Origin: an uncultured Prevotellaceae bacterium | GTDB lineage: Bacteria; Bacteroidota; Bacteroidia; Bacteroidales; Bacteroidaceae | Direction: 5' to 3' | DNA: 64,000 nucleotides | Assembly: GCA_900316315.1 (NCBI GenBank) | Contig: ONCK01000005.1 | Coordinates: forward strand, 186,001-250,000 | Shown: positions 1 through 64,000 of the stretch, piece by piece | Position numbering within the stretch: position 1 is the stretch's first letter | Layout of the letters: every line of letters starts with the position of its first letter | Program-made: the position numbers and the translations under genes | The notes under the pieces: generated by a model | What the model was told of the DNA's origin: nothing | Seen by the model: the letters and a program-made list of their open reading frames with translations, nothing else | The model's database searches: none

Positions 1-326
1 CCAAGTTTATTCTGAAACTCATAGCTTACCGCCTGCATGACAAATGTGAAGAGGATAATCATCCACAGCCAGTAAGCTCCGCCGAAACTGGTACTGTAAA
101 AGAGCGGGAAAGAGGCAAAAAAGGCTCCGCCGAAGGTAACAAGCGTCGTAAACGTAATCTCCCACTTGCGGCCCGTACTGTTGACCAGCAGACGGCGCGT
201 GTCTGCATCGTAACCAAGGCTGAATATCATAGAATTGGCACCTTGGACAAAGAGCAGAAAGACGAGCAGTGCGCCCAACAGGCTCACTACCAGCCACCAG
301 TATTGTTGCAAAAAGAGATAAGTCAT
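1..326 (-). CDS. cydB: Cytochrome bd ubiquinol oxidase subunit II, N-terminal part
   Basis: Subunit II of the membrane quinol oxidase that reduces oxygen to water; it pairs with CydA. Only the first 108 or so residues are inside the window; the rest lies beyond base 1. Translation from the ATG at 324-326 begins MTYLFLQQYWWLVVSLLG and continues with FVQGANSMIF and then GRKWEITFTTLVTFGGAFFA, which matches Bacteroidetes CydB. At least two membrane helices are visible. It follows cydA by 58 bases on the same strand, the usual cydAB order. The family assignment is firm; nothing can be said about the missing C-terminus. Confidence 0.93.
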   Translation of the reverse strand, partial: MTYLFLQQYWWLVVSLLGALLVFLLFVQGANSMIFSLGYDADTRRLLVNSTGRKWEITFTTLVTFGGAFFASFPLFYSTSFGGAYWLWMIILFTFVMQAVSYEFQNKL

Positions 327-384
327 AGTGATAGTTTTTTTATTTTATGTTTAGAGAATAGCTGTATTTGACATAGACAGAGGT

Positions 385-2022
385 CTAGGCATTCGTTCCT
401 TCTGCCTTATTCTCGTCCGAATGTTCGGGTCCGCGTTTGATCTGCTTACAGAGAATACTGATCTCGACAGCAAGCATCGTTGTGAAAAGGACGAGGAAGA
501 TGAAGAACGTAAGTACCACACTGCTCGACTGCACGTCGGAGATGGCGGCCCAGGTAGGCAGCATGTCCTGTATGGTCCACGGTTGGCGGCCCAGCTCGGC
601 GACCACCCATCCGCACTCACTGGCGATGTAAGCCAAAGGCAGAAGAGCCAGTGCAACCTTGTGGAGCCAAGTCTGCTGGGGCAGCTTAGGAGTACGGAAG
701 CTCAGATACCCCATGGCGAGGAAGAAAAGGATAAACAGGCAGCCCATCCCCACCATGATACGGAAGCACCAGAAATTGACGGGCACATAGGGCACAATCT
801 GGCTCGGATCTTTCACAAACCCATAGCCGTAATAAGACATCGTAGCGCGGAGCTCCTCCTTCAGTTGACAAATCCGATGGACAGAGGCGGTATTGGCTAC
901 CACGTTACCTGTTTTCTGAGACTTGGCCGCAGCTGCGCCGGCGGAGAGCGTACGGTACTCCTTCAGCGCAGCAATGGCTCTACGACCCATAGCCATCTTG
1001 TCGCGGGTACTGGGCTCGCGAGTGCCGTCGACCTTGGGGTAGCCCTTGATGATATCGTTGATGCCCGGCACATACCCATGCGGGTCATGCGTCGCCAGGA
1101 TGGAGAGCATATTGGGAAGCCCGATGCGCATGGGCGGTTGGGCCTGCTGCTGATAGTCCGGCTGCTTCATGGGATTGACCCACGCTACGGCCGTCAGACT
1201 CTGGTCCGTGCCGCCATTGTAAAGTGCTTCCATGGCCGCCAACTTCATCGGCTGTACACGGGAGACCATATAAGCCGAGTTATCGCCCGTCAGTGCCGCC
1301 AGCAAAGAGGCCACGATACCAACTACACTGGCTATCTTGATGCTTGCCAACGCCAGCTTCTGCTCACGCTTCTTCCAGAGATACCAGCAACTCACGGCTA
1401 CCGTGAAAACAGCACCGATGACCCAAGCTGAGGTGACGGTGTGGAGAAACTTGTCGACAGCAAAAGGTGACAATGCAACGTCCCAAAACGAAGTCATCTC
1501 AAAACGCATCGTATCAGGATTGAAGGTCTGACCGACCGGATACTGCATCCACGCATTGGCCACGAGGATCCACCACGCTGAGATAGTAGCGCCAAGGCCT
1601 GTCAGCCAGGTCGAGGCAAGATGGAAACCGGGCGAAACTTTCTTCCAGCCAAAGAACATCACGGCGACAAACGTAGACTCCATAAAGAAGGCCACTATAC
1701 CCTCGATGGCCAGCGGTGCGCCGAAGATATCGCCGACAAACCAGCTGTAATTGCTCCAGTTGGTGCCAAACTCAAACTCAAGAATAATGCCCGTGGCGAC
1801 ACCCATAGCGAAATTGATGCCGAAAAGCCGCTGCCAAAATCGGGCCGCGTCTTTCCAAAAGGCTTTGCGTGTACGGTAGTAGCAAGTCTCGACGATGCCC
1901 ATGATGACCGCCAGACCTAACGTCAGCGGAACAAAGAGCCAGTGGTAGATGGCCGTGAGCGCAAACTGAGCGCGTGACCAGTCAACAGTAGCAGGAAGTG
2001 CATCCAATAAGAAATTGATCAT
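385..2022 (-). CDS. cydA: Cytochrome bd ubiquinol oxidase subunit I
   Basis: Haem-bearing subunit of the cytochrome bd quinol oxidase in the inner membrane, used for respiration or oxygen scavenging at low oxygen. The protein has 545 residues. His27 in AIYHWLF fits the haem b595/d ligand near the N-terminus; KFLHTVTSAW holds the second conserved His and FRIMVGMG the conserved Met region (haem b558 ligands by family knowledge). The periplasmic Q-loop region GLPNMLSILATH...VPGIND is of the short Bacteroidetes form. It lies between a DUF4492 gene (upstream, 63 bases) and cydB (downstream), one operon by spacing. Presence in an otherwise anaerobe-like gene set suggests nanaerobic respiration, which is inference. 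Confidence 0.97.
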   Translation of the reverse strand: MINFLLDALPATVDWSRAQFALTAIYHWLFVPLTLGLAVIMGIVETCYYRTRKAFWKDAARFWQRLFGINFAMGVATGIILEFEFGTNWSNYSWFVGDIFGAPLAIEGIVAFFMESTFVAVMFFGWKKVSPGFHLASTWLTGLGATISAWWILVANAWMQYPVGQTFNPDTMRFEMTSFWDVALSPFAVDKFLHTVTSAWVIGAVFTVAVSCWYLWKKREQKLALASIKIASVVGIVASLLAALTGDNSAYMVSRVQPMKLAAMEALYNGGTDQSLTAVAWVNPMKQPDYQQQAQPPMRIGLPNMLSILATHDPHGYVPGINDIIKGYPKVDGTREPSTRDKMAMGRRAIAALKEYRTLSAGAAAAKSQKTGNVVANTASVHRICQLKEELRATMSYYGYGFVKDPSQIVPYVPVNFWCFRIMVGMGCLFILFFLAMGYLSFRTPKLPQQTWLHKVALALLPLAYIASECGWVVAELGRQPWTIQDMLPTWAAISDVQSSSVVLTFFIFLVLFTTMLAVEISILCKQIKRGPEHSDENKAEGTNA

Positions 2023-2085
2023 ATTTGTCTATCATTAAAATCATATCGACATACAAGAAAGCATTTACAGCCGAGGAGGCAATTG

Positions 2086-2310
2086 TCATTGATGTGCATG
2101 CAACTCCATCTGCTGCTGCACATAGTCTGCTTCATGCCCTTTTACCGCCCTTTGCTTAATCACATCCGGGAAGAAGAGCACTTTCAAGATAGCAAAGATG
2201 ATGAAGAGCTTGATCAGGATAACGGCCCACAGGGTCCGCCCTACCGTCATCCGGCGAAAGCCGTCGTAGTAGAGATGCCAGACTTTATATAGAAAGCCGT
2301 TGGAGCCCAT
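2086..2310 (-). CDS. DUF4492 small membrane protein of the cyd operon
   Basis: A 74-residue protein with one hydrophobic helix (WAVILIKLFIIFAILKVLFF, about residues 28-47) after a basic, aromatic N-terminus, and a polar His/Gln-rich C-terminal tail. This pattern and its position directly before cydA match the DUF4492 family of Bacteroidetes. No biochemical role is known to me. A small accessory or assembly subunit of cytochrome bd, by analogy with CydX, is a reasonable guess from size, topology and gene order only. It is the first gene of the operon, about 130 bases downstream of a consensus promoter. Confidence 0.85.
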   Translation of the reverse strand: MGSNGFLYKVWHLYYDGFRRMTVGRTLWAVILIKLFIIFAILKVLFFPDVIKQRAVKGHEADYVQQQMELHAHQ

Positions 2311-3169
2311 GGAGATTTCTCGTTAACTTATTATTTCCTCTGCTTTATCGCACAAATTGATGTACAGATCTCTTGTGACACGTGTCTTGGCGACGGCCGC
2401 ATTCAGTTGCCTCCCCTTGCAAAGAGGCCGACCACCTCGCGACAAATTTAAGGATTATCTGACAAACAAGCAAATTTTCAAAAAAAACTGTCTTCACGTT
2501 CTCCAAAAAACTTCACAAGTGACGTCCTCGTGCTGCGGAGCCATACCCGTATCGTCTGCAAGCTCAGTCCGCGATACCGACAGTAACCCTACAGTACAGT
2601 CCGTAAGACCACCACGCATTGATAATATAATGGTACATTGTCTGTACAAGTTTTTGTCTCCCCTGCGCGACTTACGGAAACGGTACAGACACAATTCGAC
2701 TTGAGGCAAAAGCTTTCTATCCGTCTGTCAAACGTCAGGCTGACACTTTCTCTCCCCAAACCATGCTGATCGGCCTAAGCCCCAAAGTGCTTGAAGGCCA
2801 AAAGTGGATAGGACTAATAAGAGAAAGAGCCAACCTGGCTTGGCCGACCCTTATGCTTTATACCAGAGGTTGAAAACTCATATACGGAAACTTCTAACAT
2901 AGCTATATTCGCCTTTGCACTTATCGTGCGCAATTCTGCTAGCGCTAGCCGCGCACCATCAAGGCCCGGCAAAGATGCTCCTTCTGTAGTCGCAAGACAC
3001 CGTTTCGCCAAAAATCTATAGCGTACTTTTTGCTAAAATAGTCGCAAACCATTTGTAGACAAGCAATACTACACTTTATTGAATCGCGTTGGCGAATAAC
3101 AGAAAATTTTCTCTTGTACAATATACTTGAAATTAATCGTAAAGAATATACATTGCTAAAAACATAGCC
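2311..3169. other. Intergenic region before the cyd operon
   Basis: About 860 bases without a credible gene. The two open frames here (2357-2704 plus, 2494-2709 minus) overlap each other and have no recognisable protein content. The stretch holds the cyd promoter, a perfect 12-bp palindrome GCTAGCGCTAGC (2938-2949) and just before it a small GCAC/GTGC hairpin. No RNA gene was recognised. Confidence 0.5.
2443..2474 (-). promoter_or_regulatory. Promoter of the DUF4492-cydA-cydB operon
   Basis: On the minus strand TTTG is followed after 20 bases by TAAATTTG, the Bacteroidetes housekeeping sigma pattern (TTTG, 19-21 bases, TAnnTTTG). It points at the first cyd gene with a leader of roughly 120 bases. 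Assigned from sequence pattern only. Confidence 0.6.
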
Positions 3170-5432
3170 TTACCTTTCTATAGAGATACCCTCTTCGGTG
3201 CTATTCAAGACTTTACCTAATTTATGTTTCTTATCAGCATTCTTACGGAATGTATATCTTAGGATAACCCAAGGACGGAAATTCTGATCCTTGTAATGAT
3301 TCTCTGTTATCGACGAAAATGTCCCATCCTCAGTAGTCGTCTTGCTTTGATATTCGCCAGTCATATGATGTAAGCATACACCCACATAAAAGTCGGGTGT
3401 GAAATTGTAATTAACTTGGATATTGGCAACTGATGGATGCGTATATGTGGTACTACTCAAGGCCGTGTAATCTCTTGAATTGTAATCTACATCGCCATAG
3501 AATGAGAAGTTTTTCACTTGTGCATTAAAGCCAAATGAGGCATAGGCAGAGTTCTTGGCGTTTTGTCCCATGTAATGGTCAACTTTCCATCTGCCACCAG
3601 CATCGATTCTTCCCCTCCCTTAAAACGGTAACTCAGATCAGCTCCGGCAGACGTTTGGGCGAAATGCCCCGTATTGGCATAAGTGCTATAATAAACGCCA
3701 CCATCGGAGTATCCTTTATTTTCTATCATATCACTAATGTATCTATAACTAACAGATGGTATGAAATATAATTTTCCAACATTCAAGGTATAGGACATTG
3801 AAACAAGCTGCGTCATCTCTGGCTTAAGTTTTGGATTGCCAATGCTTATACAAACAAGGAGTCCGTCGAGGTGTTGTACGGATTTAGATATGCAACATTT
3901 GGAGCCGTGTTCGTAAGTTGGTAGCTCAAACGGATGGAGTTGTGGCTATTGGCTACCCAGATCATACTTGCATTGCCCCTTGGACGGAAATAGTTGTAGC
4001 TGGCATCGCCTGCCTTTGACCATATTCCCTCTATTCCGATAGATGCATTATAGCGCAGGTGCTTAAAGGAACTGCCATAACCAACATATACATATATTGA
4101 TTATAGCTGCGATGCTTGAAAAGAGGATTCTCAGCAATGTTGTTGATGTCATCCATGATGAGCGTACTGTGACTTCCGGCAATCAGCGAACTATTGTTGG
4201 CATATTCATTGGAGAAATCTATATTGAAACTCCCAGAATGACGCTTATTATCATAAAGCATATTTGCATCAGTCTGTTGCTCGTCGTAAAAGTCTGTACA
4301 ATTGGCGGAATACTTATTCTTATTGAAATTATACGCTAGGCGCAATTCCAATTCACTGCTTTTTGAAAATGAATGTTTGTAATACAGACTTGTTGTGAGA
4401 ATATTGCTTTTGTTCTTGTCAAAGGAATTGAAGCTATATAACCGCGAGCCATCTGTCAGATAATCTCCCTGTGCGGAACTTTTTCTTCAGTCGTATTATT
4501 TGAGTCGTAGAATTGGGCTGCAAAATAATCTTTTGAGGAAATCTGGTACTTCAGCAACAATTCACCAATCCACATGTTGTCATCAGTGCATGTAGATTGG
4601 TTGTATGTCTGTTTGTAGCCTGTATTCGTGCGATTTATGGAAGATTCTATATTGTCATGATATTTACCGTACAGGCTTATCTTATGATTTCCTACTTCAA
4701 AATATCCCACACTAAAGCCATTGTCAAGAGGAATTTCATGACGTGTAGCCCCTTCAAGCCATAAGTATGGTTTAGTATGCTTTTTTAGTTTGATATTCAA
4801 AATACTCGTACCCCCTTCTTGTAAATAGCGTGCGGATACCGAGTTTACCACCTCTACAGACTCAATGTCAGATGGAGAAATCGGTCTAATGCCAGAATTG
4901 ACCATATTGCCATTGATAAGAATCAAAGGCGCTTTCCCGTCTAACATTTTGACCGATGAAGTGTTGGGGTCGGAAATGAGGGCAGGAATCTCTTACAAAG
5001 CCCTGAAAGGATTACTCATCTTCTTGGCATCTGACGATAGATAAAATACCTCACCGTTAGCTGTTCTTTTTACTGTCTGGCTACGGTCTGCCACAACCAT
5101 CACCACTCCAAGTTTTTTCGTCACTTCTTCCAGTTGAAGATGCGCTCAGTCGTGCCCGCGATATGAAGTGAATCGCTGACAGCTTGATAGCCTAAGCACA
5201 TTACCTCAACGATGTAATCGCCATTAGGGACATTCATGGAAAATGAGCCTTTTTATCAGAAGAGTTTGTTTTGAAAACTTTTCCATCTTGGACGAGCAAG
5301 ACATATCCACATTAGCTATTCCGATGCCATCTTTCTTCGACACGAGTTCTCCATGAAATACATTCTGGGCAAATGTAAACGCTATATTCATTAGCGCAAT
5401 AAAACGGTATTCTTCCCATCAGTAGTATCCAT
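3170..5432 (-). pseudogene. Decayed TonB-dependent-type outer-membrane receptor (beta-barrel) gene
   Basis: Pieces of one outer-membrane protein lie in order on the minus strand but in different frames. Near 5150-5260: a carboxypeptidase-regulatory-like start (PNGDYIVEVMCLGYQAVSD). At 4456-4947: a plug-like piece with LILINGNMV, IRPISPSDIESVEVV and LNIKLKK. At 4031-4351, 3514-3816 and 3170-3571: barrel strands, ending RPWVILRYTFRK near the C-terminus. The frame changes at least five times and a stop interrupts the pieces, so no full-length protein can be made. The segment is more AT-rich than both neighbours, which suggests acquired DNA that then decayed. Best guess for the ancestor is a receptor of the TonB plug/OMP_b-brl_3 type; the substrate is unknown. 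Confidence 0.8.
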
Positions 5433-5498
5433 TAAAAATTAGGAACCAAATAAGTGAAGTTTATTCTTCTTGGCATTGCGGTCAGTAGACCTCTGAAG

Positions 5499-5717
5499 CT
5501 AGCCCATTTCAAGAGGGAAATTGACGAAATATGGCTCTTTCTCTTTTCGGCTATTGCAGTCAAACATTGCATTGCATTTCCTCGCCCCATGGTTAGTGCC
5601 AGTACATTTTTCACTGTCAGTGTTTGTATCCGAATAGGTCCCATCTGCATTTGTAGTAGATTCTTCTTGCCCAAAGTTTCTGCAAATATGACACATTTTG
5701 CAAGGATAACAACACAC
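5499..5717 (-). other. Possible relic of a small Cys-rich peptide gene
   Basis: A minus-strand frame of 72 codons lies between the receptor relic and the rplQ terminator. It reads CYPCKMCHICRNF, then TTNADGTYSDTNTDSEKC and CNAMFDCNSRKEKEPYF. The seven-plus cysteines and the acidic middle recall the short exported Cys-rich peptides (NVEALA type) found beside surface genes in Bacteroidales, but the leader and NVEALA core are not seen in frame. It could be a frameshifted relic or chance. Kept only as a weak call. Confidence 0.2.
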
Positions 5718-5742
5718 AACTGACCAACAGGGTCGGATAATA

Positions 5743-5780
5743 CAAAAAAATAGGACCTGCCGATTCTTTCGGCAAGTCCT
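5743..5780 (-). terminator. Intrinsic terminator of the ribosomal superoperon
   Basis: On the minus strand AGGACTTGCCGA pairs with TCGGCAGGTCCT (one mismatch) around a short loop, and the stem is followed by a run of seven T. It lies about 40 bases after the rplQ stop codon and closes the str-S10-spc-alpha unit. Confidence 0.88.
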
Positions 5781-5821
5781 ATCATATATATTATTTACCT
5801 TAAGACTTTGCGCCCGAGATA

Positions 5822-6376
5822 TTAAGCCTTAGGAGCCTCCTCTGCGGGCTTATCTTCAGCCTTGGGAGCTTCTGCTGCAGGTGCCTCAGCAGCGGGAGCT
5901 TCAGCCTTAGGTGCCTCAGCAGGTGTTGCTTCCTCTGTAGCGGCAGCCTTGGCAGAAGACTTCTTACCAGCACGACGAGTGCGGGTTTTCTTCTTACCTG
6001 CAGACTTAGCCATATTCTCGTCAAAGTCTACGAGCTCAATGAAGCACATATCTGCTCCATCGTCGGCACGGCTGCCAAGCTTGATAATACGGGTATATCC
6101 TCCTGGACGGTCAGCTATTTTGGCGGCAATTTCGCCAAAGAGTTCTTTGACAGCCAATTTATCCTTAAGATAGCTGAAGACTACACGACGGGAGTGAGTC
6201 GTATCCATCTTGGACTTGGTAATCAACGGCTCTACATACTTCCGCAGGGCTTTAGCCTTGGCAACGGTGGTTGTAATCCGCTTGTACTTAAACAGGGAAG
6301 CGGACATATTGGCCAGCATGGCACCTCTGTGAGAAGCTGTGCGAGATAGGTGGTTGAATTTCTTGTTATGTCTCAT
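5822..6376 (-). CDS. rplQ: 50S ribosomal protein L17
   Basis: Large-subunit protein L17, near the peptide exit tunnel. The first 120 or so residues are canonical ([24 protein letters not shown], then [10 protein letters not shown]). At 184 residues it is much longer than the roughly 120-residue core. The extra tail starts with a basic patch ([12 protein letters not shown]) and continues as an Ala/Pro/Glu/Lys-rich low-complexity stretch with repeated [10 protein letters not shown] units. Such tails are usual in Bacteroidetes L17. It is the last gene of the operon, 5 bases after rpoA, with the terminator just behind it. Confidence 0.97.
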
Positions 6377-6381
6377 TGTAA

Positions 6382-7380
6382 TTATTCTTTTTCGTCTTTT
6401 TCAAGTTTATACTTCGAAATATCCATGCCAAACTGGAGATTGAGGTCTGCAAGCAGAGTATCCAATTCAGAGAGGGACTTTTTGCCAAAGTTGCGGAACT
6501 TCAAAAGGTCGTTCTTATTGTACTGTACCAAGTCACCGAGTGTCTCCACATTGGCAGCTGCCAGACAGTTGAGCGCACGTACAGAGAGGTTCATATCCGT
6601 TAGTTTGGTCTTGAGGAGCTTGCGCATGCGAAGATCTCCCTCATCGATAGGATTGTTGGTCTCTGTCGTATTCTCAAAGGCCATCTTTTCCTCGGAGAAG
6701 AGGCTGAAGTGGTACATGAGTATCTTGGCTGCTTCCTTGAGCGCGTCCTTAGGATGTATGGATCCATCAGTGGTGACCTCGATAGTCAGACAGTCATAGT
6801 CGGTCTTCTGTTCTACACGATAGTCATCGATAGAATATCTCACATTGCGAATGGGCGTGTAGATAGAATCTATCGGAAGCATGTTGATCTCGGTGCAAAA
6901 TTCGCGATTTTCATCTGAGGTTACATAGCCACGGCCTTTATTAATCGTAAGATCAATCTGCATTTTTGCCTTAGGGTCAAGGTGGCAGATCACTAAATCA
7001 GGATTGAGGACTTCGAAGCCTGTCAGATTTTTGTTGATATCACCAGCCTTGAATTCGGTGGTGTTTTCTACCGTAATGCTGACCTTGGCGTTCTCGTACT
7101 CATTGATTAGCTGTCTGAAGCGTACCTGCTTAAGGTTAAGGATAATGTTGGTGACGTCTTCCCGTACGCCCGGCACTACAGAAAACTCATGCTCTACGCC
7201 ACTGATACGTACAGTATTGATGGCGAAGCCCTCAAGAGATGAGAGCAGAATGCGACGTAATGCGTTTCCGATAGTGGTGCCAAAGCCCGGTTCCAACGGA
7301 CGGAATTCAAACTTTCCGTATGTTGGCGACTCTTCCAGCATTATGACTTTATCTGGTTTTTGAAATGCTAATATCGCCAT
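6382..7380 (-). CDS. rpoA: DNA-directed RNA polymerase subunit alpha
   Basis: Alpha subunit (332 residues), the dimer platform for polymerase assembly. The N-terminal domain shows FEPLERGFG-like [26 protein letters not shown] at residues 27-52. The C-terminal domain (from about residue 245) carries [10 protein letters not shown]-type residues ([20 protein letters not shown]) and [13 protein letters not shown], which contact UP elements and activators. It lies between rpsD (14 bases) and rplQ (5 bases), the classical alpha-operon order. Confidence 0.98.
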
Positions 7381-7394
7381 GGATATATAATTAA

Positions 7395-8003
7395 TTAGTT
7401 TTTGGAGTACAATTCAACGATTAACTGCTCATTGATATTCTCAGGAATATCAGCGCGCTCAGGAAGGTGGAGGAACTTGCCACTCTTGGTGTTCTCATCC
7501 CACTCCAGCCAAGGATACTTGCTGTGGTTGAATCCGGCAAGCGCATTGTCGATGACTTCAAGTGACTTGGACTTCTCGCGTACTGCAATAATCTGACCCG
7601 GAGCCACGGAATAGGAAGGAATATTGACCACCTTACCGTCTACCGTAATGTGACGATGGTTAACGAGCTGACGGGCTGCAGCACGAGTAGGAGCAATACC
7701 CAGACGGTATACTACATTGTCAAGACGACGCTCGAGCTCCTGAAGCAAAGCCTCACCGGTCACGCCATTGGAACGGGCTGCTTTTTCGAAGAGGATACGG
7801 AACTGTCTCTCGAGAACACCATATGTATACTTTGCCTTCTGCTTCTCTGCGAGCTGTGTGCCGTACTCAGAAGTCTTACGACGACGATCATTGCCATGCT
7901 GGCCAGGAGGGAAGTTTCTATTGCTTAAGACCTTGTCCGGGCCGAAAATGGGCTCGCCAAACCTACGTGCTATACGTGATTTTGGACCTGTATATTTTGC
8001 CAT
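7395..8003 (-). CDS. rpsD: 30S ribosomal protein S4
   Basis: Small-subunit assembly protein S4, 202 residues, full length. The start [17 protein letters not shown] has no zinc-binding cysteine cluster, so this is a zinc-free form. The S4 RNA-binding domain follows at about residues 92-150 ([22 protein letters not shown]). In many bacteria S4 represses the alpha operon; no leader structure was identified here. Gap of 33 bases to rpsK and 14 to rpoA. Confidence 0.98.
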
Positions 8004-8036
8004 TACTTTTTGATTTTAAGGGTTGATTAGAAATAC

Positions 8037-8426
8037 TTAGACTCTTCTTCTCTTCGGAGGACGGCATCCATTGTGAGGAAGCGGAGTCACATCGATGATT
8101 TCAGTAACTTCGATACCAGAAGAGTGAACGGCACGAATAGCAGACTCACGTCCGTTGCCCGGGCCCTTGACATAGGCCTTAACTTTGCGCAGGCCGAGGT
8201 CATAAGCTACCTTGGCGCAATCCTCAGCTGCCATCTGGGCGGCATAAGGAGTATTCTTCTTGGAACCACGGAAGCCCATCTTACCGGCGGACGACCATGA
8301 GATCATTTCGCCACTATTGTTAGTAAGAGATACAATAATGTTGTTGAATGAGCTATGGATGTGCAACTGACCTGTTGCCTCTACCTTTACTACTCTTTTC
8401 TTAGCTGTAACATTTTTCTTTGCCAT
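8037..8426 (-). CDS. rpsK: 30S ribosomal protein S11
   Basis: Platform protein S11, 129 residues. It contains [17 protein letters not shown] and the conserved C-terminal [17 protein letters not shown], which contacts 16S rRNA and S7/S18. Gap of 14 bases after rpsM. Ordinary length and content. Confidence 0.98.
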
Positions 8427-8440
8427 AGTGCTATCTCCTA

Positions 8441-8821
8441 TTATTTAGTAGCTTTTTTCTTATTTGCAACGGTCTTCTTCTTACCCTTGCGTGTACGCGC
8501 ATTATTCTTCGTACTCTGACCACGAACGGGGAGGCCGATACGATGACGGACGCCGCGATAGCAGCCGATATCCATCAAGCGCTTAATGTTCATCTGAACT
8601 TCAGAGCGGAGGTCACCCTCAACCTTGAAATTGCTGCCGATAATCTCACGGATCTTTGCCGTCTGATCATCTGTCCAGTCTTTTACTTTGATACCGCGAT
8701 CTATACCAGCCGTGTCCAATATCTTGCAAGCACGGCTGCGACCTATACCATAGATATAAGTCAAAGCGATTTCCCCTCTCTTATCCTGGGGCAAATCTAC
8801 ACCAACGATTCTTATTGCCAT
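8441..8821 (-). CDS. rpsM: 30S ribosomal protein S13
   Basis: Head protein S13, 126 residues, at the intersubunit bridge with L5. It contains [21 protein letters not shown] and a basic C-terminus ([17 protein letters not shown]) that reaches toward the P-site tRNA. It follows rpmJ by 27 bases and precedes rpsK. Confidence 0.98.
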
Positions 8822-8848
8822 ATAATGATTTGAATTGATTACTTTTGA

Positions 8849-8965
8849 TTAACCCTGACGCATCTTAAACTTAGGGTTCTTCTTGTTGATAACAAACAGA
8901 CGCCCCTTGCGACGTACAATCTTGCACTCTGGGGTACGCTTCTTAATTGATACTTTTGTTTTCAT
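8849..8965 (-). CDS. rpmJ: 50S ribosomal protein L36 (zinc-free form)
   Basis: A 38-residue protein read from the ATG at 8963-8965 to TAA at 8849-8851: [38 protein letters not shown]. It is L36, a small large-subunit protein. The zinc form has three Cys and one His; here only one Cys (residue 14) remains, so this is the C-minus form. It sits between infA (8 bases) and rpsM (27 bases), the usual place. Confidence 0.95.
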
Positions 8966-8973
8966 ATCTAATG

Positions 8974-9192
8974 TTATTTGTATCTAAATACTATTCGGCC
9001 CTTGGACAAGTCGTAGGGACTCATCTCAACCTTGACCTTATCACCGGGCAAAATGCGGATATAATGCAGACGCATCTTGCCTGAAAGGTGGGCTATGATA
9101 GGATGCCCGTTTTCCAACTCTACACGGAACATGGCATTGGACAATGCCTCTACAATTACTCCGTCTTGTTCGATTACTAACTGCTTGGACAT
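8974..9192 (-). CDS. infA: Translation initiation factor IF-1
   Basis: A 72-residue OB-fold protein that blocks the A site during initiation. It contains [40 protein letters not shown] and ends RIVFRYK, a typical IF-1. It lies 4 bases behind map and 8 before rpmJ. Confidence 0.98.
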
Positions 9193-9196
9193 AATC

Positions 9197-9991
9197 TCAA
9201 TATAACTTACCTTCTATTTTTTCAACTTCCTCAAAGGACGACATAATGTCGGCTTTGCCATGATGCACGGCAATAGTGTGCTCAAAATGAGCGGCAGGCT
9301 GGCCATCACGAGTATAAATGGTCCATCCGTCCTCATCTATGTAAATGTCACGCTTACCCATCGTTATCATAGGCTCTATGGCTATGCACAGACCGTTGTG
9401 GATCAGCATGCCATTGCCCCTGTGCCCATAATTGGGCACCATCGGGTCTTCATGCATTTCCCGGCCTATACCGTGTCCGGTCAGTTCTCTTACGACACCG
9501 TAACCTTGCTTTTCACAATGGGACTGAACGGCTTCTCCGATATCTCCGATACGATGACCTGCGATCGCAGCCTTGATGCCGAGGTAAAGACTCTCCTTAG
9601 TCGTCTTAAGCAACTGCTTGACTTCATCTGAGACCTCACCCACGCAAAAGGTGTAACAGGAATCACCATTGAAACCATTGAGCAACGTTCCACAGTCTAC
9701 TGACACGATGTCACCTTCCTTCAGAGGATTATCATTGGGTATACCGTGTACAACTTGAGAATTGACAGAGCAGCAGACCGATGCAGGAAACGGACCTCCG
9801 TAGGGACTGGGTACACCCTTAAATGTAGGGGTCGCACCATTGTCGCGTATGAAAGTATCCGCCAGCTTATCTATCTGATTGGTTGTAACACCAGGCTTGA
9901 TAATCTTGGCTATCTCGCCCAGCGTGCGGCCCACCAGCAGATTAGCCTGCCTCAGGAGCTCTATTTCGTCCTCAGTCTTCAGGTATACCAT
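9197..9991 (-). CDS. map: Methionine aminopeptidase, type I
   Basis: Removes the initiator methionine from new proteins. It is 264 residues long and of the type Ia core length. The five metal ligands are visible: Asp in SVDCGT, Asp in FNGDSCY, His in ELTGHGIG, Glu in AIEPMI and Glu in HFEHTIAV. It is encoded between secY (6 bases) and infA (4 bases); no adk gene is present between secY and map. Confidence 0.98.
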
Positions 9992-9997
9992 GATATA

Positions 9998-11341
9998 TTA
10001 GTAGGCACTAAGATGTGCCGAACGACGAGTGCGTCCTGCGCTCAATAGTCCGTCGTAATGTCTTACAAGCAAGTAGCTCTCTATCTGCTGCAAAGTATCG
10101 AGAATGACACCCACCAAAATCAACAGGGATGTTCCGCCGAAGAACTGGGCAAACTCCTGATTGACATGCAGAAGATTGGCGATAGCAGGCAAAATCGCGA
10201 TAAACGCGATAAAGAGAGAACCGGGCAACGTAATCAAGTCCATGATACGATCCAAGTAATCGGATGTACTCTTGCCGGGCTTGACGCCGGGAATAAATCC
10301 ATTGTTACGCTTCATCTCCTCTGCCATCTGTACCGGATTAAGCGTAATCGCGGTATAGAAGTATGTGAAGGCTATAATCAACAGCACAAATACTATATTG
10401 TAAATAAGGCTATTGGAATTGAGGAAATTGCGAAGCAACCACCCAGGATTTTCTTTCGTACCATAGCTTGCCAGCGTCAGCGGGATGAACATCAAAGCCT
10501 GAGCAAAGATGATAGGCATCACGTTGGCTGCGAAGAGCTTGATCGGGATATACTGTCTTGCACCACCATACTGCTGTCTACCCTCTACACGCTTGGCGTA
10601 CTGTACAGGCACCTTGCGGACAGCCTGAACCAATAGGATAGAGACAGCGATGACGGCAAGCAGGGCAAAGATCTCGACAAGGAACTTCACAAGACCACCG
10701 GCTCCCGGAGAAGTCAAAGCAGTAACGAATTCCTGACCAAGAGCCTGCGGGAGTCGTGCGATAATACCTATCATGATGATGATAGAAATACCATTGCCCA
10801 CGCCCTTGTCAGTAATACGTTCGCCAAGCCATAAGATAAACATTGCACCACCGGCCAGGATAAAGGTCGAACTGATCAGGAACCAGAGCCAAGGTACAGA
10901 CTGCGTAATGGCAGGGCCTGCAGTTGTCTTTAAATTGTACAGATACATCGGCGCCTGGAAGATGAGGATAGCCACAGTCAGGTAGCGAGTATACTGATTG
11001 ATTTTGCGACGTCCACTTTCACCCTCACGCTGCATCTTCTGAAATGCCGGAACGGTAACGGCAAGCAGCTGCATCACGATGGATGCAGAGATGTAAGGCA
11101 TGATACCAAGGGCAAAAATAGAAGCATTGGAGAATGCGCCACCAGAGAACATATTAAGCAGTGACATCAAGCCGCTGCTTGTCTGCTCATGCAATTTGGC
11201 CAACTGCGCAGGATCAATGCCAGGAATGACGACAAATGATCCCAGACGATAGATGGCCACGAAGAGCAAGGTAATCAGAAGACGCTTACGCAGATCTTCT
11301 ATTCTCCATATATTCTTGAGTGTTTCTATTATTTTTTTCAT
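9998..11341 (-). CDS. secY: Preprotein translocase subunit SecY
   Basis: Channel subunit of the Sec translocon in the inner membrane. It has 447 residues with about ten hydrophobic segments. The start MKKIIETLKNIWRIEDLRKR is typical, and the TM2 plug region includes SGGAFSNASIFALGIMPYI. The ATG directly abuts the stop of rplO with no bases between, so the two are likely coupled in translation. Confidence 0.98.
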   Translation of the reverse strand: MKKIIETLKNIWRIEDLRKRLLITLLFVAIYRLGSFVVIPGIDPAQLAKLHEQTSSGLMSLLNMFSGGAFSNASIFALGIMPYISASIVMQLLAVTVPAFQKMQREGESGRRKINQYTRYLTVAILIFQAPMYLYNLKTTAGPAITQSVPWLWFLISSTFILAGGAMFILWLGERITDKGVGNGISIIIMIGIIARLPQALGQEFVTALTSPGAGGLVKFLVEIFALLAVIAVSILLVQAVRKVPVQYAKRVEGRQQYGGARQYIPIKLFAANVMPIIFAQALMFIPLTLASYGTKENPGWLLRNFLNSNSLIYNIVFVLLIIAFTYFYTAITLNPVQMAEEMKRNNGFIPGVKPGKSTSDYLDRIMDLITLPGSLFIAFIAILPAIANLLHVNQEFAQFFGGTSLLILVGVILDTLQQIESYLLVRHYDGLLSAGRTRRSAHLSAY

Positions 11342-11791
11342 TTACTGGATTTTGGTAGCTGTACCGCCTACAGCCTTGATTGCCTCTTCTGCTGTCTTAG
11401 AGAAAGCATTTGCCTCAACATCCAATTTGGAAGTCAAAGAGCCATTACCCAAGATCTTGACAAGCTGCCCCTTTCTGAGGAATCCTGCATCAAGCAGATC
11501 TTGCTTGGTAATCTTTTCCAGCTTCTTGGCGTCAGCAAGCACTTGCAGCACACCCAAGTTGATGGCCTTATACTCCACATGATTGATATTCTTGAAGCCG
11601 GATTTGGGCACACGACGCTGCAAAGGCATCTGACCACCTTCAAATCCAATCTTCTTCTTATAACCAGAACGAGCCTTAGCACCTTTGGTACCACGGGTAG
11701 AAGTACCACCAAGACCGGAGCCAGTACCACGACCAATTCTTCTACGAGTTTGGGTAGATCCTTCTGCAGGCTTCAAATTATATAGTTTCAT
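11342..11791 (-). CDS. rplO: 50S ribosomal protein L15
   Basis: Large-subunit assembly protein L15, 149 residues. The Gly/Arg-rich N-terminus (RRRIGRGTGSGLGGTSTRG) threads into 23S rRNA, followed by GFEGGQMPLQRRVPKSGF. It lies between rpmD (11 bases) and secY (0 bases). Confidence 0.98.
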   Translation of the reverse strand: MKLYNLKPAEGSTQTRRRIGRGTGSGLGGTSTRGTKGAKARSGYKKKIGFEGGQMPLQRRVPKSGFKNINHVEYKAINLGVLQVLADAKKLEKITKQDLLDAGFLRKGQLVKILGNGSLTSKLDVEANAFSKTAEEAIKAVGGTATKIQ

Positions 11792-11802
11792 CTTCGTAAT
11801 CT

Positions 11803-11979
11803 TTATTTTTCTACACGGACTAAGTGATGAACAGCCTTGATCATGCCTTGAGTACTTGCATTGTCTTCCTGCTCAACGACTCTATTTAGTTTCTTAAGTC
11901 CCAGTGCATCGAGTGTGCGCTTCTCATTCTTAGAGGCACCGATGCGACTCTTGATTTGACGAATCTTTATAGTTGCCAT
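11803..11979 (-). CDS. rpmD: 50S ribosomal protein L30
   Basis: A 58-residue protein read from ATG at 11977-11979 to TAA at 11803-11805. It begins MATIKIRQIKSRIGASKNEK and has RTLDALGLKKLNRVVEQED, the L30 signature. It lies 2 bases after rpsE and 11 before rplO, the expected position in the spc operon. Confidence 0.96.
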   Translation of the reverse strand: MATIKIRQIKSRIGASKNEKRTLDALGLKKLNRVVEQEDNASTQGMIKAVHHLVRVEK

Positions 11980-11981
11980 AA

Positions 11982-12488
11982 TTATCCATTAAAAACTTTA
12001 TCAAGACCGAGGTTACGATCTCTGCCTACCGTCAAGGGATCACGAAGCTGCAGGAGAGCAGCAATAGTAGCCTTGACAAGGTTGTGAGGATTGGATGAAC
12101 CTTTGGACTTAGCCAATACATCTGTTACACCTACACTCTCAAGCACAGGGCGCATAGCACCTCCTGCGACAACTCCGGTACCGGATGATGCCGGCAGCAG
12201 GATGACTTCGGCGCCGCCAAATCTTGCAGAGACCTCGTGAGGAATTGTACCCTTGAGGATAGAGACTCTGACCAGATTCTTCTTGGCAGATTCTACACCT
12301 TTGGCAATCGCAGCAGAAACTTCTCCCGCCTTACCGAGGCCATAGCCGATGACGCCCTTGCCATCACCTACTACTACGATAGCAGCGAAGGTAAAAGTTC
12401 TACCTCCCTTGGTTACTTTAACTACGCGATTAAGAGCAACCAGTTTATCAGTAAGCTCTTCAGCATTTGCACTTATTCTGTTTGCCAT
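11982..12488 (-). CDS. rpsE: 30S ribosomal protein S5
   Basis: S5, 168 residues, acts in decoding fidelity and mRNA entry. It contains the N-terminal double-stranded-RNA-binding fold ([19 protein letters not shown]) and the C-terminal half with [19 protein letters not shown]. Gaps of 6 and 2 bases to rplR and rpmD. Confidence 0.98.
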
Positions 12489-12494
12489 AATCCT

Positions 12495-12839
12495 TTAAAA
12501 TTTTAGTCCGCCTTTACGGGCGCCATTAGCCAATTCCATTACTCGACCGTGATAGAGATAGCCGTTGCGGTCAAAAACTACTTTGGTGATACCTGCTTCG
12601 AGGGCGGCCTTTGCTATCTTCTCACCGACTTTAGCAGCCTGTTCTGATTTATTCATCTTCTCCATGCCCAGAGATGAAGCAGCTGCGAGAGTCGTAGCGG
12701 TCTCATCATTGATGATCTGGGCATATATCTGCTTGTTGCTTCTGAACACGCTCATACGAGGCTTCTCGGCAGTACCAGATATTTTATTTCTAACGCGATG
12801 CTTAATCTTAAGCCTTCTATTTATCTTGTTAGTTGTCAT
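12495..12839 (-). CDS. rplR: 50S ribosomal protein L18
   Basis: 5S rRNA-binding protein L18, 114 residues from the ATG at 12837-12839 ([17 protein letters not shown]). A TTG two codons upstream could also start, but the ATG matches family starts. Conserved content: [20 protein letters not shown] and [14 protein letters not shown]. It lies 12 bases after rplF. Confidence 0.97.
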
Positions 12840-12851
12840 AGTCAAAAATTA

Positions 12852-13421
12852 TTATTTAGCTGCAGCGGTCTTACCAGACTTGCGACGAATGACTTCTCCG
12901 ACATAGAGGATACCCTTGCCCTTGTAAGGCTCCGGCATTCTGAATGAGCGAATCTTTGCACAAACGAGTCCCAGAAGTTGCTTGTCACAGGACTCAAGGC
13001 AGATGTACGGGCGCTTGTTGCGCTCCGACTTCGTTTCGACTTTAATCTGCGGGGGCAGTTGAAGATAAATAGGATGAGTGTAACCGAGAGTAAACTCTAT
13101 AAGATTACCCTGGTTGGATACCCTATAACCTACGCCGACGAGCTCCATCTCTTTTTTGAAGCCCTCGGATACTCCGACTACCATATTATTGACAAGCGCA
13201 CGATATAGGCCATGAAAAGCCTGCTTCTGCTTCGGGTCTACACCCTCGTACTTCTCGTCAATGTCAAAGGTCAACTTGCCTTCGCTCATGGTAATCTTAA
13301 TAGAAGGATGCACTGCTTGGCTCAATTCACCCTTTGGTCCTTTTACGGACACTACATTATCCTTCAGGTCAACTGTGACACCTGCAGGGATGTTAATCGG
13401 CAATTTACCTATTCTAGACAT
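12852..13421 (-). CDS. rplF: 50S ribosomal protein L6
   Basis: L6, 189 residues, near the sarcin-ricin loop. Two similar domains are present: the first starts SRIGKLPINIPAGV, the second holds GVGYRVSNQGNLIEFTLGY. The C-terminal signature reads PEPYKGKGILYVGE. It follows rpsH by 18 bases. Confidence 0.98.
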   Translation of the reverse strand: MSRIGKLPINIPAGVTVDLKDNVVSVKGPKGELSQAVHPSIKITMSEGKLTFDIDEKYEGVDPKQKQAFHGLYRALVNNMVVGVSEGFKKEMELVGVGYRVSNQGNLIEFTLGYTHPIYLQLPPQIKVETKSERNKRPYICLESCDKQLLGLVCAKIRSFRMPEPYKGKGILYVGEVIRRKSGKTAAAK

Positions 13422-13439
13422 GCGTTTACTTCCTTAAAA

Positions 13440-13835
13440 TCAATAAATGTAACACAATACTTCTCCGCCGATTTTCTCAGCTGCGGCCTCCTTGTCGGTC
13501 ATGACGCCATGAGAAGTTGAAATGATTGCGATACCCAAGCCATTGATAACTCTCGGCATCTTCTTGTAACCTGTATAACAACGCAGACCTGGAGTCGAGA
13601 CTCTCTTCAGTGACTTAATGGCTGAAGATTTGTCTTCATTGTTATACTTCAGGGCAATCTTGATGATACCCTGACGACCATCATCCTCAAACTTGTAGTT
13701 CAGGATATAGCCCTTCTGGAAAAGGATCTTGGTAATGTCCTTCTTCAGGTTTGACGCAGGAATCTCGACCACACGGTGCTTAGCCTGAATGGCATTCCTG
13801 AGTCTTGTCAAATAGTCAGAAATTGGATCTGTCAT
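13440..13835 (-). CDS. rpsH: 30S ribosomal protein S8
   Basis: S8, 131 residues, binds the central domain of 16S rRNA and in many bacteria represses the spc operon. It starts [20 protein letters not shown] and ends with [19 protein letters not shown]. It lies 71 bases after rpsN, the longest gap inside the spc part, with no clear regulatory structure seen. Confidence 0.98.
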
Positions 13836-13906
13836 TATAAAAGTAATTTAATTGATCGGGAGAACCCGACAATATTAAAATTAGAAAACTCTTTTCTTTC
13901 TTGTTC

Positions 13907-14209
13907 CTACCAGCTAGCCTTCTTTACGCCAGGGATCAGACCGTTGGAAGCCATCTCACGGAATTGGATACGAGAGAGGCCAAACTGACGGATATAGCCC
14001 TTGGGTCTACCTGTGATCTTGCAACGATTGTGTAGACGGATAGGATTGGCGTTGCGAGGGATCTTTTGCAGCTTGCGAGCAGCTTCATATGCTTCGGCAG
14101 GATCGTTGGATTTGTTGACAATAGCCTTGAGAGCAGCACGCTTCTCAGCATATTTGGCTACAAGTCTGGCGCGCTTTACCTCACGGGCCTTCATTGATTC
14201 TTTTGCCAT
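13907..14209 (-). CDS. rpsN: 30S ribosomal protein S14 (zinc-free form)
   Basis: S14, 100 residues: the longer C-minus type that lacks the CxxC pairs of the short zinc form. It has [20 protein letters not shown] and ends [12 protein letters not shown]. It lies 5 bases after rplE. Together with the C-minus L36 it gives a low zinc demand for these positions. Confidence 0.97.
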
Positions 14210-14214
14210 ATCAC

Positions 14215-14772
14215 TTATTTATTTTTATCATTGTTGAATGGGAGGCCGAAAGCCTTGAGCAAGGCGAAGCCTTCGTCATCTGTACGGGCAGAAGTGACAA
14301 AAGTAATGTTCATACCCTGGATACGCTCGACAGAGTCGATATTAATCTCAGGAAATATGATCTGCTCCTGAATACCCAGTGTATAGTTGCCACGTCCGTC
14401 GAAGTTACCTCCAATACCCTTGAAGTCACGGATACGGGGCAGAGCTACGCGTACCAATTTCTCGAGAAACTCGTACATGCGCTCTCTACGCAGTGTCACG
14501 CGGACTCCGATAGGCATCTTCTTACGAAGTTTGAAGTTAGCGACGTCCTTCTTGGAGACAGTAGCTACAGCCTTTTGGCCGGCGATTGCGGTGATCTCGT
14601 TGATTGCAACATCGATGATCTTCTTATCCTGGGTAGCAGCGCCCAAGCCTTGGTTGATAACGATTTTCTTGAGTACAGGTATCTGCATGGGTGAGGAGTA
14701 GTTAAACTCCTTCATCAACTCGGGAGCAATCTGCTCCTTGTACACTTGCTTTAGTTGTGCTGTATTTGCCAT
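14215..14772 (-). CDS. rplE: 50S ribosomal protein L5
   Basis: L5, 185 residues, binds 5S rRNA and forms a bridge with S13. It contains [18 protein letters not shown] and [18 protein letters not shown]. Its start codon overlaps the rplX stop by one base (TAATG), which implies coupled translation. Confidence 0.98.
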
Positions 14773-15092
14773 TACTTAATCACCTCCCCTGATTTCTTGG
14801 AATAACGTACAAGCTTACCATTTTCATCACGCTTGCGCCCGATACGAGTAGGCTTGCCTGTCTTGGGATCAACTACATTAAGATTGGAGATATGGATAGG
14901 AGCTTCCTGCTTCTGGATACCTCCCTGCGGATGCTTGGCATCGGGCTTAGTGCTCTTGGAGACCATATTGACGCCCTCCACGATAGCACGCTGCTTATCC
15001 ACATAAACCTTGAGGACTTTGCCTTTGGCGCCTCTGTTTACTCCTGTATTAACAAAGACTGTATCGCCTTTTTTAATATGTAACTTACTCAT
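14772..15092 (-). CDS. rplX: 50S ribosomal protein L24
   Basis: L24, 106 residues, an early assembly protein. The KOW motif is near the N-terminus ([20 protein letters not shown]) and the C-terminal part has [19 protein letters not shown]. It overlaps rplE by one base and follows rplN by 17. Confidence 0.98.
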
Positions 15093-15109
15093 TAGGTTTC
15101 AATTAAAGA

Positions 15110-15475
15110 TTAAAGAACCTCAGGTGCCAGAGAGACGACCTTCATATTGACAGCGCGAAGCTCACGTGCTACAGGACCGAAGATACGACTACCTCTCAAC
15201 TCGTTGTCACCTGTCAAGAGTACGCATGCATTATCGTCAAAACGGATATAGGACCCGTCAGCACGACGTATTTCCTTCTTGGTGCGAACAATCAGGGCCT
15301 TGGATACGGCACCCTTCTTAATATCACTTGATGCAACTACATTTTGAACTGCTACAACGATGATATCGCCTACTGAGGCATAGCGTCTCTTTGTGCCGCC
15401 CAGGACACGAATGCAGAGGGCTTCACGCGCACCGCTATTATCAGCAACAGTCAATCTTGATAATGCTTGTATCAT
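15110..15475 (-). CDS. rplN: 50S ribosomal protein L14
   Basis: L14, 121 residues, sits at the subunit interface. It starts [20 protein letters not shown] and has [11 protein letters not shown] and [19 protein letters not shown], the full family signature. Gap of 2 bases after rpsQ. Confidence 0.98.
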
Positions 15476-15477
15476 AA

Positions 15478-15735
15478 TTACTTAGCTCTTTCAACGATTT
15501 CTACTACTCTCCAACGCTTTGTCTTGCTCAAGGGGCGGGTCTCCATCAACAATACGGTATCACCGACATTGCATTCGTTTTTCTCGTCATGAGCATGATA
15601 TTTCTTAGTCTTGGAGACGAACTTACCATATATAGGGTGCATATCCTTAAATTTGGAAGCGACTATGATAGTTTTGTCCATCTTAGTGCTGATGACGACA
15701 CCCTGACGCGTCTTACGTAAATTTCTTTCTTCCAT
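15478..15735 (-). CDS. rpsQ: 30S ribosomal protein S17
   Basis: S17, 85 residues, an OB-fold primary binder of 16S rRNA. It contains [19 protein letters not shown] and [18 protein letters not shown]. It lies between rpmC (6 bases) and rplN (2 bases). Confidence 0.98.
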
Positions 15736-15741
15736 GATTGA

Positions 15742-15936
15742 TTATTTGTTAAGTTCTCTCTGACGCAATATTGTCTTCATACGAGCGATATCTCGACGAC
15801 TTTCTCTAATCTTGGAAGGATTTGCAAGTGGGGAAACTGCGTGAGTCAACAGCATCTGGCCGTAGTTGGCAATTTCACTATTCAGTTTATCCTGCAATTC
15901 GTTTGTAGGGATATTTACTATATCTGCAACTTTCAT
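15742..15936 (-). CDS. rpmC: 50S ribosomal protein L29
   Basis: L29, 64 residues, a two-helix protein near the exit tunnel. It contains TNELQDKLNSEIANYGQML and ends with RESRRDIARMKTILRQRELN. It lies 2 bases after rplP. Confidence 0.97.
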   Translation of the reverse strand: MKVADIVNIPTNELQDKLNSEIANYGQMLLTHAVSPLANPSKIRESRRDIARMKTILRQRELNK

Positions 15937-15938
15937 AA

Positions 15939-16364
15939 TTAGGCGTTTTTATCATAATCGCGTCTTACGACAAACTTAGTATGTACCGGCAGTTTCTGAG
16001 CAGCCAGACGCAGCGCCTCTTTGGCTACATCGTAGGAAACTCCTTCTACTTCAAAGATTATACGACCAGGAGTAACAGGTACTACAAATCCTACGGGATC
16101 ACCTTTACCTTTACCCATACGTACGTCTGCAGGCTTTTTGGTAATGGGCTTGTCAGGGAATACCCTGCACCATACCTGGCCTTCACGCTGCATATATCGT
16201 GTCACGGCGACACGTGCTGCTTCGAGCTGACGGCTGTTAATCCATTCCGTATCAAGTGTCTTTATGCCGAAGCTGCCAAAAGACAGTTGATTACCGCGCT
16301 GGGCGTTGCCTTTGCTGCGTCCTTTCGCGGGTCTTCTCCATTTTGTTCTTTTAGGTTGTAACAT
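15939..16364 (-). CDS. rplP: 50S ribosomal protein L16
   Basis: L16, 141 residues, close to the peptidyl transferase centre and A-site tRNA. It starts [20 protein letters not shown] and has [20 protein letters not shown]. It follows rpsC by 15 bases. Confidence 0.98.
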
Positions 16365-16379
16365 CTTGCACTTTCACTT

Positions 16380-17120
16380 TTAACGGTTAACATTTCTACG
16401 ACGTCGGCCACCTCTGTCGCCTCTGCCACGAGGATTTCCTCCGAAGTTGCGAGCCTTGTCGTTCTGCTGCGTAAAGTTCGGAGCTAAGTCTTTCTTGCCA
16501 TAGATTTCGCCGCGGCAGATCCAGACCTTGATACCCAGAAGTCCCACCTTGGTGAGAGCCTCTGTCTGGCAATAGTCGATGTCTGCGCGGAATGTATGGA
16601 GAGGAGTTCTTCCTTCCTTATACATTTCCTTACGGGCCATTTCGGCGCCGTTGAGACGGCCAGCTATTTGGATCTTGATACCAGCGGCGCCGGCACGCAT
16701 TGTGTTGGCTACGGCCATTTTGATTGCACGGCGATAAGCTACCATACCTTCAATCTGACGGGCGATGCTCTTGCCGACAATCTGGGCATCGAGTTCAGGT
16801 CTTCTGACCTCGAAGATATTGATTTGGATATCCTTGTCGGTAATCTTTTTCAGCTCCTCTCTGAGCTTGTCTACTTCCTGGCCGCCCTTTCCGATGATGA
16901 CACCGGGATGAGAGGAGCAGATAGTAATCGTGATGAGCTTCAGAGTCCGCTCGATGACTATACGAGATACACTAGCCTTAGCGAGACGAGCTTCCAGATA
17001 CTTACGGATCTTGGTGTCTTCCAGCAGGGTGTCACCAAAGTTCTTTCCACCGTACCAGTTGGAGTCCCAACCTCTAATAATGCCTAAGCGGTTGCTTATT
17101 GGATTTATTTTCTGTCCCAT
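16380..17120 (-). CDS. rpsC: 30S ribosomal protein S3
   Basis: S3, 246 residues, at the mRNA entry channel. The KH domain shows [18 protein letters not shown] near residue 74, and the C-terminal domain has [20 protein letters not shown]. The C-terminal tail is rich in Gly, Arg and Asn ([18 protein letters not shown]), a common Bacteroidetes extension. It starts 3 bases after rplV. Confidence 0.98.
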
Positions 17121-17123
17121 ATA

Positions 17124-17564
17124 CTATTTCGTTTCTGATTGTTCCGTTTCAGATGCTGCATCAGAAACGTTGTCTTTATTAGAACCTACATACAATGTGA
17201 CATGGTTGGAGCGCTTACGGATGCGGTATCCACGTCCCTGGGGTGCGGGGCGCATTCTGTTAAGCGTAGAGCCACAGTCTACATATACTCTCTGTACAAA
17301 GAGTTCTCCATCCTCTGCCTTACGGTCATTCTTCTGCTCCCAGTTGGATATTGCGGAACGCAGAAGCTTCTCAACATCGGCAGAAGCAGCTTTCTTGGAA
17401 AACTTCAGGACACTCAGGGCGCGGCCTACTTCCATACCTCTCACAAGGTCTACGACGTAGCGCATCTTGCGGGGAGAGGAGGGGATATTTCGCAGGATAG
17501 CGAAAGATTCTCCCTTCAGGGCCTCTTTTCTTGCTTTAGCTGAATTTCTTTTTCTAGCTCCCAT
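17124..17564 (-). CDS. rplV: 50S ribosomal protein L22
   Basis: L22, 146 residues, lines the exit tunnel with its beta-hairpin ([19 protein letters not shown]). The core is about 110 residues. The remainder is an N-terminal addition and an acidic C-terminal tail ([18 protein letters not shown]). It lies between rpsS (24 bases) and rpsC (3 bases). Confidence 0.97.
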
Positions 17565-17588
17565 ATTTAATTTCTTATTATTCTAAAA

Positions 17589-17858
17589 TCATTTAGCCTT
17601 ATTGCCAGCATGACCGCCGAACTTACGAGTAGGAGCAAATTCACCTAACTTATGGCCTACCATGTTTTCAGTGACATAGACGGGGATAAACTTATTTCCG
17701 TTGTGCACTGCGATAGTGTGACCGACGAAATCAGGAGAGATCATACAGGCGCGGGACCAAGTCTTTACAACATTCTTTTTACCGCTTTCATTCATTGCAA
17801 GGATTTTCTTCTCCAATGATACTGCGATATAAGGACCTTTCTTTAATGAACGACTCAT
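17589..17858 (-). CDS. rpsS: 30S ribosomal protein S19
   Basis: S19, 89 residues, in the 30S head with S13. It begins [19 protein letters not shown] and contains [20 protein letters not shown] and [16 protein letters not shown]. Gap of 29 bases after rplB. Confidence 0.98.
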
Positions 17859-17887
17859 AATTCTTTGTTCAAATATTAACCTGATTG

Positions 17888-18715
17888 CTACTTCTGATTA
17901 CTTCTCTCAATAATGTACTTGTTGGACTGCTTCTTAGGACGACGAGTCTTGAGTCCCTTAGCATACAGGCCGGTACGTGAACGCGGGTGGCCACCCGACT
18001 GACGGCCTTCGCCACCACCCATTGGGTGATCTACAGGGTTCATGACGACACCTCTGTTGTGAGGTCTGCGGCCCATCCAGCGTGAGCGTCCTGCTTTACC
18101 GGAGCTCTCCAGAGCGTGATCGGAATTGCCGACGCTGCCGATAGTAGCTTTACAAGCGCTGAGTATCTTACGAGTTTCACCTGAAGGCAACTTTACGACG
18201 CAATAGTCACCCTCACGGGATGTAAGCTGCGCGAAGTTACCAGCAGAGCGAACGAGGATTGCACCCTGGCCGGGGCGGAGTTCCAAGTTGTGGATAATTG
18301 TACCCACGGGGATGTTTGCCAGGGGAAGTGCGTTTCCTACTTCCGGAGCAGCATCTGCACCAGACATCAGTGTTGTCCCGACTTCGAGGCCATTGGGAGC
18401 AATGATGTATCTCTTCTCACCATCAGCATAGTACAGGAGTGCGATGCGGGCCGAGCGGTTCGGGTCGTACTCGATTGTCTTTACGACGGCTGGGATTCCA
18501 TCTTTCTCTCTTCTGAAATCGATAAAACGGAATTTTCTCTTGTGGCCTCCGCCCATGTAACGCATGGAGCGGTGTCCGAGGTTGTTGCGACCACCTGTGG
18601 ACTTCTTGCCGTATACAAGAGACTTTTCTGGTACTGATGCAGTAAGTTCTTCGAAAGTACCAATAATTTTGTGTCTCTGACCTGGGGTTACAGGTCTAAA
18701 TTTCCGTACTGCCAT
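17888..18715 (-). CDS. rplB: 50S ribosomal protein L2
   Basis: L2, 275 residues, essential for subunit joining and peptidyl transfer. It contains [27 protein letters not shown] and the C-terminal [14 protein letters not shown], whose His is the conserved one near the catalytic centre. It lies 3 bases after rplW. Confidence 0.98.
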
Positions 18716-18718
18716 TGT

Positions 18719-19012
18719 TTATATATTGCTATAAAAATCTATAGTTTCATCTTCTGCCAATGTGACAATAGCCTTTTTAAAGGCGTTGGAGCGGCCCTTG
18801 AGCAGTGCATGCTTGGTATAGCGGGTCTTATCCTTGCCTGAGTAGTTCATTGTCGTCACTGACTTTACATTGACATTGTAGCGGCCTTCTACTTCGCTCT
18901 TGATTTGGAGCTTGTTGGCTTCAGGACGCACGATAAAGCCGAACTTGTTGTTCTGCTTATCGGTGACTGCTGTCATCTTCTCTGTGACCAGAGGCTTTAT
19001 GATAAAGTCCAT
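18719..19012 (-). CDS. rplW: 50S ribosomal protein L23
   Basis: L23, 97 residues, docking site for trigger factor and SRP at the tunnel exit. It contains IIKPLVTEKMTAVTDKQNNK and YNVNVKSVTTMNYSGK. It lies between rplD (10 bases) and rplB (3 bases). Confidence 0.97.
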   Translation of the reverse strand: MDFIIKPLVTEKMTAVTDKQNNKFGFIVRPEANKLQIKSEVEGRYNVNVKSVTTMNYSGKDKTRYTKHALLKGRSNAFKKAIVTLAEDETIDFYSNI

Positions 19013-19022
19013 TTCCTAGAGT

Positions 19023-19655
19023 TTACTTTGTTAAGATTTCGTTAATCTGCTCCAGTGCCTTTTCAGTCACCACCAGCGTGGCAGCATCCAAGACATTGTA
19101 CGTATTAAGCTGCGAAGCCGTTGTCAGCTTTGCACCTTTCACATTGCGAGCAGACAAAAATACGTTTTTATCTGCACCTGGCAAAACCAGAAGGGACTTT
19201 TTATCAGCTACTTTGAGGTTTTCCTCCAGCTGGATGAAGTCTTTGGTCTTGGGGGCATCGAAAGTGAAATCTTCGATTACCAAAATTGCGCCTTCTTCCT
19301 TAGCTTTGTAAGCGAGGGCAGACTTACGTGCGAGCTGCTTTACCTTCTTGTTGAGCTTAAAGCCGTAGTCGCGTGGAGTAGGACCAAATACACGTCCGCC
19401 GCCCACCAGCACAGGAGAGTTGATATCACCTCTACGGGCGCCGCCGCCACCTTTCTGGCGACCGAGTTTGCGGGTAGAGCCGCTGATTTCACTTCTTTCC
19501 TTGGTCTTAGCCGTACCTTGACGCTGATTGGCCAGATACTGCTTTACATCGAGGTAGATGGCGTGGTCGTTAGGTTCGATGCCGAAAATGGCTTCATTCA
19601 GCGTGACCTTCTTGCCAGTATCCTCACCTTTTCTGTTCAAAACACTAACTTCCAT
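19023..19655 (-). CDS. rplD: 50S ribosomal protein L4
   Basis: L4, 210 residues, forms the tunnel constriction with L22. The tunnel loop is visible as [20 protein letters not shown] followed by [19 protein letters not shown]. In enterobacteria L4 autoregulates this operon; no such leader is evident here. Its start overlaps the rplC stop by one base. Confidence 0.98.
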
Positions 19656-20272
19656 TACTCTTTAACTATTACGATTGAACCTTTGCAACCGGCTACAGAT
19701 CCCTTGACGAGCAGGAGATTGCTTTCCGGTATGACCTTTAAGACTTCGAGATTCTGCGTTGTTACGCGGTCGCAACCCATCTGGCCGCCCATACGCATCC
19801 CCTTAAACACTTTTGCAGGGTAAGAGCATGCACCGATAGATCCCGGTTTGCGGGCGCGGTCATCCTGACCGTGGGTTGACTGACCTACACCACCAAATCC
19901 GTGACGCTTTACTACGCCCTGGAATCCGTGGCCCTTGGATGTGCCGGTGATGTCGACATACTTCACATCGCTGAAGATGTCTACTGTCACGGTGTCACCC
20001 AGTTTCAGATCTTGCTTAAAACCATTGAACTCGGCCAAGTGCCTCTTAGGCGTTGTACCGGCCTTCTTGAAGTGACCTTTCTGCGGAGCAGTAGTGTTTT
20101 TTTCCTTCAATTCCTGGAAGCCGAGCTGGACAGCCTCATAGCCGTCTTTGTCTTGGCTCTTCACCTGAGTAACAACGCAAGGACCTGCTTCAATAACAGT
20201 GCATGGAACATTCTTTCCATCAGCACTGAAAACGGATGTCATTCCGATTTTTTTTCCTAATAATCCTGGCAT
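19655..20272 (-). CDS. rplC: 50S ribosomal protein L3
   Basis: L3, 205 residues, an assembly initiator near the peptidyl transferase centre. It begins [20 protein letters not shown] and has the internal loop with [20 protein letters not shown] and GRMGGQMG-like [12 protein letters not shown]. Gap of 24 bases after rpsJ. Confidence 0.98.
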
Positions 20273-20296
20273 TTCAGTTATAATTTATTTTTAGTA

Positions 20297-20602
20297 CTAT
20301 ACCTTAATCTCTACCTCTACGCCACAGGGCAACTCGAGCTTCATCAGCGAGTCTACAGTTTTGGCTGTAGAGCTGTAGATATCTATGAGACGCTTGTAGG
20401 AGCAGATCTCAAATTGTTCACGAGCCTTCTTGTTGACGAAGGTACTGCGGTTGACAGTAATGATACGCTTGTGTGTGGGCAGGGGGATGGGACCGCTTAC
20501 GATAGCGCCGGTTTCCTTTACTGCCTTTACGATCTTGTCGCTTGACTTCTCGACGAGCGTGTGATCGTAAGACTTCAGTTTGATTCTAATTTTTTGACTC
20601 AT
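20297..20602 (-). CDS. rpsJ: 30S ribosomal protein S10
   Basis: S10 (NusE), 101 residues, works in the 30S head and in transcription antitermination with NusB. It contains [20 protein letters not shown] and [18 protein letters not shown]. It follows fusA by 79 bases. No tuf gene lies between fusA and rpsJ, unlike enterobacteria. Confidence 0.98.
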
Positions 20603-20681
20603 TATGTGTGTTTAGGCGAGGAGGTTGCTGCTTAAGAGTCATTCGTTAAGCAGCACCTTTCCTCTGATTGATTATTTATCC

Positions 20682-22799
20682 TTATACCAAGTCTGTTCTA
20701 CCCTTCACTTCCTCAAGCACTGCCTTGGCAAGGCTCGAAGACAGAGGAGCGTGGTGATCATATTGCATAGAGGAGGTAGCGCGTCCGGAGGTGATGGTAC
20801 GCAGTGCGGTCACATAGCCAAACATTTCAGCCAGCGGTACCATAGCCTTGATGATACGTGCGCCGGAGCGGGAACTCTCCATGCCCTCTACCTGACCGCG
20901 GCGCTTGTTAAGGTCGCCGATAACATCACCCATGCTCTCTTCGGGCGTTACGACCTCGAGGCTCATGATAGGCTCGAGCAGTACGGGCTTTGCCTTGGCG
21001 CAGGCATTCTTGTATGCATTGATGGCGCAGACTTCAAATGACAGCTGATCAGAGTCTACCGGGTGGAAGGAGCCGTCGAGCAGCTCTACCTTGAGGCTGT
21101 CCATCGGATAGCCGCCCAGGACACCGCTCTTCATGGCATTTTCAAATCCCTTCTGTACGCTGGGGATAAACTCCTTGGGAATGTTACCGCCCGTCACCTT
21201 GTTGACAAACTGCAGGCCGCCTTCCTTGAAGTCCTCGTCTACTGGGCCGACGTTGACAATGATGTCTGCAAACTTACCGCGACCACCGGTCTGCTTCTTG
21301 TAGACCTCTCTGAGGTTGACAGTCTGCGTGATAGCTTCCTTGTAGTTGACCTGAGGCTTGCCCTGGTTGCACTCTACTTTGAACTCTCTCTTCAGACGGT
21401 CGATGATGATATCGAGGTGGAGCTCACCCATACCGGAGATGATGGTCTGGCCGCTCTGCTCGTCAGTATGTACCTGGAAGGTCGGGTCCTCCTCTGCGAG
21501 CTTCTGCAGTCCGAGAGAGAGCTTATCCATATCCTTCTGGGTCTTAGGCTCTACAGCGATACCGATGACGGGATCGGGGAAGTCCATAGACTCAAGTACG
21601 ATAGGATGATTCTCGTCGCAGAGGGTATCACCGGTATGGATATCCTTAAATCCGACTCCTGCGCCGATATCACCGGCATCGATGCTCTCCATTGGGATTT
21701 CCTGGTTGGAGTTCATCTGGAAGAGTCGGCTGATGCGCTCCTTCTTGCCGGAGCGGCTGTTGTAGATATAGCTTCCTGCAGTGATTTTACCGGAATATAC
21801 GCGGAAAAATACCAGACGGCCCATATAGGGATCAGTGGCAATCTTGAATGCGAGGGCGGCAGTAGGCTCATCCTCACCTGGTTTGCGGTCTTCCTCCTCA
21901 TGGGTCTCAGGGTTGGTACCGACGATATTGATGGTATCCAACGGAGAGGGCAGGAATGCGCAGGTATAGTCCAGCAGGGGCTGTACGCCTTTATTCTTGT
22001 AAGACGAGCCGAGCAGCATCGGGCAGAGGTCCATCGATACCGTACCCTTGCGGATGGCGGCGATGATCTCATCCTCCGTGATTGTGGAGGGATCATCCAG
22101 ATACTTCTCCATCAGGGCGTCGTCAAAGTTGGCTGCACTCTCCAGCATCTTGTCACGCCACTCCTCAGCCTGGCTCTGGAGCTCGGCGGGGATATCGTCG
22201 ACCTCATACTCAGCGCCCAGGGTCTCATCGTGCCACAGGATAGCTTTCATCTTGATCAGATCAACTACGCCCTTAAAGTTCTCCTCTGCACCAATAGGAA
22301 TCTGTATAACTACAGGATTGGCGCCCAGGATCTCCTTCATCTGGCGTACAGTCTCAAAGAAGTCAGCACCCGAGCGGTCCATCTTGTTGACATATCCGAT
22401 ACGGGGCACATTGTACTTGTCTGCCTGGCGCCATACGGTCTCCGACTGGGGCTGTACGCCGTCAGCGGCGCTGTATGTAGCGATAGCGCCGTCCAGCACA
22501 CGCAGGGAGCGCTCCACCTCGGCGGTGAAGTCTACGTGTCCCGGGGTATCAATCAGATTGATTTTGTATTCATTGCCATTCCATGTCCACTTGCAGGTGG
22601 TAGCTGCAGAGGTGATGGTGATACCACGCTCCTGCTCCTGCTCCATCCAGTCCATGGTAGCTGCACCGTCGTGTACCTCACCAATCTTGTGGGTTTTTCC
22701 GGTGTAGTAGAGTATACGCTCTGATGTCGTCGTCTTACCGGCATCGATATGGGCCATAATGCCGATATTTCGCGTCAAGTGCAAATCTTGCTTTGCCAT
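20682..22799 (-). CDS. fusA: Elongation factor G
   Basis: GTPase that drives ribosomal translocation; 705 residues. G1 is [15 protein letters not shown] (about residues 16-30), G3 is [11 protein letters not shown] and G4 is [10 protein letters not shown]. Domains II-V follow, with domain IV starting near GGRGKFADI. It is the third gene of the str part, 31 bases after rpsG. A 553-codon open frame on the opposite strand (21063-22724) is only a shadow of its codon use. Confidence 0.98.
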
Positions 22800-22830
22800 T
22801 TTAGAGTCTTTCTGATTTAAGGTGTGTTAT

Positions 22831-23307
22831 TTAAAATCTGAAGTGAGCAAATGCACGGTTAGCCTCAGCCATACGATGCAGGTCTTCCTTACGCTTGTAA
22901 GCGCCGCCCTGCTCATGGTATGCGTCGAGTATTTCAGCAGCCAGCTTCTCAGCCATGCTCTTACCCGCACGCTTACGTGCAAAGTTGATCAGATTTTTCA
23001 TAGAGATAGAAGTCTTACGGTCGGGACGAATCTCCGTAGGTACCTGGAATGTTGCACCACCTATACGGCGGGATTTAACTTCTACCTGAGGAGTGATTTT
23101 GTCGAGAGCTTCCTTCCAGATATCCAGAGGCTCTTTGCCCTCGTCCTGTGTCTTGCCCTTTACGATATCGAGAGCGTCATAAAATATCTTGTAGGACACA
23201 CTCTTCTTGCCGTCATACATCAGATGATTGACAAACTTGGAAACCTTTTGGTCATTAAAGACGGGATCGGGCAGGATCACACGCTTCTTGGGTTTTGCTT
23301 TTCTCAT
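22831..23307 (-). CDS. rpsG: 30S ribosomal protein S7
   Basis: S7, 158 residues, organises the 30S head. It starts [20 protein letters not shown] and has [16 protein letters not shown] and the C-terminal region [10 protein letters not shown]. It lies 107 bases after rpsL and 31 before fusA. Confidence 0.98.
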
Positions 23308-23414
23308 TTTTTGATTGGTTTTTCGGTTTGGGCTGCTTTTACGTACTGCTTCAAGTCTCTCACGAGTCCTTTACTCAACCGTTTTGCCGTCCGTACCAAT
23401 GATTAATGTTTGAT

Positions 23415-23795
23415 TTACTTACCTGCCTTAGGACGTTTGGCACCGTACTTGGAGCGGCGCTGAGTACGATTGGCGACACCGGCAGTATCAAGAGTGCCGC
23501 GCACAATGTGATAACGAACACCAGGAAGGTCCTTTACACGACCACCACGCACCATCACGATAGAGTGCTCTTGTAGGTTGTGACCTTCGCCGGGAATGTA
23601 GGAGTTAACCTCCTTGGCATTTGTCAGACGGACACGCGCCACCTTACGCATGGCCGAATTAGGCTTCTTTGGAGTCGTCGTGTAGACACGTACGCAGACG
23701 CCGCGGCGCTGAGGACATCCGTCCAGCGCAGGACTCTTACTCTTGTCTTCAATGACTCTTCTGCCTTTTCTTACTAGTTGTTGAATAGTAGGCAT
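23415..23795 (-). CDS. rpsL: 30S ribosomal protein S12
   Basis: S12, 126 residues, the decoding-centre protein. It begins [20 protein letters not shown]. The two lysines where streptomycin resistance usually arises are unchanged ([10 protein letters not shown] and [11 protein letters not shown]), so the sequence is of the sensitive type at these sites. It is the first gene of the whole superoperon. In many Bacteroides the rpoBC cluster and a DUF3467 gene sit directly upstream; here a long intergenic region and a divergent surface gene do. Confidence 0.98.
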
Positions 23796-23878
23796 TTGAT
23801 TGATTTTTAATATATTGTATTATTCTGTTGTTCCAAGTTTACCCTTTCTAAAAGGGCATATTGCGCCTTTTTGGCATG

Positions 23879-23910
23879 CAAAGTTACAACTTTTCTCTGA
23901 ATAATAACAA
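23879..23910 (-). promoter_or_regulatory. Promoter of the str-S10-spc-alpha superoperon
   Basis: On the minus strand TTG is followed after 21 bases by TAACTTTG, the Bacteroidetes core promoter pattern. It lies about 85 bases before the rpsL start. The leader can form a small hairpin (CCCTTT, loop TAG, AAAGGG, around 23840-23856). Confidence 0.65.
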
Positions 23911-24432
23911 GATTTTCAAGAACATAATTTTCTTCTCCTGCTTTTTTTCTTAAAAAGGCCTGTCCTTTGGCTTATTTTTCTTTACGCCATGAGCGTTTTG
24001 CTAACCGTTGGTACACAATTCCATACTCTTTCTTTCCTTGTAATTGACTGACCTTTCCTCGCGCGCGTACATTTAAAATACGCGTACATTAATTTTTTGC
24101 TCTCTTCTTTAGCCCTCCCGTCTCTTGCCCATAAACCACATATAATCGAAGCCCAACCTCCAGCGTTATAGGTCCGAAATTCGTGCGCCTCTGTCAGATT
24201 TACCTACTCTTGTCATACATCTTTTTCACGTAAAATTCATTTTTTCATCTCAGCGAATAAGATTTAACATTTGTTACCCCCCCAGAAAAAATATAACTAA
24301 TTTTGGCATTAAATAAAACATTGGCCCAACATATTGCAACTTTCAGAGATGCTCAAGTTGCTGCTTCCGTGTATGAGGTGTAAGAAAAACAAATGTCCAA
24401 AACATAATCAATACATCTAACAACCAAAAAAA
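23911..24432. other. Divergent intergenic region between rpsL and the LamG gene
   Basis: About 520 bases, AT-rich. Besides the rpsL promoter it holds two direct copies of CGCGTACATT (24064 and 24081, 17 bp apart) and a TAATTTTG element for the LamG gene at 24298. A run of seven C follows TTTGTTA at 24270-24283. No gene was recognised. Confidence 0.5.
24298..24305 (+). promoter_or_regulatory. Probable -7 element for the LamG gene
   Basis: TAATTTTG matches TAnnTTTG. A TTTG lies 24 bases upstream, slightly farther than usual, so the -33 match is weak. A leader of about 120 bases would result. Confidence 0.4.
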
Positions 24433-26793
24433 ATGAAGAAACGTTTACTCTTGGCCTCATTGCTGGCCCTTGCCAGCTGGCAAACAGGCATGGCCGACAT
24501 CGGGAAGCCACTCGTCGACCTCCGGTTTACAGAGAGCGGTATCATCAACCAGGGTACCGAACAGACCCATACCTGCAAGGCATACGACACCAATGCGGGA
24601 TACGTCCAGCAGGTCTATGACAAGACTCGCGGCGTATGGCTCGGCTGTACCAACAAGGACCCTCGAGGCTACTACTATTGCACCTTCGACGCCGATGACC
24701 AGCTCGGAAAAGCATTCGAGACGAGTGATGTCACCTGGGAATTTCTTTTCCGTCTCGAAGACCTCGAGTCTTATCAGGTTAATTCAACAAAAAACACTGA
24801 TAACACCGTTACACTTAAATACGATAAAAGTTCGGGATCCATAAAAATTATAGGCTGCACCCAGGGTGGCGGCTGGACATTCAGTCATTACCCCGACAAA
24901 TTAGGCCTGAAATTTGAATACTACGACGGCACACAAAAAAAATACATGCCCGCCGCAAGCTCCAAGGAGAAACTCAACAGTCTTGCCACAGGACAATTTT
25001 ATCACATCGTGGGTACGCTAAACAAGAAAGACAACACCCTCAATGTCTGGGTCAACGGGCAAAACGTCATCTCCAAGGCCAACTTCAAGGCGGAAGCCCC
25101 CGACGTCATGGGATTTCCCAAGATTGGTAGCACTCCCCAGCAAAAAGGCATGTGGTTCTGCCTTGGCGGTGATCCGGGAAACTACGTCAATGGATACACC
25201 GACGGAAAACCCACGTATTCTACCACTGCTCAGCCCGACGCCTGCGAGAATTCCTGCAAGACCACTTGGGTCTATGCCAAGATCTACGACCATGCGCTGA
25301 CGGCCACAGAAGCCACTTCACTCTATACCGCAGATGTCAAAGCCTTCACCGAGCCCGCGCAGCCTGGCGAGAGTACGCACAACCTCCTGCTCGACACACG
25401 CTTTGGTGAGAGCAGCAATGGTGCTGATGCATCAGCCTTCAAGGCAGCCCTAACCAGCAAGAATGCTGTCGCCACAGCCTACAATTCCAAGTTCGGCCGC
25501 TTTGAAGGACAGTTCAGCGACAAGACCAATACGACGGCCTTGCAACGCGACTATGTAGCAGATCCTGCCTTCACCTCCATGCTCAACACGACCTATTCCC
25601 TCGAAGTCTACATGAAGGCCACAGACAACACCTGGACCAACATTCCGAGCTGGGCAACAGACAAAAAAATACAAGCCCGTATGCCCCTAAGCTCGTTTCA
25701 AGGTGAAGGGACACAGATCGGAGTAAATAACGCCGGAAGTATCTATTTTTATGATCCTACCTATGGTTATGCCAAAAGAAAAACTGCCGATGGTACGGAG
25801 ACCGCAAACTGCATAAAAGGCGCCCACTGTCCCAGCGCAGGCGACAATGCTCTCGCTACCTATAGTGCAGCCGGTACCGACGGGTATATCCACTGCGTCG
25901 GCGTCTACAACCGCACCGACGGATACGTCCATCTCTACATCAATGGCCAACAGATAGAAGATCAGGGCTACGCAAGCAAATACATACCGCCCTACACCAA
26001 CAAAGTAAGCATCACCGAGTATCCCGAGTACACCTTTACCCCGTGGAAAAAATTCGTCATCGGCGGCGATGCCCATTGGGACCCCGCAAGCGGGCGGGTA
26101 GACTTTCCCTGGGTAGGTCAGATCTCCATCGCCCGCATCTGGGGCAAAGCACTGACAGCTGATGAGGTGACCACGCTCTACGCAGCCGCCAAGACCGAAA
26201 ATCCCTCCACCGACGTGACGATCTCCGCTTCAGGCTACTCCAGCGTCTGCTTGCCCTACGTCGCAGCCATCCCCGACGGTGTGACAGCCTACATCGCCAA
26301 GCTGGCCCAGGACGGCGTCATCACCCTCCAGGAGCTCACCCAGGGGTACATTCCCTACGACTGCCCCGTTATCCTTAAGGGTACTGCCGGTGCCCACATC
26401 ACCCTCGCCGCACCGTCGGAAGCTCCGACAGCACTGGACGATGTAAGCGGCAATCTGCTCGAGAGCACCAGTTCCGTCGGTCTGACGCTGGACGGTGCCG
26501 ACAAGGTCTACGTCCTCACGCACAACAGTGCCAACGAACCCGTCTTCCGTCTCAACAGCAGCAGTCTGACCCAACTCACGGCCAACAAGGCCTTCATCAC
26601 CGCCGCCAACATCACCACTGGTTCCGCCACCTCCAAGGAATTTAAGATCAACCTACCTCCTACAGCCGTCAAGGCCGTCAAGACTGCCAAAGGCACTGAC
26701 TCCGACGCCTACTACGACCTCCAGGGCCGTCGCATCCTGCAGCCCACACGCGGTATCTATATCCGCGGCGGCAAGAAAGTATTTGTCAAATAA
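24433..26793 (+). CDS. Secreted LamG-domain surface protein
   Basis: A 786-residue exported protein of unknown ligand. Residues 1-21 are a signal peptide (MKKRLLLASLLALASWQTGMA). Two concanavalin/LamG-like domains follow, at about 25-300 and 315-590, each with a GxFYHIVGTLNK- or GYIHCVGVYNR-like strand pair and a closing line about the movement of a domain start (VYAKIYDHALTATEATSLY; SIARIWGKALTADEVTTLYA). A beta-rich module (about 600-735) contains GYSSVCLPYVAAIPDGVTAY. The end reads AYYDLQGRRILQPTRGIYI and GGKKVFVK, the C-terminal tail common in Prevotella-like exported proteins. It probably binds glycans or proteins at the surface; that is inference from the fold. A small peptide gene follows 24 bases downstream. 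Confidence 0.8.
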   Translation: MKKRLLLASLLALASWQTGMADIGKPLVDLRFTESGIINQGTEQTHTCKAYDTNAGYVQQVYDKTRGVWLGCTNKDPRGYYYCTFDADDQLGKAFETSDVTWEFLFRLEDLESYQVNSTKNTDNTVTLKYDKSSGSIKIIGCTQGGGWTFSHYPDKLGLKFEYYDGTQKKYMPAASSKEKLNSLATGQFYHIVGTLNKKDNTLNVWVNGQNVISKANFKAEAPDVMGFPKIGSTPQQKGMWFCLGGDPGNYVNGYTDGKPTYSTTAQPDACENSCKTTWVYAKIYDHALTATEATSLYTADVKAFTEPAQPGESTHNLLLDTRFGESSNGADASAFKAALTSKNAVATAYNSKFGRFEGQFSDKTNTTALQRDYVADPAFTSMLNTTYSLEVYMKATDNTWTNIPSWATDKKIQARMPLSSFQGEGTQIGVNNAGSIYFYDPTYGYAKRKTADGTETANCIKGAHCPSAGDNALATYSAAGTDGYIHCVGVYNRTDGYVHLYINGQQIEDQGYASKYIPPYTNKVSITEYPEYTFTPWKKFVIGGDAHWDPASGRVDFPWVGQISIARIWGKALTADEVTTLYAAAKTENPSTDVTISASGYSSVCLPYVAAIPDGVTAYIAKLAQDGVITLQELTQGYIPYDCPVILKGTAGAHITLAAPSEAPTALDDVSGNLLESTSSVGLTLDGADKVYVLTHNSANEPVFRLNSSSLTQLTANKAFITAANITTGSATSKEFKINLPPTAVKAVKTAKGTDSDAYYDLQGRRILQPTRGIYIRGGKKVFVK

Positions 26794-26817
26794 TATCCTT
26801 CTAATACCCATAAGACA

Positions 26818-26997
26818 ATGAACAGAAAAGCATACACCCGCCCCCAAATGCGAGGCATCAGTATCGACCCACTCTGCCAGACAATCAACTACTCCGACGG
26901 CACCCATGCCGATAACATGGACTCCAGACGCTTTGGCCGCCACGAGGAGAGTGATACCGAATTCGGCTCCAATCCCTGGCCATCGGATAAAGAGTAA
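26818..26997 (+). CDS. Short peptide of unknown function beside the LamG gene
   Basis: A 59-residue frame from ATG at 26818 to TAA at 26995-26997: starts MNRKAYTRPQMRGISIDPLC, ends EFGSNPWPSDKE. It has no signal peptide or membrane segment. The layout, a basic start with YxxPxM, a short hydrophobic-acidic stretch with one Cys, then an acidic polar end with a late Trp, is one I recognise from unannotated small genes next to surface protein genes in Prevotella-like genomes. It lies 24 bases after the LamG gene and before a terminator hairpin, so the two are likely one transcript. Function unknown; a modified or signalling peptide is possible but unsupported. Confidence 0.65.
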   Translation: MNRKAYTRPQMRGISIDPLCQTINYSDGTHADNMDSRRFGRHEESDTEFGSNPWPSDKE

Positions 26998-27029
26998 TAC
27001 ATCGTCGGCACCACAGCCCATATTCTGCA

Positions 27030-27068
27030 GGAGGCAAGACCGTCATAGCGGTCCTTGCCTCCTACTTT
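27030..27068 (+). terminator. Terminator after the LamG operon
   Basis: GGAGGCAAGACCG pairs with CGGTCCTTGCCTCC (one bulged base) around TCATAG, followed by TACTTTTC. It lies 33 bases after the small peptide gene. Confidence 0.7.
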
Positions 27069-27441
27069 TCATATCCTCGGGACAAGGAGTCTGCCCGATA
27101 GCTTGGCCTACTGACCGTTGGCAGAGACACAATCATCCCCTGCCAGTAGCTCGTTGTACACTTGCACCACACAGCCGTCTTGCCCCGTCCGGCATACAGC
27201 TTCGGCTATTTCTCCCACAAATAGTTTCCTCACATTTCGCCATATACGTCTCTTCCCTCCTGTCGAGACGTAGGTTCCCCACTACGCTCTGATAGACTGG
27301 ATGATGATGCACAGCAGACAGCTCAACAAGCAATGGCTTGCATGCGGGCCTCCTTTGCCCGGGCATGCAAGCCATTGTCCGTTTGCAATAGTATGATCTA
27401 CTCTCTACGTGTACCGCTTTTGCAGTCCACGAGGTAGAGGG
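27069..27441. other. Intergenic stretch between convergent genes
   Basis: About 370 bases with no credible gene. The 80-codon minus frame at 27133-27375 runs through the long hairpin and shows no protein features. Apart from that hairpin I see nothing here. Confidence 0.5.
27331..27377. terminator. Long perfect hairpin between convergent genes
   Basis: CAATGGCTTGCATGC and its exact complement are separated by 17 bases that themselves begin GGG and contain CCC. It lies 65 bases after the stop of the minus-strand membrane protein gene and could end its transcript, although no strong T run follows in either direction. Confidence 0.45.
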
Positions 27442-28215
27442 CTAAAAGATTCTTCCAGTCAGCGTCAATTTCAGTACGGGATAGACCCTAAACTTGTCGA
27501 TAAACTTTGATACGTCATCGTCGCCCTTGGTGTCGAGATCGTTGGTATCAAGTTCCTGGCCATTCTGGTAAACCTTCATCTTCCCCATGAAATGGCAACC
27601 CATTTCCACACGGAAGCCCACGCGGTGCTTAGGCACCTGACGGCCATAACCAAGACCCAGATAAGGACGGAAGGCGTTTACACGCACGTCACCTTTGACG
27701 TCTCCATTCTCATCAAACTCCAGGTCGTACTTGTCGACATTGGCCACGATGTACGGCCTTAATTCAGGATGATCCTGGATAAGGTCACTGTGTCCGGTCA
27801 GCTTCGCTATTTTCTTTCCGCCAAAAGAGAAGCCCGCCACGACAAAGAGTGCATTTTTGGTGCCGAAGGGATAGACACTCGCTTTGAAGTCCAGTGTCGT
27901 GCGCGCCAAGTCTCCCTTGATATTTACTGTAGAAGTCGATGGTACGATACCTGCGAGCTGCGGCGGTATGGTACTGGTATTGATATCCATGTCCACATCA
28001 CCTTTAATCTTTATTCCGGGCATGAAGTTTATACCCATTCCCAGCTCCAAGTAGTCCGTAACAGGGCTGGCGACGTTGAAACCTATACCTTCGGTACCCA
28101 CGCTGACGCCGGCCCCGATGTGTCTGAATACACCAAAATTCTCGACTTTTTGTGCCTGCAGTGATGTGTAGACGACAATAGTTGCAAGCAGCATCATTCC
28201 TCTAAGTGATTTCAT
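27442..28215 (-). CDS. Outer-membrane beta-barrel protein of unknown function
   Basis: A 257-residue protein with a signal peptide (MKSLRGMMLLATIVVYTSLQAQ). Alternating hydrophobic strands follow (YLELGMGINFMPG, ARTTLDFKASVYPFG, ALFVVAGFSFGGKKI, FRPYLGLGYGR, GFRVEMGCHFMGKM), and it ends in LKLTLTGRIF. A terminal Phe and Gly/aromatic strand ends are typical of an 8- to 10-stranded barrel. There is no informative neighbour in its operon; it has its own consensus promoter. It is probably a small porin-like or structural barrel; no substrate can be named. Confidence 0.7.
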   Translation of the reverse strand: MKSLRGMMLLATIVVYTSLQAQKVENFGVFRHIGAGVSVGTEGIGFNVASPVTDYLELGMGINFMPGIKIKGDVDMDINTSTIPPQLAGIVPSTSTVNIKGDLARTTLDFKASVYPFGTKNALFVVAGFSFGGKKIAKLTGHSDLIQDHPELRPYIVANVDKYDLEFDENGDVKGDVRVNAFRPYLGLGYGRQVPKHRVGFRVEMGCHFMGKMKVYQNGQELDTNDLDTKGDDDVSKFIDKFRVYPVLKLTLTGRIF

Positions 28216-28371
28216 AAGTTACCTTTTAAATGTTGGAATTATTGTTTTGTTAGAAAGGGTAGCTGTTTCTTGATATAGTCCTTTGGAGAAAATCTATTAG
28301 CTGAATGGACGTTGTCTTAAGATTATCTTTTATACAATTTCCTTTTTTTTACACAATTTCCTTTATGGCGA

Positions 28372-28403
28372 CAAAGATAGTTGAATTTTCACTTTCCACC
28401 AAA
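28372..28403 (-). promoter_or_regulatory. Promoter of the beta-barrel protein gene
   Basis: On the minus strand TTTG, 20 bases, TATCTTTG: a full Bacteroidetes consensus. The leader is about 150 bases and contains AAAGGAAATTGT twice (28334-28345 and 28353-28364, seen in minus orientation), 19 bp apart. Confidence 0.7.
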
Positions 28404-28530
28404 ATTATCTCGGAAATATTTTAGACTGGACTTTTTACATTCAAAGTCTTGTCTTCTGCATCATACACTATTGGCAGTAGATCTCGTATCATTCTCCATA
28501 GCACAGGGCAGAGCGCCTTGTCGGGTCCTG

Positions 28531-28931
28531 CGCCTGCGCCTCTGTCCGATGCCTCTCGAGTCTACTCCGCCTCCATTCTCGTCAGACAGGCCCAGGAGTA
28601 TACTCTCTGGGGGCATTACCGCCCGCTGTCCTTGTCTCGAGGCCTACGTGAGAAGCGACGGCTGACAGAGATGAGCGCCGTCGCGCTACAGCCGCTTGAC
28701 GGCGTCTCTAAGTTGCTGCATGGCCTGGGCCACCAGCTTGCGGGAGCAACCCACATTGAAGCGCATATAGCCTTCGCTGCCCGGGCCGAACATCTCGCCA
28801 TCATTGAGCGCCAAGTGAGCCTGGTGGACAAAGAGGTCGTCGAGCTGCTTATGGTCGAGTCCCAAGTCGTGGCAGTCAAGCCAGATGAGGAAGGAAGCCT
28901 GTGGCCGCAAGGACTTGGTCATCGGCAACTG
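28531..28931. repeat. Direct repeat, left copy, flanking the type III RM island
   Basis: Aligns without gaps to 34141-34541 (constant offset 5610). I count about 50 differences in 401 bases, and fewer in the first 150. It carries the last 80 or so codons of a PatB-type lyase gene and about 155 bases beyond its stop. The other copy is the intact gene's own end. Confidence 0.9.
28686..28931 (-). pseudogene. 3' fragment of a PatB/MalY-type lyase gene
   Basis: The minus strand encodes KSLRPQASFLIWLDCHDLG through the natural stop, ending QAMQQLRDAVKRL. This is the same C-terminus as the intact lyase at 34296-35468, with scattered substitutions. The remaining five sixths of the gene are missing and the reading frame opens into unrelated DNA next to the res gene. 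It is therefore a partial duplicate left on the far side of the mod-res insertion. Confidence 0.9.
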
Positions 28932-28982
28932 GGACATCCCTTATCCATACATCTTCCCGCACACAGTATAAATCAGAAATAA

Positions 28983-31900
28983 TTATTTCATCACCTTACT
29001 GTATAACGTTTCCCACGAGTCGACAACACTATATTTTACATCACTGGCACCAATGCTTTGGAAATGCTTGGTTGCACAGGCAATCTTGGCTTTCTCCACA
29101 TCGCGTAAGTCAGCCTCTATGATGGAGCCTTTGGTCTCGGCAATAAAGTAGATATGCTTCACGCCACTGTCCTCCTTGAAGACCACCGCCCAGTCAGGAT
29201 TGTAATGACCTACTGGAGTGTTGATATAGAATCCGCGCGGTAGCTTGGTATAAACTTGTACCATATCCTCCCTTTCCAGTGCCTCGGCAAAATTCATCTC
29301 TCCTTTCGAGTCCACAACAACAAGGTCGTATAGGCTCTTCTTCGATTTCATCGCATTCTCACCAAGCTTGCCACGGAGTGTATTCTCGGTGAATACATCC
29401 TTATCATAGGTACCGTCCATCTTGTTGTACTCGATATGCTCGATGACCGACATGGCCTTACAGGAGTTGATGATGCGTGCCGACTTCATGATGAACTCCT
29501 CGGGGTTGAGCTGGAACTGGTGGAAGGTTTTAATGCCCTGAAGGATGGCGACAATGGTCTTGCGGGTCAGCCCCGTCTTGGAGACGAGCTGTCCGATGAG
29601 GTCATAGCGCACGCTGCCCACACCCTCATGTACCTGTACCGTGCGGTTCTTGCCCTGCTTCATGGCGGTACCTTCCTCAAGTTGCTGTTTGCTCTCAATC
29701 TTCTCAAGGCTGCCTGTACTGATGACTACTTTAATCTCGGTTACATTCAACTTGTCGAGTTGCCTGATTGCCTTGTCGATAAGTTTCTGCGAGTCGAAAT
29801 GCACCGTGTAGTAGCTATGAATGTTGATTTCCTTCCACAAGCCCAGGAACTCGTCCTTGAACTTCTGCTCGTTGAAGTGTCCTTCCACGGTGCCGCGGCC
29901 ATTGGCCGGTTTGGCTTTCTTCGGGTCGAACACGCCATCAAGCTGGTTGACAATGACGTCTTTTATCTTGTCCAACTCTCCGAAATTGAGTTGGTTTCTG
30001 TCCTTGTCGACATAGTATTTTTCGGTCAACCTGCCACGATGGATGTAGCCTTGTCCGATAAGCATCTCTTGGATGTCGTCGGCAACGTCATCGGTGATAA
30101 TTTGGTCCGTACCATCCTCTGTTGTATATATTACACCGACGAACAGGTCTTCTGTCACCTTCAAAGGACGGTCGGCACATGCGTCGGCAATCTCATGCTG
30201 TAGGTCCTCGGCAAAACTCTCATAGCTCTCACTCGCTATGACAGTGAGGATATTGGTGTTGAACACGCCATCATCACCAAGCACATCGGCATCCTGACGG
30301 TCGCCGTGCTCGTTGACGCAAAGACGCATGCCACGACCCACCTCCTGCCGTTTCTTGTTCTCGTTGCCGCTCTCCTTCAGGGTGCAGATTTGGAAGACGT
30401 TGGGATTGTCCCAGCCCTCCTTCAACGCACTGTGAGAGAAGATAAACCTCACAGGTTCGTCAAGACTGAGCAATCTCTCCTTATCTTTCATAATTAAGTC
30501 ATAAGCGCTCTCATCATTGCTGTTGTCACTGCCACGCTCCATCTTCGGGTCCACCATGTGGCCTTTCTTATCCATCGAGAAATAACCTTGGTGGATGTTC
30601 TCTGCCGCATTCCGTGGGTCTTGCAGATAGCGCAGATAGGCGGTATCGGTCAGGTAAGGGATACATTCTTGTAGCACATGGGGGTATTCCTCCTCGAACA
30701 TCTTGGCAAACTTGCCCTTTGTCTCCTCACCGCCATACAGCCTGTAACTACTTACATGGTCGATGAAGAACAGCGACAGCACCTTGATGTGCTTGGGATA
30801 TAGCTGGCTCTCCCGCTCGATATGCTTGCGAATGGTCTCACGAATCTGGTTGCGGCGGATGACATCCTCTGTCGTCTTACCGATCATCTGTCCGGGCACT
30901 AATGTCACGCCATTGACAAAGTGAATAGTTTGCATTCGTCCATCAATATAGTCAATGACGAAGCCGTCGCGGTACTCCTCCAGTCCTCCACTCTGCTGAT
31001 AGAGGTCGAAACCGTCACTGACGACTTTCGACTGCTGAGCCACGGTACCGCTCTTGCGCATCACGTCGAAGTTGATGCGGGCCTGCGGATTACCAGTGGA
31101 GATGATGATCTGTTCGAGATAGACATAGCCGTTGGTGGCGGTAGTGCCTTTCTGCTCTACACCGACCACTTCAATTTTCTTCACCAAGTGCTTGTTATAG
31201 GCATCCATCGCATCGAGACGATACACCATGTTGGCGATGTCATCCTTGCGGTGGGTGGCACTGTAGAGGAGTTTGAAGAGAGGATTGAACAACTTCAAGC
31301 CCTTGCGCGTCTGGTTCGACTTGTTGGCACCGAGCACGCTCTGCGGCTCGTCGATGATCATGATGGGGTGCGTGGCGGCGAGGATGTCGATAGGGCGGCG
31401 CGAGCGGAACTCGTCACGGCGGGAGAAGATAATACGGGCGGCTGCATCTCCGGCACGGCCCTCTTTATTCTTGTCCTCGTTGAGCGAGGTGTTGAAGGCC
31501 TGCGTGTTGATAATCATCACGTGCATGCCGGCATCTGAGGCGAAAGAGTCTATCTTGGACAGTTGCTTGGAGTTGTAGACGAAGTACTGGATGCGCTTGC
31601 CGTATTCCTGGGCGAAATACTCGCTCATGCTTTCGAAACTGCTGAGCACACCCTCACGAATGGCGATACTCGGCACCACGACGATGAACTTCGTCCAGCC
31701 ATAGAGTTTGTTCAGCTCAAACATCGTCTTGATATAGGTGAACGTCTTGCCCGTTCCCGTCTCCATCTCGATGGTCAGCGTGCGGCCGTCGCCCTCCAAC
31801 TGATCGATGGGCTTTAGTCCGAACGAGGTCTGCACCCGCCGGATGTTGTCGCGCAAAGGCACGCCGGGCTCCAACGGTGCGTTGGCATAGCCCTCCAAGG

Positions 31901-32045
31901 CAATCATGCTCCGCTGGCCATTCTCGATGCCCTGGTCCACGAGGAAGTTGCTCGTCCCATCGTAGTGCGGCTGACCCGAGAAGCAGTCTGTAACAGCACG
32001 TGCAGCATCCTCTTGGAAGCGCTGGTGTTTATATTTGAGTTTCAT
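28983..32045 (-). CDS. res: Type III restriction enzyme, Res subunit
   Basis: Helicase-nuclease subunit that, with Mod, cuts DNA having unmethylated recognition sites; ATP driven. It is 1020 residues long. Walker A lies at about 94-101 (ETGTGKTF), the DEAD-like box at about 231-235 (IDEPQS), and later helicase motifs include LYSATHRKDD and EVGRGMRL. The C-terminal PD-(D/E)xK nuclease is visible as NPDWAVVF followed by FIAETKGS near residues 950-975. All core motifs appear intact. It follows mod by 51 bases, the standard mod-res order. If Mod is switched off by its frame break, Res should be inactive because it depends on Mod for recognition (family knowledge). Confidence 0.95.
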   Translation of the reverse strand: MKLKYKHQRFQEDAARAVTDCFSGQPHYDGTSNFLVDQGIENGQRSMIALEGYANAPLEPGVPLRDNIRRVQTSFGLKPIDQLEGDGRTLTIEMETGTGKTFTYIKTMFELNKLYGWTKFIVVVPSIAIREGVLSSFESMSEYFAQEYGKRIQYFVYNSKQLSKIDSFASDAGMHVMIINTQAFNTSLNEDKNKEGRAGDAAARIIFSRRDEFRSRRPIDILAATHPIMIIDEPQSVLGANKSNQTRKGLKLFNPLFKLLYSATHRKDDIANMVYRLDAMDAYNKHLVKKIEVVGVEQKGTTATNGYVYLEQIIISTGNPQARINFDVMRKSGTVAQQSKVVSDGFDLYQQSGGLEEYRDGFVIDYIDGRMQTIHFVNGVTLVPGQMIGKTTEDVIRRNQIRETIRKHIERESQLYPKHIKVLSLFFIDHVSSYRLYGGEETKGKFAKMFEEEYPHVLQECIPYLTDTAYLRYLQDPRNAAENIHQGYFSMDKKGHMVDPKMERGSDNSNDESAYDLIMKDKERLLSLDEPVRFIFSHSALKEGWDNPNVFQICTLKESGNENKKRQEVGRGMRLCVNEHGDRQDADVLGDDGVFNTNILTVIASESYESFAEDLQHEIADACADRPLKVTEDLFVGVIYTTEDGTDQIITDDVADDIQEMLIGQGYIHRGRLTEKYYVDKDRNQLNFGELDKIKDVIVNQLDGVFDPKKAKPANGRGTVEGHFNEQKFKDEFLGLWKEINIHSYYTVHFDSQKLIDKAIRQLDKLNVTEIKVVISTGSLEKIESKQQLEEGTAMKQGKNRTVQVHEGVGSVRYDLIGQLVSKTGLTRKTIVAILQGIKTFHQFQLNPEEFIMKSARIINSCKAMSVIEHIEYNKMDGTYDKDVFTENTLRGKLGENAMKSKKSLYDLVVVDSKGEMNFAEALEREDMVQVYTKLPRGFYINTPVGHYNPDWAVVFKEDSGVKHIYFIAETKGSIIEADLRDVEKAKIACATKHFQSIGASDVKYSVVDSWETLYSKVMK

Positions 32046-32096
32046 GCTTGTCTTACTTTAGTTTTCCTCATGCTACGATCAATGCGTGGGAAAGTG

Positions 32097-33719
32097 TCAA
32101 ATCACGCGGATGTTGTTCAGCGCCTCATCGTCCGACCAGCCAAGGAGCTGTTTAAACTGCTCGAAGATATTGATCTTCTGTTCGTCTTTCTTGAAGCAAC
32201 TGTCACGGAAAAGCACACGGAGCGGAGCCTTGTCTGCCATCGCCTTGACAACATTATCAGTGATGGGCTTGCCGAAACAAGCCACGAGGTCACCGTCGTT
32301 GACTGTATAGACCGTCACGCTGTCAATCGTCTCTGTGGTCAAAGGCAACGAGAGCTGCACGCCCCAGTCTACCATACAGCCATAGAGCAGGTCGAGGCCC
32401 GTGCGGTCTTCTTTCACGTTGTCGGCAAAGAGGTCAAGTTGCTTCGGGTCTAAGTCCTTCGGAGCAAAATAGACATCCTTCATATTGCTGGAGTCTACGC
32501 GGAAGACACGGAAGCCGGTATCGAGGTCATCAACTTGCAGGGTGCGGCCCTTGTGGCCGTCCGTTTGTTGATTGTCTTGGTCAAACAAATCGCCCTGCGA
32601 TGATTTTCCATTGCGGACGGCCACAAGGGCCGCACCCTGCAATTCCTCCTTAATCTTCTTACCGGCACGGCGGATACGCTCCTCTGCTAATTCACAAATA
32701 TTTTTATATCCATCTTTGTAAGCTGGACTTGATGGATCTGTTTTTTCTTGAAGTTGAACTAAAATGAATTTTCGATTTCCTCCATCTTTTGCATTTAGCT
32801 CCATGACAGCTTGAGCTGTTGTAGCACTCCCTGAAAAGAAGTCCAAAACAATGCAATCCTTGTCGGTGTATAAAGAGAGACATCTTTTAATTAAATCAAC
32901 TGGCTTAGGATAATCAAAATATTTTTTGCCGCCAAACATCTTTGCCAATGCTTGGGTAGCTCCTTGAGAATGACCGACTTCTTCATATTTCCATATTGTC
33001 ATGGGTGTTATTCCTGTTTTGCGCAAATCAGATAGAAATCTTTTAATACGAGGAACATTATCACCATTTTCTCCAAACCATATTCTATTGTCTTGGAGTC
33101 TCTCGCAGAACGCGTTCCGCGAGAGACTCCAGCTGCGCCCAGCTGGAGGCTCTACAACACGTCCCGAAGGAGTTGTGATGGGATATATATTTGCTTCTAC
33201 AGCAGGTCCTACAGATATATCACTTGAAGACCAAGGCCCTCGTGGGTCATTATCTGGGTTTGAATATCTCTCATTAGCTTCAGCGCTTCTTGGAATTCCA
33301 TTACAGAAAGCTTTCTCTATGTTTTTGGCATAGAAAAGAATATAGTCATGAGAAACAGAGAAATGTTTCATTAAATTGATGGGAGAGAAAGCCCTTTCCC
33401 AAACAACTTGTGCAAGAAAATTATTATTTCCGAATATTTCATCGCAAATTTCTTTAAGATTTTGCTGTTCGCTGTCGTCTATTGATATAGCAATTACTCC
33501 ATCCTCTGATAACAGCGTATGCGCCAGCTGCAACCTCGGATAAATCATGGAGCACCAATCGGAATGGAATTTACCATTTGTCTCTGTGTTCTTCACGAAC
33601 CGGTTGCCGAGCTCATCCACGTTGCCCGCCTCCAAGTCTTCCTCTGCTTGTGAGCGGTGGAAGTCGTCATGATACACGAAGTCGTTGCCCGTATTATATG
33701 GCGGGTCGATATAAATCAT
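32097..33719 (-). CDS. mod: Type III DNA methyltransferase Mod, main part (out of frame with its start)
   Basis: N6-adenine methyltransferase and recognition subunit of the type III system. This frame of 540 codons opens with MIYIDPPYNTGNDF (catalytic motif IV, DPPY) and later has DFFSGSATTAQAV (AdoMet-binding motif I); this order marks a beta-class enzyme. The target-recognition region between them (roughly 32690-33560) is more AT-rich than the flanks, as expected for a module exchanged between strains. The true N-terminus lies in the next gene piece (33722-34093), separated by a frame change at seven G. A 29-bp inverted repeat interrupts the C-terminal third in frame. The ATG here is a weak restart; it is more likely the second half of one 660-residue protein. 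Confidence 0.92.
   Translation of the reverse strand: MIYIDPPYNTGNDFVYHDDFHRSQAEEDLEAGNVDELGNRFVKNTETNGKFHSDWCSMIYPRLQLAHTLLSEDGVIAISIDDSEQQNLKEICDEIFGNNNFLAQVVWERAFSPINLMKHFSVSHDYILFYAKNIEKAFCNGIPRSAEANERYSNPDNDPRGPWSSSDISVGPAVEANIYPITTPSGRVVEPPAGRSWSLSRNAFCERLQDNRIWFGENGDNVPRIKRFLSDLRKTGITPMTIWKYEEVGHSQGATQALAKMFGGKKYFDYPKPVDLIKRCLSLYTDKDCIVLDFFSGSATTAQAVMELNAKDGGNRKFILVQLQEKTDPSSPAYKDGYKNICELAEERIRRAGKKIKEELQGAALVAVRNGKSSQGDLFDQDNQQTDGHKGRTLQVDDLDTGFRVFRVDSSNMKDVYFAPKDLDPKQLDLFADNVKEDRTGLDLLYGCMVDWGVQLSLPLTTETIDSVTVYTVNDGDLVACFGKPITDNVVKAMADKAPLRVLFRDSCFKKDEQKINIFEQFKQLLGWSDDEALNNIRVI
32535..32642. repeat. Head-to-head REP-like palindrome inside mod
   Basis: Two perfect 29-bp inverted arms (32535-32563 and 32614-32642) flank 50 bases. 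Each arm has its own internal hairpin, CGGCC-CTTGT-GGCCG (32545-32559; mirrored at 32618-32632). The reading frame passes through as LQGAALVAVRNG ... DGHKGRTLQVDD, about 39 residues that are not part of the usual Mod sequence between IKEE and LDTGFRV. Confidence 0.9.
33095..33148. repeat. Two adjoining inverted repeats in the mod recognition region
   Basis: GGAGTCTCTCGC (33095-33106) pairs with GCGAGAGACTCC (33119-33130) around AGAACGCGTTCC; directly overlapping, CTCCAGCTG (33127-33135) pairs with CAGCTGGAG (33140-33148). The encoded residues (RVVEPPAGRSWSLSRNAF) look like normal Mod sequence, so this is not an evident insertion. Confidence 0.7.
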
Positions 33720-33721
33720 TT

Positions 33722-34093
33722 TTACCCCCCCAAATACGACTTTTGGAGGAGCTTCAATGCGTCGAGGTTGTCTCCCTCGATATAGATGTTTTGTGTATGA
33801 TCCCAGTCCACACTACTCTCAAGTACAGGGCGAAGAGTCTTGTTTATAGGTGTGGCAGCCTCACGGCGTGCAGCTTGCTTGCCCACCCAAGTGAACTCGT
33901 AGGCTTCCGGCTTGTCCTCCACGGTATTGTCGCCGAGCAGTTGTCGCAGCTTCTTGAAGTCGACCACATGGCGCAACGCCCCCGTCTTTTCGTCACGGGC
34001 CTCGGTGAAGCACGACGGCGCTATCTTATAGAGGGCGTTGAGATTCAGCTGTGTCCCATCTTCCGTGGTTAATGGTAAATGGTTAAAGTTCAT
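33722..34093 (-). CDS. mod: Type III DNA methyltransferase Mod, N-terminal part
   Basis: A 123-codon frame with the Mod start: HLPLTTEDGTQLNLNALYKI, then GDNLDALKLLQKSYLGG and a stop. GDNLDALKLL is the conserved block directly before DPPY in type III Mod proteins. The next frame continues without loss (KMIYIDPPYNTG) after the seven-G run. Eight G would give SYLGGVKMIYIDPPY in one frame. It lies directly behind the intact lyase gene's repeat copy (about 47 bases between the repeat start and this ATG). Confidence 0.9.
   Translation of the reverse strand: MNFNHLPLTTEDGTQLNLNALYKIAPSCFTEARDEKTGALRHVVDFKKLRQLLGDNTVEDKPEAYEFTWVGKQAARREAATPINKTLRPVLESSVDWDHTQNIYIEGDNLDALKLLQKSYLGG
33725..33731 (-). 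repeat. Seven-G tract at the frame break of mod
   Basis: Seven consecutive C on the plus strand, G on the coding strand, exactly where the two Mod reading frames meet. Adding one G (or removing two) restores one open frame. Homopolymer tracts of this type are known slippage sites in phase-variable mod genes such as modH of Helicobacter. Confidence 0.85.
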
Positions 34094-34140
34094 ATCCTTT
34101 TTATTTTATTTGCATGATGTAGTCCCTTATGGACATTGTA

Positions 34141-34541
34141 CGCCTGCGCCTCTGTCCGATGCCTCTCGGGGCTACTCCGCCTCCATCCTCGTCAGACAGG
34201 CCCAGGAGTATACTCCCTGGCAGCATTACCGCCCGTTGTCCTTGTCTCGAGGCCTACGTGAGAAGCGACAGCTGACGGAGATGAGCGCCGTCGCGCTACA
34301 GTCGCTTGATTGCGTCGCGCAGTTGCAGCATGGCCTGAGCCACGAGTTTGCGTGAGCAGCCGACATTGAGGCGCATGTAGCCTTCGCCACCAGGGCCAAA
34401 CATCTCGCCGTCGTTGAGCGCTAGGTGAGCCTTGTTGATGAAGAGGTCGTTGAGCTGACTGTGGTCGAGTCCCAGTCGGCGGCAGTCGAGCCATATGAGG
34501 AAGGAGGCCTGCGGCCGCAAGGGCTTGATCATCGGCAGCTG
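34141..34541. repeat. Direct repeat, right copy, flanking the type III RM island
   Basis: Partner of 28531-28931 at a constant offset of 5610 bases. It comprises the 3' end of the intact lyase gene and about 155 bases behind its stop. The mod gene begins on the other side of it. Confidence 0.9.
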
Positions 34542-35468
34542 TGCCGTGCAAAAGTCCTCTACATACTTGACGTTGCCCTCTACGTAGCTGAGCATCTGCT
34601 GACGCCAGGGCTCGCCGTAGCGCAGCGCGGCCATCGTGGCGATGGGAGCGAAGAGCGTAGGCTCATCGAGCTCATTGGCCGTTAGCCAAGAGTAAAACTT
34701 GCTGCGTATCTCCTTGTTGGGTACAATGGCCCAGCTACTGACTACACCGGCCATATTGAAGGTTTTGCTTGGCGCGCCGAAGGTAATACTGCACTGTGCG
34801 GCGGCTTCTGATACCGAGCCAAAGGGGATATGGTGCAATCCCCAGAGCGCCATATCACAATGGATCTCGTCGGAGATGACGAGGAGGTGATGCTTCTGGC
34901 AGAAATCGGCCAGACGGGCCAGCGTGGCGCGGTCCCAGAGGATACCGGCGGGATTATGCGGATTGCTAAGGATAAGTACTTTGCAGCGGTCGTCACAGAC
35001 TTGCTCCAGATTGTCAAAGTCCATAGCGTAGGTACCGTCGTCATGCCGAATGAGCGGGTTGAAGACCACTTCGCGTCGGTTGCCCAGAGGCGTCAGTCGG
35101 AAGGGGTGATATACGGGAGGCTGGATGATGACCTTATCGCCCTCCTGGGTAAAGACATTAATCACCATACCGATGCCCTTGACGATACCTGGTATGAAGG
35201 TGATCCACTCCTGCTCCACCTGCCAGCTGTGATGGGACTTTATCCAGGCGATGACCGTCGGCCAATAGTCCTCTGGAGTAAGTGTATAGCCCAATATCGG
35301 ATGATCCAGACGGGCTCGTAGCGCGTCGAGGATAAAGTCCGGAGTGGCAAAGTCCATGTCTGCAACCCACATCGGGAGAAGGTCGGGACGGCCATACCGT
35401 TCCTTGAGTACATCGAGTGCCAGCGCATGGGTGCCGCGCCGGTCTATCACTTGGTCAAAATCGTACAT
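34296..35468 (-). CDS. PLP-dependent C-S lyase, PatB/MalY family
   Basis: Fold-type I PLP enzyme of 390 residues, predicted to cleave cystathionine or cysteine (beta C-S lyase) to pyruvate, ammonia and a thiol. It begins MYDFDQVIDRRGTHALALDV and contains PMWVADMDFATP; the PLP lysine is in FGAPSKTFNMAGV, and SDEIHCDMAL holds the conserved Asp. These are PatB/MalY hallmarks. It lies 23 bases after the Cys/Met enzyme gene, likely one operon for sulfur amino acids. Its 3' end was the insertion point or recombination edge of the RM island: a second copy of the last 82 codons sits at 28686-28931. Confidence 0.88.
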   Translation of the reverse strand: MYDFDQVIDRRGTHALALDVLKERYGRPDLLPMWVADMDFATPDFILDALRARLDHPILGYTLTPEDYWPTVIAWIKSHHSWQVEQEWITFIPGIVKGIGMVINVFTQEGDKVIIQPPVYHPFRLTPLGNRREVVFNPLIRHDDGTYAMDFDNLEQVCDDRCKVLILSNPHNPAGILWDRATLARLADFCQKHHLLVISDEIHCDMALWGLHHIPFGSVSEAAAQCSITFGAPSKTFNMAGVVSSWAIVPNKEIRSKFYSWLTANELDEPTLFAPIATMAALRYGEPWRQQMLSYVEGNVKYVEDFCTAQLPMIKPLRPQASFLIWLDCRRLGLDHSQLNDLFINKAHLALNDGEMFGPGGEGYMRLNVGCSRKLVAQAMLQLRDAIKRL

Positions 35469-35491
35469 AGTCTTTATGCTGCTATTGTTGG

Positions 35492-36667
35492 TTATTGCTC
35501 GGCCGCCTGTCGGAGGTCGTCATAGAGGTCGTCTACATCCTCGAGGCCCACCGAGAGACGTATGGTGCGGGAGTCTACGTCCATGGCCCGTTTCTCCTCA
35601 TCAGAGAAGGCGCCAAAGATGGTACTTGCAGGGTGAATGATAAGCGAGCGGTTGTCAAAGAGATTGGTTGCCCGGCAGATGAGCCTTACATGGTCTATCA
35701 ATCGGAAGCACGCCTCCTCATCCTTCATATCAAAGGTCAGCATAGCACCGGCCGTGGGGCCAAACTGGCTGACGGCCAATTGATGGTAAGGATTGTCCTC
35801 GAGGCCCACATAGTTGACATGCTTAATCTGCGGAATCTCCCTCAGACGATGTGCCAACTGGAGCGTCGACGATGCCTGGCGGGCGTAGCGACAGCCAAGC
35901 GTCTCGAGGCCCAATGTCTGCATGTAGGCGACCTGCGGCGTCATATAGGCGCCATAGTTGAAGACCATCTCACCCTTCATCCGCGGGCTGAAGCCGGGCG
36001 CCGTGCCATAGTCGATGACGAGGCCTCCCAGGCAGGTGGCGCCGCCCGAGACATACTTGGTACTCGAGACGACCTCGATGTCGACGCCCAGGGCCTTGGC
36101 GCTGAACTCCGTAAACGGGATGACCGTCGTGTCAGCAATGAGCGGGATATGATGACGATGGGCAATTGCCGCCAGCTCTCTCAGGTCTGCCACTTCGAGC
36201 TGCGGATTGGTCACGATCTCGAGGTAGATGCAGCAGGTCTCGGCATCGATGGCGGCCTCGACTTCCCCGGGGCAGGTGAGGTCACACAGCTTGTGTCCGA
36301 CGCCAAATCTCGCCAGCGAACTGGTAATCAAGGAATATGAATTGCCAAAGAGGTGCCTTGAAGTCACAATGTTTTTTCCGGCGCCCGACACCGCAATGAG
36401 CGTATTGCTCACAGCCGCCATGCCCGAGTTGAGCGCCGACACTGCAGCCGCTCCCGTGATAGTCTGTACCGCCTCCTCCAGGTGGATGACAGTGGGATTT
36501 TCGACGCGCGAATAGTCGGGCGCATCGATACGGTTGCAGAAGGCATCGGCCATCTCCCTAGCCGTATCAAACTCGTAAGCCACGCTGTGGTATACCGGGT
36601 GGCTCAAGGCTCCATAAGGGTCCGGGCGGTGAAAAGGGATATGGACCGCTTGGGTAGATTTTTTCAT
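35492..36667 (-). CDS. Cys/Met metabolism PLP-dependent enzyme
   Basis: A 391-residue enzyme of the trans-sulfuration family (cystathionine gamma-synthase, O-acetylhomoserine sulfhydrylase, methionine gamma-lyase). It shows YSRVENPTVIHLEEAVQTIT, ALNSGMAAVSNTL and the PLP lysine in VSSTKYVSGGAT. Which reaction it runs cannot be read from motifs alone. The pairing with the PatB-type lyase favours methionine or cysteine synthesis or recycling. It lies 36 bases after the DUF3467 gene and 23 before the lyase. Confidence 0.87.
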   Translation of the reverse strand: MKKSTQAVHIPFHRPDPYGALSHPVYHSVAYEFDTAREMADAFCNRIDAPDYSRVENPTVIHLEEAVQTITGAAAVSALNSGMAAVSNTLIAVSGAGKNIVTSRHLFGNSYSLITSSLARFGVGHKLCDLTCPGEVEAAIDAETCCIYLEIVTNPQLEVADLRELAAIAHRHHIPLIADTTVIPFTEFSAKALGVDIEVVSSTKYVSGGATCLGGLVIDYGTAPGFSPRMKGEMVFNYGAYMTPQVAYMQTLGLETLGCRYARQASSTLQLAHRLREIPQIKHVNYVGLEDNPYHQLAVSQFGPTAGAMLTFDMKDEEACFRLIDHVRLICRATNLFDNRSLIIHPASTIFGAFSDEEKRAMDVDSRTIRLSVGLEDVDDLYDDLRQAAEQ

Positions 36668-36703
36668 TTCTGACTTTTATCGAATATCGTCGTGATGTAC
36701 AGA

Positions 36704-37027
36704 TCAAGCCTTCCCTTTGGGTAGAGGGAAGGGGGCGACGCCCTGCTGGGCAGGCGCATCGTGCAGGGCGATTTCGCCGAATGTAGACTCATACTTGCGT
36801 ACATTGTCAGCCAGAGCCAGCATCAGGCGCTTGGCATGCTCGGGTGCCAGGATGATACGCGACTTCAACTGAGGCTTGGGCATGCCGGGGAGCATGCGGA
36901 TGAAGTCTACGACAAAGTCGGCCGTAGAGTGAGAGACTACTGCCAAGTTGGAATATACTCCCTGCGCCACGTCGGCAGGAATATCTATCTGCATCTGCTG
37001 CGAGTTGTTTCCTTCGTCTGAATTCAT
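36704..37027 (-). CDS. DUF3467 protein
   Basis: A 107-residue soluble protein: QMQIDIPADVAQGVYSNLAV, VVDFIRMLPGMPKPQLKSRI and PEHAKRLMLALADNVRKYE are the DUF3467 core. Function unknown. In Bacteroides this gene commonly sits between rpoC and rpsL; here it is about 13 kb away from rpsL and heads a sulfur amino acid gene pair. A TATCTTTG element lies 51 bases before its start. Confidence 0.88.
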   Translation of the reverse strand: MNSDEGNNSQQMQIDIPADVAQGVYSNLAVVSHSTADFVVDFIRMLPGMPKPQLKSRIILAPEHAKRLMLALADNVRKYESTFGEIALHDAPAQQGVAPFPLPKGKA

Positions 37028-37077
37028 AATCTTATTATAAGGTATTTATTGCGTTTTTGTCTCCGCACAATCTGTTG

Positions 37078-37085
37078 CAAAGATA
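37078..37085 (-). promoter_or_regulatory. -7 element for the DUF3467 gene
   Basis: TATCTTTG on the minus strand, 51 bases before the start codon; no good -33 match. Confidence 0.5.
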
Positions 37086-37147
37086 CGAAAATAAGGCTTG
37101 TCGGCGTATATTTTGGGATAAAAGGTCGGGCTTAATACTTTTTTCAT

Positions 37148-37155
37148 TACTTTTG
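37148..37155 (+). promoter_or_regulatory. -7 element for surE-lpxB
   Basis: TACTTTTG, 17 bases before the first ATG of surE. The short leader would favour the second ATG at 37184 as the true start. Confidence 0.5.
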
Positions 37156-37171
37156 CCGATACGAACATACA

Positions 37172-38002
37172 ATGCACCCGCACATGAAGCCCCTTATCCT
37201 CCTGTCCAATGACGACGGCGTCCGAGCCAAAGGACTCAACAGTCTGATTGAGATGCTCCGTCCTCTGGGTGATCTTTTCGTCATCGCTCCCGACCGGGGG
37301 CGCTCCGGCGCATCGTGCAGCATCACCACGCCTCTGCCCATCACCATCAAGCGTCTGCGCGGGGAGGAAGGCCTCACCGTCTACTCCTGCACCGGGACAC
37401 CGGCCGACTGCGTCAAGCTCGCCCTTGACCAGCTCCTGATGCGTCAGCCCGACCTCGTAGTCGGCGGCATCAATCACGGCACCAATGCCTCCACCAATGC
37501 CCACTATTCCGGCACCGTGGGAGTGGCTACCGAGGGAGCCCTCCACGGACTGCCCGCCATCGCCTACTCGCTGCTCGACTACGATGAGGATGCCGACTTC
37601 TCCCCGCTCACGCCCTACGTGAGGCGGATTGCTGACTACGTGCTCCGTCAGGGCATGCCCTACGGCTCGATACTCAATGTCAACTTCCCCGTCGCTGAGC
37701 ACTATGCGGGTATGAAGGTCTGCCGTATGGGCTATAGCCGATGGGAAAACGAATATACGCCCTGCGAGCGGCCGGAGGGCGGACGCTACTTCTGGCTGGG
37801 CGGCGAATTTGTCGACGATGAGCCCGACGAGACCGACACCGATGTCTGGGCACTCGACCGCGACTATGTCGCTATCACGCCCCTCAAGCTAGATAATACC
37901 GACTACCAGCTGCTGCACCAGATGGAGAACGAGCTGAGCGAGGACAGCCTGTCAGCCGATAAGGCCGGCGAGGAGCAACAGGAGCCATCATCTACTCTAT
38001 AG
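37172..38002 (+). CDS. surE: 5'/3'-nucleotidase SurE
   Basis: Metal-dependent phosphatase acting on nucleoside monophosphates. It is 276 residues long, somewhat longer than the usual 250 through an acidic C-terminal tail. LLSNDDGVRAKGL holds the metal-binding DD pair, followed by APDRGRSGASCSIT with the conserved Ser, and GGINHGTNASTNAHYSGTVG. MKPLILL at 37184 is an alternative start 4 codons in, and fits both the family start and the promoter position better. lpxB follows 10 bases downstream, a pairing common in Bacteroidetes. Confidence 0.95.
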   Translation: MHPHMKPLILLSNDDGVRAKGLNSLIEMLRPLGDLFVIAPDRGRSGASCSITTPLPITIKRLRGEEGLTVYSCTGTPADCVKLALDQLLMRQPDLVVGGINHGTNASTNAHYSGTVGVATEGALHGLPAIAYSLLDYDEDADFSPLTPYVRRIADYVLRQGMPYGSILNVNFPVAEHYAGMKVCRMGYSRWENEYTPCERPEGGRYFWLGGEFVDDEPDETDTDVWALDRDYVAITPLKLDNTDYQLLHQMENELSEDSLSADKAGEEQQEPSSTL

Positions 38003-38012
38003 CAGACCTGTC

Positions 38013-39194
38013 ATGAGATACTTCCTGGTAGTTGGCGAATCCAGCGGCGATGTCCACGCCTCGCGTCTGATGCAGGAGTTGCGCAAGCGCGACCCCGAGG
38101 CTGAGTTTTGCTTCTTCGGCGGAGACCAGATGAGTATCGTGGGCGGCACACGCCTGCGCCACTATCGCAGCGTCGCTTACATGGGTTTCATCCCCGTGCT
38201 GCTGCATCTGCCAGCCATCCTACAGGCGATGAAGGTGTGCCGGCGCTTCGTACTGCGCTGGCGGCCCGATGTCACCATCCTGGTAGACTATCCGGGATTT
38301 AATCTCGGCATGGCCAAGTTTGTCCATCGCAACACTGACATCCCCGTCTACTACTACATCCTCCCCAAGGTATGGGCGTGGAAGGAAGGGCGCGTCCGCC
38401 AACTCCGCAAGTATGTCGACGAACGCTTCTCCATACTGCCCTTTGAGGTCCCGTTTTTTGAGAAGAAGCACCATTGTCCCATTCACTACGTGGGCAATCC
38501 GTCGGCCGACGAGATCTATGCCTTCACAGAGCAGCATCCGCGGGATTTCCAGGCCTTCTGTCAACGCCATAGCCTCAACGAGCAACCCGTCATCGCTCTC
38601 CTCCCCGGCAGTCGCCGACAGGAGATCAAGGACAACTTCCGCCGCATGGTGCTAGCGGCCAAGTCCTTTGCTGAACGGGGATACCAGATCATCGTCGCAG
38701 CCGCTCAGGATATCCCCGATGCGATCTACAGTCACTATCTCCAGGGAACCGGCGTAGACATGAGGACCGACTGGTTTCACCTGCTGAGAGACGCCACACT
38801 ATCCATCCTCCAGCATGCGGAGGCCGCCCTCGTGACCTCCGGCACTGCGACGCTCGAAACTGCACTGCTCAAGGTACCTCAGGTCGTATGCTACTATGCA
38901 CCGCTGGGCCACCTTGTCCGCGCAATCAAGCCCCACTTCCTCCACGTCAAGTACATCAGTCTCGTCAACCTCATCCTGGACCGCGAGCTCGTGCCCGAAC
39001 TGATCGGCGACCAAGTCAATCCCCACCGTATGCAGGCCGAGCTAGAGCGCATGGTAGTGGGCGGCACGAGCCGCCAGACTGTGCTCGACGGCTACGACAG
39101 GATGATACAGCGTCTCGGAGCTCCGGGTGCCCCCCAGCGGGCAGCCTCCATCATGGTCGACCTGCTCAGAGAGCGCTCTACCCACAAGTATTAG
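38013..39194 (+). CDS. lpxB: Lipid-A-disaccharide synthase
   Basis: GT19 glycosyltransferase of 393 residues that joins UDP-diacylglucosamine and lipid X to form the lipid A disaccharide at the inner membrane. It shows VGESSGDVHASRLMQELRK, GGDQM, VAYMGFIPVL and LLPGSRRQEIKDNF. It confirms an LPS-bearing Gram-negative cell. Second gene of the surE operon. Confidence 0.96.
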   Translation: MRYFLVVGESSGDVHASRLMQELRKRDPEAEFCFFGGDQMSIVGGTRLRHYRSVAYMGFIPVLLHLPAILQAMKVCRRFVLRWRPDVTILVDYPGFNLGMAKFVHRNTDIPVYYYILPKVWAWKEGRVRQLRKYVDERFSILPFEVPFFEKKHHCPIHYVGNPSADEIYAFTEQHPRDFQAFCQRHSLNEQPVIALLPGSRRQEIKDNFRRMVLAAKSFAERGYQIIVAAAQDIPDAIYSHYLQGTGVDMRTDWFHLLRDATLSILQHAEAALVTSGTATLETALLKVPQVVCYYAPLGHLVRAIKPHFLHVKYISLVNLILDRELVPELIGDQVNPHRMQAELERMVVGGTSRQTVLDGYDRMIQRLGAPGAPQRAASIMVDLLRERSTHKY

Positions 39195-39316
39195 TCCGCC
39201 TCTTCTCCCCTTTCCACACCCTCTCGCCGGCGTCTGCATACAGTCTGTCGCCCATGGAGCAGCGGCACAGTCCATCAACCTTTTTGCAGCATCCCATTTT
39301 CTCCATCTCATCGTCG

Positions 39317-39705
39317 TTTTTTCATATAATAAATTCGAGATACCGCCTCGAATAGGTGCCGATGTAGAGAGAAGAAGTCGCCTTGTAAGTGCGACAAGGT
39401 CGGATGTAGTTTAAACTAGGCCGGACTTTGTTTAAACTGGAAGGCGAGTTGTTATCGCCTGACAGCCAGCCAGTTACAAGAAAATCAAATTTTATTTATA
39501 ATTCATTGGCTCTTAATAAGTTACAAAGGCATTTTCGGCCAAATGCGCCCTTTTACTCTTTTGAATGGAAGAGAGAAGGAGACGCGAAAGTTTTATTATA
39601 AAATTATTTTATCCCATCGGTCTTTGGACAAAGCAGGCAGCCCACATTGACAGGTCTATCTCTCGCGGCAAGCCCTCTGATGGAGAAGCGTCAGCTCGCC
39701 GCGTG
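39317..39705. repeat. Dispersed intergenic repeat, copy 1
   Basis: The core 39317-39524 aligns closely with 57198-57403; weaker similarity goes on to about 39705 (for example CCCACATTGA and the following GTCT). It holds AGTTTAAACT (39408-39417) and GTTTAAAC (39430-39437), 21 bp apart, and the hairpin CCTTGT/ACAAGG just before them. No conserved reading frame was found. The 88-codon frame at 39565-39831 is not kept in the other copy. Confidence 0.85.
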
Positions 39706-39986
39706 ATAACAATCCCGTCCGTCTCGCTCCGCTTGAGTGGCCGCCCCCAAGAGGTCTGTTTCGAACAAATGTCTGCCAGTCGGCCGCAGAAGCAGCGGGG
39801 GAACTGTTGGCTGACTTTGAGCAGACCATGAAGGAGATTTTTTGTTTCTCCCTAATTTCCCGCTAGCTACTCCTGGCTCACCCACAAGCTCAGCCGATGA
39901 CGATATCGCCGGACGTGTCGGTCAAATACAGTAATCAAATATTGGTATTTTGCAGACTTAGAGGCTAGAGAGTGAGGATTTAATCG

Positions 39987-39994
39987 TAATTTTG
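39987..39994 (+). promoter_or_regulatory. -7 element for feoAB
   Basis: TAATTTTG about 30 bases before the start codon; no clear -33 box or Fur-type palindrome was seen. Confidence 0.5.
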
Positions 39995-40023
39995 CAGTCT
40001 AAAGTAAATAGGCCATCACTTAT

Positions 40024-42354
40024 ATGACACTCAGAGACCTAAACATAGGGCAAACGGCGCGCATACTGCGCGTAGGAGGTGAGGGGGCGCTCCGCCAACA
40101 CATGCTCGACATGGGCGTCATCCCCGGCACGACACTCCGCGTCCAAAAATTTGCCCCAATGGGCGACCCCGTGCAGTTGCTGATCCACGGCTATGAGCTC
40201 ACAATCAGGTTGTCCGATGCCCAAAATATCGACATCGAGCTCTGTGAGCCCGAACAGGAAGATTCTGACATCCTGCCGCAGATCAACGACGAGCATCCGG
40301 GACTGGGCGAAATGGGGCACTCCCACCGCCATGAGGATGAGCACCCGCTGCCCGACGACCAGAAGCTCACCTTTGCCCTCGTAGGTAATCAGAACTGCGG
40401 CAAGACGACCCTCTTCAACCAGCTGACAGGCATGAATCAGCATGTCGGCAACTTCCCAGGCGTGACCGTAGACACCAAGAGCGGTACCATCAAGGGCTAT
40501 CCCAACACGGAGGTCACCGACCTCCCCGGCATCTACTCCCTGTCGCCCTATACCGATGAGGAGATCATCTCCCGCCAATTTATCCTCGGCACCAAACCCA
40601 ACGGTATCATCAATATCGTCGACGCGACCAATATCGAGCGCAACCTCTATCTGACCATGCAGCTCATGGAGCTCAATGTGCCGATGGTCATCGCGCTCAA
40701 TATGATGGACGAGGTGCACAACAATGGCGGCACCATCCGCATCAATCAGCTCGAGCAGGCTCTGGGCGCCCCTGTCATCCCCATATCGGCGATGAAGGAC
40801 GAGGGCGTCGACGAACTCATCGAGCATGCCATCCACGTAGCCCACTATCAGGAACCGCCGATAAGGCAAGACTATTGCAGTCCTCAAGACCACAACGGCG
40901 CCGTACACCGCGCGCTCCACGCTACCATGCACCTCATCGAGGATCATGCAGAGCGTGCCGGCATTCCCCTGCGGTTTGCAGCCAGCAAGCTCATTGAGGG
41001 TGACCACCTGGTAGCCAAGCAGCTCCAACTGACCGCTCGCGAGCAGGAGATGGTCCAGCTTATCCTCAAGCAACTTGAGGAAGAGCGCGGGCTAGATCCA
41101 GCCGCAGCCATGGCAGATATGCGCTTCTCCTTCATCCACCGCATCTGCAAGGGAGCAGTCGTAAGGCCGCGCGAAAGCAAGGAGCACAGCCGCAGCCGAC
41201 ATATCGACAGTGTATTGACTGGGCGCTGGCTGGCCATTCCCACCTTCCTGGCTATCATGGCTCTCATCTTTTGGCTGACCTTTGACGTCATAGGCGGCAA
41301 TCTGCAGATTCTGCTTCAGGACGCCATCGACCAGTTTACAGCCTTCACGGACCGTCTGCTCACCCAGTGGGAAATCACGCCCGTCGTCCACTCCCTGATC
41401 ATCAACGGTGTATTCACCGGCGTGGGCACCGTGCTCAGCTTCATCCCTATCATCGTCACGCTCTTCTTCTTCCTCTCCCTGCTCGAAGACAGCGGATATA
41501 TGGCGCGCATTGCCTTCGTCACGGACAAACTGCTCCGCAAGATCGGACTCTCCGGACGCAGCATCGTGCCCCTGCTTATCGGATTTGGGTGCAGCGTGCC
41601 CAGCGTCATGGCCAGCCGCACACTGCCCTCGGAACGTGACCGCAAGCTCACCATGATGCTGACGCCCTTCATGAGCTGCACGGCCAAGCTGCCTATCTAT
41701 GCCTTCTTTACCGCAGCTTTCTTCCCCAAGCATGCGGCAGAAGTGATGACAGGACTCTACCTGCTCGGTGTACTCGTCGGCATCTGCGTCGCGCTGGTGC
41801 TCAACAAGACGGTATATCGCGGGCACCCCGTCCCCTTTGTAATGGAGCTGCCCAACTATCGCATCCCGGGCCTCAAGAGCGTGGGCCGGCTCATCTGGGA
41901 CAAGACGCGCGACTTTCTGCAGCGCGCCTTCTCTATCATCTTCGTCGCTACGATTGTCATATGGTTTCTCCAGACCTTTGACTTCCGCTTGCAGATTGTC
42001 ACAGACTCCCAGCAGAGCATCCTCGCCAGCCTGGCCAGTCTGATCACACCCCTCTTTACTCCGCTGGGATTTGGCGACTGGCGCATCGTGACCTCGCTCA
42101 TCTCCGGCTTTATGGCCAAGGAGAGCGTCGTCGCCACGCTCACGGTACTCTTTGGCAGCAGCGCGGCGCTCCACAGCGTACTCACGCCGGCCACTGCCCT
42201 GTCATTGCTCGTCTTCTGTCTGCTCTACACACCCTGTGTCGCCACCATCGCCACTGTCAAGCGCGAGATGGGCGGCCGATATGCCCTGACGCTCGTTATC
42301 TGGCAGTGCATGGTCGCATGGGCTGTGGCCTGGCTCGTACACCTCATCGTCTGA
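40024..42354 (+). CDS. feoB: FeoA-FeoB fusion, ferrous iron transporter
   Basis: Inner-membrane GTP-dependent Fe(II) importer; 776 residues. Residues 1-75 are a FeoA-like SH3 domain (LNIGQTARILRVGGEGALRQ, HMLDMGVIPGTTL). The G domain begins near 118 with VGNQNCGKTTLFNQLTG and has GNFPGVTVDTKSG, DLPGIYSLSPYT and LNMMDEV. The membrane part follows with two Gate-like regions (LIGFGCSVPSVMASR; GFMAKESVVATLTVLFG). FeoA-FeoB fusions are common in Bacteroidetes. A His/acid linker (GHSHRHEDEHPLPDD) lies between the two parts. A Cys-rich partner gene follows 6 bases later. Confidence 0.96.
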   Translation: MTLRDLNIGQTARILRVGGEGALRQHMLDMGVIPGTTLRVQKFAPMGDPVQLLIHGYELTIRLSDAQNIDIELCEPEQEDSDILPQINDEHPGLGEMGHSHRHEDEHPLPDDQKLTFALVGNQNCGKTTLFNQLTGMNQHVGNFPGVTVDTKSGTIKGYPNTEVTDLPGIYSLSPYTDEEIISRQFILGTKPNGIINIVDATNIERNLYLTMQLMELNVPMVIALNMMDEVHNNGGTIRINQLEQALGAPVIPISAMKDEGVDELIEHAIHVAHYQEPPIRQDYCSPQDHNGAVHRALHATMHLIEDHAERAGIPLRFAASKLIEGDHLVAKQLQLTAREQEMVQLILKQLEEERGLDPAAAMADMRFSFIHRICKGAVVRPRESKEHSRSRHIDSVLTGRWLAIPTFLAIMALIFWLTFDVIGGNLQILLQDAIDQFTAFTDRLLTQWEITPVVHSLIINGVFTGVGTVLSFIPIIVTLFFFLSLLEDSGYMARIAFVTDKLLRKIGLSGRSIVPLLIGFGCSVPSVMASRTLPSERDRKLTMMLTPFMSCTAKLPIYAFFTAAFFPKHAAEVMTGLYLLGVLVGICVALVLNKTVYRGHPVPFVMELPNYRIPGLKSVGRLIWDKTRDFLQRAFSIIFVATIVIWFLQTFDFRLQIVTDSQQSILASLASLITPLFTPLGFGDWRIVTSLISGFMAKESVVATLTVLFGSSAALHSVLTPATALSLLVFCLLYTPCVATIATVKREMGGRYALTLVIWQCMVAWAVAWLVHLIV

Positions 42355-42360
42355 CCGCCT

Positions 42361-42522
42361 ATGAATGCGCAAAGCCTCATCCTCCTGCTGATCATCCTCG
42401 TCGCAGCCGCAGCTGTACTCATACGCCGTCACCATCGCGCCAAGCGGCGCCAAGGGGGCTGCGCCAATTGTGACGCCGCAGGATGTATCTTCCGCCGAAT
42501 GGACAATGATAAAAACAAATAA
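42361..42522 (+). CDS. FeoB-associated Cys-rich membrane protein
   Basis: A 53-residue protein with one N-terminal membrane helix (SLILLLIILVAAAAVL), a basic patch (RRHHRAKRR) and GGCANCDAAGC. This matches the FeoB-associated Cys-rich family, thought to play a FeoC-like role in iron uptake. It begins 6 bases after feoB and so shares its transcript. Confidence 0.85.
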   Translation: MNAQSLILLLIILVAAAAVLIRRHHRAKRRQGGCANCDAAGCIFRRMDNDKNK

Positions 42523-42570
42523 AGCCGTCCGGACAAGCCTACAGGCTCTACCGGCATATATATAAGAGAT

Positions 42571-43773
42571 ATGACAGCACTCAATCTAGACAACTTTTAT
42601 AAAGCCCGCTACGTGCTCAACCAAGTCTTGCGCAAGACAGAACTGGTCCATACGCCCAAGATCAACGCCGAGAGCGACGTATACCTCAAGCCCGAATGTC
42701 TGCAAGAGACCGGTTCCTTCAAGATACGCGGCGCTTACTATATGATCTCCCAGCTGTCGGATGCTGAGAAGGAGAAAGGTGTCATCGCCTGCTCAGCCGG
42801 CAACCACGCCCAGGGAGTAGCGCTCGGCGCCACGGCATCAGGGATACACAGCCTCATCTGCTTGCCTGAAGGAGCCCCCATCTCCAAGGTAGAGGCAACT
42901 CGCCGGCTCGGCGCAGAGGTGTGTCTAGTACCCGGCGTCTACGATGATGCCTACGCCAAAGCCCTCCAACTCAAGGAAGAAAAAGGGTATACCTTTGTCC
43001 ACCCCTTTAATGACCCCAACGTCATCGCAGGACAAGGCACCATAGGTCTCGAACTGCTCGACCAGCTACCCGAGGTAGAGGCCATCGTCGTGCCCGTGGG
43101 TGGAGGCGGTCTCATCAGCGGTATCGCATTTGCCGTCAAGAGCCTCAACCCCAAGGTCAAGGTCTACGGCGTACAGGCCGAAGGCGCCGCAAGCATGGTG
43201 GAGAGCCTCCGCCAGGGCAAGCAGGTCTGTCTCTCCTCCGTACTCACCATAGCCGACGGCATCGCCGTCAAGGAGCCGGGCGACCTGACCTATCAGATAT
43301 GCCACGACTACGTAGACGAAGTGGTGACCGTCAGCGAAGATGAGATCTGCTCCGCTATCCTCAAGCTCATCGAGGAGGAGAAGATGGTGGCCGAGGGCGC
43401 AGGAGCTGCCAGCGTCGCCGCAGTCATGTACAACAAGGTGCCCGTCAAGGGCCTGAAGACAGTTTGTGTCGTCAGCGGCGGAAATATCGACGTCAATATC
43501 CTCAACAGAGTGATTAACCGCGGACTTACCAAGAACGGCCGCATGTGCACTATCGACCTTGAGCTGGAGGACAAGCCGGGCAATCTCGTCAAGGTTTGCT
43601 CCGTCATTGCCAAGCTCGGAGGCAATATCCTCGGCGTCTACCACGACCGCACCATCAACCGCGAGCATGTCAACGCCTGCATACTCCGTGTTACCTTGGA
43701 GACTAAAAATCAGCAGCACATCGACCAAATCAAGAACGAGCTTGCTGCCAACGGATTTCACCTCTCTGCATAA
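42571..43773 (+). CDS. ilvA: Threonine ammonia-lyase with ACT domain
   Basis: PLP enzyme of 400 residues that turns threonine into 2-oxobutanoate, the first step to isoleucine. The PLP lysine is in ETGSFKIRGAYYM and the phosphate loop in PVGGGGLISG. CSAGNHAQGVALGA is also typical. A C-terminal ACT domain (about 325-400, DLELEDKPGNLVKVCSVIAK) suggests feedback control. It is followed after 23 bases by ridA, whose product removes the reactive enamine made by this enzyme. Confidence 0.94.
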   Translation: MTALNLDNFYKARYVLNQVLRKTELVHTPKINAESDVYLKPECLQETGSFKIRGAYYMISQLSDAEKEKGVIACSAGNHAQGVALGATASGIHSLICLPEGAPISKVEATRRLGAEVCLVPGVYDDAYAKALQLKEEKGYTFVHPFNDPNVIAGQGTIGLELLDQLPEVEAIVVPVGGGGLISGIAFAVKSLNPKVKVYGVQAEGAASMVESLRQGKQVCLSSVLTIADGIAVKEPGDLTYQICHDYVDEVVTVSEDEICSAILKLIEEEKMVAEGAGAASVAAVMYNKVPVKGLKTVCVVSGGNIDVNILNRVINRGLTKNGRMCTIDLELEDKPGNLVKVCSVIAKLGGNILGVYHDRTINREHVNACILRVTLETKNQQHIDQIKNELAANGFHLSA

Positions 43774-43796
43774 CATTATCCCTAAACCATATTCCT

Positions 43797-44171
43797 ATGA
43801 AAGCCATTCACACTAATCAGGCTCCCAAGGCTCTTGGGCCTTACAGCCAGGCCATCGAAGCCAACGGTATCGTCTTCGCTAGCGGGCAGGTGCCCATCGA
43901 CCCGGCTACTGACGCCTTTGTCGCCGGCGGTATCGAGGAACAGACCCGTCAAGCCCTCACCAACGCGCAACACATCCTCCAGGAAGCTGGCACCGACCTC
44001 GCCCACGTCGTCAAGACGACCGTTTTTCTAAGTGACATGGGCAACTTTGCCGCCATGAACGGCGTCTACGCCCAGTTTTTTAAGGAGCCTTATCCGGCAC
44101 GCAGCGCCGTAGCCGTCAAGGACCTGCCCAAGGGCGCGCTCGTAGAGGTAGAGTGCATCGCCGTCAAGTGA
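43797..44171 (+). CDS. ridA: RidA family enamine/imine deaminase
   Basis: A 124-residue trimeric enzyme that hydrolyses 2-aminoacrylate and related enamines released by PLP enzymes. It begins MKAIHTNQAPKALGPYSQAI and has FASGQVPIDP, GTDLAHVVKTTVFL and PARSAVAVKDLPKGALVEVE, with the conserved Arg in PARSAV. Position behind ilvA fits its role. Confidence 0.96.
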   Translation: MKAIHTNQAPKALGPYSQAIEANGIVFASGQVPIDPATDAFVAGGIEEQTRQALTNAQHILQEAGTDLAHVVKTTVFLSDMGNFAAMNGVYAQFFKEPYPARSAVAVKDLPKGALVEVECIAVK

Positions 44172-44176
44172 TCGGT

Positions 44177-44602
44177 ATGGACGACACGGCACTCACAGAG
44201 CTGATGAGCAGACACGATATCCGCCCCACCGCCAACCGCATCCTCATCCTCCGCATGCTGCAGAGAGAGAGTCGGCCTCTCTCTCTGGGCGAACTGGAAG
44301 ACAGACTGCCACTTATCGACAAGAGCAATATATCCAGAGCTCTGACGACCTTTCGTTCCCGTCATCTCGTCCACGTTTTGGAGAGCGGAGATGAAGTGAT
44401 GCGTTACGAGCTATGCCTGAGCCACAGCGAGGACGCAGACGACGACATGCATGTCCACTTCTACTGTGAGCAGTGCCACCGGACCTTTTGTCTAAGCGAT
44501 TTGGCCATACCCACCGTAGAGATACCCGCCGGCTATCAGGCCCGCACAGCTACTTACCTGATCAAAGGGCTCTGCCCCGAGTGCCGTAAAAGCGCCCATT
44601 AG
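44177..44602 (+). CDS. Fur family transcriptional regulator
   Basis: A 141-residue metal-responsive repressor. Start chosen at MDDTALTEL (44177), 6 bases after the ridA stop; an earlier ATG at 44153 would overlap ridA. The winged helix is in the first half (RPTANRILILRMLQ ... SNISRALTTF). HVHFYCEQCHRTFC and CPECRK give two CxxC pairs that bind structural zinc. Whether it is Fur, Zur or PerR-like is not decided; the zinc-type exporter gene 200 bases downstream makes Zur plausible. Confidence 0.85.
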   Translation: MDDTALTELMSRHDIRPTANRILILRMLQRESRPLSLGELEDRLPLIDKSNISRALTTFRSRHLVHVLESGDEVMRYELCLSHSEDADDDMHVHFYCEQCHRTFCLSDLAIPTVEIPAGYQARTATYLIKGLCPECRKSAH

Positions 44603-44654
44603 CCTCCCCCGCAGCACCTTCCACCCGAGCAACGCGCCTTCACCCTATCAGAAA

Positions 44655-44678
44655 GCCTTTTTACCTATTTAAAAAGGC
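44655..44678. terminator. Possible hairpin after the fur-type gene
   Basis: GCCTTTTT pairs perfectly with AAAAAGGC around ACCTATTT, 53 bases after the stop. The T run is inside the stem rather than after it, so terminator function is uncertain. Confidence 0.35.
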
Positions 44679-44762
44679 GGCAAGAATGAGTACGGCTTGA
44701 CCTGACCGACACCAAAACGGTCTGCTTCCGCATTTTGCAACCGAGTTGCAGAGGAACAAGTC

Positions 44763-44770
44763 TATCTTTG
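44763..44770 (+). promoter_or_regulatory. -7 element for the cation exporter gene
   Basis: TATCTTTG, 28 bases before the start codon; a TTTG lies 25 bases upstream, a little too far for consensus. Confidence 0.5.
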
Positions 44771-44798
44771 CAGCGTCAAACACAAGCTCCAATCCACT

Positions 44799-45752
44799 AT
44801 GGAAGCACATCATCATCACCCTATCCATGTCCAGTCCGCCAAAATGGGAAAAATACTGGGCTGGTCGATACTGCTCAATCTCCTCTTCGTACTCGTAGAG
44901 GCCGGCGTCGGATTTAGCCAAGGATCACTCTCACTGCTGAGCGACGCTGGGCACAATCTGAGCGACGTCTTCAGTCTCATACTCGTCGCCGTCGGATTCA
45001 GACTGAGCAAGTTGCACGCTAATGCCCGCTTCACCTACGGCTATCGTAAGAGCACGATACTTATCTCTCTGCTCAATGCCATCATCCTGCTCCTGGCCGT
45101 GGGAGGCATCATCATCGAAGCCATCCACAAGTTCTCCCATCCTATGCCGGTCAACGGAGCGGCCGTGGGATGGACCGCGTTTGTGGGCATCATCGTCAAC
45201 GGAGCGACTACGCTCCTGCTCATGCGGCGGCAAAAAGGAGATCTCAACGTCAGGGGCGCATTTCTTCACATGGCGGCCGACACACTCGTGAGCGTCGGCG
45301 TCGTCATCTCGGGTGTCATCATAGCCTGCACGGGAGTCTACGTGATAGACCCCTTCATCAGTCTGTGTATCGCCCTTATCATTCTCATCTCTACTTGGCG
45401 ACTACTGTCCAGTTCCCTGCGGCTGTCACTCGACGGCACACCTGAGGGCATCAGCCTCAGCCAGGTAGACGAGGCCATCAGAGAAACGCCTCACGTGAAG
45501 AGCTTTCACCATGTACACGTCTGGGCCATGAGCACGACAAGCAACGCCCTGACCGCTCATATCGTCATCGACAGCCTCGACCATATGGAGGAGACTAAGC
45601 ACGCTCTCAAACACAAGCTCGCAGAAATGGGCATCACTCACACCACCCTCGAGATGGAGACGACGGCCTGCCATTGCCAGGAGCACGACTGTGACTGTCA
45701 GGATCCGGATCGTGACTGTCAAGATCCAGACTGCCTCTGTCACCATAGCTGA
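44799..45752 (+). CDS. Cation diffusion facilitator, zinc-type exporter
   Basis: Inner-membrane metal/proton antiporter of 317 residues with six predicted helices. Metal-site residues are in LLSDAGHNLSDVFSL (TM2) and HMAADTLVSVGV (TM5); the two His-Asp pairs point to Zn(II), perhaps Co or Cd. A cytoplasmic domain follows (HVKSFHHVHVWAM). Both ends are metal-binding: MEAHHHHPIHVQ at the start and CHCQEHDCDCQDPDRDCQDP, then DCLCHHS, at the end. The tail is built from an imperfect repeat also visible in the DNA (GACTGTCAGGATCC / GACTGTCAAGATCC). It has its own promoter and follows the Fur-type gene. Confidence 0.93.
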   Translation: MEAHHHHPIHVQSAKMGKILGWSILLNLLFVLVEAGVGFSQGSLSLLSDAGHNLSDVFSLILVAVGFRLSKLHANARFTYGYRKSTILISLLNAIILLLAVGGIIIEAIHKFSHPMPVNGAAVGWTAFVGIIVNGATTLLLMRRQKGDLNVRGAFLHMAADTLVSVGVVISGVIIACTGVYVIDPFISLCIALIILISTWRLLSSSLRLSLDGTPEGISLSQVDEAIRETPHVKSFHHVHVWAMSTTSNALTAHIVIDSLDHMEETKHALKHKLAEMGITHTTLEMETTACHCQEHDCDCQDPDRDCQDPDCLCHHS

Positions 45753-45917
45753 AAGGCATGACGTCAGATCGCCCGCGGCCCCGTCTTACCCTCGTGGCGT
45801 CAGCGTGACATAACGGTGAGCTTCTATCGCCACCAACGCAAAGCGTTGCACACCCATGCTCGCTACTGGAGTGACGAAGTCAGAAAATGAGCTGGAGAAA
45901 AAAAAGAGTAAAAAATT

Positions 45918-45948
45918 TTGGATATCAAGTAAATCTGCCTATCTTTGC
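45918..45948 (+). promoter_or_regulatory. Consensus promoter of the greA operon
   Basis: TTTG, 19 bases, TATCTTTG: a full Bacteroidetes consensus. The leader is about 80 bases. Confidence 0.75.
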
Positions 45949-46038
45949 AGGTGTTAGATATGACTGAGGATTCCGGTGCCTTGCACTGGGATTCTTTTAT
46001 TTTTACATTTCAAAAACGAAAATCAAACACACAAAGTC

Positions 46039-46503
46039 ATGGCATATATGTCCCAAGAAGGCTACGACAAGATGGTAGCCCAACTACGTCACATGGAGTC
46101 TGTAGAACGCCCCGCGGCATCCGCAGCCATCGCTGAGGCACGCGATAAGGGTGACCTCTCGGAAAACAGCGAGTACGATGCAGCCAAAGAAGCTCAGGCG
46201 ATGCTTGAAGATAAGATCAACAAACTTAAGCAGGCCTTGGCCAGTGCTAAAATCATCGACACCTCCAAGCTAGACAAAAATACGGTTCAGATACTCGCTA
46301 CGGTCGAAATGCAAAATGTGGTCAACGGAGCCCATATGAAGTACACCATAGTCAGCGAGAGCGAGGCCAACCTCAAGGAAGGCAAGATCTCAAGCCGCAC
46401 ACCTATCGCCCAGGGCTTGCTCGGCAAGAAGCTGGGTGATGAGGTCACTATCAAGATACCTCGTGGCGAAATCAAACTCAAGATTGTCAATATCACTTAC
46501 TAG
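46039..46503 (+). CDS. greA: Transcription elongation factor GreA
   Basis: A 154-residue factor that rescues backtracked RNA polymerase by stimulating transcript cleavage. Start chosen at MAYMSQEGYDKM (46039), which matches family starts; an open frame extends further upstream into the leader. The coiled coil carries the acidic tip in EARDKGDLSENSEYDAAKE. The C-terminal domain includes SRTPIAQGLLGKKLGDEV. The HIT gene follows 2 bases after the stop. Confidence 0.95.
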   Translation: MAYMSQEGYDKMVAQLRHMESVERPAASAAIAEARDKGDLSENSEYDAAKEAQAMLEDKINKLKQALASAKIIDTSKLDKNTVQILATVEMQNVVNGAHMKYTIVSESEANLKEGKISSRTPIAQGLLGKKLGDEVTIKIPRGEIKLKIVNITY

Positions 46504-46505
46504 AG

Positions 46506-46913
46506 ATGGCTACACTTTTCTCCAAAATCATCAAGGGAAAGATACCCAGCTACAAGTGCGCCGAGGATGACAATTTCTACGCCTTCCTCGACATCAACCC
46601 CGTCCGTCCCGGACATACCCTTGTAGTTCCCAAGCAAGAAGTAGACTATATCTTTGACCTCTCCGATGAGATGTTGTCCAAGATGATTGTCTTTGCCAAG
46701 CGAGTGGCTATCGCACTCAAGCAAGCGCGTCCCTGCCGCAAGATAGGCGTCGCTGTCATCGGGCTCGAAGTCAACCACGCCCATATCCATCTTGTACCGA
46801 TGAACGAGGAAGGCGACCTCAACTTCTCCAAGCCCAAGCTGACACTGCCAGCCGAGGAGATGCAGGCTATTGCCGACCAGGTATACGCTAACTACAAGGC
46901 TCTCTCTAAATAG
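46506..46913 (+). CDS. HIT family nucleotide hydrolase
   Basis: A 135-residue histidine-triad protein. The triad is HAHIHLVP, and the start FSKIIKGKIPSYKCAEDDNF is typical of bacterial Hint-like proteins, which hydrolyse AMP-lysine-type nucleotides. The physiological substrate is unclear. It is 2 bases behind greA, an arrangement common in Bacteroidetes. Confidence 0.93.
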   Translation: MATLFSKIIKGKIPSYKCAEDDNFYAFLDINPVRPGHTLVVPKQEVDYIFDLSDEMLSKMIVFAKRVAIALKQARPCRKIGVAVIGLEVNHAHIHLVPMNEEGDLNFSKPKLTLPAEEMQAIADQVYANYKALSK

Positions 46914-46916
46914 TAG

Positions 46917-47549
46917 ATGACACCTCCTGTCGGCACCCCCGGCATACGGCTGGCCCGTCCCGCAGATGCCCGACAGGTCGCCGCTGTCTACAGCTACTAC
47001 GTGGCCACCTCCACGGCCTCATTTGACGCCGAGGCGCCGTCATCCGAGCACTTCTTACGGATGATGCCGCCCTTGGAGAGTATATACCCTTTTCTCATCT
47101 TCACACAAGGCGATGAGATACTCGGTTACGCCTATGCGCGTCCGATATCATCCAAGGCCGGATACTCTTGGAGCGTGGAGTCTACCATCTACCTCCGGGA
47201 CGACGTACTGGGCCGCGGACTGGGAACACTCCTCTACCGCGCCCTTACGGAGACGCTCCGATATCAAGGATTTCTCAACTGCTACGCCTGTGTCACAGTG
47301 CCCAACGAGGCCAGCCACAAGCTACATACACACTTCGGATTCAAACGTGTAGGACTCTGGCCCCGTGCTGGCTACAAATTCGGACAGTGGTACGATGCCG
47401 AATGGCTCTGCCTCTCACTGGCCGCGCATATTGAAAAGCCAGCGCCAGTGACGCCCATCAGCCGAGTGCCCGAGCAGGAACTCCGCAATCTATACAACGA
47501 TATATTAAGCTCATGGCAAAACGCATATTCAACCCGCTCGTCCTGCTGA
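46917..47549 (+). CDS. GNAT family N-acetyltransferase, Pat/Bar-like
   Basis: A 210-residue acetyl-CoA-dependent transferase. It begins the fold with GIRLARPADARQVAAVYSYY; the acetyl-CoA loop is YLRDDVLGRGLGTLLYRAL, and HFGFKRVGLWPRAGYKFGQW closes the fold. The pattern resembles phosphinothricin/methionine sulfone acetyltransferases; substrate unknown. About 40 extra residues at the C-terminus lie partly over the next gene, whose start overlaps by 37 bases in another frame. Confidence 0.85.
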   Translation: MTPPVGTPGIRLARPADARQVAAVYSYYVATSTASFDAEAPSSEHFLRMMPPLESIYPFLIFTQGDEILGYAYARPISSKAGYSWSVESTIYLRDDVLGRGLGTLLYRALTETLRYQGFLNCYACVTVPNEASHKLHTHFGFKRVGLWPRAGYKFGQWYDAEWLCLSLAAHIEKPAPVTPISRVPEQELRNLYNDILSSWQNAYSTRSSC

Positions 47550-48505
47550 TTCTCCTGCTGGGACTGACCGCACAAGCCCGAAAGGCCAACGTGCGCCAAC
47601 TCTTGCCCGCCAAGGGCAGCTACCGCAGCAACGTAGTCTACAAGCATACCCCCCAAGGCGCTCTCTGTCTCGACATCTACCATCCTGACACCACACAGAC
47701 CGGGCAACATGTGCCGCTAGTCGTCTTTATCCATGGAGGAAGCTGGATGCACGGTAATAAGGGAGAGATACTTGAGCATTTCCAGTCGCAGATGCTCAAG
47801 TCTATGCTGGATGACGGCATCGCCGTAATCAGCATAAACTACAGACTTGCCAATGACTCTCTGACGGTAACCTATCCTGCACCGCTCAGCGACTGCAAAG
47901 ATGCCGTCAGATGGGTACGCGCCAATGCCGAAAGTCTCCACATAGACCCAAGCCGCATCGGCGTAATGGGCACATCGGCGGGCGGACATCTCGCCATGCT
48001 CACTGCTTATGCGCCCGACAGCCTTGCACCTGAGAAATCCAACCTCAGCACACACTCTGCCGCCGTCAAGTGCTGCGTAGACATCTACGGGCCTACTCAT
48101 CTCGGCAAGATGCTGCGTCCGACACTCACCCCGACCGCTGTAGCCCTCGCCTCGATTTTCATGGGCAAGCAGACGATCAAGATGAGACAGACCTTGCTCT
48201 GGTCATTCACCGGTGAGAGTTCCTCGCATCCGTGGAAACGACAGCGCAAATGCAGCATGTACTCGCCGCTGAGCTATGTATGCACTGCAGTGCCCACGCT
48301 TACCTTTCACGGCAACAAAGACCGTACCGTGCCCTTCAACCAATCCAAGATGCTCAAGCAGGCTATGGACAAGCAGGGCAAATATATGGAGCTCACAACC
48401 ATAGACGGAGAGGACCACACCTTTCCCACTATCTCCGAAGCCCGCATCTCCGCCATGTGCGCCCAGCTTGTCACCTTTCTCAACCAATACCTTAAAGGCC
48501 AGTAG
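47513..48505 (+). CDS. Exported alpha/beta hydrolase, esterase/lipase family
   Basis: A 330-residue hydrolase with a signal peptide (MAKRIFNPLVLLILLLGLTAQA). The oxyanion motif is FIHGGSWMHGN, the nucleophile elbow IGVMGTSAGGHLAML, and the acid and base are in HGNKDRTVPF and GEDHTFP. It resembles the BD-FAE/acetylesterase-type hydrolases of polysaccharide-degrading Bacteroidetes; substrate unknown. The start overlaps the acetyltransferase gene by 37 bases. No other in-frame ATG with a signal peptide exists, so the overlap is probably real. Confidence 0.85.
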   Translation: MAKRIFNPLVLLILLLGLTAQARKANVRQLLPAKGSYRSNVVYKHTPQGALCLDIYHPDTTQTGQHVPLVVFIHGGSWMHGNKGEILEHFQSQMLKSMLDDGIAVISINYRLANDSLTVTYPAPLSDCKDAVRWVRANAESLHIDPSRIGVMGTSAGGHLAMLTAYAPDSLAPEKSNLSTHSAAVKCCVDIYGPTHLGKMLRPTLTPTAVALASIFMGKQTIKMRQTLLWSFTGESSSHPWKRQRKCSMYSPLSYVCTAVPTLTFHGNKDRTVPFNQSKMLKQAMDKQGKYMELTTIDGEDHTFPTISEARISAMCAQLVTFLNQYLKGQ

Positions 48506-48681
48506 CCGTCTCCTGTTTTTCCTCTGGGGAAGACGCAACAGCAGAAGCGGGAGTGCTGCAAGCAGAAGCCCTTCTGCCAGTAGCGCTGTGCCTTGTCTAC
48601 AGACAGCAACGCTCCCCATCCGTACCGGATGCGCAGGGTGTACAGTCCGCGACGGCGCCGCAAAAAAAGCATAACTTTTTC

Positions 48682-48713
48682 TTGGCCCCTACATCTGTTT
48701 TGCGTTATCTTTG
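48682..48713 (+). promoter_or_regulatory. Promoter of ompH-murI
   Basis: TTG, 21 bases, TATCTTTG, ending 23 bases before the ompH start. Confidence 0.65.
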
Positions 48714-48736
48714 CACAAGATACATCTTGCAAAACT

Positions 48737-49381
48737 ATGAAAGCAATCCGTCTTCTCGCGGTAGTCTTCGCCCTAGCATTGCCTATGGCAGTCTCCGCAC
48801 AAAGCGCCAGCACGCCCCATTACCAGTTTGGGTTTGTCAGCTACCAACGTATTCTCGAAGCCATGCCCGAGTATGGCCAGGCCAAGGCCGCCCTTCAGGA
48901 CCTGCGCAAGAAATATGACGACGAGGCCAAATACAATGAAGACAAATTCAACAAGATGTACGCTGACTACCTGCAAGGCCAAAAGAAATTTCCTGAGCAA
49001 ATCATGCTCAAGCGCCAAAAGGAGCTGCAGATCGCCATGGAGCAGGGCATCAGCTTCCGCCAGGACGCCGAGCGTCTGCTCAGCAATGCGGAGCGCGAGT
49101 TGCTCAAGCCTGTTCGTCACAAACTGGACAGCATTCTTTCCCGCATAGGCCGCGAAAACGGGCTTCTCTTTATCGGCAACACCGATGACAATAGTTTTCC
49201 CTTCGTTCACAGCCAAATAGGAAAAGACATTACCGAGATTGTCATCGCGCGTCTCAACGGAAAAATCATTCCTATCAATCGTTCTACCCCAGAGCAGGAG
49301 TCCTCTGCCGCCTCGCGTGAGGCCAGGCCGCAGGCCAGTGAGCCCGCCGTCTCAACACCGACTGCCAATGCCAAGCCCTGA
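48737..49381 (+). CDS. Periplasmic OmpH/Skp-like chaperone
   Basis: A 214-residue exported protein. Start at 48737 gives a signal peptide (MKAIRLLAVVFALALPMAVS). FGFVSYQRILEAMPEYGQAK is the OmpH/Skp opening, followed by a long charged coiled-coil region (about 55-130) and a short closing beta segment. It holds unfolded outer-membrane proteins in the periplasm. It carries an extra Ser/Pro/Ala-rich tail of about 35 residues. murI overlaps its end by 14 bases. Confidence 0.88.
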   Translation: MKAIRLLAVVFALALPMAVSAQSASTPHYQFGFVSYQRILEAMPEYGQAKAALQDLRKKYDDEAKYNEDKFNKMYADYLQGQKKFPEQIMLKRQKELQIAMEQGISFRQDAERLLSNAERELLKPVRHKLDSILSRIGRENGLLFIGNTDDNSFPFVHSQIGKDITEIVIARLNGKIIPINRSTPEQESSAASREARPQASEPAVSTPTANAKP

Positions 49382-50234
49382 CACTGATATATCCCCTCTG
49401 CCCACCGGACCAGGCCCGATAGGCGTCTTTGACTCCGGGTATGGAGGCCTTACCGTCCTTAAGAGCCTCCGTCAGAAGCTGTCCTCTCTCGACTACCTTT
49501 ACCTCGGTGACAATGCGCGCGCCCCTTACGGCACTCGCAGTTTCGAGATGGTCTATCAGTATACCCGGCAGGCCGTCGAGTATCTCTTTCGGCAAGGCTG
49601 TCAACTTGTCATTCTTGCCTGCAACACCGCTTCCGCCAAGGCCTTGCGCACTATCCAGCAACACGACTTGCCCACTTGGGACCCTCAGCGCCGCGTACTC
49701 GGAGTCATACGTCCCACAGCCGAGATCATAGGCGACCTCACCCACAGCCGCCACGTCGGTATACTTGCCACACCCGGCACTATTCTCTCCCATTCCTATG
49801 ACCTGGAGATCAAGAAGCTTCATCCCGATATCCGGGTCACGGGCCTTGCCTGCCCTATGTGGGTGCCGCTGATTGAGAATTTTGAGCTCGACAATCCAGG
49901 AACAGATTATTTCGTAAAGAAATACATTGATCAAATCCTCGCCGCCGATTCTCGCATTGACACCCTCATACTCGGTTGTACCCACTATCCCATCCTGCTC
50001 GACCGTATCCGCCATTTCGTTCCTCAAGGTATCACCATCGTTCCGCAGGGGCGGTATGTCGCCGATAGTCTCGCCGACTATCTCCAGCGCCATCCCGATA
50101 TGGCACAGCGCATCACACGGCAGGGGCAGTGCCGATACCTCACGACAGAAGATCCGTCCAAGTTTGCGCAAATGGGCCGCCTCTTCCTTCAAAGCGAGAT
50201 CACAGCCCGTCACATCCAGTTCCAAGGAGAGTAA
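49368..50234 (+). CDS. murI: Glutamate racemase
   Basis: Cofactor-free racemase that supplies D-glutamate for peptidoglycan; 288 residues. GPIGVFDSGYGGLTVLKSLR opens the fold; the two catalytic cysteines are in ILACNTASAKAL and LILGCTHYPIL. Start chosen at MPSPDTDISPL (49368), overlapping the ompH stop by 14 bases; the frame is open farther upstream only within ompH. Confidence 0.96.
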   Translation: MPSPDTDISPLPTGPGPIGVFDSGYGGLTVLKSLRQKLSSLDYLYLGDNARAPYGTRSFEMVYQYTRQAVEYLFRQGCQLVILACNTASAKALRTIQQHDLPTWDPQRRVLGVIRPTAEIIGDLTHSRHVGILATPGTILSHSYDLEIKKLHPDIRVTGLACPMWVPLIENFELDNPGTDYFVKKYIDQILAADSRIDTLILGCTHYPILLDRIRHFVPQGITIVPQGRYVADSLADYLQRHPDMAQRITRQGQCRYLTTEDPSKFAQMGRLFLQSEITARHIQFQGE

Positions 50235-50669
50235 GAGTGTAACCCTCCGATCCCTCATGGTGTCAGCCCATCGAGGCGCCCGCCGCCTGTTCCGACGCTC
50301 AAGCTCAGCCAAAACATCATTCCCTTACGGATAAAACTTAACATTGTCGAATTTCCGATTCACAAGATTCTTTTCCTCTCTCCTCGGCTCCCTCTCCTAA
50401 CAGCAGCATACGGCTTACACCACCTATCACACACCTCCCTGTCAGCAGCTTGCCGATGTGTGTTCCGCCAGACGTCGGCCCACATTCTGCCATAGCCGAG
50501 ACAGTGCCGGTCCCATGTAAGCCCATCCGTTGCCCTTGTCTCATCGTGCATGTCCAGCCACGCTCCCGCTTGGGATTGGCAGTCGACTGGTATATATAAA
50601 TATGGTGTACAACCTTGGCGAAGTGAGCAGAAAAACGTACTTTTGCAGACAGATTATAAATTGGGATAG
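50235..50669. other. Intergenic region before metG
   Basis: About 435 bases. Apart from the metG promoter I see no gene, repeat or RNA. Short minus frames (50338-50551) look like noise. Confidence 0.5.
50615..50645 (+). promoter_or_regulatory. Promoter of metG
   Basis: TTG, 20 bases, TACTTTTG; the leader is about 15 bases. Confidence 0.6.
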
Positions 50670-52748
50670 ATGGACAAAAGATTTAAGCGGACAATGGTCA
50701 CCGCAGCCCTGCCTTACGCCAATGGCGGGGTGCATATCGGCCACCTGGCCGGCGTCTACGTACCGGCAGATATCTACGTGCGCTACCTGAGACTCAAGGG
50801 CGAGGAAGTACTCTTCGTCTGCGGTACCGATGAACACGGTGTGCCCGTCACAATGCGCGCTCGCAAAGAGGGATGTACGCCGCAGGAAATAGTAGACCGG
50901 TATTATAAACTGATCAAAAAGAGTTTTGAGGACTTCGGTATCTCCTTTGACGAGTTCGGACGCACGACCTCCGAGACACAGACCAAGATGGCCTCCCACT
51001 TCTTCAAGGAGATGTACGACAAGGGCGTCTTTGAGGAGATCGAGAGCGAACAGTATTACGACGAGGAGGCTCACACCTTCTTGGCCGACCGATATATCAC
51101 CGGCGAATGCCCTCACTGCCACAATCTGGGCGCATACGGCGACCAGTGCGAGAAGTGCGGTTCGACCCTCTCGCCCGATGAGCTGATCAATCCCCACTCC
51201 ACTGTGAGCGGCTCCACGCCTGTCAAGCGCAAAACCAAGCACTGGTACCTCCCGCTCGAGAAGTACCAGCAGTGGCTTGAGAAGTGGATCCTCCAGGATC
51301 ACAAGGAGTGGCGTTCCAACGTCTACGGACAGTGCAAGAGTTGGCTCGACATGGGGCTGAAGCCCAGAGCCGTAAGCCGCGACCTCGACTGGGGTATACC
51401 CGTTCCCGTGAAGGGAGCAGAGGGCAAGGTGCTCTATGTATGGTTTGACGCCCCGATAGGATACATCAGCAATACCATCGATCATTGTCCCAGCGACTGG
51501 AAAAAATGGTGGAAAGATCCCGAGACACGTCTCATCCACTTCATCGGAAAAGACAATATCGTCTTCCACTGTATCGTCTTCCCCACAATGCTTAAGGCCA
51601 TGGGCGACTACATACTGCCCGACAATGTACCGGCCAACGAGTTTCTCAATCTCGAAGACCGCAAAATCTCCACATCCCGCAACTGGGCTGTATGGCTCCA
51701 CGAGTACAACGCCGACTTCCCCGGCAAGCAGGATGTACTCCGGTATGTACTGACGGCTAACGCACCGGAAACCAAAGACAACAACTTCACTTGGAAAGAC
51801 TTCCAGGCACGCAACAACAACGAGCTCGTAGCTGTATATGGCAACTTCGTCAACCGCGCCCTCGTACTTACCCAGAAATATTATCAGGGCGTCGTGCCGC
51901 CACTGGGCAGTCTGACCCCGGCCGACGAGCAAACGATAAACGAATTCAGAGACGTCAAGAGCAGAGTAGAACATCTGCTGGATGGATTCCACTTCCGCGA
52001 CGCACAAAAGGAGGCCATGGATCTGGCCCGCATCGGCAACAAGTATCTGGCCGAGCAAGAGCCGTGGAAGGTCATCAAGACCGACCCCGAGCGCGTCAAG
52101 ACAGTCATGCACCTGTCCCTGCAGCTCGTAGCCAATCTGTGCATCGCCTTTGAGCCGTTCCTGCCCTTCAGCAGCAAGCGCCTGAGAGAGATGCTTCAGG
52201 TAGACAGCTTCGCCTGGGAAGACCTGGGCCGTACTGACCTGCTTCACGAAGGTCATCAGCTGGGCAAGCCCAGCCTGCTCTTTGAGAAGATTGACGACAG
52301 CGTAGTCGAGGCACAGATACAGAAGCTCAAGGATATGGAGAAGAGCAACGCTTCCCAGCAGCCCACCCAGCAGGAGCAGGAGTCTAAAAGCCAGGATGCC
52401 GCTCCCGTGAGCCCCATTCAGGATCCGTGTACAATAGACGACTTCCAGAAGCTCGACATCCGCGTCGCCACGGTCAAGGCCTGCGAGCGCGTGCCCAAGA
52501 GCAATAAGTTGCTCAAATTTACGCTCGACGACGGACTCGGAGAGCGCACCATCCTCAGTGGCATAGCCAAGCACTATCAGCCCGAAGCCCTTGTCGGCAA
52601 ACAGGTATGCTTTATCGCCAACCTGCCTCCCCGCAAGATGGCAGGCATCGAGAGCCAAGGCATGATACTCAGCGCCATCGCGCCTGACGGCAGTCTCAGC
52701 GTGACCTCCGTAGAGCAGCCCGTCAAGCCCGGAAGCAAAGTAGAATAG
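50670..52748 (+). CDS. metG: Methionyl-tRNA synthetase
   Basis: Charges tRNA-Met; 692 residues. The HIGH motif reads [12 protein letters not shown], the zinc knuckles are in [20 protein letters not shown], and the KMSKS loop appears as RKISTSRN, the variant usual in this phylum. A Gln/Ser-rich linker (about 550-575) leads to a C-terminal tRNA-binding OB domain (about 580-692; [20 protein letters not shown]). Full length with dimerisation domain. A 744-codon minus frame over the same DNA is a codon-use shadow. Confidence 0.97.
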
Positions 52749-52800
52749 CCTGGCAGCCTCACAGACAGAAAACAAGACAATCTAACACTCTACACACACA

Positions 52801-53136
52801 TTGGAACAGAAACGTCAAAGCAAAATAGAGCGACTCCTCCAGAAGGAGCTCAGCCTCATGCTCGAGGCAGAGACACGCAAGACCCACGGCATCATGCTCA
52901 GCGTGAGTGAAGTAAGAGTTTCCTCCGACCTGAGCTACTGCACAGCCTATATCAGCGTTTTCCCGTCAGAGCGGGGGGATGAGATTATCGCCAACCTTAA
53001 GGCCAATGTCAAGTCCCTGCGTTACGACCTCGGGCAGCGTCTCCGCCATCAGTTGAGGATTATACCCGAGCTGCGCTTCTTCAAAGACGAGACGCTGGAC
53101 TACATGGAGCATATCGACGAGCTGCTCAAGAAGTAG
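52801..53136 (+). CDS. rbfA: Ribosome-binding factor A
   Basis: A 111-residue KH-fold factor for late 30S maturation. The start is TTG at 52801 (MEQKRQSKIERLLQKELSLM); no ATG occurs before the conserved helix. ISVFPSERGDEI and LRIIPELRFFKDETLDYMEH match the family. It is followed after 28 bases by the ABC permease gene. Confidence 0.92.
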   Translation: MEQKRQSKIERLLQKELSLMLEAETRKTHGIMLSVSEVRVSSDLSYCTAYISVFPSERGDEIIANLKANVKSLRYDLGQRLRHQLRIIPELRFFKDETLDYMEHIDELLKK

Positions 53137-53164
53137 CCGCCAACGTCCACACTAAGCCTGACTC

Positions 53165-54406
53165 ATGAACTTTCCTCTCTATGTTGCCCGCCGCTACCTC
53201 TTCAGCAAGAAGAGTCACCACGCCATCAATATCATCTCCCTAATTAGCGTGATAGGCGTAGCCTTGGCCTCGGCAGCGCTGGTCGTCGTCCTCTCTGTAT
53301 TCAATGGCTTCCACGATCTGGTAGCTTCGCTCTTCACCGCATTTGATCCGCAGCTGGAAATCGTAGCCGCCCGAGGCAAGACCTTCTCTCTGGATGACAA
53401 GGCGCTGCAAGGCGTCAGCAAATTGTCTGAAGTAGCCGTGACCAGCGGATGTCTGGAAAATCGCGCATTAGCCCGCTACAACGGTCGTCAAACTATGGTC
53501 ATGCTCAAAGGCGTCGACGACAATTACGGCCGCTGCACCGACATTGAGAGCATCCTCTACGGTACCAAGACATTTAAGCTTCATGCCGATGTCCTCAATT
53601 ATGCCATACCGGGCATACGCCTCGCCATGCTGCTGGGCATGAGCACCGACTTTGATCTCCCACTCGAGATCTTCACGCCCCGCCCCGGCGAACGGGTTGA
53701 CATGATCGATCCTACGACAAGCTTCAATCAGGGAGAACTCGAGTCAAGCGGCAATGTATTCAATGTCAGTCAGAAGGAATACGACCAGAACTACGTCCTC
53801 TGTCCGCTCAAGTTTGCTCAGGAGATGTTTGAAAAGCCCGGCGAGGTCTCCTCGATGGCTATCCGTCTGCGTCAAGGAGCTGACACACAGAGCGCCAAGC
53901 AGCATATACAGCAACAGGTAGGCCCGCACTATCGCGTACTCGACCGCTACGAACAGCAGGAAGACGTCTTCCGCATCATGAAAGTGGAGAAGTTGATGGC
54001 TTACCTCTTTCTGACCTTTATCCTCTTCATCGCTAGTTTCAACATCATTGCTTCGCTATCCATGCTCATCATTGATAAGCGGGACGACATCCAGACACTA
54101 CGCGACCTCGGTGCCCAGGAGACTACGATACGCCGTATCTTCCTCACCGAGGGACGTCTCATCTCGCTAGCCGGTGCCGTCATCGGCATTCTCGTCGGCC
54201 TTCTGCTCTGCTGGATCCAGATGCAGTTCGGCCTCATCCGCCTGGGTGAGGAAGCAGGCACGTTTATCATCGACGCCTACCCCGTATCCGTCCATCCGGT
54301 AGACATCCTGGTCACACTGGTCACGGTTGTCGCCGTCAGCTTTGCCGCCTGCTGGTATCCCGTGCGCTACCTAAGCCGACGTCTCCTCAGGGAGCAGAAG
54401 CAATGA
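53165..54406 (+). CDS. ABC transporter permease, LolC/LolE-like
   Basis: A 413-residue inner-membrane permease with one N-terminal helix, a large periplasmic MacB-type domain and three C-terminal helices of the FtsX fold. It starts MNFPLYVARRYLFSKKSHHA and has IASFNIIASLSMLIIDKRDD and LGAQETTIRRIFLTEGRLIS, typical of lipoprotein-releasing LolE-type proteins. No ATPase gene lies next to it. Its position behind rbfA is common in Bacteroidetes. Confidence 0.9.
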   Translation: MNFPLYVARRYLFSKKSHHAINIISLISVIGVALASAALVVVLSVFNGFHDLVASLFTAFDPQLEIVAARGKTFSLDDKALQGVSKLSEVAVTSGCLENRALARYNGRQTMVMLKGVDDNYGRCTDIESILYGTKTFKLHADVLNYAIPGIRLAMLLGMSTDFDLPLEIFTPRPGERVDMIDPTTSFNQGELESSGNVFNVSQKEYDQNYVLCPLKFAQEMFEKPGEVSSMAIRLRQGADTQSAKQHIQQQVGPHYRVLDRYEQQEDVFRIMKVEKLMAYLFLTFILFIASFNIIASLSMLIIDKRDDIQTLRDLGAQETTIRRIFLTEGRLISLAGAVIGILVGLLLCWIQMQFGLIRLGEEAGTFIIDAYPVSVHPVDILVTLVTVVAVSFAACWYPVRYLSRRLLREQKQ

Positions 54407-54449
54407 TTCCACCTTATGCGATCACGCCCCTCATAAAAAACTATCAGAC

Positions 54450-56765
54450 ATGAACAAGACACCAAAAAGCAGTCGCAGCAAGCAAGCCCTTGCCGAGCGG
54501 ATGCAACAAGTATTTGAAAGCGATCCTCAAAAGGCCTTTAGCCTCAGCGATCTCTCCAAGCTACTCAAACTCAAGACCCACCCTCTCAAGCTCCTTTGCA
54601 CAGATATACTCGAGGACATGGCAGCCGACGACTATATCTCCGTGACTCGTGACAACAAGTACCGGCTCAATACGCGCAGCCAGGTCATGGAGGGCACCTT
54701 TGAGCGCCACCGCAACGGACGCAACGCCTTCCTCCCCGACGGAGAGGAGAAGTCTATCCTCGTCGTTGAGCGCAACAGCAAGCATGCCCTCGACGGCGAC
54801 CGCGTCAAAGCCGTACTCCTCGCCCGCCGTCGCAACCACACCCGTGAGGCCGAAATCATCGAGATCTTAGAGCGCGCCGACAAGCAGTTTGTAGGCACCC
54901 TCAAGGTGCTCAAGGACTTTGCCTTCCTGCTCACCGCCGACCGCACGCTCGCAGCCGACATCTACATCCCTAAGCGGTCCCTTAAGGGGGCCAAAGACGG
55001 CGACAAAGCTGTCGTCAAGATCGTATCCTGGCCTGAGGACATGAAGAATCCCGAAGGCAAAGTCATCGATGTGCTTGGCCAGACAGGAGAAAACAATACC
55101 GAGATGCACGCCATCCTCGCCCAGTACGGACTCCCCTACACTTATCCCAAAGCTGTAGAGAAAGCCGCCGATGCCTTGCCTGAGGATATCTCGCCCGATG
55201 AGATTAAGAAGCGCGAAGACTTCCGCGCAGTCACGACCTTCACCATCGATCCCGCCGACGCCAAGGACTTTGACGACGCGCTCTCCATCCGTAAGCTCTC
55301 CAACGGCAACTGGGAAGTGGGCGTACATATCGCCGACGTGACCCACTACGTCAAGGAGGGCAGTATCATCGACAAGGAAGCCGTCAAGCGCAGTACCAGC
55401 GTCTACCTCGTCGACCGCACAGTGCCGATGCTGCCGGAGCGACTCTGCAACTATCTCTGCTCACTCCGCCCCGACGAGGACAAACTCACCTTTTCTGTCA
55501 TCTTTGAGCTGGATGACAAGGCCAATATCAAGAAAGCTCATATCGCCCGCACGGCTATTCACTCCAACCGCCGGTTTACCTACGAGGAAGTACAGACCAT
55601 ATTGGAACAAAACGGCGAAGCGTCGGAAGCCGACCTCCACACCCCGGGCGAGCATCCCCGGCGCGTCCAGCCGGGTCCCGACGGCAAGCCCGTAGGCGAA
55701 TATGCTACCGAGCTGATCACCCTCAACCGTCTCGCTAAGCTCTTGCGCTCACGACGCTTCTCCGGCGGCGCCATAGAGTTTGACCGCCCCGAGGTACGCT
55801 TTACCCTCGACGAAAAGGGCCATCCGACTGGTACATATATCAAAATCGCTAAGGACGCCAACAAGCTCGTCGAGGAGTACATGCTCCTGGCCAACAAATA
55901 CGTAGCCGAGTCCATCGGTCTCGCCCCCAAGGGCCAGAAGAGCAAGCCCTTCGTCTACCGTATCCACGATACGCCCGACCCCGAAAAACTTGAGAAGCTC
56001 AGAGCCTTCGTCCTCAAGTTTGGCCACACGCTCCGTACCGACGGCAGCAAGGACGATATCAACAAGAGTCTCAACAAGCTCCTCACCGACGTACATGACA
56101 AACCGGAGCAAGATGTCGTCGAGGACGTGGCACTGCGCTCCATGCAAAAGGCACGGTACTCCACCCACAACATCGGGCACTACGGCTTGATGTTCCGATA
56201 TTACACCCACTTCACCTCACCCATCCGCCGCTATCCCGATGATCTCGTCCACCGTCTCCTGGCCCGCTACGCCGATGGCGGACGCGCCGTCAATCAGCAG
56301 CGACTCGAGGACCTCTGCGAGCATTGCTCGGAGATGGAACAGATTGCTGCCCAGGCGGAGCGCGCAAGTATCAAGTACAAGCAAGTAGAGTACATGGCCG
56401 ACCACTTGGGCGAGGACTTCAAGGGTAAGATCAGCGGCGTCAATGAGTTTGGTATCTACGTCGCCGTAGATGGAAGCATGTGCGAAGGCATGGTGCCCCT
56501 CCATACGTTATTGGACGACTACTACGAGTTTGACGAGCGCAACTACTGTCTGGTAGGTCGCCGCAATCATCGCCGATATACCATCGGTGACCGTGTCACC
56601 GTACGCGTAGCGCAAGCCAACTTGGAGCGCCGACAACTCGACTTTGAGCTTCTCGACGGGCCCAACGGCCCGCGTCCTGCCGCGTCAGACAAGCCGCAGC
56701 CTAAGGCTGAAGCTGGCTTTGGCAAACGCAGCAAGTCCAAAGGCCGCAAGGGACGGAGACGCTAG
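54450..56765 (+). CDS. rnr: Ribonuclease R
   Basis: Processive 3'-5' exoribonuclease of 771 residues. An N-terminal helix-turn-helix (SDLSKLLKLKTHPLKLLC) and cold-shock domains precede the RNB catalytic domain, whose metal site is FTIDPADAKDFDDALS at about 268-283. An S1 domain follows (GKISGVNEFGIYVAVDGSMC). The basic C-terminal tail (GKRSKSKGRKGRRR) helps bind structured RNA. Confidence 0.96.
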   Translation: MNKTPKSSRSKQALAERMQQVFESDPQKAFSLSDLSKLLKLKTHPLKLLCTDILEDMAADDYISVTRDNKYRLNTRSQVMEGTFERHRNGRNAFLPDGEEKSILVVERNSKHALDGDRVKAVLLARRRNHTREAEIIEILERADKQFVGTLKVLKDFAFLLTADRTLAADIYIPKRSLKGAKDGDKAVVKIVSWPEDMKNPEGKVIDVLGQTGENNTEMHAILAQYGLPYTYPKAVEKAADALPEDISPDEIKKREDFRAVTTFTIDPADAKDFDDALSIRKLSNGNWEVGVHIADVTHYVKEGSIIDKEAVKRSTSVYLVDRTVPMLPERLCNYLCSLRPDEDKLTFSVIFELDDKANIKKAHIARTAIHSNRRFTYEEVQTILEQNGEASEADLHTPGEHPRRVQPGPDGKPVGEYATELITLNRLAKLLRSRRFSGGAIEFDRPEVRFTLDEKGHPTGTYIKIAKDANKLVEEYMLLANKYVAESIGLAPKGQKSKPFVYRIHDTPDPEKLEKLRAFVLKFGHTLRTDGSKDDINKSLNKLLTDVHDKPEQDVVEDVALRSMQKARYSTHNIGHYGLMFRYYTHFTSPIRRYPDDLVHRLLARYADGGRAVNQQRLEDLCEHCSEMEQIAAQAERASIKYKQVEYMADHLGEDFKGKISGVNEFGIYVAVDGSMCEGMVPLHTLLDDYYEFDERNYCLVGRRNHRRYTIGDRVTVRVAQANLERRQLDFELLDGPNGPRPAASDKPQPKAEAGFGKRSKSKGRKGRRR

Positions 56766-56773
56766 TCTCTCGC

Positions 56774-56989
56774 CTCCTGAGTCACCGGGCCCCGGCGCTA
56801 TAGGCTCAGGAGCCTAAACCACGAGCTCGCAAGCTCCTCTGTAAGTAAACAGAGCACAATACTCTCTGTATTATATGCTTTGCGGCCTTCATAAGATCCG
56901 ACGTTATCTTCATAAGGTCCAATGTCCTTTTAATAAAATCCGAGATCCCCTTCATAAGGCCCGATGCTGTCCATTCAGCATCGGGCCTT
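56774..56989 (+). terminator. Hairpin cluster and terminator-like stem after rnr
   Basis: Several stems follow the rnr stop: CTCCTGAG/CTCAGGAG (56774-56812), GAGCT/AGCTC, CTCTGT/ACAGAG (56837-56854). Then come four degenerate 20-21-base units resembling CTTCATAAGGTCCGA (from 56887). A perfect 14-bp stem AAGGCCCGATGCTG/CAGCATCGGGCCTT closes the block (56956-56989), followed by ACTGTATTTA. The last stem is the best terminator candidate. Confidence 0.55.
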
Positions 56990-57197
56990 ACTGTATTTAG
57001 GCTGCTCTCCTGCTCGCCTTGTCCCCGGCCAAGACACCATTAGCAAGCCACTCACCCCCCACTTATCGTGTGTCTCTACTGCAGAAGCTCATTGAAGAAA
57101 TCCCTATGTAAGGAAGGACAACGCTCATATTCAGACTCAGTTCCCAAAGGTTACATCGAGCGTATGATTGCCCGCCATTCTTTAGACTGGCCAGCAG

Positions 57198-57570
57198 TTT
57201 TCATATAATAAATCCGAGATACTGCCTCATACAAGTGCAGATGTAGTGATGACAAATCGCCTTGTTCGCACAACAAGGTCGGATGTAGTTTAAACTAAGT
57301 CGGACTTAGTTTAAACTGGAAGGCGAGTTGTTATCGTCTGATAGCCAGTTAGTTGCGAGAAGACCAAATTTTATTTATAATTCATTGGATTTCAATGAGT
57401 TACGAGAGCGATTTTAGAAAGTTCCCATCTTTTTTTCTTCAGAGGCAAACGGGGACTCTCAATTCAATTTTTTATTATAAAAAAATAATGTCCCCTTAAG
57501 CCTCTGATGAAGCGGACGCCCACATTGATACGTCTGACTCTTGCGAAAGACCTTTGGTGACGCGTAAAAA
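57198..57570. repeat. Dispersed intergenic repeat, copy 2
   Basis: Same orientation as copy 1 at 39317. The core is 57198-57403. Two perfect AGTTTAAACT palindromes lie at 57287-57296 and 57308-57317, again 21 bp apart. The preceding hairpin is CCTTGTT/AACAAGG, one pair longer than in copy 1 and with a different loop. Weaker similarity continues to about 57570. Confidence 0.85.
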
Positions 57571-58056
57571 AACTTCCGGTGAAAGCGAGAGCGATTGGAA
57601 AGAGTAATCGGACAGCGGGAGGAGTGATAGAGATTTTGACCGCTTCTCTCCCTCCAATTGACCATTCTGCGCGTATCCGATACAGACGTATACCTGACAG
57701 ACCGACATTGAAAACAATGAAGGAGCCCCTGGCTGACTTTCGGCTGGCAGCGGAGCATGCCTTGTTCCCCGCCAATCTTCTGTTGGTCCCCATTTGCATC
57801 GCGCAGCCCGCACCCTCCGATTTCATAACAGTTATCCCGACTTTGACAACACGCACACTGCTTGTGCAGCCCGTCCTCCCGTCTGCTCCGCCAGGCTTTG
57901 GGAAAACATTTGGTCTGCTTGAGCAGATTCGTTGTCCACTTTTGACACATACATGAGCAATTCTCGTCAATAATAAGTCATATTTTACAAGATTAAAATA
58001 GCATATATTTCGCTATTTATGTCTAAAAGTTCATATATCACTCCATTTTAAACACA

Positions 58057-58103
58057 TTTTTGGCTGCACTTTAAAGCCAAAAAGGGTACTTTAATTAATT
58101 TTG
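58057..58103 (+). promoter_or_regulatory. Promoter and palindromic operator of the AraC-type gene
   Basis: TAATTTTG at 58096-58103 is the -7 element. Just upstream, TTTTTGGCT (58057-58065) and AGCCAAAAA (58075-58083) form a perfect 9-bp inverted repeat with a 9-base centre, covering where the -33 contact should be. It is a plausible operator. Confidence 0.5.
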
Positions 58104-58126
58104 CAGTGAAAAAGAAGCAACCAGCC

Positions 58127-59026
58127 ATGTCTCAGAAAATGCAGGATGATATCTACCGTCCCCAAATCGGTGATAAGTCAACCCCACGCCCCCAGCCCGA
58201 CTACGAAGACGGCGATGTCTTTATATTCAACCAGTTTCGCGACATTTCCGCCAAAAAGACTATAGCACTTCCCCTCAATATCATCATCATCTGCACCCAA
58301 GGGCGTATGCAGTTGGACGTCAATGCGCGCACGCTGGTCGTAGAGTCGAGCAACATCCTCATTTGCCCTACCAACACCATCCTGAGCAATGAGCTCTTCA
58401 GCAGCGACTTTGAATGCAAGGTCATGGGCATCACCGACAGATTTTTGCAGGCTTTTCTCCACAGCAACATCAACATCTGGAACGAAACCCTCTATATCAA
58501 CAAGGTCAATATCATTGAGGCCAAGATCTCAGACTCCATCTTCTACCAACATCTCTATGAGATGATACGTCTGCTCATTGACCACGAACAAGGCCCCTAT
58601 CACAAGGAGATGATGCAGCTGCTCGTAGGCGAGACGCTGCTTGGTATCTGCTCCATCCTGAGCAAGAACAGCAACGACAGTCTCACCGTCGATTCTCCCC
58701 GCGCAGAAGTACTCTTTCACAAGTTTATCCATCTCGTGAGCAGCAATAAGATCAAGCGTCAGCCGGTAGAGTACTACGCCCGCAATTTGCGTATCACTCC
58801 CAAGTATCTCTCGCTCATCTGCAAGCGCATCAGCGGCAAGACAGCCCTTCACTGGATCGAGGACTATGTGATGGAGGATGTGCGGTATTACCTCCGCAAC
58901 ACAGATCTCTCCATCAAGGAGATTGCCCATACGCTTGGATTCCCCAATCTGAGCTTCTTCGGCAAATACATCAAGCGCCGCTATGGCGTGTCGCCCAAGG
59001 TCTACCGTAAACAGTTGAGAAGCTAG
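58127..59026 (+). CDS. AraC family transcriptional regulator
   Basis: A 299-residue regulator. Start chosen at MSQKMQDDIYRP (58127) because the upstream GTG at 58106 would begin three bases after the -7 element. The N-terminal half is a cupin-like sensor (ALPLNIIIICTQGRMQLDVN). The C-terminal double helix-turn-helix shows RITPKYLSLICKRISGKTAL and DLSIKEIAHTLGFPNLSFFG, ending YGVSPKVYRKQL. Ligand unknown. The convergent neighbour is a LysE exporter. Confidence 0.92.
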   Translation: MSQKMQDDIYRPQIGDKSTPRPQPDYEDGDVFIFNQFRDISAKKTIALPLNIIIICTQGRMQLDVNARTLVVESSNILICPTNTILSNELFSSDFECKVMGITDRFLQAFLHSNINIWNETLYINKVNIIEAKISDSIFYQHLYEMIRLLIDHEQGPYHKEMMQLLVGETLLGICSILSKNSNDSLTVDSPRAEVLFHKFIHLVSSNKIKRQPVEYYARNLRITPKYLSLICKRISGKTALHWIEDYVMEDVRYYLRNTDLSIKEIAHTLGFPNLSFFGKYIKRRYGVSPKVYRKQLRS

Positions 59027-59091
59027 CCCTGCGCAGAGGCTGGGGAGATGAGGCGGAAGTCACCTCAGACAGCAGGCCTGCATACGCCAGC

Positions 59092-59685
59092 CTACTGAAA
59101 CAGAATGATAAATGCGCAGCCGGCCAGCAATAGCGCCATGATCACGTTGACCCACTTCATCTTGTTGATAAAGAAGCGTCTCAGATAGCCCCCGACAAAG
59201 ATCCAAGCCAGATTGGCGATAGGACCGGCCAGCAGAAGCAGGGCAGCCGTAAGGTAGTAGTCACCAAGTCGGTCAGAGTAAGGAATGACATAGATGCTGT
59301 AGACCGTCACTTCAAAGATGATCATCTTGACATTGGTCAACTGCATGATAAATCCGCTCCAAAAGTTGCATATCGTCCGGTCATCATCCCCTTCCAGCGG
59401 CGTATGGTAGATACGCCAGGCCAGCCAGAGAATATAGGCCGCGCCTATCACTCTGAGCCAAAGCACATAGGGCTTGATCGCCGTGTCAAGATGATAACTC
59501 AGTAGCGCTACCACGCTCACTACACACACGAAGCCGACCAGCAAGCCCCGCCACATTTTCAGCGCCTTGGGCCGCCCGTAGCGCAAGGAGCACGACAGGG
59601 CATACAGATTGGCAGGCCCGGGCGTGTAGCCCACGACCAAGATGTAGAGCAATAGGGTAGAGAGCAGTCGGAGCGGCATAAACAA
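59092..59685 (-). CDS. LysE family exporter
   Basis: A 197-residue inner-membrane protein with about six helices. GYTPGPANLYALSCSLRYGR is the LysE/RhtB signature, then WSGFIMQLTNVKMIIFEVTV. The family exports amino acids or similar small molecules; the substrate here is unknown. It has its own consensus promoter and faces the AraC gene tail to tail across 65 bases. Confidence 0.9.
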   Translation of the reverse strand: MFMPLRLLSTLLLYILVVGYTPGPANLYALSCSLRYGRPKALKMWRGLLVGFVCVVSVVALLSYHLDTAIKPYVLWLRVIGAAYILWLAWRIYHTPLEGDDDRTICNFWSGFIMQLTNVKMIIFEVTVYSIYVIPYSDRLGDYYLTAALLLLAGPIANLAWIFVGGYLRRFFINKMKWVNVIMALLLAGCAFIILFQ

Positions 59686-59741
59686 CAGTAGAGGCGAGTA
59701 AATATATATTAAAAATGAGGCGAAATGCTTCTATCTCACTG

Positions 59742-59771
59742 CAAAATTAATCAATATTCCCACCTGCCCAA
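59742..59771 (-). promoter_or_regulatory. Promoter of the LysE exporter gene
   Basis: On the minus strand TTG, 19 bases, TAATTTTG, about 57 bases before the start codon. Confidence 0.65.
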
Positions 59772-59944
59772 GTTGCATGTCGGGATAAATTGAAGGCATC
59801 CCGTATTTTTTACTTTCGGAGGCAAAATATTAGGACTATTTGGGAGTGTATATCCGGAGGAAAGGTTATCTTAGCTGAGCAAAAAGAAGCTGTCTGCTAT
59901 CTAGTCAGACCTACAATCTATCATACTTCAAATTATCCTCTACA

Positions 59945-61024
59945 ATGAGCACAACCAACAATAATTACTGCGTCATACTCTGCGGCGGCATCGGCAGCCG
60001 TCTCTGGCCACTCAGCCGCAAGGATATGCCCAAGCAATTTTGCAACATCACAGGTATCGGCCAATCGGCCTTGCAAATCACCTACAAACGCTTCGCACGC
60101 TTCCTGCCCGAAGACCATATCTATCTCTCTACTTACAAGGAATACGTGCCCATCGTCAGTCGCCAGCTGCCTCAGGTCAACTCCGACCATATCCTCGCCG
60201 AACCCGTCCAACTCGGTACTGCTCCTGCCCTTGCCCTCGCCACTGTCCTCATCAATGCGGTCAATCCGAAAGCCAATATCATCTCCTCCCCATGTGACCA
60301 ACTTATCGTTGGCGAAGACAAATTTAAGAAGCAAATACTTGACGGCCTGGACTTCGTCTCTAAGATATCAGCCTTTCTCGTGCTCGGTGTCAAGCCCGAT
60401 CACCCCGACACCTCATACGGCTACATCCAGGCTGGAAGCGAGACGATAGGCTCCATGGCCAAGGTCAAGAGCTTCACCGAGAAGCCTGACTTGGACTTTG
60501 CCCGGCTGTTTATCGAGAGCGGCGAGTTTTATTGGAATACCAGTCTCTTCTTTTACAACGCAAGCACGATGATGGCCGCCCTGCGCGAGAGCTATCCCGC
60601 CATCATGCCCCTCGCCCAGCTCGCCGGCCAGAGAGTGCCGCGCGCAGAGCTCTATCAGCAAATCGCAGAGCAGTATCCGCGCAATCGCTATCAGGCCGTC
60701 GACATGTTTGTCCTCGAGCACCAGTCCAACGTATACGTCCAGCCCGTCACATTTGGCTGGGCTGACATCGGCACCTGGGAGACGCTCTACAACGCCCGGC
60801 AGAAGGACAACAGAGGCAACGTGGTGATGAATGGCCGGGCCGAGCTCTACGACAGCAGCAACAATATACTCTCTATGTCTAACGACAAAATCATATTTAC
60901 CCAAGACCTTAACGGCTACTTGGTCGTAGAGAGTGGCAATATCCTCCTCATCGCACCCAAGGACAACCCCGACAAACTCCGGCGTATCATGACTGACGCC
61001 ATCATGAAGTACGGTTCGGAGTAA
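59945..61024 (+). CDS. manC: Mannose-1-phosphate guanylyltransferase
   Basis: Makes GDP-mannose from GTP and mannose-1-phosphate for surface glycans and GDP-fucose; 359 residues. CVILCGGIGSRLWPLSRKDM is the nucleotide-binding signature, with KSFTEKPDLDFA and GEFYWNTSLFFY for the sugar site and VTFGWADIGTWETLY near the end. It lacks the extra isomerase domain of bifunctional enzymes. No other sugar-nucleotide gene lies beside it in the window. A terminator follows. Confidence 0.94.
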   Translation: MSTTNNNYCVILCGGIGSRLWPLSRKDMPKQFCNITGIGQSALQITYKRFARFLPEDHIYLSTYKEYVPIVSRQLPQVNSDHILAEPVQLGTAPALALATVLINAVNPKANIISSPCDQLIVGEDKFKKQILDGLDFVSKISAFLVLGVKPDHPDTSYGYIQAGSETIGSMAKVKSFTEKPDLDFARLFIESGEFYWNTSLFFYNASTMMAALRESYPAIMPLAQLAGQRVPRAELYQQIAEQYPRNRYQAVDMFVLEHQSNVYVQPVTFGWADIGTWETLYNARQKDNRGNVVMNGRAELYDSSNNILSMSNDKIIFTQDLNGYLVVESGNILLIAPKDNPDKLRRIMTDAIMKYGSE

Positions 61025-61089
61025 ACACACCCCGACTTGCATTACGGCATGTCTATTCTACAGTCCACGAGACACCCGTAAGCATATAC

Positions 61090-61123
61090 AAGGTCTGGTC
61101 CGGAACATTCCGGAGCGGACCTT
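61090..61123 (+). terminator. Hairpin terminator after the guanylyltransferase gene
   Basis: AAGGTC-TGGT-CCGGAA, CA loop, TTCCGG-AGCG-GACCTT: two stacked perfect stems with a symmetric internal loop, 65 bases after the stop. The following T content is modest. Confidence 0.6.
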
Positions 61124-61271
61124 GCCGTATTTACCCGTCAGGGCTGCGCTATTTCATCCGCTCTTGCAGACGCGACGTCACTGCTCCACCATAGTCCAGA
61201 CCGACTAGACCCGAGGCTTTTCTCCCTCTGCCTCAGCCTTCGTCTCGCTCTGTACACGCCAGAAGCCACAA

Positions 61272-61305
61272 AGGGTGTAGCCGACCCGTAAGTCAGCCAC
61301 ACCCT
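61272..61305 (-). terminator. Possible terminator of the lipoprotein gene
   Basis: On the minus strand AGGGTGTGGCTGAC pairs with GTCGGCTACACCCT (two G-T type changes), then TTTGTGG. It lies about 60 bases after the lipoprotein stop. Confidence 0.5.
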
Positions 61306-61366
61306 CCGTTTCATGTGAAAGCCGTCTCGCCTCTCCTTAGAAGCAGGATCGAGATTTCAGTCTCTA

Positions 61367-62047
61367 TTAATTGCCAAGAGCCTTGTTGAGGCCATTGATG
61401 GCGTCGCTCTGAGCCTTATTGATAGCTTTGTTGGCTTTGGAAGCCTCCTTGTTAACGGCTTCAGTGGCCTTTTTGTTAGCTTTGTTGACTTTGTTGTCAA
61501 CGGCTGCCTTAGCAGCGGCCTTGGCATTGTCTACTGAAGCCTTGGCTGCAGCCTTAGCATCGTCTACCGAGGCCTTGGCAGCAGCCTCAGCAACCTCAAC
61601 AGTCTGGTTGGCACTGTTGACAGCTCCTGCGACGGCATCTGTAGCAGCATCGTTAGCTGCGTTTCCAACTGTAGCAGCGCTCTTTACAGCATGATTGACT
61701 ACACTGTCAAGTACTGCAGCACCGCTATAGGTCTTACCCGTTGCATCAGAATACTTCTGCAAGGCAGCACCTATCTTCTGCTGAACATTCTCAAGCTTAG
61801 ACTTGACGCCGTCCAGAGCTTCCTGAGCCGTCTTGACGGCCTCTTCCTTCGCCGCCTCAGACTCATAGGTCGCGCCGGTAATACTGTCATAATGGGCCTG
61901 GACACTATCAAGCTCATGCTGTACCTGGACCAGTTCGATACTGTCGTTCTGGATTTCCTCTACGGCCTTGGCCTCATCCGACTTGCTGCCGCACGATACG
62001 AGGCCCAATGCTACTGCCAAAGGCAAAGCTAACATCAAATGCTTCAT
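61367..62047 (-). CDS. Ala/Lys-rich lipoprotein with repeat helix
   Basis: A 226-residue exported lipoprotein. The signal peptide ends at a lipobox, GLVSCGSKSDE, with Cys19 as the lipid anchor. A charged helical region (about 30-100, AVKTAQEALDGVKSKLENVQ) is followed by an 11-residue repeat of the form AKAsVDdAKAA (about 155-190) and a Lys/Ala/Asn-rich end. The repeat resembles LEA- or apolipoprotein-like amphipathic helices and the structural lipoproteins that link envelope layers. Function unknown. A TACCTTTG element lies about 68 bases upstream. Confidence 0.75.
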   Translation of the reverse strand: MKHLMLALPLAVALGLVSCGSKSDEAKAVEEIQNDSIELVQVQHELDSVQAHYDSITGATYESEAAKEEAVKTAQEALDGVKSKLENVQQKIGAALQKYSDATGKTYSGAAVLDSVVNHAVKSAATVGNAANDAATDAVAGAVNSANQTVEVAEAAAKASVDDAKAAAKASVDNAKAAAKAAVDNKVNKANKKATEAVNKEASKANKAINKAQSDAINGLNKALGN

Positions 62048-62114
62048 CTCTTTTGATTTATAAGTTAATAAAATGCTTTTTGTCTGCGTTCTCTTCTACC
62101 CCTTGTAGACTCGG

Positions 62115-62122
62115 CAAAGGTA
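62115..62122 (-). promoter_or_regulatory. -7 element for the lipoprotein gene
   Basis: TACCTTTG on the minus strand; no clear -33 box. Confidence 0.5.
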
Positions 62123-62393
62123 GTGATTTGGTCTGAAAATCGATAACTTCGGAACCATGATTTTTATGTCCCCATCGCTACTTACCTACCTTCCATCTCA
62201 GCCGGCTGTCTCCCTTACTCTGCCATTTCCTTCATGATTGGCCCGATGCATGCCAATCTCCTTACAGAAGCTAATTTTCGCACGCGCTCTCCAATATTGC
62301 CCGGGACTGTTTCTACTCCGGTCTGGCATAGCAGACTGACATGGCTGAAAAAAATAAGAGGAGTCGTCAGGCGGCTAATTGACGGAGTTGAAC
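62123..62393. other. Divergent intergenic region before the aminopeptidase gene
   Basis: About 270 bases between the two divergent promoter elements. Nothing else recognised. Confidence 0.5.
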
Positions 62394-62401
62394 TATTTTT
62401 G
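62394..62401 (+). promoter_or_regulatory. -7 element for the aminopeptidase gene
   Basis: TATTTTTG, 21 bases before the start codon; no clear -33 box. Confidence 0.45.
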
Positions 62402-62422
62402 TAAGGACAAACAAAGCAAAAT

Positions 62423-64000
62423 CATGACCAATCCTATACTTTCCCGTCTCAAATGGCTGCGCGACGCCATGCGCCGCGCCGGCGTACAAGCCTATATCAT
62501 CCCGTCTGCCGACCCACACGGCAGCGAGTACCCGCCTGCCTACTGGCAACAGCGACAGTGGATCAGCGGATTTGACGGCTCGGCCGGCACAGCAGTCGTC
62601 ACGCTTGACCGCGCGGCCCTGTGGACCGACTCCCGCTACTTCATTGCCGCCGAAGCACAGCTCAGAGGCACATCTTATGAGCTCATGAAGGAGCGTGTAG
62701 AGGGCACGCCGACTATTGCGCAGTGGCTCTGCCGCCAATTGAAAAGCGGCGACAGCGTCGGCATAGACGAACGCGTCCTGACGACCTCCGAGGTCAATGC
62801 GCTGCGCCCCTGTCTGACCTCTGCCGGCATTGGTCTGAACGCTGTCGACCTCATATCGTCGATCTGGCAGGACCGGCCCACCTTACCCAAGGACCCTGTC
62901 CGCATCCAGCCCCTCAAGTATGCCGGCGTCAGCATGCGGGACAAGATAGCCAAGGTCAGACAGGCCATCCGACAGCAGGGAGCCGACTGTATGCTGGTCG
63001 GCGCACTCGATGAGATTGCATGGCTGCTCAATCTGAGAGGCACCGACGTGGCATGTAATCCGGTCTTTGTCTCTTTTTGCTTGGTCGGACCTCATACCAT
63101 ATTATATATCGACCGCGACAAGCTGACTCCAGAGGTCGCTGATTATCTCACCGGAGAGGGCGTATCGGTTAAGCCTTATGAAGCTGCATACGACGATATA
63201 AGCGCCCTGCAAGGCCAGCGTCTCCTGCTTCCCCGAGACATCAATGCTCATATTTCCTCACTTGTCCCCTCGCAAGAGGCTGTAGTGTATGCGGAGAGCC
63301 CAATCGCCCATCTCAAAGCCGTGAAGTGCGAGGCAGAGATTGCGGGATTTCATCAAGCGATGTTGCGGGACGGTGTTGCCATGGTCGAGTTTCTGAGCTG
63401 GCTACGGTCTGCTGTGGCTGCAGGAGGGCAGACAGAGATCAGCGTCTCCGACAAACTAGAGTCCCTACGCACCCGACAGCCCCTCTACCGCGGTCTAAGT
63501 TTTGCCACCATCGCAGGTTATCAGGCCCACGGAGCCATCGTACACTACGAGGCTACGCCACAGACCGATGCAGCCCTCAAGCCCGAAGGACTGCTCCTGC
63601 TTGACAGCGGCGCACAATACGACGACGGAACGACAGATATCACCCGTACCATAGCGCTGGGCCGGCCTACACCTCTCGAGAAGCAGGTCTACACGCTCGT
63701 GCTCAAAGGACATATCGCGCTCAGCCGATGCAAGTTTCCGCAAGGGGCGAGCGGCACCCAGTTGGACTTGGCCGCACGCTACGACATGTGGCAGGCCGGC
63801 TACAACTTCGGACACGGCACTGGCCACGGCGTAGGCAGTTGTCTCTGCGTACACGAGGGGCCACACCAGATCCGCATGAACTATATGCCGGCTCCCATTC
63901 AGGAAGGCATGACTGTGACCGACGAGCCCGGATTGTACCTTGAAGGACAATTTGGCGTCCGCATTGAGAACACCTTACTCTGTGTCCCTTACAAGGAGAC
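62423..64000 (+). CDS. pepP: Xaa-Pro aminopeptidase, C-terminus outside the window
   Basis: Metallopeptidase of the M24 family that releases an N-terminal residue linked to proline. The frame is open from ATG at 62423 through base 64000 (526 codons), so the end is missing. It starts MTNPILSRLKWLRDAMRRAG. Two creatinase-like N-terminal domains (about 1-310) precede the pita-bread domain. Metal ligands are visible: Asp in LLLDSGAQYDD and in TTDITRTIALG, His in HGTGHGVGSCL, Glu in VTDEPGLYL and RIENTLL. The three-domain layout matches the roughly 595-residue cytosolic aminopeptidase P1 type. Confidence 0.94.

Follow-up and report, generated by a model that had tools for sequence, protein, structure and literature searches.

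Dispersed intergenic arrays of dyad-symmetric 21-bp units as a putative chromosome-wide set of architectural protein-binding sites in an uncultured Prevotellaceae bacterium

The window, by which we mean the whole analysed stretch of 64,000 nucleotides, contains two copies of an intergenic element in the same orientation (Table 1). Copy 1 lies in a gap of ~829 bp between lpxB and feoAB, and copy 2 in a gap of ~1340 bp between the RNase R gene and the gene of an AraC-type regulator. An initial annotation had described the two as a repeat pair (39317-39705 and 57198-57570) in large gene-free gaps, without a shared reading frame and with two GTTTAAAC palindromes spaced by 21 bp, and these points hold up well. 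A sequence-only profile model of the core (R1; 126 positions) recovers both cores (39357-39480, E 2.9e-35, and 57236-57359, E 1.1e-36), the first 208 bases of copy 1 match copy 2 at 84% (E 2.2e-60), and the palindromes start at 39409 and 39430 in copy 1 and at 57288 and 57309 in copy 2. All six frames of the core are stopped in most copies, and a coding reading was rejected on this ground. However, the paired palindromes turned out to be part of something larger, i.e., a periodic repeat whose unit is dyad-symmetric, and the conserved core with its weaker extension is embedded in faint similarity that reaches over ~690 bp (39180-39870).

The gap of copy 2 additionally holds, upstream of that copy, a different degenerate 21-bp array of four units (TTCATAAGRTCCRA...; 56888-56971, no strand assigned), which was picked up by a scan for 21-bp periodicity and lies directly before or overlaps a terminator-like hairpin. 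Periodicity of 21 bp at positions 45578-45781 of the window is mostly coding, with DCQDP-like residues repeated in the C-terminal end of an ORF. On the minus strand, 28983-32045 encodes a Type III restriction-like subunit with ResIII and RE_endonuc domains.

Table 1. Coordinates of the element and its parts in the window.
Feature	Position	Strand	Basis
Copy 1, full shared extent, weak at ends	39180..39870	+	conservation profile, 30 copies
Copy 1, inner element between AT-rich palindromic blocks	39317..39612	+	conservation rise at 39317; alignments of 84 copies
Left AT block (TTTTTTCATATAATAAA)	39317..39333	.	mean identity 0.85
21-bp unit 1, TCGGATGTAGTTTAAACTAGG, dyad between TTT and AAA	39400..39420	.	
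21-bp unit 2, CCGGACTTTGTTTAAACTGGA	39421..39441	.	
GTTTAAAC palindrome 1	39409..39416	.	
GTTTAAAC palindrome 2	39430..39437	.	
Right AT block, roughly inverted relative to left AT block	39590..39612	.	
Copy 2, inner element	57198..57490	+	
Copy 2, unit 1	57279..57299	.	
Copy 2, unit 2	57300..57320	.	

In the alignment of 30 copies with wide flanks, identity along copy 1 is 0.40-0.50 at 39180-39310 and 39617-39870 and ~0.95 at 39397-39456 over a background of ~0.30, with a sharp jump at the left AT block. In the core, dyad-symmetric sequence (TCSGAYNTAG-TTTAAA-CTANRTCSGA) forms a lattice whose period is exactly 21 bp, and its two best units, TCGGATGTAGTTTAAACTAGG and TCGGACTTAGTTTAAACTGGA, are in register. 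Self-complementarity is centred between TTT and AAA and on the central base of TCSGA (scores of 0.75 and 0.82 vs a shuffled 95th percentile of 0.55), and because the profile is self-complementary the core model also matches the opposite strand (E 4e-8 to 6e-8). Since the period of 21 is odd, one dyad entails a second one 10.5 bp away, i.e., at a distance of one helical turn, so that symmetric points recur once per turn. By direct counting, 93 of 115 copies carry two in-phase units, 18 carry one and 3 carry three; an in-phase ACAAG is also present one unit upstream. The centre has four to five times fewer indels than most outside blocks (0.06-0.10 vs ~0.4-0.5 per copy and 21 bp), and the commonest long indel there measures exactly 21 bp (9 cases, losses of 21 bp included), a pattern that we read as spacing constraint.

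The genome-wide search with the core that the initial annotation had called for was done on the 2.45-Mb genome of the window (31 contigs, 99% complete), where R1 finds ~113 copies at a score of at least 40 bits and 127 at a score of at least 28 bits; a DNA search gives at least 40. Both copies of the window are therefore real but only 2 of ~113, and the possibility that they alone exist as one segmental duplication is clearly gone with more than 110 copies found. Segmental duplication was also rejected on the gene arrangements, which differ among copies, and on the unrelated neighbours of the window pair. The elements occur in gaps between genes at a density of ~1 per 16 kb, and two contigs begin inside one. 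Among the 84 copies of at least 80 bits, with genes called by a simple longest-ORF rule, the 72 with clear neighbours are distributed over all arrangements (19 ++, 19 +-, 18 -- and 16 -+) in gaps with a median of 937 bp; six of the remaining strong copies overlap ORFs of 112-162 aa, which are probably spurious, and six lie at contig or stretch edges.

Within contigs, the copies are spaced more evenly than at random (CV of 0.62 vs 0.92+-0.08 expected, p <0.001), and gaps of <7 kb between them make up 6% instead of the expected 29%. Placement relative to replication, another suggestion of the initial annotation, shows no polarity, i.e., no strand preference with respect to GC skew (55/115 copies), and similarity between copies has no link to their genomic distance within contigs. 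Copy quality does differ by contig (Kruskal p 7e-4; C28, C29, C11 and C3 vs C22, C16, C10 and C21, some with systematically weaker or variant copies), possibly as an effect of chromosomal position; regional GC is slightly lower in the contigs with weaker copies. One region (C17:169.5-225.3 kb) has no copies at a score of at least 28 bits and includes positions 4000-23000 of the window (minus strand), an AT-richer block with many small ORFs beside an elongation-factor gene (20682-22799) that is probably a ribosomal-protein cluster rather than a prophage.

An element that regulates or terminates transcription of the adjacent genes would fit some relatives' arrays, which by eye lie directly behind terminator-like hairpins, but gene arrangement and orientation show no preference and the surroundings of copy 1 have about as many promoter- and terminator-like sites as shuffled sequence, so that we consider this improbable. 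A structured non-coding RNA, one of three options of the initial annotation, could draw on short inverted repeats such as CCTTGT...ACAAGG, but RNAalifold yields a consensus fold of -6.67 kcal/mol with a covariation term of -0.15 and no Rfam family is matched; the RNA reading was rejected on this weak fold, the near-zero covariation and the missing Rfam match and retains barely any probability.

The ordered composite of AT block, distinct 21-bp units, tail and AT block recurs at >80 loci in both orientations, and one composite at so many places requires some past copying process. The element may therefore be an old non-autonomous MITE with an internal 21-bp minisatellite, similar to BrickBuilt, in which the core would serve for transposase recognition and even spacing would result from target immunity or the purging of close insertions. 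We take this second option of the initial annotation, with the core perhaps read by a lost or undescribed transposase, as a serious candidate of less than even probability. Apart from the copying itself, such an origin would suit the roughly inverted AT blocks, the variation from one to three units per copy, the dispersed composite array that the congener G011 has of its own at 15 matching places, and the equal plan of leader, repeat and tail described for BrickBuilt in the accessible part of PMC4596501. However, the target duplications that the initial annotation had suggested looking for left no signal at the assumed ends in the AT blocks, where the longest shared flank averages 3.44 vs 3.42 in shuffled controls (48 copies). 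No Y1 transposase and merely four short or weak DDE_Tnp_1 matches were found in the genome. The inner AT blocks, though roughly inverted, are each palindromic in themselves, and the outer ends of the element are gradual.

The age of the copies also bears on this question. Divergence between copies amounts to 40-58% in the flanks and ~16% in the core, and the closest pair already differs by 15% in the inner flanks (median to the nearest neighbour: 27%). Recent copies are absent, a figure that comes from an assembly of 31 contigs in which near-identical copies may have been lost at contig ends. The core diverges 0.41 times as much as the inner flank in the closest 2% of pairs, close to the factor of 0.39 across all pairs, which implies that the core is constrained on terminal branches too. 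Dead insertions would instead show equal rates in recent pairs, so that the pattern favours selection on the copies in place. The copies thus appear to have been dispersed first and then kept by selection. The main alternative to selection at each locus is gene conversion between copies, which could keep their centres alike.

With neither target duplications nor recent copies nor a relaxed core in close pairs, the balance tips towards docking arrays, i.e., our preferred reading that the element forms a chromosome-wide set of putative architectural protein-binding sites, which we give about an even chance. Symmetric, phased sites evenly spread over the chromosome are what such a set would consist of and what is found here, and support comes from context neutrality, two-turn phasing, dyads, even spacing and constraint. 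Protein binding, the first option of the initial annotation, fits these features best, and it is from them and the copy number that we infer a protein, its binding and an architectural role. Bound dimers would lie on one face of the helix at the dyad-symmetric half-sites TCSGA and TAG-TTTAAA-CTA, which recur every 21 bp in a lattice between two AT-rich palindromic blocks. A dimeric nucleoid-associated DNA-binding protein would assemble on each array, and the protein-loaded arrays would mark or organise the chromosome every ~10-25 kb irrespective of strand and of the direction of genes. The composite element would have spread long ago, with its core since held at each locus by selection, and related species would have kept the 21-bp lattice with differing unit sequences, as expected under fast co-evolution of protein and site. 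Target immunity of a transposon could explain the even spacing as well, and the two readings can be combined if a dispersed element was later retained as binding sites.

The distribution among relatives is patchy at the level of sequence. A DNA search finds no match to the element in congeners and the R1 profile gives only weak hits there, but other 21-bp arrays are present, e.g., one of ~17 in-phase units seen by inspection in G011. An autocorrelation scan of ORF-free stretches, based on small samples and heuristic ORF masking, puts lag 21 on top in the element's own genome (G000) and in G011, G010, G007, G001 and G005, and another lag in the sampled congeners G009, G017, G004 and G018. In a second genus, of which four members were sampled, lag 21 leads in three (G220, G233 and G048), and it also leads in the other family members G023 and G019, where the second harmonic is not clear; five pooled genomes serving as order-level controls show mainly codon-like lags, with 21 not on top. 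The motif CGGAYNTAGTT at 21-bp spacing (up to 2 mismatches) occurs 104 times in G000, 35 in G220, 24 in G010, 18 in G310, 13 in G233, 4 in G008 and 3 in G011, and 0-1 times in all other genomes (0-6 for a reversed-pattern control), and is thus patchily distributed within two genera. Matches of this type in Verrucomicrobia, cyanobacteria and Actinomycetota were not counted, as open frames run through their 21-bp (7-codon) repeats and they may be coding.

The genes downstream of lpxB vary among congeners; G016 has a clear array behind lpxB, and G007 has a weaker one. In RGIG3537 (L115, L119 and L125), the units alternate with another palindrome, GTGACTTTAAAGTCAC, which keeps to the 21-bp phase. 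Because other species of the genus lack the element, any role of it must either be confined to this lineage or be filled there by different sequences; this counts against the preferred reading, as do the congeners in which lag 21 does not lead and the differences in copy quality among contigs. We tentatively suggest that at least two genera of rumen and gut Bacteroidaceae may share an undescribed chromosome-organising system of dyad-symmetric protein-binding lattices with an exact two-turn (21-bp) period, placed every 10-25 kb with satellite-like turnover of units and a preserved period; we rate this as possible rather than probable. To our knowledge, little is known about chromosome organisers of Bacteroidota. 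A two-turn lattice conserved at >110 context-neutral, evenly spaced sites would offer a direct way to the putative protein, with its consensus as bait. If the element is a mobile one, it would still be out of the ordinary, as it would combine an internal binding lattice with a preserved core and a lack of recent copies.

Among known systems, plasmid origins typically have iterons that follow each other at ~21 bp in helical phase with AT-rich DNA alongside, and the AT blocks flanking an iteron-like array could accordingly point to a replication or partition site (an iteron- or parS-like array) or to remnants of a plasmid or phage origin. Either is very unlikely given that the >110 copies are chromosomal, that the element shows no enrichment of DnaA boxes and that a DNA search yields zero matches in 72,556 plasmid and 50,697 phage records. 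No initiator gene lies next to either copy in the window, where the neighbours are LpxB, FeoAB, RNase R and the AraC-type regulator. A single motif match in IMG/VR lies in a stop-free frame of 83 aa and was discarded, as it looks like chance coding. The element thus shares ~21-bp direct repeats, helical phase and an AT-rich neighbour with plasmid iteron arrays but is scattered over the chromosome, and a plasmid relative was not found. The chromosome-organising site sets matS, Noc sites and parS likewise consist of many short sites that are dispersed and, within a set, read by one protein. By description these are single short sites, unlike the 21-bp lattice within 300 bp seen here.

REP/BIME elements with their RAYT likewise comprise >100 intergenic palindrome-containing copies, but they are short hairpins in alternating orientation rather than a 21-bp lattice in a ~300-bp composite; a REP/RAYT system was ruled out by the lack of any PF01797 (Y1) match in the genome, with five control genomes positive. 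For REP/BIME elements, the accessible part of PMC2817692 presents protein-binding roles as shown.

Among the open-access papers searched, and as far as their accessible text goes, only BrickBuilt of Porphyromonas gingivalis has a comparable plan. It is a dispersed, always intergenic composite with a 23-nt repeat of variable number, 19 copies and an IS5-type TIR, GAGACCTTTGCA (PMC4596501, accessible part). Our element shares with it the dispersed, intergenic placement, the order of a leader, short tandem repeats in phase and a tail, and the setting in a Bacteroidales genome. There is no clear IS5-like TIR in it, with 11 loose matches (up to 2 mismatches) in 74 copies, i.e., 0.18/kb vs 0.10 in the flanks. 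The repeat measures 21 instead of 23 nt, there are ~113 instead of 19 copies, and neither a dyad lattice nor even spacing is reported in the accessible part of PMC4596501. Compared with BrickBuilt as described there, what is new is the dyad lattice with its period of 21 bp, the number of copies, their even distribution and the fact that relatives repeat this period with units of their own.
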